NCBI GenBank assembly: GCA_903839535.1
Contig: CAIMCT010000552.1
Location: 1-40,978, forward strand
Length of the DNA: 40,978 nucleotides
Source: an uncultured Desulfobacteraceae bacterium
Lineage (GTDB): Bacteria > Desulfobacterota > Desulfobacteria > Desulfobacterales > Desulfatirhabdiaceae
Direction: 5' to 3'
Shown here: positions 1 through 40,978 of the stretch, piece by piece
Layout: each line of letters opens with the position of its first letter
Numbering within the stretch: the first letter of the stretch is position 1
Program-made: the position numbers and the translations under genes
Notes under the pieces: model-generated
Told to the model about the DNA's origin: nothing
The model's input: only the letters and a program-made list of their open reading frames with translations
Database searches by the model: none

Positions 1-97
1 AACTGTCACAATCTGCACTTTTGGACCCCCACCCCAACCCTCCCCCGCTGGGAGAGGGAGCATAAGGAAAGTGCAGATTATGCCCGTTTGCAGTATA
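1..97. repeat. MITE-like element A, copy 1 (cut by the window start)
   Basis: The right terminal inverted repeat ends at 97 (core ATTATGCCCGTTTGCAGTATA-like, one of five related ends in the window). The left end is only partly present at 1-20. The interior carries the C-rich module around 24-60. Bases 24-97 match 6671-6743 almost perfectly (one substitution and one single-base length difference by eye), in the same orientation, so the two copies flank the restriction-modification pair. Confidence 0.8.
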
Positions 98-118
98 AGC
101 ATAAAAAGAGCATAAAAT

Positions 119-160
119 CTTTCGATTGGAAAACGCATCATCAGAAATCTGATCGATTAC
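119..160 (+). pseudogene. Fragment of an ADP-forming acyl-CoA synthetase gene
   Basis: Bases 119-160 translate to LSIGKRIIRNLIDY, which matches LSIGNRIIKNLIDF of the intact acyl-CoA synthetase at 10749-12833 (DNA about 10809-10850), with most nucleotides identical. Only this short N-terminal piece is present; an in-frame TAA lies at 113-115. The fragment is in the same reading frame as the mod start at 188 with no stop in between. It is best explained as the remnant of a duplicated synthetase gene left when the restriction cassette was inserted or rearranged. Confidence 0.7.
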
Positions 161-187
161 AACCACAGAATTGAATGCAACCCAACC

Positions 188-3100
188 ATGTCGATTAATA
201 ACTCGCCACTTGACCAGCTCCGGGATTTTCTCAACAAACTCTTTCAGTTTGAAACTCAGGACCTCGATTTCGGAGTCTATAAGATTCTACGTTACAAGCG
301 GGAAGAGATTAAGCAATTCATCGACGATCTGCTGGTGAATACCGTCAAAATCCAACTGCAAACATTGACGGGCAAACAGGTCCTCGAGGCCAGGAATCTT
401 ATGGAAAAGCTGGCCACGGAAGATATTATCAAGGGATGGCTACGCGCAGACCCGGCGGAAAAGAAAATACTGGAGAAAATTGGGTGGGAAAAAATTCAAG
501 AATACCAGTTATTTCAAGACATGGTGAATACTGTCCAGGTATCTGAGGATACCGAAAACCAGATATACAACCATCTTGCAATTTTCTTCTCACGGTATTA
601 CGACAAGGGCGATTTCATAAGCAAACGACGGTTCGGCAAGAACGAAAAATACATCGTACCGTACAATGGCGAAGAGACACATTTTTACTGGGCCAACCAT
701 GATCAATATTATATTAAATCATCGGAAACATTTAAAAAATTTTCTTTTAAAGCCGGACCTAATAAAAACAGCCAGACCGTCCATTTCAAACTAACCGGAG
801 CCTTGACCGGGCAGGGCAATGTAAAGGCGGATGAAAACAAATACTTCGTGCTTTCCCCTCATGAACCGGTCCAGACCTCTGAAGAATTAAATATTTTCTT
901 CGAATACCGAAGTCTTACGGACAACGAAAAAAAAGATATCGGAACGCGGAACGTGCAAGACCGGCTCAATGAACAAGCCGCCGAAACCCTGGAAGCGAAT
1001 CTCAAGAAACACCCGGCGACCGCCCAGCTTTGGGATATGGAAAACGACGCAACCGTCTTGCTGAAAAAACTCCACCAATACACCCGGAAAAACCAGTATG
1101 ACTTTTTTATTCATAAAAATCTGAAAGGCTTTCTGCAGCGGGAGCTTGATTTTTACATCAAAAGCGAACTGCTTCATGTCGATGACCTTTACATCAGCGA
1201 AACCGAGCTGTTTATGAGCTCAATTAAACAAAGCTTCAAGAAAGTCAAGGTTTTCAAGCAGATCGCCGATATCATCATTGATTTTCTATCTCAGATTGAA
1301 GATTTTCAAAAAAGGCTTTGGGAAAAGAAAAAATTTGTGCTGAACACCGAATGGGTCATCACCATCGACCGTTTAGTGGCATACACGGGCGAGGACGCAG
1401 CCAAACCCATCATCGCGGAAGTGCTGCAAAACAAGGCTCAGACAGCGGAGTGGACCGTATTATTTGGCAAAAAAATAATTCCAACTGGTAAATTGACCAT
1501 AGAGAGTCTGCGGTCCGATTTATTCGCCTGGCCGAAATTGCCCATCGACACAGTTCATTTCTCAAAAGCATTCAAGGAAAATTTGCTCAATACACTTTCC
1601 GCAAAAATCGACCTGGAGGCGATGGCGGACGGCTTGGTGATTCATTCGGATAATTATCATGGGTTAGCCGAAATTCAGGAAAAGTTCAAAGGCCGCATCA
1701 GCCCTGTCTATATTGATCCGCCATACAACACGGACGCTTCCGCAATAATTTATAAAAATGACTACAAATCATCATCCTTCCTTTCTTTAATATCCGAGAG
1801 AGTCAAACTTGCCAGACCGCTTTTAAAAAAGGATTCGATGATATGTGTTGCAATTGATGACGTGGAAGTGATGGGTCTGCGTCATATTTTAAAAGAGCAT
1901 TTTTTAAAGGAAGTTGGGATAGTTGCTGTCAGGTCAAACCCTGCTGGAAGAAAAACCAGGGGAAAATTTTCACCAGCTCATGAATATGCCCTCTTTTTTG
2001 GCCAATCTGAAAATGCAATCCCATGCTCTTTGGATATCACAGAAAAAAGATTAGACCGGTATCCCCAAAAAGATGATAATGGAAAATTTTCATGGGCCAA
2101 TTTCATTAGATCGGGGACAGGTGATAAAAGAGAAGATAGGCCAAGTATGTATTATCCCATTTATGTAAGCCAAAATGATGAGATAAGAATACCTGAGATG
2201 GAATATGATGATATAAATCAGAAGTATATAATTTTAGAAGAACCAAGAGCCAATGAAGAATCAGTATATCCCATAGTTTATGATGGAGATAAAAAAACAG
2301 AAAAAAGATGGCAAAGGGGACATGAGAGAGTTAGGCAGGAACTGGATGAATACAGGATTAGAAGAGATAAAAATGGAATAATCAGTATCGATTTTAAAAC
2401 CCGAATGGATGAGAATTCACTCCCGACCACATGGTGGGATAGAAAAGAGTACGCTTCAGCGAATTATGGCGCTGCGGAGTTGAAGGAATTGTTCAATATC
2501 AAACCTTTTGATTTTCCAAAAGCCAGAATGCTTGTTCAGGATTGTATTCGCGCGGCTGGAGCATTGGCGAAAAGATCAATCACTCTTGATTTTTTTCCGG
2601 GTTCGGCAACAACATTTGATGCTGTTCAACGCTTGAATAAGGATGATAACGGACAACGTAAATGTATTTTGATTGAACAAGGCCATCACGTTTATTCAAT
2701 TATCATCCCCCGAATTAAAAAAATTGCTTACACTTTTGACTGGAAAGATGGCAAGCCCAAGAGCGATACCATGAACGGTCTTGGCGTTTTCTTCAAATAC
2801 CAGCGGTTGGAACAATATGAAGAAGCCCTGGAAAATATTTCCTTTACCGTTTCAAAAGAAACCGCCCAGAAAGCTCTTGAATTCGACCAGTACATTCCCA
2901 AATATTTTCTGGAGTTCGAGACCAGGAGCAGTCAAACCCTGGTAAATACCGAAGCCATGCTGGACCCGTGGGGTTACGAACTCAATATCTGGGACGGACT
3001 CACATATAACACCCGGCAGGCGGTTGATCTGGTGGAGACATTCAATTATCTGATAGGACTGAACATGCAAAAAAGCATGACTCGGGAAATACAGCGCCGA

Positions 3101-3322
3101 AAATATCAGTTCATTTACGGAAACAACAACGCAGGCAGTCAGTTGATGGTGGTCTGGCGCAATACGAAAAACTGGGAGATATCAGACTACGAGGCCGACC
3201 GCGATATTCTGAAAGAAGAATTAAAATCCTTTGTGTATGACGTGCTGTACATCAACGGCCAGGCGATTCTTGACGGATATCAGCCCATCGAGGAAATCTT
3301 CAAAAATAAAATGATTCCATAA
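188..3322 (+). CDS. mod: Type III-like restriction-modification DNA methyltransferase (Mod)
   Basis: This 1044-residue protein is a predicted N6-adenine DNA methyltransferase that would protect host DNA and supply site recognition for the Res subunit encoded directly downstream. Catalytic motif IV is DPPYNT at residues 510-515. The SAM-binding motif I variant DFFPGSATT lies at about 801-809, so the motif order (IV before I) is that of beta-class Type III Mod enzymes. The roughly 490 residues before motif IV have no recognised catalytic motif and make the protein longer than a typical Mod of about 600-700 residues. The segment between the motifs, where the target-recognition domain lies, is strikingly AT-rich: by hand count about 33% GC over 2041-2400, unlike its flanks. 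The ATG at 188 lacks a clear Shine-Dalgarno sequence; the frame is open back to 113. Two bases separate it from res. Confidence 0.9.
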   Translation: MSINNSPLDQLRDFLNKLFQFETQDLDFGVYKILRYKREEIKQFIDDLLVNTVKIQLQTLTGKQVLEARNLMEKLATEDIIKGWLRADPAEKKILEKIGWEKIQEYQLFQDMVNTVQVSEDTENQIYNHLAIFFSRYYDKGDFISKRRFGKNEKYIVPYNGEETHFYWANHDQYYIKSSETFKKFSFKAGPNKNSQTVHFKLTGALTGQGNVKADENKYFVLSPHEPVQTSEELNIFFEYRSLTDNEKKDIGTRNVQDRLNEQAAETLEANLKKHPATAQLWDMENDATVLLKKLHQYTRKNQYDFFIHKNLKGFLQRELDFYIKSELLHVDDLYISETELFMSSIKQSFKKVKVFKQIADIIIDFLSQIEDFQKRLWEKKKFVLNTEWVITIDRLVAYTGEDAAKPIIAEVLQNKAQTAEWTVLFGKKIIPTGKLTIESLRSDLFAWPKLPIDTVHFSKAFKENLLNTLSAKIDLEAMADGLVIHSDNYHGLAEIQEKFKGRISPVYIDPPYNTDASAIIYKNDYKSSSFLSLISERVKLARPLLKKDSMICVAIDDVEVMGLRHILKEHFLKEVGIVAVRSNPAGRKTRGKFSPAHEYALFFGQSENAIPCSLDITEKRLDRYPQKDDNGKFSWANFIRSGTGDKREDRPSMYYPIYVSQNDEIRIPEMEYDDINQKYIILEEPRANEESVYPIVYDGDKKTEKRWQRGHERVRQELDEYRIRRDKNGIISIDFKTRMDENSLPTTWWDRKEYASANYGAAELKELFNIKPFDFPKARMLVQDCIRAAGALAKRSITLDFFPGSATTFDAVQRLNKDDNGQRKCILIEQGHHVYSIIIPRIKKIAYTFDWKDGKPKSDTMNGLGVFFKYQRLEQYEEALENISFTVSKETAQKALEFDQYIPKYFLEFETRSSQTLVNTEAMLDPWGYELNIWDGLTYNTRQAVDLVETFNYLIGLNMQKSMTREIQRRKYQFIYGNNNAGSQLMVVWRNTKNWEISDYEADRDILKEELKSFVYDVLYINGQAILDGYQPIEEIFKNKMIP

Positions 3323-3324
3323 CC

Positions 3325-6300
3325 ATGCAACTCAGCAAAAAACTCATTCTGTTCCAATTCATCCTCAAACAGTTTGGATACGACGATTTTGTGTCCCTGA
3401 GAGCGGAATTTAATATCAGGGAAACCGGGTCCAACGCCTCCGGACGCTCGTATTTTGCGGGAATTCTGGTCAATCGGTCTAAAATAATCATAGAGAAACA
3501 CACTTTGTTTGCTTATGATGAGGCCATTCAAGGTTATGAAAAAAAGCTGCGGGAGCACCGGGCTGAACCTCTTTTTACCTTGAAATATTACCAATGGCTG
3601 GCCCTGCTGTTCACCGAGTATTATCTGGATCGTTACGCAACCAATAAAATCGCCTTTATCCGTGACCTTAATGCGTTCATACAGCATCACTCCGATTTCA
3701 AGGGCATGGATGGTTACACCGAAAACGACTTAAAAAAACTGGCTTTCTGGATGGCCACCGGCAGCGGCAAAACCCTGCTGATGCACTGTAATTATTGGCA
3801 GATATTAAAATACCTGAAAGACTGGGAAAATATTATCCTCATCACGCCCAATGAAGGCTTGAGCCGTCAGCATTACGAGGAATTCATCCAAAGCGGCATC
3901 GGAGCTGCGATATATTCCGGCAGCGAGGAAAGCCTGAAAACCCTGGATGGCGAAGTCCTGATTATCGAAATCACGAAACTGACCACGAACAAGAGCGGCG
4001 AAGGTGTCAGCGTGGATGTGGATTATTTTTCCGAGTCCAAAAATTTGGTGTTTATTGATGAGGGACACAAGGGTCAGCGGTCAGAGGAAAAAGCCTGGAA
4101 AAAGCTGCGGGAACATATCACCCGGGGTGAAGGTTCGTTCACCTTTGAATATTCCGCGACATTTGGACAAATCATCGGCAGCGGAGACAGCGATCTGCTC
4201 CGGGAATACGGGCGATCCATTATTTTTGACTATTCCTATCGCCATTTTTATACCGACGGTTACGGCAAGGATTTCGCTGTTTTCAATATCGACGCACAAA
4301 ACGATTACAGCGAGATACAGAACCGGCTGCTGCTTACCGCCGGGTTGTTGGGCTTTTATGAGCAACTGGCCCTGTTTGAAGAATATCGGGAAGAACTTAG
4401 GATATACAATATTGAAAAACCGCTCTGGATATTTGTGGGTAGCAAAGTCATCGGCAGCGGTTCCAAAACCCTCTCTCTGGCGGACAGACAAAATATTTCG
4501 GATGTGTCGCACATTGTGAAATTCTTTACATTCGTATTGTCCCAGCCTGCCGAATTCCAGAAGGACATTGATAAAATACTGTCTGGACGGTCAGGACTGA
4601 ATGCAGCCAGCGGCGAAGATATTTTTAAAAACCGCTTTCAATCCCTGCATATCCAAAAACCGTCCGCAGAACAAATCATTCAAACGGTTTTTAACGGGAC
4701 CGGCGGCATTGAGGCCTTTCAAATCAAACAGGCGGACGGCGAAATTGCTTTAAAAACCAGAACCAGCCACAGCGACCACTATTTTGCTGTGATCAACATC
4801 GGCGATGTACCCAAATACGCCAAAAAACTGGAAGAAGATACAGGAGGCGAGCTGGTCGTTCAAGACAATCTATTTACAACGTCCCTGTTTCACGGGATTT
4901 CGTCACCCGCATCCAAAATTAACATCCTCATCGGGTCCAAAAAATTCATCGAAGGATGGAACTCGTGGCGGGTGTCCAGCATGGGGCTGATGAACATGGG
5001 AAAAAGCGAGGGGCCGCAAATTATCCAACTGTTCGGTCGGGGCGTTCGCCTGAAGGGAAAAGGCCATTCGCTGAAACGCGAAGACGCTGATGCGCCATAC
5101 CATGTGAAAGCACTGCAAACCATATCGATTTTCGGGTTGAACGCCTCCTACATGAACCGGTTCTTATCGGAAATTGAAAAAGAAGTCTGTGAATATACGA
5201 ATTTTACCGTTGATATAAGGTTCAATCGCAAGGAGCAGTGGAGCGGCAATATTGTGACATTCGAACGACAGGGAGATTTCAAGGAACACAGCGTCGCGCT
5301 TGCCTGCCTCCCCCAAGTTTGCAGACGGGTAAGTCTTGATTTGAGAAACAAAGTGAGTGTGGCGGCCGGCGGTTTCAACAGTCAGGTTGCGGAAGACGCA
5401 GGGGCGTTCAACGTCAATTTTCTTCTGAATTTCATTGATTTTATCGATTTTAACGCGCTGACCCTGGAAGCCTGCAGATACCGCCTGCTCAAAGGCTATA
5501 CCAACCTGATTGTCATGAAATCCGCCATCGAGGCGATGGTTCGCGGCGACGATTATTCCTTGCTCGCTCATCCGGGACAATTCGGCCTGGCTGAGGCGAT
5601 CAGCGGCAAAATTCAGAATATCGCCGCTATTCTCATCAAGGACTACATCAACAAATTTTATGCGGACAAGGAAAAAGCCTTTTTAACTCGGCATCTGACA
5701 TATAAAATGCTGAACCCGAACATGCATGGGACACTATTTCCGGAAGCAAATCGCATCATCGTGAAAGCGCCCAGACAGCATCTATCCGTGATAGAAGAAC
5801 TGAAAGCTGGCATCGAAGAGCTGTATAAAAATGACAGTGAAATTTTGCCGACGATTCATTTTGGAAACCACTTATATTCCCCCATCGCTTCATGGGAAAA
5901 AGGGGAGCGGTTCAATGAAGTTAAAACTGTTCCTACACGGTTGAACCAGGGGGAGCGAGATTTTCTTGTACATTTGAGAGGCTTTCTGATCGAAGCCGCC
6001 GATCGATTCAAGGACAAGAATGTTTTTGTGCTAAGGAATCTTTCACAAAAAGGTATCTGCTTTTTTATCGAAAGTTCATCCTTTTTCCCGGATTTTATCC
6101 TATGGGTGGTGGCGGGAAACGTGCAGCACATTTATTTTCTTGATCCGAAAGGCATCCGGGAAACCAGAAATTTCAACAATCCAAAAGTGATTTTCTGCCG
6201 GGAACAAACAGCGGATATTGAACGGAAAATCAACGAGGATTTAAAAAATGATGATTTGGACCTGTCCGTCACTGTTTCCGCATACATTCTTTCCGTAACA

Positions 6301-6456
6301 CCATTCAAGGAAATCTCGCTGGTCTGGGGAGAAGGTAACGTTACTTTGGAAAAATTCACGGAAAATCATGTGCTTTTCATCAACGAAAGCAAGGCGTATC
6401 TGAGTCACATTTTTAAGAATTCAGATCATCCTTTGCCAGCATCTACACTCGGTTGA
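3325..6456 (+). CDS. res: Type III-like restriction endonuclease, DEAD/DEAH helicase (Res)
   Basis: This 1043-residue protein is the ATP-dependent translocase and nuclease partner of Mod. Helicase motifs are visible in order: Walker A ATGSGKT near residue 144, motif II DEGH at 245-248, and a motif VI-like QLFGRGVRLKGKG starting at residue 568. The C-terminal part has a PD-(D/E)xK-type nuclease signature: PDF with Asp923, then DPKG at 940-943. All expected catalytic elements seem present, so the enzyme is probably active. It starts two bases after the mod stop, so the pair is surely co-transcribed. A 29-bp internal segment (5844-5872) recurs exactly at 6487-6515 just after the stop, which hints at a past rearrangement of the 3' end. 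The family assignment is firm; the recognition site cannot be predicted. Confidence 0.92.
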   Translation: MQLSKKLILFQFILKQFGYDDFVSLRAEFNIRETGSNASGRSYFAGILVNRSKIIIEKHTLFAYDEAIQGYEKKLREHRAEPLFTLKYYQWLALLFTEYYLDRYATNKIAFIRDLNAFIQHHSDFKGMDGYTENDLKKLAFWMATGSGKTLLMHCNYWQILKYLKDWENIILITPNEGLSRQHYEEFIQSGIGAAIYSGSEESLKTLDGEVLIIEITKLTTNKSGEGVSVDVDYFSESKNLVFIDEGHKGQRSEEKAWKKLREHITRGEGSFTFEYSATFGQIIGSGDSDLLREYGRSIIFDYSYRHFYTDGYGKDFAVFNIDAQNDYSEIQNRLLLTAGLLGFYEQLALFEEYREELRIYNIEKPLWIFVGSKVIGSGSKTLSLADRQNISDVSHIVKFFTFVLSQPAEFQKDIDKILSGRSGLNAASGEDIFKNRFQSLHIQKPSAEQIIQTVFNGTGGIEAFQIKQADGEIALKTRTSHSDHYFAVINIGDVPKYAKKLEEDTGGELVVQDNLFTTSLFHGISSPASKINILIGSKKFIEGWNSWRVSSMGLMNMGKSEGPQIIQLFGRGVRLKGKGHSLKREDADAPYHVKALQTISIFGLNASYMNRFLSEIEKEVCEYTNFTVDIRFNRKEQWSGNIVTFERQGDFKEHSVALACLPQVCRRVSLDLRNKVSVAAGGFNSQVAEDAGAFNVNFLLNFIDFIDFNALTLEACRYRLLKGYTNLIVMKSAIEAMVRGDDYSLLAHPGQFGLAEAISGKIQNIAAILIKDYINKFYADKEKAFLTRHLTYKMLNPNMHGTLFPEANRIIVKAPRQHLSVIEELKAGIEELYKNDSEILPTIHFGNHLYSPIASWEKGERFNEVKTVPTRLNQGERDFLVHLRGFLIEAADRFKDKNVFVLRNLSQKGICFFIESSSFFPDFILWVVAGNVQHIYFLDPKGIRETRNFNNPKVIFCREQTADIERKINEDLKNDDLDLSVTVSAYILSVTPFKEISLVWGEGNVTLEKFTENHVLFINESKAYLSHIFKNSDHPLPASTLG

Positions 6457-6486
6457 CAGGCTCCTTCAATTTTCTTCAATGCTATC

Positions 6487-6515
6487 TTTGCCGACGATTC
6501 ATTTTGGAAACCACT
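6487..6515 (+). repeat. 29-bp direct repeat of an internal res segment
   Basis: The 29 bases here are identical to bases 5844-5872 inside res (starting TTTGCCGACGATTCATTTTG). The remainder of 6457-6670 is AT-rich, holds no recognisable gene, and leads into MITE copy 2. Confidence 0.85.
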
Positions 6516-6670
6516 CGAACGTATCGTAATATTATTTATCATTTCCTTTTCTAATCCTTATGTACAATATTTTTTTTCTTGACTTATGGTCATATCCTGC
6601 CTATTTACCTTACAATAGTTACAATGTAATTAAAATGTGATTCGTGTTCATTGTTATGATAAGCAATTCT

Positions 6671-6743
6671 GACCCCCCCCCAACCCTCCCCCGCTGGGAG
6701 AGGGAGCATAAGGAAAGTGCAGATTATGCCCGTTCGCAGTATA
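6671..6743. repeat. MITE-like element A, copy 2 (left end missing)
   Basis: It is nearly identical to 24-97 and in the same orientation, ending in the same terminal repeat (CCCGTTCGCAGTATA). The left terminal repeat is absent. With copy 1 it brackets the mod-res pair as a direct repeat. The rest of the 6457-6813 gap contains no gene that I can support. Confidence 0.8.
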
Positions 6744-6813
6744 TATTATCTTTTACACTTTTGTTAATTCATGGTCTCCGGTGAACATCTTACGACATAA
6801 AGGAGTCAATCGT

Positions 6814-7257
6814 ATGAAATTAAAACAAATATCCATTTCCATAGAAAACTCTCCGGGCAGGCTTTATGAAATCACCCGAGCCCTGGGAGAGGCTGGGATT
6901 AATTTAAGGGCATTGAATCTTGTGGATAGCGGCGATTTCGGTATGCTCCGGCTTCTCGTGTCCGACTTGGCCAAGACCAGGCGAATCATGATGGAAAATC
7001 ACATGCCGGCCCGGGTGGACGATGTAGTGGCCGTTGAGATTGCAGACAAGCCAGGAAGACTGTCCGAGGTGCTGAAGTCGCTCATGGATGCCAGAATCAA
7101 CGTCACATATATGTATGCGTTTATCGGCATGTCCTCAAACAATGCCGTCATGATTTTCCGTTTCAGCGACAATGATAAGGCAATCGAAATACTTCTGGCC
7201 AGCGGAGCCAAGTTGCTGGATGCCAAAGCCTTCGATATCCTGGAAACCGAAAGCTGA
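6814..7257 (+). CDS. Tandem ACT-domain amino-acid-binding protein
   Basis: This is a 147-residue protein made of two ACT domains, residues about 3-68 and 72-140; each begins with the typical pattern of a beta strand followed by P/KPGRL (SPGRLYEI and KPGRLSEV). Stand-alone tandem ACT proteins are usually small-molecule, often amino-acid, sensors. The ATG at 6814 is preferred because an AAAGGAG ribosome site lies at 6799-6805, eight bases ahead; an upstream GTG at 6781 has none. It is the first gene of a plus-strand cluster of acyl-CoA enzymes, so it may sense the amino or hydroxy acid that the cluster degrades. The ligand is unknown. Confidence 0.85.
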   Translation: MKLKQISISIENSPGRLYEITRALGEAGINLRALNLVDSGDFGMLRLLVSDLAKTRRIMMENHMPARVDDVVAVEIADKPGRLSEVLKSLMDARINVTYMYAFIGMSSNNAVMIFRFSDNDKAIEILLASGAKLLDAKAFDILETES

Positions 7258-7286
7258 CGTTTTGATGTCAAAAGGGAGGATTATAT

Positions 7287-8234
7287 ATGGTTGAGAAACC
7301 GGCGTTTTGTCCGCGATCCTTTGCGGTCATCGGGGCAGGTCCTGTAGGATGTATAGTGGCGGCTTTTCTTGGCAGGGGCGGATATGATGTGACCCTGTGC
7401 GATGTCATTCCCGCATTGATTGAACCCGCAATCAGCCCTGGAATTCTGATTGAGGGTGCGGAAAATCTTCAGCAGTCCGTTACCAGGGTCTGCACTCAAA
7501 TTGATGAGCTGGCGGATCATTCGCCGGATGTGATCATAGTCACGGTCAAGGCCAATGTGCTTCCCCTCATATCTTCCGCCATTGAGGGGTTTTACCGGGA
7601 AGGTATGTACATAGTCAGTTGGCAGAACGGGATTGATACGGAACTCGAAATCGCCAAGGTTCTGGGCCGCAAACCTGTCATGCGGGCAGTTGTCAATTAC
7701 GGGTGCGGATTGATAAAGCCAGGTCATGTGAGAATGCCCTTTCACCATCCGCCGCATTATCTGCAGGAGATGGATCCGGACTCCAAACCGGCGGCCATTG
7801 CCATTGCCGAAGCACTGAGTACAACCGGGCTGTTGACCCGTCATACCGATAGCATTATCTCGATGGTCTGGCGAAAAGGAATACTGAATGCCTGTATGAA
7901 TCCGGTTTGTGCAGTGACCGGACTGACCATGGCCCAGGCCATGGGAGATCCCATCGTGTTTCAGATCGTGGATGCCTTGGTCAAGGAGTGCGTCAAGGTG
8001 GCAAGGGCCAATGAAATCAACCTGGGGTGGGATTTTTATCCAGGCGCCATCGAATATATGCGAAAGGCAGGCGATCACAAGCCTTCGATGCTTATGGACA
8101 TTGAAAACAAGCGCCGTACCGAGATTGATTACATGAACGGTAAATTCATCGCCTATGGCGCCCAGGCAGGCATTGAAACGCCCTATAACATTATGATTCG
8201 CTCTCTGGTTAAGGCCATCGAATCCAAAAAATAA
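7287..8234 (+). CDS. 2-dehydropantoate 2-reductase family (ApbA/PanE-like) NAD(P)-dependent dehydrogenase
   Basis: The 315-residue product has an N-terminal Rossmann fold with the dinucleotide loop GAGPVGCIVAAFL at about residues 13-25 and a C-terminal ApbA/PanE-type helical domain (about 180-310). Family members reduce 2-oxo acids to 2-hydroxy acids. Since it sits between an ACT protein and a 2-hydroxyacyl-CoA dehydratase-type pair, I infer that it makes or oxidises a 2-hydroxy acid for that pathway rather than pantoate, although pantoate synthesis cannot be excluded. The ribosome site GGGAGGA lies about nine bases before the ATG. It follows the ACT gene after 29 bases and is followed by a repeat-filled gap. 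Confidence 0.85.
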   Translation: MVEKPAFCPRSFAVIGAGPVGCIVAAFLGRGGYDVTLCDVIPALIEPAISPGILIEGAENLQQSVTRVCTQIDELADHSPDVIIVTVKANVLPLISSAIEGFYREGMYIVSWQNGIDTELEIAKVLGRKPVMRAVVNYGCGLIKPGHVRMPFHHPPHYLQEMDPDSKPAAIAIAEALSTTGLLTRHTDSIISMVWRKGILNACMNPVCAVTGLTMAQAMGDPIVFQIVDALVKECVKVARANEINLGWDFYPGAIEYMRKAGDHKPSMLMDIENKRRTEIDYMNGKFIAYGAQAGIETPYNIMIRSLVKAIESKK

Positions 8235-8247
8235 CGAGCTTCATGAC

Positions 8248-8598
8248 TTTACTGCGAACGGACATAATCTTTTGACGTGGAGCCGGCATCCTGCCGGCTG
8301 CAGCAGCCGGCAAGATGCCAGCTCTACCTGGGCTGATGAAAATGAGCGGCTAATCGCCTCTGGGATCGCCGCACCCCAGTGCGGCAATTATGACGACGCT
8401 CTTGTGGCGGCTAAAAGCGAAGTGGGCCGCACTGGGGTGCGGAGATCTCAGGAGGATAGGCGAAACAAAAATGGGATCAGCTTTTAACTAAAATATATGG
8501 CGATTTTCATCAGCCGAGGCTCTACCTGTAACTCTTCCACCAGCGGGGGAGTGTTGGGGTGGCGTTCAACAATGCAAATTATGCCAGTTTGCAGTATA
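8248..8598. repeat. MITE-like element A, copy 3, long form with nested element B
   Basis: Terminal inverted repeats of 21 bp lie at 8248-8268 and 8578-8598 (core ACTGCGAAC...GGCATAAT type; three mismatches in the left end against the perfect copy at 18469). Inside the left end is a 51-base hairpin at 8277-8327 of GCCGGC-rich arms. Near the right end is the G-rich module at about 8535-8562. Element B (8331-8518) interrupts the interior. This repeat fills the 387-base gap before the activase gene; the short reading frames inside it are not credible genes. Confidence 0.8.
8331..8518. repeat. Element B, nested insertion with inverted ends
   Basis: The ends are a 13-bp inverted repeat, GGCTGATGAAAAT at 8331-8343 and its complement at 8503-8515. 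The 10-bp sequence GCTCTACCTG occurs directly before (8321-8330) and, after three extra bases, behind it (8519-8528), as expected of a target-site duplication in element A. The interior contains CCGCACCCCAGTGCGG-type palindromes at about 8375 and 8434. A related, inverted partial copy lies at 19401-19490. Confidence 0.7.
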
Positions 8599-8621
8599 CA
8601 TAAACAGATGGATTCAATCTC

Positions 8622-9416
8622 ATGAAAGATTTTCAACCTGTATTCGCCGGCATTGACGTTGGCGCATCACGAACCAAGGCCGTCATTCTCGATTGCGCGC
8701 AGCAAATTATCGGAAGAGCCGTGGTCAAATCCGGTACGGATTTTGAGGCGGCTTCCCACCAATGCCTGACGTTGGCTCTGCTTATGGCAGGCTGTACGGC
8801 CGAGCAGATTGCAAAAGCAATGACCACGGGCTATGGCAGAAAAAATGTCGCCATTTCCCAGGAATCCAAAACCGAGATCAGTTGCCATGCCAGGGGATGC
8901 TATTATTATTTTCCTCAAACCATAACGATCATAGATATCGGAGGCCAGGACAATAAAATCATCAAACTGGATGAATCCGGAAAACGTCTCAGCTTCAAGA
9001 TGAATCGAAAATGCGCTGCCGGAACCGGGGCATTCCTGGAGGAGATGTCCACGCGTCTGGATATCCCCCTGGAAAACCTGGATGGTCTTGCTCGGCAGTC
9101 CATGTCAATGGTTGAACTGGGGAGTTTCTGTACAGTGTTTTCGGCAACCGAGGTGCTTGAAAAGATTCGTCAGGGGAAAAAGGTTCCGGACATAGTAAAA
9201 GGCCTGTTTTTTTCGGTCATCAAACGGGTCATGGAAATGGACTCATTGTCCGAGCATGTAGTGATGACAGGAGGGGTCGTGGCGCACAATTCCTATCTGG
9301 TTAAGATGACGGAGGAAATGATCGGCAGGCGCATCCTGGTTCCGGATTTTCCTCAGCTTACCGGGGCTATAGGAGCTGCCTTGTACGCACAAACAATTAT
9401 GAATTATGAATTATGA
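8622..9416 (+). CDS. BadF/BadG/HgdC-type ATP-dependent activase of a 2-hydroxyacyl-CoA dehydratase-family enzyme
   Basis: This 264-residue ASKHA-fold ATPase is expected to bind a [4Fe-4S] cluster at the dimer interface and to push one low-potential electron, driven by ATP hydrolysis, into its partner dehydratase or reductase. It shows the N-terminal phosphate loop GIDVGASRTKAV (about residues 10-21), the second ATP motif IDIGGQDNK (about 106-114), and the cluster cysteines Cys131 in KCAAGTGAF and Cys170 in GSFCTVF. Its length is normal for the family. The gene for the likely partner starts 86 bases downstream. The last codons (IMNYEL) come from a 7-bp tandem repeat (AATTATG three times, 9395-9415), so the extreme C-terminus may be recently altered. 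Confidence 0.93.
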   Translation: MKDFQPVFAGIDVGASRTKAVILDCAQQIIGRAVVKSGTDFEAASHQCLTLALLMAGCTAEQIAKAMTTGYGRKNVAISQESKTEISCHARGCYYYFPQTITIIDIGGQDNKIIKLDESGKRLSFKMNRKCAAGTGAFLEEMSTRLDIPLENLDGLARQSMSMVELGSFCTVFSATEVLEKIRQGKKVPDIVKGLFFSVIKRVMEMDSLSEHVVMTGGVVAHNSYLVKMTEEMIGRRILVPDFPQLTGAIGAALYAQTIMNYEL

Positions 9417-9480
9417 ATGCGAAATGATGATCAAAGCTCAAAGATTTTTCTTTTAGCTTTCATCATCATCATCATTCATC
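9395..9480. repeat. Simple-sequence tract between activase and dehydratase genes
   Basis: AATTATG is repeated three times in tandem at 9395-9415 and overlaps the activase stop codon; a CAT trinucleotide tract follows at 9461-9480. Both could vary in length by slippage. Nothing else is seen in this short intergenic stretch. Confidence 0.6.
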
Positions 9481-9502
9481 ATTTACAAAAAGGTGATATA
9501 CA

Positions 9503-10747
9503 ATGGCTGAAGAAAAAAAAGTGGTTCGAAAGAAAATTGAAGCGGCGGTTCAGATGAATCGCTATATGTCGGATTATTTTTATGAGCTGAATGAAGCTGA
9601 TAAAACACGCAGCCGGAAAATCGCCTGGTGTACCAGCGTCGGGCCTGCTGAAATCCTGAGAGCCATGGGGTTTTTGGTGCATTTTCCTGAAAATCACGGC
9701 GCCATGCTGGGCGCTACCCGAATGGCCACCGATATGATACCAATCGCCAACGCCAGCGGATATTCACCGGAGATATGCTCCTATCTGACGGCCGATGTCG
9801 GCGCCTACATGAAAGGCGTTACCCCGCTTTCAAGGGCCTATCCCGGAATTGACAGGGTTCCCAGACCTGACGTGCTGGTTTATAATACCAATCAATGCCG
9901 GGATGTTCAGGACTGGTTCGCCTGGTACGCCGCCGAATTCAAGGTTCCGCTGCTGGGAATTCACACACATCGGGGCGTGAAGGATGTCGGCGATGCCCAT
10001 GTTGCCTCCATTGCCAGCCAGATGAAGGCCCTGATTCCCCAACTGGAAGCCATTTCGGGTAATAAATTTGACATTGACGAGCTACGCCATGTTCTTACGC
10101 TTTCCAAAGAATGTTCCAGTCTATGGAAAAAAGTTCTGGATACAGCTTCGGCCATGCCATCGCCCATCACTTTTTTTGATGGTACCATTCACATGGGGCC
10201 GGCTGTCGTGCTTCGGGGTACCCAGACGGCTGTGGACTATTACAATCTGCTGCTGGCGGAGCTGAATGTCCGGATAAATAACAAGGTGGCGGCGGTTGAA
10301 GGCGAACGATTCCGGCTGTACTGGGATGGCATGCCGGTATGGGGAAGGCTCCGAGACCATTCCGATCTGTTTGCTGGAGCCGGCGTGAATGTTCTGGCTT
10401 CAACCTACTGCAACAGTTGGATATTTTCTGCTTTTGACCCAGAAGATACCTTTAACAGCATGGCCAGAGCCTACACTGAGCTTTTCATCGTGCGCGCCGA
10501 TGATGCCAAGGAAGCCTATATCCGGCGCATGATCGAATTTTTCAAGGTCGACGGCATCATCTATCACGATGCCAAAACCTGTCCCAACAACTCCAACTGC
10601 CGGTATGGCATGCCTCAGCGCCTGGAAGCTCTAACCGGCGTTCCCAGCCTGACCATCAACGGAGACTTGAACGATCTTAGGCTGGTTTCCGATGAACAGA
10701 CCAAAACCAATGTCGAGGCATTTATCGAACAACTTGAGGAGAAATGA
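9503..10747 (+). CDS. 2-hydroxyacyl-CoA dehydratase / benzoyl-CoA reductase family subunit (HgdB/BcrC-like)
   Basis: This 414-residue protein resembles the iron-sulfur subunits that use the electron supplied by the activase to remove water from (R)-2-hydroxyacyl-CoA or to reduce an aromatic acyl-CoA. Conserved cysteines that can bind the [4Fe-4S] cluster are Cys43 (WCTSVGPAE), Cys92 (EICSYL) and Cys132 (NQCRDVQDW); a further CPNNSNCRYG pair lies near residue 360. The start is fixed by AGGTGAT about five bases upstream of the ATG. Classic enzymes have two different subunits of this family plus the activase; only one is encoded here, so it may be homomeric or have a partner elsewhere. The substrate cannot be told from the sequence. 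Confidence 0.88.
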   Translation: MAEEKKVVRKKIEAAVQMNRYMSDYFYELNEADKTRSRKIAWCTSVGPAEILRAMGFLVHFPENHGAMLGATRMATDMIPIANASGYSPEICSYLTADVGAYMKGVTPLSRAYPGIDRVPRPDVLVYNTNQCRDVQDWFAWYAAEFKVPLLGIHTHRGVKDVGDAHVASIASQMKALIPQLEAISGNKFDIDELRHVLTLSKECSSLWKKVLDTASAMPSPITFFDGTIHMGPAVVLRGTQTAVDYYNLLLAELNVRINNKVAAVEGERFRLYWDGMPVWGRLRDHSDLFAGAGVNVLASTYCNSWIFSAFDPEDTFNSMARAYTELFIVRADDAKEAYIRRMIEFFKVDGIIYHDAKTCPNNSNCRYGMPQRLEALTGVPSLTINGDLNDLRLVSDEQTKTNVEAFIEQLEEK

Positions 10748-10748
10748 T

Positions 10749-12833
10749 ATGCTTGAAGCCTTATTCAGACCCAAATCGGTCGCCGTGATTGGTGCTTCCG
10801 CCAAAGAACTTTCGATTGGAAACCGCATCATCAAAAACCTGATCGATTTCGGATACACCGGAGCGATTTATCCCATCAATCCCAAATCTGATGAAATCCG
10901 GGGTGTCAAGGCATATCCATCCATATTTGACGTTCCGGGCGAGATTGATCTGGCCCACATAGTGATCGCGGGTAAATTTGTACCCAATGCGGTGGAGGAC
11001 TGCGGGAAAAAAGGGATTAAGGCCATTATTATAAATTCCGCCGGATTTACGGAAATCGGTCCGGAAGGAGCGGCTCTTCAGAAAGATTTTCTGGAGCGGG
11101 CCAATAAATACGGCATTCGAATCCTTGGACCCAATTGCCAGGGCATTATAAATACGGACCCGACGCTGAGGGCCTATTGCAATTTTACATTTACCAAACC
11201 CGAGCCAGGATTCATTTCAATTGTGGCCCAAAGCGGCGGTGTCGGCGAACTGATCCATCAGGGATTTTCACAGATGGGCATCGGGACACGAATTTATGCT
11301 TCAAATGGCAACGCCAGCGATATATCCATTACAGAAATTCTGGAATATCTCGGTGATGACGAAGGAACCAAGGTGATTGCGCTGTATGTGGAGAGCCTGT
11401 CCGATCCCAAAGCCTTCATGGATGTGGCGAAAAAAGTTACGTCCAAGAAAATTATTCTGGCCATGAAAGCAGGCAGAACCGCCGAAGGCGCCAAGGCATC
11501 CTCGTCTCATACTGGCGGGCTGGCTAAAACAGATATCGCGATTGAGCTGATTTTCGAAAAACTGGGCATCCTGACGTTTCGGGATGAAGGAGAGCTTTGC
11601 CAGGCTGCGGCTGCTTTTGCCGCGCAGCCCATTCCCGCTGGGAACCGGGTGGGGATCATTACCAATACGGGCGGTCCGGCGGTGATTGCAACCGATGTTC
11701 TTGTGGATGCAGGGATGCAGATCCCCACGTTGTCGGAAAAAGCAATGCTGGAGCTGAAAGAAAAACTCTTTGCAGAGGCTGCGTTCAGCAATCCTGTTGA
11801 CGTATTGGCGACTGCCGATGCCGGCCATTTCCGGGCTGCAATGGATGTGATGATGGCGGAAGATCAGATCGACAGCATCTATATAAATTTTGTCACCCCA
11901 TTTTTTGTGGACACGGAAAAAATCGCCCATCAGATCGCCGAAGTAAACAGTCAGCGGAAAAAGCCTATCGTCTGCAATCTCATGACAGATCCACGGCAGT
12001 GGATGGGGACACTGGATATTCTAAAATCCGGCGGAGTTCCATGCTATGGCTTTCCAGGTACGGCAGCTCGGGCATTGGCGGCTTTAAGCCGGTACGGCGC
12101 GTTGCAATCTCGAAATATCGGTGAAGTAAAGCGGTTCTCCGATGTGGATACCTCCCGTGTGGAGGGGATTCTGAAGAAAGCTGCCGATGCGGGGCGCGAT
12201 ATGTTGTCGGCTGGTGAGGTTTATCCAATACTGGATGCGTACCGAATTCCCTGCGCGGCATGGAAAATGGCTGATACTGTTGCGGATGCCGAGGCAGCGG
12301 CGGACGCCATCGGATATCCGGTAGTGATCAAGGCTGATGCAGCATCGGTTATTCACAAAAGCGATGTCGGGGGCGTTGCCGTCAATCTGCAGAACCGGGA
12401 GGCGGTACGGGAGGCTGCTTCGAACATGTCGGCTAAAATCGGCGCAACCGATCTGAAGTTTTTGGTTCAGAAATATCAACTGGGCGGCAGGGAAGTGATT
12501 ATCGGGGCCAAAGCTGAAAAAGGACTTGGGCATCTAATCATGTTCGGGCTGGGCGGTATATATGTCGAAATTCTAAAAGATGTCACATTTAAAATTTCGC
12601 CTATTACAGAGTTCGAGGCTGCCGAGATGATTTCATCGCTTAAAACCGCAGCGCTGCTTAAAGGTGTCAGGGGAGAGGCGGGCATTGATCAGTTGGGTGT
12701 TATTGATGTGATTCTGCGCCTGTCTCAATTAGTCACCGATTTCCCCCGGATTCAGGAAATGGATATGAACCCGGTCATGGCCTTTTCGGATCGGGTCATT
12801 GCGGTTGATGCCAGAATTGCCTTGATTAGGTGA
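10749..12833 (+). CDS. Acyl-CoA synthetase (ADP-forming), fused alpha-beta type
   Basis: The 694-residue protein joins the two chains of an NDP-forming acetyl/acyl-CoA synthetase: CoA-binding Rossmann domain (about 1-130, with VAVIGAS near the start), two succinyl-CoA-ligase-like domains (about 140-450) and a C-terminal ATP-grasp domain (about 470-690, GYPVVIKAD with Lys528). His254 in SSSHTGGLAKTD is the expected phospho-histidine. The enzyme converts acyl-CoA, ADP and phosphate into acid, CoA and ATP, or the reverse. The ATG at 10749 has GAGGAGAAA just upstream and lies one base after the previous stop codon, so it is co-translated with the dehydratase subunit. I infer that it either activates the pathway's acid or harvests ATP from its product. 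A short homologous fragment occurs at 119-160. Confidence 0.92.
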   Translation: MLEALFRPKSVAVIGASAKELSIGNRIIKNLIDFGYTGAIYPINPKSDEIRGVKAYPSIFDVPGEIDLAHIVIAGKFVPNAVEDCGKKGIKAIIINSAGFTEIGPEGAALQKDFLERANKYGIRILGPNCQGIINTDPTLRAYCNFTFTKPEPGFISIVAQSGGVGELIHQGFSQMGIGTRIYASNGNASDISITEILEYLGDDEGTKVIALYVESLSDPKAFMDVAKKVTSKKIILAMKAGRTAEGAKASSSHTGGLAKTDIAIELIFEKLGILTFRDEGELCQAAAAFAAQPIPAGNRVGIITNTGGPAVIATDVLVDAGMQIPTLSEKAMLELKEKLFAEAAFSNPVDVLATADAGHFRAAMDVMMAEDQIDSIYINFVTPFFVDTEKIAHQIAEVNSQRKKPIVCNLMTDPRQWMGTLDILKSGGVPCYGFPGTAARALAALSRYGALQSRNIGEVKRFSDVDTSRVEGILKKAADAGRDMLSAGEVYPILDAYRIPCAAWKMADTVADAEAAADAIGYPVVIKADAASVIHKSDVGGVAVNLQNREAVREAASNMSAKIGATDLKFLVQKYQLGGREVIIGAKAEKGLGHLIMFGLGGIYVEILKDVTFKISPITEFEAAEMISSLKTAALLKGVRGEAGIDQLGVIDVILRLSQLVTDFPRIQEMDMNPVMAFSDRVIAVDARIALIR

Positions 12834-12868
12834 TTTCCAACAAAGAATACCCCGAGATCGAAGGTTGT

Positions 12869-12891
12869 AGCCAGACCGGAGTGGTCTGGCT
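12869..12891. terminator. Hairpin between convergent genes, possible terminator
   Basis: AGCCAGACC at 12869-12877 pairs with GGTCTGGCT at 12883-12891 around a five-base loop. It lies 36 bases after the synthetase stop and 20 bases beyond the end of the opposing receiver gene, where a bidirectional terminator would be expected. No clear T tract follows on either strand, so the call is tentative. Confidence 0.4.
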
Positions 12892-12911
12892 GCTAACTGA
12901 TTCTTCGGATT

Positions 12912-13313
12912 TCAAGATGTTTCCCATTTACAGGCCTCACAGACGATTTGGATCAGATCGCCAAGATCGCATGGCTTGGTGAGATAATCAAAAGCTCCGA
13001 ATTTGATGCCTTCCCGTGCAGCAGTCTCTGATCCATGGCCGGTCAACATGATGACCGGCATCGTGGGGTCCATTTTTTTAAATATTTTCAAAACCTCAAT
13101 GCCATCCATATCTTCCATTTTAAGATCCAGAACGGCGCAGTCGAAGCGAATGATGCGAAGAGTCTGAATGGCCTCGTTTCCATTCGAGGCGGTGACCGCA
13201 ACGATATTTCTTTTGGCCATTCGCTTGGCGAGTACGCTTAAATAGCCGGGCTCGTCATCCACAAGAAGCAGTTTGATCGGATTTTTATGAACCATTTCTG
13301 TGCCAGGCATCAT
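12912..13313 (-). CDS. Single-domain response regulator (CheY-like receiver)
   Basis: A 133-residue receiver domain without an output domain. The acidic pair is Asp19-Asp20 (LLVDDEP), the phospho-acceptor is Asp63 (VLDLKMEDMDG) and the conserved Lys lies in LTKPCD near residue 113. It would accept phosphate from a histidine kinase, most likely the one encoded upstream on the same strand, and pass the signal on by protein contact. The start at 13313 has a weak GGGA site just ahead; an internal Met seven codons in lacks one. Between it and the kinase lies the tail of another, lost receiver gene. Confidence 0.9.
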   Translation of the reverse strand: MMPGTEMVHKNPIKLLLVDDEPGYLSVLAKRMAKRNIVAVTASNGNEAIQTLRIIRFDCAVLDLKMEDMDGIEVLKIFKKMDPTMPVIMLTGHGSETAAREGIKFGAFDYLTKPCDLGDLIQIVCEACKWETS

Positions 13314-13388
13314 CTGTCCCTTTATAAGGGTCGAGCGACGAGGGGCAAGTTTTTTCCCTGTTCTTCGTCTCTCGATCCAGCTTTAAAA

Positions 13389-13502
13389 TCATACCACATG
13401 CCGCAGTGCAATCTCCTGAATCCGCGCCTGAGCAATCTTTTCATTATGCTTGTCTTTCTTGGCCTTGGCTTCCTGTACCTTCTGCAACAGCATATCGATC
13501 GG
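13389..13502 (-). pseudogene. C-terminal tail of a lost response regulator
   Basis: Directly behind the sensor kinase stop, the minus strand encodes a highly charged helical tail (from ATG at 13493: MLLQKVQEAKAKKDKHNEKI, then QARIQEIALRHVV and a stop at 13389). Tails of this kind follow receiver domains in many delta-proteobacterial regulators, but no receiver domain precedes it here. I read it as the remnant of a deleted gene; a 34-residue free peptide is possible but unlikely. Confidence 0.5.
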
Positions 13503-13525
13503 AACCCACCTGTTATTGGAAAAAA

Positions 13526-15289
13526 TTATTGATGATTATGGTGTTCGCTTTTTGGCACCGGCAGATGAACATGAAAAGTGGTGCCCACGCCCACCCTGCT
13601 GTCAAGGGTGATGTCACCGCCCATTTTTTTGATGATTCCGTAACAGATCGACAACCCCAAACCCGTTCCCTTCCCGACAGGTTTGGTGGTAAAGAAGGGA
13701 TCGAAAATACGATTCACCATCGCGTCTGGAATCCCCTGCCCGGTATCGGCCACATCAATTGTCACAAACGCACCATCACGTCTGCTGGTGATTTCGATGT
13801 TTCCACCTCCGGATCCAATGGCATCAATGGCGTTGTTGATAAGATTCAGCAACACCTGCTGCATTTCCGAAGGAGATGCCCCCACCTTCGGCAGTTCCGG
13901 ATCCAACTGCATGACGATTTTAACCTTGCTGTATTTGGCTCGCTGCTTCGAGATGCTGACGATTTCCGCGATAATCTCGTTGATCAGCACTTCACGCACA
14001 CTGAAATCGGATTTTCTGGCAAAACTGAGCAGTTTGTGGGTGATTTCCTTGCATCTGCCGCCCTGGGTTTTAATCTGATTCAGGGCCCGGCGGAATTCTT
14101 CCAGGTTCTGGCACTGTACCAGGTCTTCTTCATCCAGCAGATCTCCGATCCAGCCGGCTTCTTCAACCATGATGGCGATCGGATTGTTGATTTCATGCGC
14201 AATGCCAGAGGCAAGCTCTCCTACGGATGCCAGCTTTCCGGCTTCGATCACCTGCTCGTTCATCATCTCCTTGCCCTTATCGGCTTTTTTAATATACGCG
14301 ACCATTTTCCTGGAAAGCAGAAACGCCATGACGATGATACCGATGCCCCCGATAACCAGTATGATGATGGACAGATTCCGCGTTTGATTCAGATCGGAAA
14401 AAGCATCCGCGTCCTCCTGCTGATAAACCAGAATCCATTCCTTGTCTTTCAGCGGCGTTGTCAGATAAAGGATATCCCTGCCCGCATAATTGACCTTGCC
14501 AACGGATATTTCCCTGTCTCCGATGGATTTTCCTTTGATGGGCGTAATGAAGATGTTATCTGACTCAACGGATTTGTTCTTCTCTGAAGCATCAAGGAAA
14601 TGGTGACTGCTGATAAATTTCTGTAGAAATTCCTGACTCAGATTGGATCCCAGACGGGGCTTGGTCTGAAATTCCGCATCCTTGTTGATGATGAAGGCGG
14701 AACCAGTCTGCCCGATATGTACATTTTCCACCAGCGCGTTGAATACCTCGAAATCAATCGTGGCTCGAAAAATCCAGTCTTTACCCTCATGTTTCTGCCT
14801 TACAGTGATGATAAAATGGGGTTGCCTGCGAAGGCCAAGAAACACATCGCTGATATAATAATTCCGATTGATGGCTTTTTTGAACCATTCCGTTTGACCG
14901 TAATCTGCTTTTTCAAGTTTGAAGGCCCCGGCGTAGGCCACCTGGACACCCTGATCATCCACCACCCCCAGATCTACAAAAACGCCCATGTATGATTTTT
15001 GCAGAATGGTCAGTTTTTGATTCAGATACGTTTCGTCTTTTATCTGGTTATATGAGACCGAACTGGCCAGGTTCACCACATAAGCCAGTTTATCGTTCAA
15101 GAACATCGTAATGCCCTGCTGGTGTTTTTGGACCACCTCCATCAGGTGCGCGTTCACTTTTTCGCGATATGAATTTTCAAAGCGGTATTCATTGAGGGCG
15201 CTGATCAAAAGAAGGGGAGCGAGCGACACCAGAATGACGATCAGCATCATGTTTCGCATCAGTGCCCGGTAATAAGTTTGAATTTCCAT
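13526..15289 (-). CDS. Membrane sensor histidine kinase with extracytoplasmic dCache-like sensor
   Basis: The 587-residue kinase has a transmembrane segment at about 13-32, a periplasmic sensor domain (about 35-300) of dCache type judging from its length and YISDVFLG and [15 protein letters not shown] motifs, a second membrane segment at about 305-327, then HisKA with phospho-accepting His365 (GIAHEINNP) and an ATPase domain with [19 protein letters not shown] and GTGLGLS boxes. It senses an unknown extracellular ligand and should phosphorylate a receiver protein. The start at 15289 is well supported by a GGGGGGAG ribosome site. Its kinase core is strikingly similar to that of the receiver-kinase fusion at 17291-18424, so the two are recent paralogues flanking the transporter gene. 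Confidence 0.92.
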
Positions 15290-15302
15290 AAGCTCCCCCC
15301 TT

Positions 15303-15444
15303 TATGTGATTTCAGCGGATAACCGTCAATTCGGCAGCCGAGATGTTCGAGCCCGTTTTCCGCAGGGATTGTGGATATCCCTCCGATGCCGGCCTTCAGA
15401 AAAGCGATATCCACTGCATAGATGTATGTCAGTTTGCTGGTGTG
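15303..15444 (-). pseudogene. Coding-like remnant, possibly universal stress protein (UspA-like)
   Basis: One minus-strand frame reads KLTYIYAVDIAFLKAGIGGI and continues open for about 30 codons to the kinase gene. The strand-like LTYIYAVD followed by a helix start resembles the second strand of UspA domains, and interrupted pieces with DGG/EAA lie upstream in other frames. There is no start codon or intact domain. The family assignment is a guess by eye. Confidence 0.25.
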
Positions 15445-15526
15445 CTGTTTATGCCAGAGCAGCCGCCTCCATCGCTGACGATTATGCAGTCGCCAGTGTG
15501 GTTGGAGTTACACCCCGCGCATTCAA

Positions 15527-17254
15527 TTAAAAGGCGATGAGCAGATAAATCATGCTCATGGTTACGGTGATGATCATAGGCCACCAGCACATCTTCATAT
15601 ATTCCAGAAAGGAAATTTTAAAGCCTGCTCTTTCCGCCATGCCCACGGTGACCACATTGGCGCTGGCTCCTATCATGGTGCCATTACCGCCCAGGCATGC
15701 CCCCAGAGACAGGGACCACCAGAGCACGTTGTCTCTGGGCAGACCGAAGCTTTCGCTCAGGAACAGCACCACAGGCAGCATGGTGGCAGTAAAGGGAATG
15801 TTGTCGATAAACGCGGAGGCAATGGCCGAGACCCAGAGGATCATGATGACGGCGATGGTTAAATTGCCCTGGGAAGCTTCGAGCACGACATTGGCGATTT
15901 GCTGGATCATACCAGTGGATTCCGCGCCGGCAATGACCACGAACAGGCCGATGAAAAACATCAGGGAAGCCCATTCCACCTCTTTTTCCAGCATCTCGAC
16001 TATGTCCACCTTGGAAATAGCCAAAAGGAGCAGGGACCCGATCAAGGCCGCCACGGATACCTGCATGTGCATGAGGCCATGCAGGGCAAACAGCAGGATG
16101 GTAAAGCCCAGGAGAATAAGGCCCTGGATCATCAGCTTCCGATCGGTGATCTGGTATTCTTCCCGCAAATGGGCGATGGTTTTCTCAACATCTTTAACAT
16201 CTGCTTTCAGGTATTCATCTTTATGCCACCACAAAAAGTAAACACAGGAAACGACCAGACAAAGAAAGCAGATTAAGGTAAGGTTGGTGACAAACTGACC
16301 GAAGGTGAGGCCGGCGTAAGAGCCGATGAGGATATTGGGCGGATCGCCAATAAGGGTGGCGGTGCCGCCGATGTTGGAAGCAAATGCTTCGGGGATGAGA
16401 AGGGTCAGTGGATGAACTTTCAGGGTCATGGCGATCTCGATGGTTACCGGGATAACCAGAAGCATGGTGGTGACGTTGTCCAGAAAGGCTGAAATCACTG
16501 CGGTAAGGAACTGAAGGACAAAGGCAAGGACAAAAATATTCCCCTTGGCCCAAGCATAGGACTTATAAGCCAGAAACTGGAACAAGCCGGTCTTTTTCAT
16601 CACTCCAACAAAGATCATCATTCCCATCAGCAGGAAAATGACGTTCAGGTCGATGGCCCCCATGGCATCTTCGAAGGAGAGAATGTAAAAGGATTTATCA
16701 AAGCTTCCAAGGGTATAGGTGATAAACAGGATGAGGGCTGCAGCCAGAAGGGCGGCCAGGGTGCGGTGCATCCATTCGAAGCTGATGATCATATACACCC
16801 CCAGAAGAATCAAGGTGGCGATCCAGAAGGCCGGGGTGACAGCCCGTGTCATGGTAAATGTGCGGGCGGACTCGAAAAGGCGGTTCCCCTGTTCGTCATT
16901 TCCTGCTGGCACAATTTTTAGCGCGGCAGGAGAAAATGGCTCCCAGGAAGGCTTAAATGCCTTGACCTCCACTTTGGCTGCGGGAAGCGTCCCCGAAGGC
17001 AACTGGAACTGTGCCGAAAAAGCGCCTCTGCTGCCGGAGCTGATCTCCGCATCCTTGCCTACGGGCCTGACAACCTGGCCGTTTACCAGGACTTCGATTT
17101 CCACTTCCTTTACCGGTTTGTTCTGGGGGTTAACAAAAGCCCCGGACACGGTGAGTCGGTCCGCTGGAGCCGACAGAGCAAGGGAAGAAAGGGAGAAAAA
17201 CACGGTCACTAGTGCTGTCAGAAAGAGCAGCGAAAATCGTTTGATCTGATGCAT
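15527..17254 (-). CDS. NhaD/ArsB-type (ion transporter superfamily) permease with N-terminal exported domain
   Basis: The 575-residue protein has a signal-peptide-like start (residues 1-29), a periplasmic beta-rich domain of about 100 residues, then roughly ten or more hydrophobic segments. The permease part carries the paired signatures of the superfamily: LDNVTTMLLVIP and GGTATLIGDPPNILIGS in the first half, FIDNIPFTATMLPV and GGNGTMIGASANVV in the second. Family members exchange sodium for protons or move arsenite or other anions; the substrate cannot be chosen from sequence. The N-terminal exported domain is unusual for these permeases. The gene lies between two related histidine kinases on the same strand, 36 bases after the first, which suggests that they regulate it or sense its substrate. 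Confidence 0.88.
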   Translation of the reverse strand: MHQIKRFSLLFLTALVTVFFSLSSLALSAPADRLTVSGAFVNPQNKPVKEVEIEVLVNGQVVRPVGKDAEISSGSRGAFSAQFQLPSGTLPAAKVEVKAFKPSWEPFSPAALKIVPAGNDEQGNRLFESARTFTMTRAVTPAFWIATLILLGVYMIISFEWMHRTLAALLAAALILFITYTLGSFDKSFYILSFEDAMGAIDLNVIFLLMGMMIFVGVMKKTGLFQFLAYKSYAWAKGNIFVLAFVLQFLTAVISAFLDNVTTMLLVIPVTIEIAMTLKVHPLTLLIPEAFASNIGGTATLIGDPPNILIGSYAGLTFGQFVTNLTLICFLCLVVSCVYFLWWHKDEYLKADVKDVEKTIAHLREEYQITDRKLMIQGLILLGFTILLFALHGLMHMQVSVAALIGSLLLLAISKVDIVEMLEKEVEWASLMFFIGLFVVIAGAESTGMIQQIANVVLEASQGNLTIAVIMILWVSAIASAFIDNIPFTATMLPVVLFLSESFGLPRDNVLWWSLSLGACLGGNGTMIGASANVVTVGMAERAGFKISFLEYMKMCWWPMIITVTMSMIYLLIAF

Positions 17255-17290
17255 ATTGGCGATACTCTCAATTTCAGGTTGATGAATTAA

Positions 17291-18424
17291 TTATTGATGA
17301 CTTGGGTTTTCGCTCTTCAGCGCCGGCAAATGAACATGAAAAGTGGTGCCCATTCCAACGCTGCTGTTTACGGTGATGTCTCCGCCCATTTTGTTGATGA
17401 TTCCGTAACAGATCGACAACCCCAACCCCGTTCCTTTCCCGACTGGTTTGGTGGTAAAGAAAGGGTCGAAAATGCGGTTCATCAACTCTTCCGGAATCCC
17501 CTGCCCTGTATCATCCACATCAATTGTCACATATTCACCCTCGAGTCTGCTGGTGATTGTTATCCTTCCCCCTCCGGATTCAATGGCGTCGATGGCGTTG
17601 TTGATGAGATTCAGAAGCACATGCAGCATTTCTGAAGGCGACCCAGCCACCTTCGGCAGTTCCGGATTCAACTGCATGACTATGTGTATGTTGCTGTCTC
17701 TTGCCCGCTGTTCCGATGCGATTACGATTTCTCCGATAATATCGTTCATCTGAACATCCCGCACCCTGGAATCGGTTTTTTTTGCAAAAAAAAGCAGTTT
17801 GTGCGTGATTTCCTTGCACCTTCCGCCCTGGGTTTTTATCTGTTGCAGCGCCCGGCGGAATTCTTCCAGATTCTGGGGATTTGCAAGGTCTTCATCATTC
17901 AGCAAGTCGCTGAGCCATCCGGCTTCTTCAACCATGATGGCAATGGGATTGTTGATCTCATGGGCAATGCCCGAAGCAAGATATCCCACGGAAGTCAGTT
18001 TTCCGGCTTCGATCTCCTGCTCTTTCATCTTTTCCTCAGTCTGCTTTTCTACCAGAATCATTTTCTTTGCCTGAGCGTTTTTTATTTTCTCAGCCAGTGT
18101 TTTCAAATCCGCTGGCTTTTCCATCAAATCCATTGCTCCGAGCTTCATAGCCTCAACGCTTTTTTCAACTGTTGCATGGCCGGTCAGAAGAATCACCTGA
18201 AGTTCAGGTCGGTTGGCCTTCAGCGCTTTCAGTGCTTCCAGTCCGTCCATTCCCGGCATCTGTAAATCGAGGATAATGGCATCGAATGATTCTGCCTCTG
18301 CCATTTTGATTGCTTCTTTAGCTGAACTTGCGGTGGATACATCCATTCCCCGGTTCTTCATCCGTTCGGACATAATGCTTAGAAAATCAGCTTCATCGTC
18401 AACCAGTAATATTTTCTCCGTCAT
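17291..18424 (-). CDS. Hybrid response regulator-histidine kinase (receiver at N-terminus)
   Basis: This 377-residue soluble protein has a receiver domain (about 1-120; Asp9-Asp10, phospho-acceptor Asp53, Lys in MEKPAD), a short coiled linker, HisKA with His155 in GIAHEINNP and an ATPase domain with NNAIDAI, DTGQGIP and GTGLGLS. Phosphorylation of the receiver probably controls the attached kinase. The ATG at 18424 is preferred over an earlier one at 18445 because GGAGGT stands four bases before it. Its kinase core is almost the same as that of the dCache kinase at 13526-15289. A MITE (18469-18575) sits 45 bases upstream and may separate the gene from its original promoter. Confidence 0.92.
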   Translation of the reverse strand: MTEKILLVDDEADFLSIMSERMKNRGMDVSTASSAKEAIKMAEAESFDAIILDLQMPGMDGLEALKALKANRPELQVILLTGHATVEKSVEAMKLGAMDLMEKPADLKTLAEKIKNAQAKKMILVEKQTEEKMKEQEIEAGKLTSVGYLASGIAHEINNPIAIMVEEAGWLSDLLNDEDLANPQNLEEFRRALQQIKTQGGRCKEITHKLLFFAKKTDSRVRDVQMNDIIGEIVIASEQRARDSNIHIVMQLNPELPKVAGSPSEMLHVLLNLINNAIDAIESGGGRITITSRLEGEYVTIDVDDTGQGIPEELMNRIFDPFFTTKPVGKGTGLGLSICYGIINKMGGDITVNSSVGMGTTFHVHLPALKSENPSHQ

Positions 18425-18468
18425 AAGCACCTCCAAAGGTGGCATCTAATTCCAATGCGCAAGCAAGA

Positions 18469-18575
18469 TATACTGCGAACTGGCATAATCTGCGCTTTTC
18501 ATAAACTCCCTCTCCCAGCGGGGGAGGGTTGGGGTGGGGGATCAAAAACGTAAAATTATGCCAGTTCGCAGTATA
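18469..18575. repeat. MITE-like element A, copy 4, complete short form
   Basis: This is the reference copy: two perfect 21-bp terminal inverted repeats (18469-18489 and 18555-18575; core TACTGCGAACTGGCATAAT) enclose a 65-bp interior with the module CCCTCTCCCAGCGGGGGAGG followed by GGTTGGGGTGGGG. Total length is 107 bp and no coding capacity is present. The ends begin and finish with TATA/TA, compatible with TA target duplication. It sits just upstream of the receiver-kinase gene. Confidence 0.88.
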
Positions 18576-18689
18576 GCATCATTCATTGTACATGGATTCT
18601 GTAGGAACGGTCAACAGAATCTCCTGGCCGCCCCTGCCATGGTGCCAACATGGACGCATCATAGAATAACATAAATCATTCAATTAAAG

Positions 18690-18891
18690 GTATCATTCTT
18701 AAATTTCATCGAACGCTCTTGTGCCCGCTAATCTAAAATACTAAAATCTAAAGGATTCCCCCCCCCCTTTGAAAAAGGGGGGCCGTGGGGATTTAGGAGG
18801 CTATCCACCTGCAAAATCCCCCTCGATCCCCCTTTTCCAAAGAGGGACGTATCATTTTCATATATGGGGTGATCGAATTTAAGAAAGATAC
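18690..18891. repeat. MITE-like element C, copy 1
   Basis: The left end GTATCATTCTTAAATT continues to 18714 and the right end is its near complement at 18871-18891 (TCGAATTTAAGAAAGATAC). The interior of about 160 bp has C-runs and G-runs that can pair, and it matches the element at 20236-20425 over most of its length. The right end interrupts a TetR gene and supplies its stop codon. The stretch 18576-18689 before it shows nothing recognisable. Confidence 0.85.
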
Positions 18892-19009
18892 AAAAATCGT
18901 TCCTTCCGCTGCACCGGTGGTTTGGACAGCTCGGCCATCGAAGTGTCTTTAAATCCTTTTTTGGCGAAAAACTGCATTGCCACTCGAAGAATAATCTCTT
19001 TTTTTTCAT
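18879..19009 (-). pseudogene. TetR-family regulator, N-terminal fragment
   Basis: A minus-strand frame reads EKKEIILRVAMQFFAKKGFK then DTSMAELSK, the classic first two helices of a TetR DNA-binding domain. It runs into element C after about 40 codons and ends at a TAA formed by the element's end. The only nearby ATG (19009) is separated from this frame by a run of eight A; six or nine would restore it, so there is also a slippage frameshift. A perfect palindrome of operator type lies 24 bases upstream. The gene is dead. Confidence 0.75.
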
Positions 19010-19032
19010 CAAAAGGTCCCTATAAAATTTAT

Positions 19033-19046
19033 ACTGAGTACTCAGT
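19033..19046. promoter_or_regulatory. Palindromic operator upstream of the TetR remnant
   Basis: ACTGAGTACTCAGT is a perfect 14-bp palindrome directly upstream of the TetR fragment and overlaps a TATAAA-like promoter element on the minus strand. Palindromes of this shape are typical autoregulatory sites of TetR proteins. It is probably an orphan site now. Confidence 0.55.
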
Positions 19047-19180
19047 CAGTTTTTAAATATCGCAATGAAACAGCGGTGTCAACCTAATTTTCATTTTTCT
19101 CCACAACGTGCTTCTTCCCCACCCCAGGCTCTCAGTGGCCTTGCTTCAAGATCCCCTGGCCTTCAACTCTTCCGTGCTTG

Positions 19181-19369
19181 TTTTCTAACCGCACCAGTGA
19201 ACGCTCCTTTTTGATGGCCGAAAAGCTCGGATTGAAGCAAGGTTTCGGGCAGTGCGCCACAATTCACCTTGATGAATTGATCCTTTCCCCGCTGTGATCC
19301 ATGATGGATGGCCTCTGCCACAAAATCTTTTCCCGCGCCTGTTTCGCCGGTAATCAGCACGGAAGACCA
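19181..19369 (-). pseudogene. Sigma-54 interaction (AAA+) domain fragment
   Basis: About 60 codons encode the start of a sigma-54 activator ATPase domain: Walker [17 protein letters not shown], then [18 protein letters not shown] and the sigma-54 contact loop GAFTGA. Both sides are lost: the upstream frame is stopped and the downstream frame runs into unrelated sequence. It is an internal remnant of an NtrC-type regulator with no remaining function. Confidence 0.85.
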
Positions 19370-19400
19370 CGCGAATTACCATCCTAATGTTGTTTGGATT

Positions 19401-19490
19401 GCCGCCCCATGGAGTGGCCTACTTCGCTTTTGTTGTCATAATTGCCGCACTGGGGTGCGGCGATCCCAGAGGCTGGTGTGATGAAAGATC
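19401..19490. repeat. Element B-related copy, inverted and shortened
   Basis: Bases about 19430-19475 are the reverse complement of the left half of element B at 8360-8405 (shared core GCCGCACTGGGGTGCGGCGA), and the flank CTTCGCTTTT also corresponds. The middle of the 8331-8518 copy is missing here. Confidence 0.65.
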
Positions 19491-19516
19491 ATCAAAGAAC
19501 TGGTTTTAAATTTTTA

Positions 19517-19549
19517 TTTAGATTGTTCGATGAAATTTAAGAATGATAC
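19517..19549. repeat. Solo end of element C, 33-bp inverted repeat arm
   Basis: These 33 bases are the exact reverse complement of 20236-20268, the left end of element C copy 2. The two arms bracket 686 bp that hold the HTH and GNAT genes. The stop codon of the GNAT gene lies within this arm. Confidence 0.85.
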
Positions 19550-20013
19550 GTCAGGCGCTCATAAATTCCTGGAGAAGATCCTTCGATGATTATGGCATCC
19601 ACAGCCTTGACGTAAAATTCGGCAGGACCGACACCGCCAATAATGCCGTAAGCATACCCGCCGTCCTTCATAGTATGAAGACATGAAAGCAGAAGCATTG
19701 TTCCCACACCTTTTCCCCTGGCGTAATCGGCCACACCGGTCGGGCCAAAAAAATTCAGGCGGGTACAGTCGTAACAGGCAAAACCGATCAGCACATCGTA
19801 TTTCACAGCGATGAAGCAGGACGGGGGTCTTACAGCAAAGGCAGTTTCACATTCCAGCGCCCATGAGAGACTGAAATACTCTTTGACCCAGTCCATAAGC
19901 AGCGGCCTTTCCCAGACATTTGGACGACGCACCCGAACTCCGATCTGTTCCATTTTTTTAGTATAACCGCACAAATCGGGAAGTTCGTACAACCGAACAA
20001 GCATGTCAGTCAT
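19537..20013 (-). CDS. GNAT-family N-acetyltransferase
   Basis: This 158-residue protein fits the GNAT fold: the acetyl-CoA pyrophosphate loop is ARGKGVGTMLL at about residues 98-108, preceded by a strand with FFGPTGV and followed by IIGGVGPAEFYVK. The substrate is unknown. A ribosome site (AAGGA) stands about nine bases ahead of the ATG at 20013, and the start overlaps the stop of a small HTH reading frame as ATGA. The last residue codons and the TAA come from the end of element C, so the natural C-terminus may have been replaced. The two-gene unit is bracketed by perfect 33-bp inverted repeats, which points to movement as a cassette. Confidence 0.8.
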   Translation of the reverse strand: MTDMLVRLYELPDLCGYTKKMEQIGVRVRRPNVWERPLLMDWVKEYFSLSWALECETAFAVRPPSCFIAVKYDVLIGFACYDCTRLNFFGPTGVADYARGKGVGTMLLLSCLHTMKDGGYAYGIIGGVGPAEFYVKAVDAIIIEGSSPGIYERLTYHS

Positions 20014-20162
20014 TTTTGCATTTCCTTCACTCGTCTATAGGTTTGCCACTGTTTCAGCCGCCGCCATGCTGTAATCAACGAGCACTCGAGCAGTCTTACT
20101 AATTGCTCTATAGTGATAACACGCTGTTGTCTGAAAATTTCAAGAGCATAGTTGTCATCCAT
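20010..20162 (-). CDS. Small helix-turn-helix protein (50 aa), possibly truncated
   Basis: From ATG at 20162 the frame encodes MDDNYALEIFRQQRVITIEQ followed by LVRLLECSLITAWRRLKQWQ, a winged-helix-like DNA-binding pattern in which the second helix reads SLITAWRRL. Its stop overlaps the GNAT start by ATGA, so the two are translationally coupled. The domain seems cut short after the recognition helix, since the expected wing is missing. It could be the regulator of the acetyltransferase, or the leftover 5' end of a larger gene. I do not recognise a named family with certainty. Confidence 0.5.
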   Translation of the reverse strand: MDDNYALEIFRQQRVITIEQLVRLLECSLITAWRRLKQWQTYRRVKEMQK

Positions 20163-20235
20163 ATCCCATCTGATAAAGTATGCACATTAAGGTTGTTTTT
20201 GAGCGTACTTTAGCAGATTTTATACACAGTTCAAC

Positions 20236-20425
20236 GTATCATTCTTAAATTTCATCGAACAATCTAAAATACTAAAATCGAAAGGATTCCCCCCCCCTTT
20301 TTTGAAAAAGGGGAGCCAGGGGGTATTTAGGAGGCTATCCACCTGAAAAATCCCCCTCGATCCCCCTTTTCCAAAGGGGGAAGTATCATTTTCATATGTG
20401 GAGTGATCGAATTTAAGAATGATAC
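20236..20425. repeat. MITE-like element C, copy 2
   Basis: The ends are GTATCATTCTTAAATT at 20236 and its complement finishing at 20425. The 190-bp interior repeats copy 1 (18690-18891), including pairing C-run and G-run blocks, without coding capacity. The following stretch 20426-20605 is AT-rich and holds nothing that I recognise; 20163-20235 is likewise empty. Confidence 0.85.
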
Positions 20426-20605
20426 TATTAATCCTTGATTTTGTAAAGATTAACTGTTTTCAGTGCAATTATACTTTTCAACTATTAAATACAGATTATT
20501 TTAGCATAACAATTTGTTTTAATTATTTAAAATTTCATCATTACCTGTTTATGATTACCTGAATTTTGACAACAACCTTCTGCATCGCGATGTTTCCTCT
20601 GTGGG

Positions 20606-21889
20606 TTATAGGGTTACACTAAGTTTCAGACCGATTACCGTGGCATCGCCAAAATCCTGGGAACCGTTGGGATGGATGATATATTGGAGGGTGGGCATCA
20701 CCTGAACGCCATAGTCCAAAACTATGTTGTAGTCCAGCTCGAAGACGGTTTCATCTCCCCGTGTCTTGTTAGAGACAAAGTCGTGCGTGTAGGTATTGTA
20801 TTTGGAGTGATCGGCCAGAGTGACCATCAGGCCCAGTTTATCGTGGTCCCGCGTCGGCAGTAGTCCTTCATATACCAACCCCAGATTGGTGGATAACGGC
20901 AGGGCGGCTGTCTCGTCATTCGTATTCCAGACCACCGCGCCCAAAAATGCCAACCCCTGGGTCGGGTCGCCGGATTCCCGAATCAGCATCCAATCGGTCA
21001 ACAGGTACAGCGATGTCTGCCCCCCGGTCTGCCCTCCGGTTTTGAAGTTGTCGAAATCACCGGTGTTTTGGTTGACGCCGAATTTCACCACCCGCTGCGC
21101 ACCGCCGCCTTCGGCGCGATCTGCGTAAACCTGCGCCTCCCCGGCAGCGGCGACCCCGTTTCGACCTATCGTCCAATCCCAGCCGTTCGGGTACTGTTTG
21201 GTCCAGCCGCCATCAAATATGCCACATTTTAGATCCAGAATCGAATTTGCCCGGTAACGGACATGAACACCTGCCGTTGCATCCGGATAGGCGTTGAGTG
21301 CATAGGGGGTGAAAACGCCTTTGGGGCTGCCGCAGATCGCATTGTTTATGAAGTTGCAATAGAGATCGGAGCGCAGAAACAGATCGTTCATCACCAGCCG
21401 GCCGTAATCGAATCGCCATTGGGTGGTGGGCTGTGTTGTGAACTGAAAATTGACCAGCTTGGTGGTCTGCCCGCCATAGGCTTCCTGGCTCTTGTTGTAA
21501 TACTCGCCATAGAAGTAGCGACCGTCTGCCGTGGCGGATGGAACGATATACTTTTCCGAGAGATTGTCGCCGCTGCGGCTGGAGTACTTAACCAGAAACG
21601 TAGTGTTTTTCAGGCCGAACAGTTTGTCGATGTCCATGTTGAGTTCGGCATTGATATTGTGGAGATAGGTATTGTTCTGCTGATAGCCGCCAGCGATTGA
21701 AGCCGCCGGTTCGGTCGTGTAATTCAGCCCGATATCAATACCTTTCTCGTGCAGACGTGTTCTGTATCCCGCCCAGTCTCCCGTCAGGTATTCGCTGAAC
21801 GTGTAGCGATCCCCGCCAATGGCCGGTGACATGGTTACAGTCAGCAGAATGAATGTGGTGCATAGAATCAAACCTGGCAATCTGTTCAT
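20606..21889 (-). CDS. OprB-family carbohydrate-selective porin
   Basis: The 427-residue precursor starts with a signal peptide (about residues 1-25, ending SPAIGG) and continues as an outer-membrane beta barrel. The family hallmark is the early GDWAGYRTRLHEKGIDIGLNY segment; later parts alternate short aromatic strands and turns, for example FDYGRLVMND and TDWMLIRESGD. OprB proteins let sugars and other small solutes pass the outer membrane. The ribosome site GGAGGAG lies a few bases before the ATG. The gene begins only 45 bases after brxL on the same strand, so read-through from the BREX operon is possible, but a functional link is doubtful. The last residue is Leu rather than the usual aromatic. 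Confidence 0.88.
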   Translation of the reverse strand: MNRLPGLILCTTFILLTVTMSPAIGGDRYTFSEYLTGDWAGYRTRLHEKGIDIGLNYTTEPAASIAGGYQQNNTYLHNINAELNMDIDKLFGLKNTTFLVKYSSRSGDNLSEKYIVPSATADGRYFYGEYYNKSQEAYGGQTTKLVNFQFTTQPTTQWRFDYGRLVMNDLFLRSDLYCNFINNAICGSPKGVFTPYALNAYPDATAGVHVRYRANSILDLKCGIFDGGWTKQYPNGWDWTIGRNGVAAAGEAQVYADRAEGGGAQRVVKFGVNQNTGDFDNFKTGGQTGGQTSLYLLTDWMLIRESGDPTQGLAFLGAVVWNTNDETAALPLSTNLGLVYEGLLPTRDHDKLGLMVTLADHSKYNTYTHDFVSNKTRGDETVFELDYNIVLDYGVQVMPTLQYIIHPNGSQDFGDATVIGLKLSVTL

Positions 21890-21934
21890 GTGGCTCCTCC
21901 CGTAATTTAGGTAAACTTGCGATTAATAAAATTT

Positions 21935-24046
21935 TTACGAATTGCCCCTCCAATCCTCCGTCAGCGCCTTGAAGGCCGCTTGAGCCGGGTCACTGTAAAA
22001 CTCGATCTGCACTTTGTCAATCACTTCATCGGGCAGGGTGGCGAAGTCTTTTCGATTTGCAGTTGGAATCATTACCCGTCTTGCCCCGGAATCCATGGCA
22101 ACGCGCAGCTTATCACCAAGACCTTCCATACGACTGAGAACACCGTGAAGACTCATTTCTCCCAAAACGACCAGTCCCGCCGCCACGGTTCTGGACAGAA
22201 TGGCAGAGACCAAACCCACGAAGAAAGCCACCCCCAGATCGTGGGCATCTTTGCCCTGCATCAAGCTGATTAACTGAATATTCACGTCACAACTGGAAAG
22301 CTCCCGATCTATCCCTATCTTTTTCGCATTAGCCTTTAGAAAATCATAAGCCATTTTAGCCGATTCACGGATATTCCTGGAAGAGGTTCCCACCAGGTTA
22401 AACTTCCCTGAACCCACACTGATATTGATCTGGATTCGATAAAGGGAATATCTTGTTTCCGCCTGATCATAACCGATGGTGAAGATATCGCCAGGCGGGA
22501 GGGGAGTATCGGGGATCAACTGGATGCTTCCCAGTTCCGGGCAACCGATGAAGTGTTCTTCCCCTGTCTTTTTGTCGATATAAGAAAAGTTGACCTTCGC
22601 GTACTCAATGCCGCCCATACGTTTAAGCTGCTCTTTGACACGTCGCCTCATTTCCAGTGCAAAGCTCACATATTCTTCAACCTCTTGGTGTGAGGGATCA
22701 TTCGCCGGATGAAGCAGCTTGACCAAGCCGGAAACTGTCTTCACGACTGCCGTCCTGTCCCGCGCTTCCAGGTGGTTGCCGAAGGTAAAATAGCGCTCAT
22801 GAATATCGGCGAAATTGAGGTTCCGCATCCCTTCGTGGAATATCTCTGCGATGTAGTCAGAGATGAAACCCAAATGATCCGTGAAATAGGCCGTCTGCAT
22901 CTTGGGAATTTCCCAGCCCGGCAGATAGCCGTGCCAGCGGTCGTGGAAAGCCATATCGTTTCGAATGGAGTCCGGCAGGGCCGAAAAGAGATGAGAGACC
23001 CGGGCAATGGATTCAACATCGCCATCAATGTTGCCGTTGAAGACGATTCCCGCATCCGCCTGGATCGTTCCTTTGTCATCACCCCGTGAAAAGGACCGTT
23101 GTTCCATGTAGCCCTTGTACATCTGCTTGTCGTTTTCTTTCTTGAAATGTGATCCCGAAACCTCATCAAAGGCGACCAGATCGTAGCGAATGACAAGACC
23201 CGGCTTGTCCTTCCGGTTCTTCCAGCCAAAGAGATCAGCCACGGAACCCTGTCCCCCGCTGAGCAGAATCACATAAGGTGATATTTCCCTGTAAACATAA
23301 GACTTCCCTGTTCCCCTCGGCCCCAGCTCAATAAGGTTGTAATTCTTCTCTACCATGGGGACCATCCTGGATAGAAAAAGCAGTTTTCTACGGGGTGTAA
23401 AATCACCGTTCGTAGGTTCGTAGCCCATTGTCCGGAGGAGAATGGCGATCCATTCATCTCTTGTGAACATTGCCCGCCCTTCGATGAATTCCTGCAAATT
23501 AGCGCTGGCAATCTGAATCGGCTGAAGACGGTTCAGAACAAAAGGTCTTGTCATCCCTTTATGTACCCGCGTTTCGTCGTAGGCAATCTCCAGATTGGCC
23601 CAGATGCCTCCGGTCAACAGGCGCTCATGCTCATAAACAAGCGCTTCCGAGATATGGACATGATCCATGCCCGCTGTGGCCAGGCTGGCCCAGTATTTAC
23701 CCCCTTCATCTTTTTCATCGAAAGAGACCATAACCAGGTCAATCAGCTTATGGCTACCCTTTTTCTTCAGATTGGATTTGATCAGTTCCCCCCGGTCGGC
23801 CCTGACGATCCGTTCGGAAATAACATCTTTGACCCGCTTGATTCCTTCTGCAATTTCAATTTCATTGGTGGTTGAACAGTACTTGCCAAGCAGATATTCA
23901 AGGACGTAAACGGGAATGTTGTCACCGACCTTGAAACGCTTGACAAGGTCCTTCCGTACTACCCGACCGGGAAAGACTTTGAAGAGTTTCTGATCCAGGG
24001 CATCAACCCAGTTTGTCTGATTTATCTGTTCTTCCTTCATAGCCAT
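21935..24046 (-). CDS. brxL: BREX system AAA+ protein BrxL with Lon-like C-terminal domain
   Basis: The 703-residue protein is the BrxL component of type 1 BREX. The order is an N-terminal domain (about 1-200), AAA+ core with Walker A GPRGTGKS at 242-249 and Walker B VAFDEVSG with Asp294-Glu295, and a C-terminal Lon-like domain (about 540-690). In BREX it acts in phage exclusion as a DNA-associated AAA+ machine. The Lon catalytic serine position appears to be Asp603 (KDAHDLG in place of DGPSAG), and the Lys motif reads EGLGDKL in place of GGLKEK, so I expect no peptidase activity. It overlaps the end of pglZ by 10 bases; an ATG at 24040 is an alternative start giving an ATGA overlap. It is the last gene of the operon. 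Confidence 0.95.
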   Translation of the reverse strand: MAMKEEQINQTNWVDALDQKLFKVFPGRVVRKDLVKRFKVGDNIPVYVLEYLLGKYCSTTNEIEIAEGIKRVKDVISERIVRADRGELIKSNLKKKGSHKLIDLVMVSFDEKDEGGKYWASLATAGMDHVHISEALVYEHERLLTGGIWANLEIAYDETRVHKGMTRPFVLNRLQPIQIASANLQEFIEGRAMFTRDEWIAILLRTMGYEPTNGDFTPRRKLLFLSRMVPMVEKNYNLIELGPRGTGKSYVYREISPYVILLSGGQGSVADLFGWKNRKDKPGLVIRYDLVAFDEVSGSHFKKENDKQMYKGYMEQRSFSRGDDKGTIQADAGIVFNGNIDGDVESIARVSHLFSALPDSIRNDMAFHDRWHGYLPGWEIPKMQTAYFTDHLGFISDYIAEIFHEGMRNLNFADIHERYFTFGNHLEARDRTAVVKTVSGLVKLLHPANDPSHQEVEEYVSFALEMRRRVKEQLKRMGGIEYAKVNFSYIDKKTGEEHFIGCPELGSIQLIPDTPLPPGDIFTIGYDQAETRYSLYRIQINISVGSGKFNLVGTSSRNIRESAKMAYDFLKANAKKIGIDRELSSCDVNIQLISLMQGKDAHDLGVAFFVGLVSAILSRTVAAGLVVLGEMSLHGVLSRMEGLGDKLRVAMDSGARRVMIPTANRKDFATLPDEVIDKVQIEFYSDPAQAAFKALTEDWRGNS

Positions 24047-26514
24047 TCATCCATATCAATTTTCAATGTTACATCAGCCGATGCTAATATCTCCTCGTTA
24101 TCGGCATCGAGAATAAACAATGTCAATTTTTGCCCATAGCGGCCTTCCGCTCCAGAAACCTTTACCAGCTTTACCTGTCGGATGTCATCTTTCGGACTGA
24201 CCGCGATATCTCCTGATTTGAAAAGGATATTTCCGGATGCTGTGTCCCGAATCTTGACGACAATCTGTCTGCCAAGATAGCTGCCGTCAATCTCACCTAA
24301 GATGTCTTTCTTTCCTCTCGTCTCCGGTTCTATTTCGACAACCGGTTCCAACGTTGTAATCTCAGCAACAGGCTTCAGGACAATACCCGTCTTTTTCGCC
24401 TTTTTCGTCCACTGAATACAAACCAGGGGGATTAGCCATTCCTGCAAAGTCGCACCTCGATGGAAAAAGCCGATGCCGCCATAGGTCCTGAAGGCGTTGA
24501 CGCTTCGGGGGGTCAGGCATTCCAGGTCGCTGCCGGCAACTCTTGTCCGAATGGCCGTCTTGTGTTTAAGATTTTTTCCTACGATGGCCCGTCTCGCCTT
24601 CCAGAGGATATCCCCATCGGGTTTTTCCATGATTTCATCGTCTCCGGTGACATAATGGAAATAACCGTGATCCGTGGTCAGAAAAATACGCATATAACCG
24701 GCATCCCTGAGCTTCCGGATGACTTGCGCATAACGTTCGAGGTAATCTCCGGTGCCGGAAAGGGCAAGCTCACCTACATGCCCCTGAGCGTCGAATTCAT
24801 CACCAAAGAGAAAAATGAGCTTCCCCACGGGCAGTTTAATGCCGTTATTGATCACATCTGTCACTGCCATGATATGGGATGGCTTCACGCCATATATGGC
24901 GTTCAACCAGCTCCGCCGAGAGACCGCAAGGGATAGATTCTGACTAAACCCTTCAGCATGAACGGCCCAGCCCTTTTCCTGATCTACGGTGACCCGCAGG
25001 CTTTTCGCGAGGATAGGCAGGGCATAGGCCATACCCAGTTCCGTCGTAGTAGGTACTGGAGCCATACATGGGCGTACAGAAGCAGCAGGTGATGTCTGGC
25101 CTTCATTAATCATCTCGGCCAGGCGTTTCCCCAGTTCGAAACGGAAAGCGTCAATCACAATGACTGCTGCTGGTTCTTTATTTTCCTCGATGCTTGCCTT
25201 CAAAGCTTCCCCGGCATAGGGCAGGTGAGTTTGCTCCGGCCAACCGGAATCATGGGCCGCGAATTCGGAGAAAGCTGTATTGGTCCGATCAAGGATGATC
25301 CAGAACGCTTTTCTGAGTATCTTCTGTACCTCACAAAGGTCTGCTTCTTCAATGGACCATTCCTGCATAAGACTATCTCCTTCAGTATCCACCTGCCATC
25401 CATGACCGACATACCAGTCAATGGCATCCTTCAGAGTGTGCCAGTTTTTCTCTACGCCTTCATTTTCCCGGAGTACCTGCGCTGCTTTTCCCAAACCCGC
25501 CAGGATATCCCAGGGCACTCTTTTTTTTGTCCATTGGCCCCAGAAGCTTTGAGCATGATGCAGATAGTTTTCTCTTTTTCGGGTAAGATAAGTAGCCAGC
25601 TCCAGGAAATCCTCAAATTTGTTGATCTGCTTTATTTCGTTTTCAAATGAGGTCTTTTCCGCCCTGTAGGAGGCGAAGGGCTCTGACAGGGTGAAGGAGC
25701 GCTCCATCATCATGGACTGAAGGTTCAGAAGGGCGTCTGCTTTTTTTGCCAGAGTCTCTAATTTCGATTGAAGCTGAATATCCCGTTGCCACTGGTCCAA
25801 AAGTTCCATCGCCCGTTTTCTGCTGTTTCCCGACGGGATGATCCAGTCCGATGTGGAGAAGCCACCCTCTCCAAGTTTGAGCGCTGCATCTGTGGCCATG
25901 AGTCGAGCCACTGCACGGATACGCCATTTATCCAGTTCGTCCAAATCCGGTGTCGGAAAGCCGAAATCAACGGTGACGCGGCGTTTGAACAGGTTTCTTT
26001 TCTCTTCGCTTATTTGATTTGCGATGGGCTTGCCCACATCCGCAAGTACGAGGAGAATCGTCCCCGCCGAAATCAGTTCATCGGGAGTAATTTTTTTCCA
26101 TCTGACGAGCGGTTCATCCAATTTTGCCAAGGCATAAGCCAGGAGGTCCTCCTTGACTTCGTCTTCCTGTGACCGTGTAATTTCCACACCGTATTCGCGC
26201 AATGCTTCCAGTAGGGAAATTTCCCTAAACGATGCCTCGCCGGCAAAAACCTGCAAATAACTGAGATACTTCTTCTTTCTCGGAAGCCAGATCACGCGGG
26301 GCCTGCGCTCTTCAACGGCTAAACGATGCCGGAGCAACAATTCGTGGCCTTCTTCCGCCCATAATTCATAAGTATCCCCACAGGTCTTCTGGAGAAGTTC
26401 TTTCCACTCTCTTGCAGGGTCGCACCAGATGATAAACGGCGCGGGTTCAACCGGTTTGGATAAAACTGATTGGATCTGTTCAAGCAGGTAATTTTTAAAA
26501 GAGCGATCTCTCAT
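24037..26514 (-). CDS. pglZ: BREX PglZ-domain protein (alkaline-phosphatase superfamily)
   Basis: This 825-residue protein is the hallmark PglZ of BREX. The central PglZ domain carries metal-site residues typical of the alkaline-phosphatase fold: Asp455 in VIVIDAFRFELGKRL and Asp615-His616 in TTDHGYFHY. The N-terminal 400 residues are mixed helical, with a DPAREW motif near residue 31, and the C-terminal 150 residues look beta-rich. PglZ is required for BREX methylation and defence; its exact reaction is not settled. The ATG at 26514 overlaps the stop of the 51-aa ORF as ATGA, and its own end overlaps brxL, so translation is tightly coupled on both sides. Confidence 0.96.
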   Translation of the reverse strand: MRDRSFKNYLLEQIQSVLSKPVEPAPFIIWCDPAREWKELLQKTCGDTYELWAEEGHELLLRHRLAVEERRPRVIWLPRKKKYLSYLQVFAGEASFREISLLEALREYGVEITRSQEDEVKEDLLAYALAKLDEPLVRWKKITPDELISAGTILLVLADVGKPIANQISEEKRNLFKRRVTVDFGFPTPDLDELDKWRIRAVARLMATDAALKLGEGGFSTSDWIIPSGNSRKRAMELLDQWQRDIQLQSKLETLAKKADALLNLQSMMMERSFTLSEPFASYRAEKTSFENEIKQINKFEDFLELATYLTRKRENYLHHAQSFWGQWTKKRVPWDILAGLGKAAQVLRENEGVEKNWHTLKDAIDWYVGHGWQVDTEGDSLMQEWSIEEADLCEVQKILRKAFWIILDRTNTAFSEFAAHDSGWPEQTHLPYAGEALKASIEENKEPAAVIVIDAFRFELGKRLAEMINEGQTSPAASVRPCMAPVPTTTELGMAYALPILAKSLRVTVDQEKGWAVHAEGFSQNLSLAVSRRSWLNAIYGVKPSHIMAVTDVINNGIKLPVGKLIFLFGDEFDAQGHVGELALSGTGDYLERYAQVIRKLRDAGYMRIFLTTDHGYFHYVTGDDEIMEKPDGDILWKARRAIVGKNLKHKTAIRTRVAGSDLECLTPRSVNAFRTYGGIGFFHRGATLQEWLIPLVCIQWTKKAKKTGIVLKPVAEITTLEPVVEIEPETRGKKDILGEIDGSYLGRQIVVKIRDTASGNILFKSGDIAVSPKDDIRQVKLVKVSGAEGRYGQKLTLFILDADNEEILASADVTLKIDMDEWL

Positions 26515-26666
26515 TTATTGATCAAATTCCTTTCCATTTTGTCAATGAATGCAAAGATATCCGGATTTCCAGAAAAACCTTCGACATGATCTGCGCCGAT
26601 GTGAACAGGACATTCAATCAGTCGGGCTTCGATCTCGTTTAAATGGCTACGAACTATTTCATTCAT
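26511..26666 (-). CDS. Small BREX-operon ORF, 51 aa, unknown
   Basis: The frame from ATG at 26666 begins MNEIVRSHLNEIEARLIECP and ends with ERNLINK. It has a textbook AGGAGG ribosome site seven bases ahead, begins three bases after the previous gene and overlaps the pglZ start as ATGA, so it is very probably translated. No membrane segment is visible; it looks helical at both ends. I do not recognise a family. It may be the partner of the 65-aa protein before it, as the second half of a toxin-antitoxin-like pair, or a shortened version of one. Confidence 0.7.
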   Translation of the reverse strand: MNEIVRSHLNEIEARLIECPVHIGADHVEGFSGNPDIFAFIDKMERNLINK

Positions 26667-26668
26667 GC

Positions 26669-26866
26669 CTATGCCTCCTGATTGAGCAGCGATAAACGCT
26701 TTTCGATGCCAGCAAGCATGTCAACGGTCGCCGACCATTCCACATAATCCATATCGTCGCCCATTGCCCCCTTCTCGTAACATGTGTAGAATTCTTCCGA
26801 GTTCAGCCCGTATTTTTCTTCCAACTCGGTTTTCTGCATTAATAAATGCTGTTTTAGTTCATCCAT
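26669..26866 (-). CDS. Small acidic BREX-operon protein, 65 aa, antitoxin-like
   Basis: The 65 residues begin MDELKQHLLMQKTELEEKYG and contain the acidic stretch GDDMDYVEWSATVDML, predicted all-helical. Small acidic helical proteins of this pattern (ELEEKYG..SEEF....GDDMDYVEW) often accompany short toxin-like proteins, so an antitoxin-like role is plausible but unproven. The ATG at 26866 is chosen because it overlaps the end of pglX-C by eight bases and has GAGG ahead; a longer upstream reading of the same frame only overlaps pglX-C coding sequence. Confidence 0.7.
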   Translation of the reverse strand: MDELKQHLLMQKTELEEKYGLNSEEFYTCYEKGAMGDDMDYVEWSATVDMLAGIEKRLSLLNQEA

Positions 26867-29606
26867 CCGAGAGGCCTCGCGTTTCAATATACTCCCACCA
26901 GCCCGGTTTGGGCAGTTTTCCTTCACGACACCAGCGCCGCTCGTCGTCGCGCCAGGCGGCTCGGTCGGCAATGGACTTCACCACATCCTTGCCTGCCAGT
27001 ACGTCCGCTGCCAATAATCCAGCCTTCTGCAATGGTGCGATATTCACCCGCACGCCGTCGTTGATATCAGGCTGGTAAAGGCTTTCCTGCCGGATGAATT
27101 CCGCGACCGTCTGCGGCGGCGGACGCTTTCCATTCAGGCTGGACAGTTGATCATACATCGACTGTTCCGCAAGCCATGATTCATAGGCAAGCGCTTCCGG
27201 CCAAGACCAGGATTCAATAGCGTACCGCACAGCTTTCCCCCGACCAGACTTTAAAGTCAATTCTTTTTGCCAGGCATTGATATCGGATTTCATGGAATTG
27301 ATTTTTCGATTCATGTCCGCCTGCTCATTGAAGTCGCCTTCTGGATGGCTGAATTGCTCTTTCAGCAATTGATGCTCTTTCTTTGCATCCCTGATTTTTT
27401 CGGAAATCGGTTTTAGTAACATGGCATCAAAAGTCTTCCACCAGACAGCACAGGCACATCTCAGGGCTTCTGTAATCATGGCATCCGATTCGGCGTAGAT
27501 CATTTCCGCCAAGTCTTGTGCTGTGGGATCGTCGTTCAGGGTTTTTTCAGGCGGCGGCTTAGGGCCAACGGCGGCGCAATGGCAATCTATATGGGTTATG
27601 GCGTTCGTGATCCAGGTAGAAAATTCCTCATGGAGGCCCGTCTTATCGGCCTGATCTCGCCAGTTCAACAAAGGACCTGCCTGAATCGCACCGCTCAGTT
27701 TTTTTAGCCACCTGGCTTTGAGGCAGAGCATGGCATCGTTGATGGCATACTGGCGAAGCTGAGGCCGGAGAGCTTCCGGCCCAAAACCCGATGCACTGAC
27801 TTCAGTCAAGACAACTTCGAAAGCCTTAAGTTCCTGGATTCGATATCGTAGAGAATCTTTCTTTTCTTTCTGTTCGTCATTAAGGTCTCCGGTTGCGTTC
27901 TCCAGGCTGCGTTGTTCCATCTCCAGACGTTTCAACAGCAAGATAACATATTGGTTTTTGAGCTTGGGCAAGATGTCGCCATCTGTTTTTTGGTAATAGA
28001 TCAGGCATTCAAAGGCAGCATCCTGTCGGGGACGGCTGGCCCATTTGCTGCTGGAAATATGCCAGGCGATGGGGCGCTTTTTGAACTGGGAGGTGTGGTG
28101 GCGAAAGAAGTCCTTCCGGACCCATTCTGCCAGAGGTTTACCCATGATGTCTTCAAAAGTGTTTTCTTCCGATGATACCCGTTCATCTCCATAGTCGGCA
28201 GCCAGACGTCCCCTGATGCGGGCATTCAATGTGGCTTCATCCGTTCCTTCCATCAGGGGAATGATTCCATCATCATCCGCCCAGGCTGGAACCTCACCTG
28301 CTTCGATCTGCCTCGGCCAACGGTGGCCCAGAAGTCTGAGAATTAAGACCGTGAAGCGGTCCTTCGTCAAACGCTGTTCCTCTGGCAGGCAGCGCCAACC
28401 ATCGTTTTCTATTCCTTCCTTGAGCATCCAGTAAACGGAAATGGGATGGACCTTCATTTTCTGGGAGAGTTCTTCGATGAATGTTTCGGCAGGAATAGGG
28501 ATGTGTGCACCGGCGATTACTTGCTCTTCATCTTCGTCTGAAGCTGCTGTATTATCTACATTTTCTGTTTCTGCATTGACACCGGGGCCTGCTTTATAAA
28601 GCAGTCTCAGTTGGTACTTCAGGTTGGCTAAATTGTCAGGACTATCATATAGTCGCTGATGTAATCTCAAGAATTCTGATAGTCCGGTAGGTAATCCAGA
28701 TATTAAAACGTTCAACGTGACATCCGGGAAGGTATCGTAATCACGCACTAACGGGAACCAAGCAGCCGGTGTGCCAGTTTCATGAAGTATAGCGAGTCTA
28801 TCACCTTCATTGAGTTCGTAAGCATCAAATAACACGCTTTCAGAAAATCCTTCAATTGTGTGCAAGGCGGCAGCAATTGGATAGTAGCAAGCTACCTCAG
28901 AATCCAGCAGAACAAAGTTTGTCGGATTACAAGCTCTCTCAAGTGGATTCTGAGCAGTAAGAGAATACTTGAGATCAATACAGATACTCTCGATATCTCC
29001 AAACAGTGACTGCGGTAAATCAACAACAGGAAGGCTTGCAAGACTGCCCAAACTGAACATAAAGGACCGTGCAACAACGCGCAATAAATATGAATTAAAT
29101 CTGGAATTCAGCATAGCAAGATAGCCATGAACTTCTTCCTTCGGGAAAATCCCCGGACCAGACTTACAGAAGGTCTCTCCCGCCCGTATTCTTCGAGCTC
29201 CTAATGCTCCTCTTGCTGCTTCCGTGTAAGTAATTCCTATCCCAAACATAAGTTGTTCGTTCCTGACATAGGAGGCACTACAACTTTTGATTCGAATCCC
29301 ATCAAGTTCCCATTCAAGAACAAATCTTTTGAATCCCTCCCATTTGCTGTAACCACCCCCTCTCGAAGCCCAATACCAACGTGTGCCTGTTGGTACCTCC
29401 CAGTTACCTCTCATAAAACGTTCGTTATTCCCTGTAGTGGATGGTTCGGCAAGGTGAGCAACATCTTGGAGGGTCTTTCCAGCCAAAACCTTAAATAACC
29501 GCTCTCGTAGCCAGTAACACAAAGGCGCTTGTGGTATGTCAAGAAAGCGCATCTGGCGCGAACGGAATACAACATTCTGCGAGCAATCGGTAACTGAAGC
29601 CTTCAT
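26859..29606 (-). CDS. pglX: BREX PglX, C-terminal half (target recognition part)
   Basis: The 915-residue product corresponds to the part of PglX that follows the methyltransferase core. It starts where intact PglX has its linker (PQAPLCYWLRERL), then shows the recognition-domain motifs TGNNERFMRGNWEV, GGGYSKWEGF, SYVRNEQLMFGIGITYTEA, GPGIFPKEEV and LLRVVARSFMFSLGSL. A long C-terminal region follows, ending DINDGVRVNIAPLQKAGLL. No SAM or NPPY motif is present, so it cannot methylate alone and must pair with the N-terminal half encoded 3.2 kb upstream. Its ATG overlaps the previous gene as ATGA, with AGGGAGG about 12 bases ahead. Together the two halves total 1599 residues. Confidence 0.9.
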   Translation of the reverse strand: MKASVTDCSQNVVFRSRQMRFLDIPQAPLCYWLRERLFKVLAGKTLQDVAHLAEPSTTGNNERFMRGNWEVPTGTRWYWASRGGGYSKWEGFKRFVLEWELDGIRIKSCSASYVRNEQLMFGIGITYTEAARGALGARRIRAGETFCKSGPGIFPKEEVHGYLAMLNSRFNSYLLRVVARSFMFSLGSLASLPVVDLPQSLFGDIESICIDLKYSLTAQNPLERACNPTNFVLLDSEVACYYPIAAALHTIEGFSESVLFDAYELNEGDRLAILHETGTPAAWFPLVRDYDTFPDVTLNVLISGLPTGLSEFLRLHQRLYDSPDNLANLKYQLRLLYKAGPGVNAETENVDNTAASDEDEEQVIAGAHIPIPAETFIEELSQKMKVHPISVYWMLKEGIENDGWRCLPEEQRLTKDRFTVLILRLLGHRWPRQIEAGEVPAWADDDGIIPLMEGTDEATLNARIRGRLAADYGDERVSSEENTFEDIMGKPLAEWVRKDFFRHHTSQFKKRPIAWHISSSKWASRPRQDAAFECLIYYQKTDGDILPKLKNQYVILLLKRLEMEQRSLENATGDLNDEQKEKKDSLRYRIQELKAFEVVLTEVSASGFGPEALRPQLRQYAINDAMLCLKARWLKKLSGAIQAGPLLNWRDQADKTGLHEEFSTWITNAITHIDCHCAAVGPKPPPEKTLNDDPTAQDLAEMIYAESDAMITEALRCACAVWWKTFDAMLLKPISEKIRDAKKEHQLLKEQFSHPEGDFNEQADMNRKINSMKSDINAWQKELTLKSGRGKAVRYAIESWSWPEALAYESWLAEQSMYDQLSSLNGKRPPPQTVAEFIRQESLYQPDINDGVRVNIAPLQKAGLLAADVLAGKDVVKSIADRAAWRDDERRWCREGKLPKPGWWEYIETRGLSDG

Positions 29607-31072
29607 CTACGTTTCACGCCTCCCTTACGTCGCAGACCCAGTCCAAACAGGTAAATATCCGGAACGTCTATACGATCGTTGGTCCGCTCGCGGAAGATGC
29701 CCAACTCCACCAGATAGTCTATGAGCTCTCTTCCTGTTTGGGCGGGCGGGTTTATGTGCCTGTTACCTTGTCCCCAGGATTGTTTCCAATTCTGCTCCAG
29801 CAGTTCCTGTAACTCGCGCCGATTCCATGGGGCCAGCCTGTCAACTATCCGCTCCCTGACCCCATGCAGCCAGGGCCATTCATTGTGGATGGCCTGAATG
29901 ACATGATCTGCCGAGACATCTTCGAGAGCCTGGCGAAGTGATGTGGGATGAAGGAGTTTGGGTGGAGTGGCGCGAGGGTTTCCACGTTCCTTCAGAGCTG
30001 CTTGCTCGAAGAGCCTTACCAATGCTCTTGGCGTGGCGCATTTGTGGCCGTCACGAAGATGATCAAGCACCCAGTTGAAGCTTTGCCCCTTGTTTGTGTT
30101 GGTGCCCATGTATTGTCCTACGGTACGTTCTATAAATGGGCGGGCATCCTCTGCTTTTTTCAGGTTCGGAATATGGCCGAATGTTTTGTGTGGTTCCTTG
30201 CTGAAGGGAATCCGAGCGCCCTTACAGTAATCGAACAACTGTTCATCAGTGTTTGCAATACGCTTAATGAGCATCGAGAAAAGATTCTGATCGCTCCAGC
30301 CAAGCTCAACCCGATTGGCGGCCAGTTTGGCCAGGTCCGCCCCCCCAATTCCCGCGTGGCGCCGGAACAGATCCTTTCGCAGGAATATCTTGGCCCGGAG
30401 TCTCTGCCATCGCCTTGCATAACTGGACCAGAATGCAACGAGCCCCTGAATGGCCTTGGCCATTGCTTCCCAATCGAAACCACCCAAAGTATCCAATTCG
30501 TCATAGCCGACAAACAGCCACTGATCCGCATCCTGGAGTTTCTGATCCAACAGGTCCAGAGCAAGTAATGGCTCATTTCCCGAATTTGCGAATGCATCGA
30601 GTACTTGATCCGGTGCGCCTCCGGGCAAATCAAGAAATTTCAGCTTTCCGGGATCGCTTATCTCGTCTTTAAGAACCCGTATGAGGTATGCGAACCAAAG
30701 ATCCACAGCCTGATCCGGTGTCTTCAGAGCGTTCGTCAGGCCTCGAGAATCAGCAAACTGCGCACCTATAGGGTATCCTGGTATCAACTTGATGAGATCA
30801 GCGTTTTTATAGGGTAATCGCAACTCGGGAGCAAAAGGTGCCAACGCAGACAACAGTCTGTTTTTGAAAACCGCATTGAAAAGAGCAGATTTGCCTGTTC
30901 CTCTCTCTCCCACCACAAGCATCACATCGGGATCGAAGGCACGAAGGTGCTGTCTGATAGGATAATACCGACATGCGAAAGACTCCCCAGGTTCCGATTC
31001 TGCCTGGCCGTAACCAAGGTTCGAAAGAAAATCCAGGAGAGTCTTCTGCGTGTCTTTTCTGAATTTACTCAT
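29603..31072 (-). CDS. STAND/KAP-like P-loop ATPase nested in split pglX
   Basis: The 489-residue protein has Walker A GERGTGKS at 55-62, Walker B LFVGYDELD with Asp191-Glu192, and a downstream arginine-rich segment RAKIFLRKDLF (about 230-240) that resembles the sensor region of STAND-type NTPases. The last 150 residues look like a helical or winged-helix bundle. Such ATPases often act as signal-dependent switches in bacterial conflict systems. It follows the MinD-like ATPase with an ATGA overlap and AGAGGTGA ribosome site, and overlaps pglX-C in the same way. I cannot assign a named family with certainty. With the HEPN and MinD-like proteins it forms the module in the pglX cut. Confidence 0.75.
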   Translation of the reverse strand: MSKFRKDTQKTLLDFLSNLGYGQAESEPGESFACRYYPIRQHLRAFDPDVMLVVGERGTGKSALFNAVFKNRLLSALAPFAPELRLPYKNADLIKLIPGYPIGAQFADSRGLTNALKTPDQAVDLWFAYLIRVLKDEISDPGKLKFLDLPGGAPDQVLDAFANSGNEPLLALDLLDQKLQDADQWLFVGYDELDTLGGFDWEAMAKAIQGLVAFWSSYARRWQRLRAKIFLRKDLFRRHAGIGGADLAKLAANRVELGWSDQNLFSMLIKRIANTDEQLFDYCKGARIPFSKEPHKTFGHIPNLKKAEDARPFIERTVGQYMGTNTNKGQSFNWVLDHLRDGHKCATPRALVRLFEQAALKERGNPRATPPKLLHPTSLRQALEDVSADHVIQAIHNEWPWLHGVRERIVDRLAPWNRRELQELLEQNWKQSWGQGNRHINPPAQTGRELIDYLVELGIFRERTNDRIDVPDIYLFGLGLRRKGGVKRR

Positions 31073-32391
31073 TGCTTGTCACCTCTGAACCGGTTGAGAA
31101 TACGGTTGGCAAGACTCTGGTAGTCCGGCGATTCCACAATCGTTCCTGCCACTTCATCGATATTGCGAAAATCAGACAAAACTTCGTCGTAGCGAATTGG
31201 GACCGGAACATGCGGTGCATCACTGCTTTCAATATCTTCAATACTCCAGAAATTATCCAGGCCGGACTCTGCATAGTAAAGCTCCGTGAATTCATCACGG
31301 GCTCTGTCTGCAAATCTTTGAGTTGCTTGCTTATTCAGTTCGGGTGCTCTTGCAACCATCGCCTGAACCATAATGCAGTCGCCTTGCTGCTTGTCTGCCC
31401 GGACCCGCTGAGCACCCAGACGCTCGATAATCAGCCTCAAGCCACGCCAACTCTGCTCGGAAGAGGTACCAAACAGCACATGCAAATGGGCGAAACCACC
31501 CAAAACCATGCCGGCAGTCTCGGCGAGTCCAGCGCGGAGATCCACTAAAAGCCAATGAGGGCGAAGTTGCGTGCGCACATCCTGGAGGAGCATGAAAAAA
31601 GGATGCTTTTGTTTGTCTTCAGGCCTCGGCGGTTCGAAATCCAGGCGAGCCAGCTTACCAAGGTATTCGCTGTCGACGCGTCCTGATGGAATCACCATAA
31701 TTTCCCCTTTTCCCGTCACCTTTTCACGGCGGCAGGCATGGTAGTAATCCCGAAAATCTACCGGCCCAATAGGTTGTTCGAGCAAATAATCCGCTACACC
31801 CCATCTCGCCGTTGTTCCTTCCTCGTCGGCGGCCAGCAAAGTGCCTATACCGGGGGCATCGAGGTCCGAATCAATGACAGCCACTCTTTCGCCCTTTCGC
31901 GCCCGATGAATCGCAAAGGCAGCCAATGCGGTGGATCGGCCGACACCACCCTTGAAGGAATAAAAAACCACAATAGGAGGCTGCTTGGTACTCGGACGAA
32001 CCGGCTTTTCCCAGGGAGGCTGATCCATTGGAGAAAACCATGCACCGCGTGACCGGTAGCGATCCAGAATGCGCAATCGGGATTCATCCGGATGTGGTTT
32101 GCTTTCCTTCCATGTGTTGTCATATACAAACTTGTCAGTATCCGACACTTCCTTACTCACAGTCCAGATGTCATCTGTCCAGATACCCTGGACCTCTTCA
32201 CCCAGTTGCTTCCGGATGTCGTCGATCAAGTCTTGATGAGCGCCTCCAGGCCATACCACAAGGCGAAGTTTGCCATAGATATCTTCTATCAGTACCATTT
32301 TGCAATCAGGAGGAGCATTTCTCAAAGCAGTAATCAAAAGCATTACCGCCGAATGGCGTGCTTCATCCAAATGCTTGAAATTTATTGTCAT
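31069..32391 (-). CDS. KGGVGR-type MinD/ParA-like ATPase nested in split pglX
   Basis: The 440-residue protein has an N-terminal domain of about 135 residues (starting MTINFKHLDEARHSAVMLLI) joined to a deviant-Walker ATPase: VVFYSFKGGVGRSTALA with KGGVGRS at 147-153, then VAVIDSDLDAPGIGTLL (the Asp of the switch region) and LLVDLRAGLAETAG. The Lys of KGGVG and the replacement of GKS/T by GRS mark the KGGVGR variant seen in bacterial defence neighbourhoods. It probably dimerises on ATP and relays a signal to the neighbouring ATPase and HEPN protein. The ATG at 32391 overlaps the HEPN stop as ATGA and has GAGGT upstream; a longer reading from 32424 runs inside the HEPN gene. Confidence 0.85.
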   Translation of the reverse strand: MTINFKHLDEARHSAVMLLITALRNAPPDCKMVLIEDIYGKLRLVVWPGGAHQDLIDDIRKQLGEEVQGIWTDDIWTVSKEVSDTDKFVYDNTWKESKPHPDESRLRILDRYRSRGAWFSPMDQPPWEKPVRPSTKQPPIVVFYSFKGGVGRSTALAAFAIHRARKGERVAVIDSDLDAPGIGTLLAADEEGTTARWGVADYLLEQPIGPVDFRDYYHACRREKVTGKGEIMVIPSGRVDSEYLGKLARLDFEPPRPEDKQKHPFFMLLQDVRTQLRPHWLLVDLRAGLAETAGMVLGGFAHLHVLFGTSSEQSWRGLRLIIERLGAQRVRADKQQGDCIMVQAMVARAPELNKQATQRFADRARDEFTELYYAESGLDNFWSIEDIESSDAPHVPVPIRYDEVLSDFRNIDEVAGTIVESPDYQSLANRILNRFRGDKQ

Positions 32392-32834
32392 AGCGTTACC
32401 TCGCCATCTTTGATAAGGCCCCAAAGCACGTGCTCATACAGACGTTTGGCTTCCGCCACCCAGTCCGAAGCAGTTGTTTTCGGAATGGTTCCTTCACAAT
32501 GGTACCGAAGGGTTTCTTTCCATCCCGCAGGGGGATTGCCGTATGGAAGCCTTGTGACTGAAGAACCCAAAGGAAAATACCGTGCCGTTCTGGAAGACGG
32601 CATAGTTGCCAGCCTTTGCGCATCCACACTTAATTTATTGATGTCGTGAATCATGGGCACTCTGGAAGGCTGGTTAACCTGAATAATGGTTTTGAGAATA
32701 CATTCCACTGCATATCCCGCCAGATAAGCTGCGCCATCATAGCGGCGCCTGTTCATGAGGGCTCGTGCATCCGTGTAGTGTTTTCTTGCTGCATCGGGAT
32801 AGTCCTCGCCTGATAATTGCCGCATGTTCGACAT
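32388..32834 (-). CDS. HEPN-domain protein nested in split pglX
   Basis: This 148-residue all-helical protein matches the HEPN type with the motif RRRYDGAAYLAGYAVECILK near residues 29-48 and SDWVAEAKRLYEHV near the end. HEPN proteins are often RNases or nucleotidyltransferase-associated toxins; a clear catalytic R-x4-6-H motif is not evident here, so it may be a structural or signalling variant. The ATG at 32834 is chosen because it shares one base with the pglX-N stop (TGATG) and has AAGGAG nine bases ahead. It is the first gene of the three-gene insert. Confidence 0.85.
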   Translation of the reverse strand: MSNMRQLSGEDYPDAARKHYTDARALMNRRRYDGAAYLAGYAVECILKTIIQVNQPSRVPMIHDINKLSVDAQRLATMPSSRTARYFPLGSSVTRLPYGNPPAGWKETLRYHCEGTIPKTTASDWVAEAKRLYEHVLWGLIKDGEVTL

Positions 32835-34888
32835 CAATTGCCGCTCCTTGAGCCATTTTCGTTATAGATGGAATTGAGCGCCTGACGCAATAGTCTATCT
32901 TTCTCCTCCGGGCTCTTCGGTCCGATAAGGCGAAAGGCGGTCAGGCGGTGATCATTAGTCGGGACTTCCTTGGATAGAGTGAAGAGAACGATATTGACTA
33001 CCTCACCGGAGATTTCCCCGAAAGCGCCCGGGCCAAGATGAGCCAGAGTCTCGATTGTTGTCTCCCTGAGGACACCCTTGAAGTCTGTAGTTTTTTTTAG
33101 CTTCTCCTTATCGAGAGAGCGGAGATCGGCGAAGGAACGGAGGAACATCCAGGATTGCTGTGTGACCATCGCTACCCGTCCTATCTCTGGTCGAGCCAGC
33201 TCCAGGCAGCGAAGGATGAAAGCTGCGTAGAGATCGCGCTTCCCGGAGGTGAAGTGTTTTTCTACATATTGCTTCACCACGGGTCCCATGTTCTTAGAGC
33301 CCATATAGGGCGGGTTCGTAGCTACCACGTCATAGCGTCGGGACAGAAAATCGAAAAGGGACAAGCCTTTTCCTGCCGTTTCGCCGAAAAAACGTGAGGA
33401 GAAATCCGCGGAAGCAAATTCTTCCTTGAAATGGTCACCCAGTCGGGTCAATAGTCCGGATTTCCATTCTTTATATGACATAATGCCCAAAGGCAGTGAT
33501 GTCTGCTCCGGTTTTTCCTGTTTTGCAAAGAGTGACTTCTGTTTGGGCGGTCCGGACTTTTCCTCATCAACGAGGGCCTTCAGGGATCGGAATTCCTTTT
33601 CTACAGGCTCTTCGATTTGGAGGAGTGCGCCCAGTTCGTCGGCGTGTCTTAAACTCGCAAAGATCATCTGGAGGGTGGACTTGAAAGGTTTGTCTTCCGG
33701 ATGTTTGTCAAGGAAAGCCGAGAGATGATCCATGTTAGCGCCGGCATGGATATTAGTTGCCGCCAGATTGATGCGCGTCGGTCTGAATGCCCCATCCTTT
33801 TCCTTTGCCTTCATGTACAGGGCGCAGGCGGCAATTTGAATGGCTCGTTCATCAATATCGATCCCAAAAAGATTTTGGCTCAGGATCGCCTCGCATATAT
33901 CTCCGGGCATCTTCAGCTTCCCTTCTTCCAGATACATTGCGTAGAGAAGATCAAAAGCCATGAGGAGAAAATGACCGGAACCGACGCAAGGGTCAAGAAA
34001 AGAAATCGATTTTAGCGATTTTTTCTTCATCTGCGCCCGGTCGGCATCACGGACGTAGTATTCCCAGGATTCGCAGAGACGGGATTCTGGATACATAGCC
34101 ATCCAGAGGGCACCCAAGGAATTCTGAACGAGAAATTTGACCATGTAGGGCTCAGTGTACAACTGGGTGGCGGGAATGATATCGGCCTTCTCGATCTTTG
34201 CGCCCTTGACGGTGCGGATATTTGCAAACACCCGGTCCTTTTCTTCGGTGTTCCAGTATTGATAGGCCCAACCAAGGGTATCCGGTGCGGTGAATATTTC
34301 ATCAGCAGCGGACAGCAACTGAATGCATTTTTTCAGGGCCGCCACGCCAGGTTTCAGGGCGATTACTGGTTCATCTAGGCTGAAAAGTAGGGGGAGTTCC
34401 TCCGCCCGCTCTACAAACTCAGCAGTAAGCGCGGCATAGAGGCCATCGTCTTCTCCGGCGCAGATCTCAGGGTTTTGCCTGGTCAGACGATGATGCTTCA
34501 GGGAGCGGCCACCATAATTGTCCTTCTGGATGATGATCTCGTCGATCAGTGTCCGAGCTTCCATACACCGCAGGGCGATGAGCCGGTTGACCCAGGTATA
34601 GGCTGACTCCTGAAGAAACTCTCCTATTGCATCTTCCCGTGTGCGTCCCGATTGCAGGGAAGATTGGATAAAAGCGTCCACAATCAGCCTGGTGCGTCGA
34701 TCGTCTTCGCATAGATGGGCAAGCTGTTCGAGTGGCAGGGCTTCACGATTCTTACGAACACCCAGGGCAGCCAGACGCTCCTCCAAATCTCCAGGTTGCC
34801 AGATGCCTGTAATGTCATAGCGGCCTTCCAGGATATGACGGAGGGTGAGGACAATGGATTTGAGTTGGGACTTGTATTGAGTTTCCAT
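32834..34888 (-). CDS. pglX: BREX PglX, N-terminal half (adenine methyltransferase core)
   Basis: The 684-residue product holds the complete catalytic core of the BREX adenine-specific DNA methyltransferase: SAM-binding motif I FLDPCVGSGHFL at about 297-308 and catalytic motif IV NPPY at 525-528 (VVATNPPYMGSKNMG). It stops after GEVVNIVLFTL and a charged tail, exactly where intact PglX continues into the recognition domain; that part is encoded separately at 26859-29606. BREX uses PglX to mark self DNA. Its start lies three bases after the DUF5615 stop. The end overlaps the HEPN start. Whether the two halves assemble into one enzyme is inference, but both keep their signature residues. Confidence 0.93.
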   Translation of the reverse strand: METQYKSQLKSIVLTLRHILEGRYDITGIWQPGDLEERLAALGVRKNREALPLEQLAHLCEDDRRTRLIVDAFIQSSLQSGRTREDAIGEFLQESAYTWVNRLIALRCMEARTLIDEIIIQKDNYGGRSLKHHRLTRQNPEICAGEDDGLYAALTAEFVERAEELPLLFSLDEPVIALKPGVAALKKCIQLLSAADEIFTAPDTLGWAYQYWNTEEKDRVFANIRTVKGAKIEKADIIPATQLYTEPYMVKFLVQNSLGALWMAMYPESRLCESWEYYVRDADRAQMKKKSLKSISFLDPCVGSGHFLLMAFDLLYAMYLEEGKLKMPGDICEAILSQNLFGIDIDERAIQIAACALYMKAKEKDGAFRPTRINLAATNIHAGANMDHLSAFLDKHPEDKPFKSTLQMIFASLRHADELGALLQIEEPVEKEFRSLKALVDEEKSGPPKQKSLFAKQEKPEQTSLPLGIMSYKEWKSGLLTRLGDHFKEEFASADFSSRFFGETAGKGLSLFDFLSRRYDVVATNPPYMGSKNMGPVVKQYVEKHFTSGKRDLYAAFILRCLELARPEIGRVAMVTQQSWMFLRSFADLRSLDKEKLKKTTDFKGVLRETTIETLAHLGPGAFGEISGEVVNIVLFTLSKEVPTNDHRLTAFRLIGPKSPEEKDRLLRQALNSIYNENGSRSGN

Positions 34889-34891
34889 CTC

Positions 34892-35260
34892 TCATCGCCT
34901 GAAAGGAAGAATGCGCGCCCGCGAACGATAGGGATCAATCGTGATGAGGGCACCCTGTAGAAGTTCCTCTTCGAATTGCCTGATCGCGTTCAAGACCAAA
35001 GATCCAATCTCTTCCGGAACAATATTTTGAGTGCGAACCTGAATGACGCTTGGCCCGGCAGCATCGGTGGACGCAAGCAATGCGCCGAAATCCAGAGCAT
35101 GGGTGAAGACGATGAAACCATGTTCCTGAGCGTAGGCCATTATATCGCTGTCTTTGGCGGTGGGTGCGCCAACGTCGGACCAATGGATACATTCAACACT
35201 TTCAGCAGTCAAGAATTGCACCCATCTGGGTGGTAAATTCATGTCGAGCAACAGTTTCAT
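34892..35260 (-). CDS. DUF5615 PIN-like protein, predicted toxin
   Basis: The 122-residue protein begins MKLLLDMNLPPRWVQFL and continues with DVGAPTAKDSDIMAYA and FIVFTHALDFGALLA, the conserved Asp-containing stretches of DUF5615/Mut7-C PIN-like proteins. These are predicted metal-dependent RNases and normally pair with a DUF433 protein, which is encoded directly upstream with an ATGA overlap. The pair sits between brxC and pglX in the same transcript. It may stabilise the BREX operon or respond to its disruption; that role is inference. Confidence 0.88.
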   Translation of the reverse strand: MKLLLDMNLPPRWVQFLTAESVECIHWSDVGAPTAKDSDIMAYAQEHGFIVFTHALDFGALLASTDAAGPSVIQVRTQNIVPEEIGSLVLNAIRQFEEELLQGALITIDPYRSRARILPFRR

Positions 35261-35487
35261 CCGGTCGCTACCTCAAGTTCTCTCTCTTCTGATCGCCATG
35301 CTGAGTATGAAAGGGCTTCCATGATATCATTTCGCTCCAGATAAGGATATTCCGCAAGAACATCCTCTATTGTCTTACCACAGGCAATCAGGCCGACAAT
35401 GGTTCCTACGGTTACCCGTATGCCCCTGATGCAGGGTTTTCCTCCCATTACCATGGGATCTATCGTAATCCTTTTCAATGGTTCCAT
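35257..35487 (-). CDS. DUF433 protein, predicted antitoxin
   Basis: The 76-residue product matches DUF433: RITIDPMVMGGKPCIRGIRV followed by a helical segment TVGTIVGLIACGKTIEDVLAEYPYL. Members are antitoxin-like partners of DUF5615. The ATG has a GGAGG ribosome site five bases ahead. It starts 66 bases after brxC on the same strand, the largest gap in the operon after the promoter, so a separate weak promoter is possible. Confidence 0.88.
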   Translation of the reverse strand: MEPLKRITIDPMVMGGKPCIRGIRVTVGTIVGLIACGKTIEDVLAEYPYLERNDIMEALSYSAWRSEERELEVATG

Positions 35488-35553
35488 CCCATCCTCCTAT
35501 CTTCATGACTGTTGATGTGTAAATCCATTCAGGTCTTTACATTACAACTTCCG

Positions 35554-38500
35554 TCAAAATAGTTCCACCTCATCACCCTGATCCAGGGCAGCGTTTATTT
35601 GTGCATCCAGATCTTTTTTCAAATCATTCCATTCAGTTATGTTTTTTATTCTTCTGGGGGAGACAATCAACTTGATCTTCCTGACTTGTTTTTTAGCGAC
35701 ACCACCACACCCTCCCGTATCCTTGCTTTTAATAAGCCGCTCCAGGCGCGCACTCAAATCGTTGACTCGGCCTGAAATTTTGTCCGGGAGCAGAGCGATC
35801 TTGATCAGATCGGATTCTTCTTCAATTTCTGTGGTCAAATTCTGACATGCTTTTTCAAATGGGGCGATTTCTTCCGTAGTCAGCAGTTTCGTTGTATTAT
35901 CTTGAACAATGCGGTTTTTAAGGGGAAGGACAGATTCAGTCGCTGTTTGCCGCCATATTCGTTTCAACGCTTCCACCTCAGTCAGGACATGAGCCCTGTT
36001 GTCCTGGAGCTTCCGCCATGTATCTTTTTTATGAATTAATGCATCATTACAAGCCGTTACATAATTATTGAGAAAATGAAGAATAATATTCTCTTCGGGT
36101 ATTTTGTACTTGATGCTATGTAGAGTGCTATAAAGCTCTCTGATTCCCTTGAAAAGTTCAGCGTTCTTGCCGTAAAATGCGTGGACCGCAAGGACTTCAT
36201 TTAGTTCATCTTTTATGGCTGGCGATTTCGCCTCCCACTCCTTGACGTGATGTACAGGGTTGGTGAGACTCAGGAGAGTTTCTATGGTTTCCATGCCTGC
36301 CGTGAAGAATTCCGGCAGCGGAAAGTTTGCGGCTTTTGCCCAGATATGTGCATCATCGCCTTTCTTTTTTATATCTGTCAGATATTTTACTGAAGCAGCG
36401 GCAATGTCCGACGGAGTTTCGTCTATCTTGCGATTCCCCGTCAGCTCGATCAAAAGAGTCCGGACAGTGATTAAAACGGTCGTATCCACATCCGTCTCTT
36501 CCAGAATTACTTCCGCCTTACTGAAAGCTTTGCTGTTACGCATTGTGGCAATCAGCTCTGTATCGGCGGAATTGGTATATATCTTTTTGCTTACGGAAAT
36601 CTTGATCATACCCGCTCTGACTGCCGCCGCGATACCGATGCGAACGGCATTGGGGTCCCAACCATAGGGCGGAGTTTCGAAATGATTGAGTATTTCCTGC
36701 CCGAGAGTTCGCTGCTTTTTATTCAGACGGTTTATCAGATAGATGCGAATTTCATCGATCAGCGGAATGTGAGCGTCCAACTGGCCGGTCTTGTCGTAAA
36801 GCTTCAGGGACTTCACATCCGAAGACAGATTCTTGGCCCCGGCCAGTACATCGGAGATATCCTGTTGTTCCGACTTTATCCGGATGGTCATTTTGTCGTA
36901 TTTTGGATAAAGTGTTCCGAAGTAATGGCTTATTTCACTACGGATTGCATCACCCGGCTTTTGCGATTTGCTAACAATAGCGTGGCTACCGCCCCGGAAG
37001 ATCAAGTGTCCCTGCTTCAATCCCAGACGGATAGATACTTCAACGGCATCCTTCAATTTTGGCAAATCGACAGTGGCCTTGCTGTTGGCCAGTTCACGTT
37101 CTGTGACTGATTTATGCGAGTCACCCTGCCACTTGTCTAACACTTCTTTCATGGCGACATACCGGTCCAGTTGCTCGCTGAATTGTGCAACCCGGTCGCA
37201 GAAGACAAAGATCGTCTGGTTATTCTCCGGTTTGAGGCTTTCATTTTCGTAATCGCCGATGGTTTTTCCTGAATAATGACCAAAAGAAGAAATGATCCGG
37301 ATATCCACATGACCATTTTTTACCAACATCTTGTTGTCAAAAAACAGGCGTGTCTGAAAATCATGTCCCTTGAATGGAATGGTTTCAAATCCCAGAATAT
37401 GGGTGCTGATAAGCTTGTTCAATCCTTCTTCGCGATCTTGAAATTTCAATTGAGCGGTGACGGTGCCCACCGCTTCTTCAAAAGTGCGCCTTTCTCCCGT
37501 CAGAAACTCCCATTCATCGCCGATTCTTGCAACAATCTTGGCCTTTTTTAATTTTTCGAGTTCAGCTTCAATCATTGGTTGCAAGGAAGCCAGGTCCTGC
37601 GAGGTGTCGGAGACCAGAAGTCTGGCGAGATTAGCCGCTGTCTTGGGGATGTAGGCCAAATCACCGATCAAAAAAAGAACTTCCACGAGCTTGGGGGTAA
37701 GATCGGTAGCGGCAGGCACAACGCTTGGGATTTTCGATATTTCACGGCGGATGTCAGCCGAAATTTCCCCTTCCTGAAGCAGATTATAGTAGATTTCATC
37801 GAAGGATACTGTTTCCCCCACGGCCGCCTGAAGGTAATTTCTGCGACCGGCGCGGATAACATCCTGGGTGATGGCCAACAAAGTGCGTGTGGATCCAGAC
37901 AGCGAATCGGATCGTCCCCCCTTGGAGCGAAGGGCTTTCACAATTTCAGGGATCAGGTGAATCTGATAGGGAAAAAAAGGATAAAATTTTACGAAGTTCT
38001 CGCTGCTACATCGTGGAAGGTTCTGAGAAACATTGGCCAGCTCCCCCATACCACAGATAACGCCGGCGTTGTCCTGGTAAATCGCTTCCACATTCTTCTT
38101 CCCAGTCAGCGTTTTCTTGAAAATCCGGTCTTCCAGAACCAATTCGATGTTTTCCGTGGTCAACCCGAATTTAAAGCGAAAACGAGTTTCTATTTTCTTG
38201 AAGTCGCTGTCAAGTGCATGAGCGTTCTTATAGACAGACCCCATATCCTCATGGGTGGTAACCAGTATCCATATCTTTCCCTGTCCGACAATGGCCGCCT
38301 CTTCAACCAATGCCTGCAACTGGGCCAGCCGTCCATGCTGATCCTCTATCCATTGCCCGGATTCGTCCAGTACAAAAAAAATCCGGACGGGCTTTCCGGT
38401 TTCTTTCTCCTGCGTTTTAACGTCGGTAAGAATTGTTTTAATCAGGAATTCAATGTTGAATATCTCCCCCTTTTCGGCGTTGAGCAGAGCTTCAGCAACC

Positions 38501-39177
38501 TCCTCCGGCATTGAAAATAGCTCCGGGGCAATGTCACATACAGCCCCATAGATGTGCTTCCTGTAGAAATTCGGATTGGCCTGTATATTTACCCATGATT
38601 TCCCCGACCTTTTTTCCACCCCCTGGTGAAAGGCAGGCAGTTTATGGAGTTTATCCAGCTCCGCCTCAATGACTTTGGCAAAGATATAATTGCTGCTGTA
38701 TCCCTTGGACAGATAATACTGAGAAAGGAGAAGCGAGGGCAGGAGAGTGCTGCGGCTGTCTGTCAGGGTATTGAGATTGAAGGCCAGAATGGTCGTCGCG
38801 CAGTTGTTCAGAAGGCTTAAGGAACGATCGATGGATTTCTTTCTTTCCGCTGACTCGGGGACTCGGGCGTTAAATCGCTTGGTCGCCGGAATACCGTCCA
38901 AGGTGCGATTTGCCGTAACCTGAGCCAGCATCTTAGCCAGGTGAGACTTGCCGGAGCCGAAATATCCGGATATCCAAACGCCGATTTCCGTGGTCTGCTT
39001 GCGGATCGTGTCGGTATAGTGATCGAAAAAAGAATCCGCATACTCTTCAATATGGGGAGTGACAACAAAACTTCCTATTTCCGAGGCGAGTTTCTTTTCG
39101 TCCTGAACTTCCCCCACCTTGATGACAGGTTCGATTTTCTCTGTAATCCGAGTCTCAAAAATTTCACCGATTTGCAT
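35554..39177 (-). CDS. brxC: BREX ATPase BrxC
   Basis: The protein has 1207 residues from the ATG at 39177 (MQIGEIFETRITEKIEPVIK), as expected for BrxC. The Walker A motif GYFGSGKSHLAK begins near residue 71, and the large AAA-type core has a Walker B-like FFVLDESGQW around residue 270. BrxC is a conserved ATPase needed for BREX defence and, in studied systems, for methylation. GGAGAG stands eight bases before this start; a start six codons further upstream has none. It begins 24 bases after the brxB stop. Confidence 0.95.
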   Translation of the reverse strand: MQIGEIFETRITEKIEPVIKVGEVQDEKKLASEIGSFVVTPHIEEYADSFFDHYTDTIRKQTTEIGVWISGYFGSGKSHLAKMLAQVTANRTLDGIPATKRFNARVPESAERKKSIDRSLSLLNNCATTILAFNLNTLTDSRSTLLPSLLLSQYYLSKGYSSNYIFAKVIEAELDKLHKLPAFHQGVEKRSGKSWVNIQANPNFYRKHIYGAVCDIAPELFSMPEEVAEALLNAEKGEIFNIEFLIKTILTDVKTQEKETGKPVRIFFVLDESGQWIEDQHGRLAQLQALVEEAAIVGQGKIWILVTTHEDMGSVYKNAHALDSDFKKIETRFRFKFGLTTENIELVLEDRIFKKTLTGKKNVEAIYQDNAGVICGMGELANVSQNLPRCSSENFVKFYPFFPYQIHLIPEIVKALRSKGGRSDSLSGSTRTLLAITQDVIRAGRRNYLQAAVGETVSFDEIYYNLLQEGEISADIRREISKIPSVVPAATDLTPKLVEVLFLIGDLAYIPKTAANLARLLVSDTSQDLASLQPMIEAELEKLKKAKIVARIGDEWEFLTGERRTFEEAVGTVTAQLKFQDREEGLNKLISTHILGFETIPFKGHDFQTRLFFDNKMLVKNGHVDIRIISSFGHYSGKTIGDYENESLKPENNQTIFVFCDRVAQFSEQLDRYVAMKEVLDKWQGDSHKSVTERELANSKATVDLPKLKDAVEVSIRLGLKQGHLIFRGGSHAIVSKSQKPGDAIRSEISHYFGTLYPKYDKMTIRIKSEQQDISDVLAGAKNLSSDVKSLKLYDKTGQLDAHIPLIDEIRIYLINRLNKKQRTLGQEILNHFETPPYGWDPNAVRIGIAAAVRAGMIKISVSKKIYTNSADTELIATMRNSKAFSKAEVILEETDVDTTVLITVRTLLIELTGNRKIDETPSDIAAASVKYLTDIKKKGDDAHIWAKAANFPLPEFFTAGMETIETLLSLTNPVHHVKEWEAKSPAIKDELNEVLAVHAFYGKNAELFKGIRELYSTLHSIKYKIPEENIILHFLNNYVTACNDALIHKKDTWRKLQDNRAHVLTEVEALKRIWRQTATESVLPLKNRIVQDNTTKLLTTEEIAPFEKACQNLTTEIEEESDLIKIALLPDKISGRVNDLSARLERLIKSKDTGGCGGVAKKQVRKIKLIVSPRRIKNITEWNDLKKDLDAQINAALDQGDEVELF

Positions 39178-39201
39178 AATTAAATCTCTCCACATGATGC
39201 G

Positions 39202-39768
39202 TTAAAGAATGTCGCCACGATACATGAACTCCTCTTTCGTGTTCAGAAAAAGATAAACCCGCTGTTCCAAAAGACATCCGGGAATAAAAACGACTACCGG
39301 GCAATGGATGATCTGACTATGCAGATCCCACAATTGCTGAAGTAAAAATCTCGGTCCTGCCACGGGATACAAGGCAGCCGTTTTCTCTATCACCAGAACG
39401 GGGGGTTTGCTCCGGTGCTCAGCAAGCTTTGTCTGGATCGCGGCAATGATTTCGGAAATCCAGAGATTGGCCAGTTCAGTTTCAGGATTCGCCCCCGGCA
39501 TGGGGTCCTCCAGGGCGGCGATGATGTTCTCAACGCCTAATTGATCGTCGCATCGGGTTGTAATATCCAGAATATCCATGTAGATCAGGTCGTACTGATC
39601 GGTGAAGATGCCGGCCTGGGCGCGCCATTCCTTCATGGTCCACAGTTCCGTCTCATGGGGAAAGACGATGGCCAGAAACGGCGCTCCTGTCTGATGTCCA
39701 ATGAAATCATATCGGTCCTTGATGCGGGACACCGCTTCCTTGATTTTCCAGGAGATGTCTTCGTTCAC
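39202..39768 (-). CDS. brxB: BREX protein BrxB (DUF1788)
   Basis: The 188-residue protein matches the BrxB pattern: FLAIVFPHETELWTMKEWRA near the N-terminus, VLVIEKTAALYPVAGPRFLLQ in the middle and CPVVVFIPGCLLEQRVYLFL towards the end, in the order expected of DUF1788. It is an essential small component of type 1 BREX with unclear biochemistry. The start codon is GTG, supported by AAGGA six bases upstream. It lies 12 bases after brxA. Confidence 0.9.
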   Translation of the reverse strand: MNEDISWKIKEAVSRIKDRYDFIGHQTGAPFLAIVFPHETELWTMKEWRAQAGIFTDQYDLIYMDILDITTRCDDQLGVENIIAALEDPMPGANPETELANLWISEIIAAIQTKLAEHRSKPPVLVIEKTAALYPVAGPRFLLQQLWDLHSQIIHCPVVVFIPGCLLEQRVYLFLNTKEEFMYRGDIL

Positions 39769-39780
39769 GATTTGTCCTTC

Positions 39781-40557
39781 TCAAACAGTCTTTTCGCTGT
39801 ATTCATCGCAAATTTCAAGATTAACAATATTTCCCGATTTTTCGTATCTTATCCATTTCTCCTGAGAAAGTTTTGTCAGCATTCGGGCAACATCCTGCTG
39901 ATCCCAGAGAAAAATTCGCCAGTCTTTGGCCTCAATAATTTCCTTGCCGGAAAAGCCTTCATTGTTGAGCAACTGGACAAGATGGAAGGCTGTTCGCGGA
40001 ACAACTGGCGGACGACTGATCGTGCGATGTTTTGTTCCTGTCACGAGACCGAAGTCCTGAAGTGTGGAAACCGTGTTGCGGATCAGTTTTCCTTTTGATT
40101 CGGCCGTGATTTGGGGGAGCGAATCGTTTTTTTGTGATAGTTTCATGAAGAACCGGCTGCTATCTTCGCTGCCAATGGTCAGATCATGGGCCAACCATTT
40201 TGTCCAAATGGCTTCAACAACAAATTCGAATGCCAGTTTATCCCTTAAAATGAAATAGAGATAGAGCAGAGAAATAAATTCTGGCGATTCCGGGCCATAC
40301 TGACTTGCCAAAATCAGTTCGGAACGGACCCATGGGCATGAAATATTGAAGTAACGTGTTCGGAATATTTTCCACAGCGCCATGCGAGTACTATAGGCAT
40401 ATTTACCAAGAAGGACTCCGTCCGCCAAGTCTCTCCTTACCTTTTCACCGTTAACATCTTTAGATAGTTCATTTAAAAAAAGCCAGCATTCATGAATACA
40501 TCCGGCCCTGATAGTGTTTCTGAAACTGTATCGGTCATGTTCTCGGATAATAAGCAT
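39781..40557 (-). CDS. brxA: BREX protein BrxA (DUF1819-like)
   Basis: The 258-residue helical protein occupies the BrxA position, first of the core BREX genes and directly before brxB. It has the DUF1819-type features RTRYFNISCPWVRSELILAS and YLYFILRDKLAFEFVVEAIW and a C-terminal winged-helix-like end (DVARMLTKLSQEKWIRYEKS). BrxA binds DNA in studied systems. Sequence resemblance is weaker than for the other BREX genes, so position carries much of the call. The ribosome site is poor (AAGAGA adjoining the ATG); coupling to the 38-aa ORF 21 bases upstream may help. Confidence 0.82.
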   Translation of the reverse strand: MLIIREHDRYSFRNTIRAGCIHECWLFLNELSKDVNGEKVRRDLADGVLLGKYAYSTRMALWKIFRTRYFNISCPWVRSELILASQYGPESPEFISLLYLYFILRDKLAFEFVVEAIWTKWLAHDLTIGSEDSSRFFMKLSQKNDSLPQITAESKGKLIRNTVSTLQDFGLVTGTKHRTISRPPVVPRTAFHLVQLLNNEGFSGKEIIEAKDWRIFLWDQQDVARMLTKLSQEKWIRYEKSGNIVNLEICDEYSEKTV

Positions 40558-40578
40558 TCTCTTTATTAATTGCCTTAT

Positions 40579-40695
40579 TCAAATAACGTTGTCCACGGCT
40601 TCAGGGGTAAGTTCAGATGTAAAAGCCAGGGTGGTCATCAGTCCTATTAGAGATGCAACCAAAATGATCTGAGCAGTTTTATACCATCGAGCCAT
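40579..40695 (-). CDS. 38-aa membrane or secreted micro-ORF ahead of brxA
   Basis: ATG at 40695 is preceded by AAGGAGG with five-base spacing and encodes MARWYKTAQIILVASLIGLM followed by TTLAFTSELTPEAVDNVI. It has a short basic start, one hydrophobic stretch (about 8-26) and an acidic tail, so it could be a single-pass membrane peptide or the signal sequence of a lost secreted protein. Its stop is 21 bases from brxA. I do not recognise it. Confidence 0.55.
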   Translation of the reverse strand: MARWYKTAQIILVASLIGLMTTLAFTSELTPEAVDNVI

Positions 40696-40747
40696 CAAGT
40701 CCTCCTTGTTTTTATAAAATTCTCATGAGCCATTCATCCAAAAATTA

Positions 40748-40777
40748 CCCTTACGATAAAGCCTCCATGCCTGTCAA
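40748..40777 (-). promoter_or_regulatory. Candidate promoter of the BREX operon
   Basis: On the minus strand a perfect TTGACA (40772-40777) is followed after 18 bases by TAAGGG, a weak match to a -10 box. It lies about 50 bases upstream of the micro-ORF. No other good promoter is visible between it and the MITE at 40863. Confidence 0.35.
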
Positions 40778-40862
40778 ACGAATTAACGCATTTGCTGATG
40801 GGTGACCGCCGGAATAATTTGCTTGAACTTTCCTTTTTCTCCTGCTATTTTCAACGATTAAT

Positions 40863-40978
40863 TATACTGTACACTGGCATAATCTTTCGCCGTAGAGCCG
40901 GCATCTTGCCGGCTGCTGCAGCCGGCAGGATGCCGGCTCTACTTGCACTCCCTCTCCAGTAGGGGAGAGTTGGGGGGT
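40863..40978. repeat. MITE-like element A, copy 5, long form (cut by the window end)
   Basis: The left terminal repeat lies at 40863-40883 (three central mismatches against copy 4). A 51-base hairpin of GCCGGC-rich arms follows at 40892-40942, nearly the same as that at 8277-8327, and then the CCCTCTCC/GGGGAG module. The right end is outside the window. It lies upstream of the BREX operon. Confidence 0.8.

Follow-up and report, generated by a model that had tools for sequence, protein, structure and literature searches.

A type 1 BREX operon in the draft genome of an uncultured Desulfobacteraceae bacterium (G000) encodes its methyltransferase, PglX, as two chains whose genes enclose a three-gene cassette matching the candidate defence system PDC-M28. 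We consider it probable that this is a working type 1 BREX with a two-chain PglX, and that the gene boundary within pglX repeatedly serves as a place where coupled defence cargo, here PDC-M28, can land.

A type 1 BREX operon with pglX in two frames

The window, that is, the whole stretch of DNA analysed (40,978 nucleotides), is one entire contig (C552) of a 580-contig draft genome. On its minus strand, from 40557 to 21935, brxA, brxB, brxC, pglX (split), pglZ and brxL are encoded together, with the gene set and order of type 1 BREX. The products comprise BrxA (258 aa; 39781–40557; PF08849, 65 bits against a cut-off of 23), BrxB (188 aa; 39202–39768; PF08747, barely above cut-off), the BrxC ATPase (1213 aa; 35554–39195; NF033441, 585 bits against a cut-off of 400), a divergent PglZ (825 aa; 24037–26514; PF08665) and the Lon-like ATPase BrxL (703 aa; 21935–24046; TIGR02653, 781 bits against a cut-off of 628). 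BrxC and BrxL thus exceed NCBIfam cut-offs, whereas PglZ and both PglX chains fall under theirs. No single-chain PglX scores above the BREX_1_MTaseX cut-off of 500 bits, the score being spread over two chains as 412 and 180 bits, and the operon is therefore filed as a type 1 BREX variant, not a standard member. Its PglX is complete in domain content but, unlike that of type 1 BREX, consists of two chains enclosing the cassette and has an extra insertion of about 230 aa in the second chain.

The two open reading frames proposed in the original prediction were confirmed: PglX-N (684 aa; 32834–34888) carries a helical N-domain and the methyltransferase domain with motif I and NPPY (residues 525–528), and PglX-C (915 aa; 26859–29606) carries the target recognition domain (TRD) and the C-terminal domain. 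Together they span the 1210 positions of the BREX-1 PglX model (NF033452) on either side of 641/649, PglX-N matching positions 16–641 and PglX-C matching from 649, and in alignment to solved structures PglX-N reaches residue 638 of E. coli BrxX while PglX-C begins at 645. The flexible hinge between the methyltransferase and recognition domains has been placed at residues 638–675 in E. coli BrxX (PMC11842806) and at 654–659 in Salmonella PglX (PMC11341690). Because the chain ends match these published hinges, the alignments put the cut at the hinge between catalytic core and recognition domain, as had been predicted, with no domain lost. PglX-C had no match in a Pfam profile search; its ADDDGI motif aligns with the BrxX metal ligands D997/D999, and its insertion, near residues 605–840 (alignment A2), is clade-specific. 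A structure prediction for this chain was discarded (pLDDT 55, pTM 0.34).

Between the two chains, on the same strand, lie genes for a HEPN protein (148 aa; 32388–32834), a KGGVGR deviant-Walker ParA/MinD-like ATPase (440 aa; 31069–32391) and a Sll1717-family P-loop ATPase (489 aa; 29603–31072), hereafter the third ATPase. From PglX-N to PglX-C the four junctions read TGATG, ATGA, ATGA and ATGA, and a Shine-Dalgarno-like sequence stands 5' of most nested-gene junctions. Start and stop codons overlap at every junction, as anticipated, but by 1, 4, 4 and 4 bases and not by the 1 to 8 given earlier, counting from ATG starts that are conserved in relatives (HEPN 32834, KGGVGR 32391); the TTG starts at 32837 and 32424 in the ORF list are mechanical, and the conserved ATG starts were preferred.

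Several other features surround the operon genes. Between brxC and pglX, also on the minus strand, a 76-aa gene read from the sequence (35257–35487), which we take to be DUF433-like, is the probable antitoxin-like partner of a 122-aa DUF5615 PIN-like protein (34892–35260; PF18480). The interval between PglX-C and PglZ (26514–26870) holds very short ORFs, one of which was checked and had no Pfam match. Near the start of the contig, two long plus-strand genes (188–6456), the first encoding 1044 aa with an N6_N4 DNA methylase domain, are possibly a type III-like restriction system. More BREX pieces occur elsewhere in the same genome (L073 and L074): among them, BrxC lies upstream of a PglX of 907 aa in a single chain, and a PglX fragment precedes PglZ and a BrxL that occupies two frames.

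The nested genes form a portable cassette

The identification of two nested products as a HEPN protein and a KGGVGR-ATPase was borne out by PF05168 and NF047398 (169 bits), and the third, described as a STAND-like ATPase, matches the Sll1717 family (NF047389), all above cut-off. The description of the genes as unrelated was not borne out: the three are one recurrent module, which mostly lives without a split PglX. They match the PADLOC candidate system PDC-M28 in A-B-C order (PDC-M28A, PDLC04558, 4e-15; PDC-M28B, PDLC04559, 7e-59; PDC-M28C, PDLC04561, 2e-63), and 11 trios, drawn from four phyla (Desulfobacterota, Elusimicrobia, Cyanobacteriota and Pseudomonadota), align along their full length and share conserved motifs of KGGVGRS type, G.RG.GK and D.LD. 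All three proteins, their order and these motifs are shared with PDC-M28, but the trio in the window is a divergent branch, its C protein scoring 213 bits against 557–676 in typical members, and it sits inside a split gene and not alone or behind a gene. PDC systems are defined via guilt-by-embedding and are largely unvalidated (PMC12988326). A literature search that excluded the guilt-by-embedding preprint of Payne et al. 2024 (doi 10.1101/2024.01.29.577857) returned no publication naming PDC-M28 or KGGVGR, and no experimental work on any PDC-M28 was found in the literature search.

With no BREX in the vicinity, the trio occurs in an Elusimicrobia MAG (L007; 44–49% identity to the window's trio, the closest found outside the order), on Tistrella and Enterobacter plasmids (L028 and L029) and elsewhere too. 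It also lies within the BREX-2 operon of a complete plasmid from Thiodictyon (L027), amid BREX remnants (L020) and, in a BREX-related system of DUF499 type (L018, 2–13093), as a typical PDC-M28 trio directly behind the DUF1156 methylase. In the Desulfobacteraceae relative L006, discussed below, one trio lies between the PglX halves, and a second, different one (L106, 5016–9457) lies directly 3' of a PglX C-terminal remnant belonging to another BREX. The trio therefore recurs inside or beside pglX and other BREX genes, and its presence alone, in or beside BREX and in a DUF499 system identifies it as a portable cassette, often at methylation-based defence loci. The characterization of the locus as a composite defence operon stands, its parts being BREX genes and a PDC-M28 cassette.

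The cassette, using BREX expression, would most likely sense infection independently and act as its own abortive-infection unit, with HEPN as effector, the ParA/MinD-like (KGGVGR) ATPase as restraint on HEPN, as proposed for HEPN–ParA dyads, and the ORC/STAND-type ATPase as switch; we infer both the HEPN RNase action and the roles of the two ATPases. Pairs of HEPN and ParA-like ATPase genes have been proposed as toxin-antitoxin systems (PMC3710099), and the HEPN and ParA/Soj dyads described there (Anantharaman 2013) share with the cassette a HEPN gene coupled to a ParA-like ATPase; the cassette differs in having the third ATPase and a HEPN protein of PF05168 type, not of the MAE_18760 family. 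A role as back-up effector would also fit the common recruitment of HEPN, PIN and Schlafen effectors at BREX loci (PMC12839542). The HEPN protein has an Rx4H motif (R58–H63) in the window and in L006, but the Rx4-6H motif is absent or shifted in several homologues, and because it is not universal in the family the RNase action, though likely, is uncertain. For the third ATPase, a structure model (pLDDT 83) predicts an ORC/Cdc6-like AAA+ fold, with Foldseek matches to ORC/Cdc6, the BrxC N-terminus and RdrA whose TM-scores of 0.3–0.46 indicate fold class only, ORC/Cdc6–BrxC being a clade neighbouring STAND. The third ATPase had no relative among phage records.

Splits at the PglX hinge carry varied cargo

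Another split enclosing a cassette protein was found in L082 (genome G080, same order but another family), where a BREX-1 operon encodes PglX-N of 699 aa, the third ATPase alone and PglX-C of 910 aa in contiguous genes with overlapping start and stop codons; HEPN and KGGVGR are absent though PglX is split. Identity to the window is 74% for the third ATPase, 71% for BrxC and 71% for PglX-N, and this similar divergence is consistent with joint descent of the third ATPase and BREX, HEPN and KGGVGR having been lost in the L082 lineage or gained in that of the window. Other loci are split at model positions 641–655, each with cargo other than the trio. In another PglX clade, L063 has a Schlafen AlbA_2 protein between contiguous halves, in a degraded BREX with the PglX N-terminal part missing, and L077/L078 has an RT UG5–nitrilase DRT between halves on contig ends joined by a shared gene, both being cut at 641–647; in L064/L065 (G388) each half sits at the end of a separate contig, and genes for HerA and a nucleotidyltransferase precede PglX-C. 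Every hinge-split locus comes from a draft genome, and L077/L078 and L064/L065 span contig ends. In L065 (902–3601), the PglX-C frame runs on into the Lon-like, C-terminal part of BrxL (residues 710–898), and owing to this fusion the locus is without PglZ and the BrxL ATPase.

Single-chain PglX is the rule: in two sampled tables, frames that span the hinge number about 60 and splits about half a dozen, a count that is inexact both ways because only the two best candidates were scored per genome. The nearest unsplit relative, the sister operon L102, clusters with split operons, and the PglX-N tree requires at least four changes of the split label, a pattern most simply read as repeated, derived splitting at the hinge with cargo that varies between splits. 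Since the hinge-split PglX occurs with other cargo, the split is independent of the trio. A text search of the 2026 BREX survey found the word ‘split’ absent.

Some candidate splits were set aside. L060 (G120), considered as a cargo-free split, was rejected for a frameshift at the hinge; L061/L062 are cut earlier, within the methyltransferase domain and on unjoined contigs, and L079/L080 and L081 past the hinge, at contig ends or truncated, so these were not counted. L066–L068 and L084/L085, from another PglX subfamily with a different break, were not used, and the pglX of a Haloarcula plasmid has its break elsewhere. The BREX-2 PglX of pTs417, the closed Thiodictyon plasmid (L027, 3677–7833), likewise comes as two pieces (model 1–810 and 798–1183) separated by a 95-aa ORF; this break is not at the hinge, and the trio comes after the pieces, not inside.

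That the trio monitors PglX, as was suggested from the window at the outset, is possible. In the version that we regard as unlikely, an anti-BREX protein (an Ocr-like DNA mimic) would separate or occupy the chains of the split PglX, and the ATPase pair would then free the HEPN RNase to cause abortive infection, comparable to PrrC with the type I enzyme or PARIS with Ocr. The trio is physically nested with coupled junctions, Ocr binds PglX chiefly through its recognition part (PMC11842806), and PARIS, an ATPase/nuclease back-up system that responds to Ocr elsewhere, is likewise embedded in the Salmonella BREX operon (PMC11341690). L082, which keeps the third ATPase alone between the halves and diverging about as the BREX genes do, is the one observation leaning towards cargo that is directly linked to PglX. 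However, L082 has a split PglX with HEPN and KGGVGR missing, the trio persists without nearby BREX in L007, L028 and L029, and the PARIS embedded in Salmonella BREX, which is made of other proteins and leaves pglX uninterrupted, does not respond to Ocr there. As the trio mostly lives without a split PglX, it did not arise as a monitor of such an enzyme. We also think it quite unlikely that the hinge of PglX serves generally as a docking socket, at which BREX lineages would repeatedly split the protein and hold interchangeable effectors (the HEPN trio, the lone ORC/STAND ATPase, AlbA_2 and the RT–nitrilase DRT) gated by chain assembly, with the methyltransferase as an anti-BREX sensor. We favour a landing site: the split would create a gene boundary inside the operon that is tolerated as an insertion point for translationally coupled cargo. 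The PglX hinge is a defined spot for seeking new defence systems, and split loci offer a natural setting in which to ask whether a nested back-up system responds to the condition of its host system or is a mere passenger.

Conservation and selection in a close relative

L006, an uncultured Desulfobacteraceae MAG of the same genus that was deposited separately, has the identical five-gene order with every frame open. Neither of the two refuting results named at the outset was found, these being long reads with a continuous pglX, and homologous operons whose C-terminal half is a separate, full-length second pglX together with absence of the trio from all relatives. Identity between the window and L006 is 90% for PglX-N, 64% for PglX-C, 93–99% for the trio and 89–98% for the remaining BREX genes. 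Values of dN/dS (NG86) are 0.19 for PglX-N, 0.12 for HEPN, 0.06 for KGGVGR, 0.08 for the third ATPase and 0.31 for PglX-C, and both PglX chains are under purifying selection in this pair. Within PglX-C, identity is 97% over residues 1–30, about 40% over 31–345 and 75–93% over 346–915; strong divergence limited to the TRD stretch would be expected when specificity changes in a working enzyme.

From the hinge-exact cut without domain loss, its retention in three genomes, purifying selection and TRD diversification, we infer that PglX-N and PglX-C re-associate at the hinge into one methyltransferase; judged from these sequences, the enzyme is very probably assembled from two chains, as originally proposed. 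PglX would be made as an M-like chain for catalysis and an S-like chain for recognition, which meet at a natural hinge in the manner of HsdM and HsdS. Type I restriction-modification systems place catalysis and recognition on separate chains (HsdM and HsdS) and can have a PrrC-type nuclease embedded. The likeness, namely separate catalytic and recognition chains and an RNase-type gene within the operon, is one of layout only and is no evidence on homology: here there is no HsdR, BREX components stand instead, and PglX is MmeI/BrxX-like, not HsdM. Unassisted re-association is not guaranteed, because the N-terminal domain of Salmonella PglX, purified alone, formed no DNA complexes and its C-terminal domain was not expressible alone (PMC11341690). 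A separate PglX-C may accordingly need a partner or helper to fold, and it is our guess that the insertion of about 230 aa may aid folding of the separate chain. A natural, selected two-chain PglX would let BREX catalysis and recognition be separated in the laboratory; in published experiments the recognition domain was not expressible by itself (PMC11341690).

The same comparisons make it very unlikely that the locus is a broken BREX, in which a mobile defence cassette interrupted pglX and left both halves as decaying remnants. The insertion does lie within a gene that is normally single, and some other split loci look degraded (L063 without the N-terminal part, L065 with PglX-C fused to a BrxL fragment); yet both halves are open, show purifying selection in the two genomes compared and persist in a third, from another family, and the cut removed no domain, the TRD is diversifying and the surrounding BREX gene set is full. 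We see only a slight chance that PglX-C acts as an exchangeable subunit for specificity, pairing with the cell's other PglX catalytic chains as well, and that the split serves specificity switching and not cargo. The contrast between about 40% identity in the TRD stretch and about 90% or more in the neighbours could be read in this way, as could the presence of more than one BREX in G000 and G006 and of several in the genus, but only the TRD stretch and not the whole gene diverges, the 30 residues beside the cut are nearly identical, and TRD change is also expected of a single-chain PglX. An assembly chimera or sequencing artefact is barely conceivable since, although the draft genome is in 580 contigs, of which the window is one, its junctions are identical in the separately deposited L006, the same split occurs in L082, and the start/stop pairs overlap, with Shine-Dalgarno-like sequence.

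Synonymous divergence between the window and L006 is uneven along the cassette: dS is 0.05 for HEPN and 0.17 for KGGVGR, below the flanking PglX-N (0.29) and third ATPase (0.42), and these lower values suggest recent exchange of the segment 31069–32834 between both lineages. The DUF433/DUF5615 pair that follows BrxC in the window (34892–35487) is missing from L006, which has a PIN gene between PglX-C and PglZ (14829–15284), and in L082 a TumE toxin gene (15093–15608) stands ahead of PglZ. Small toxin-like genes therefore come and go at the gene boundaries of this operon, differing among close relatives.
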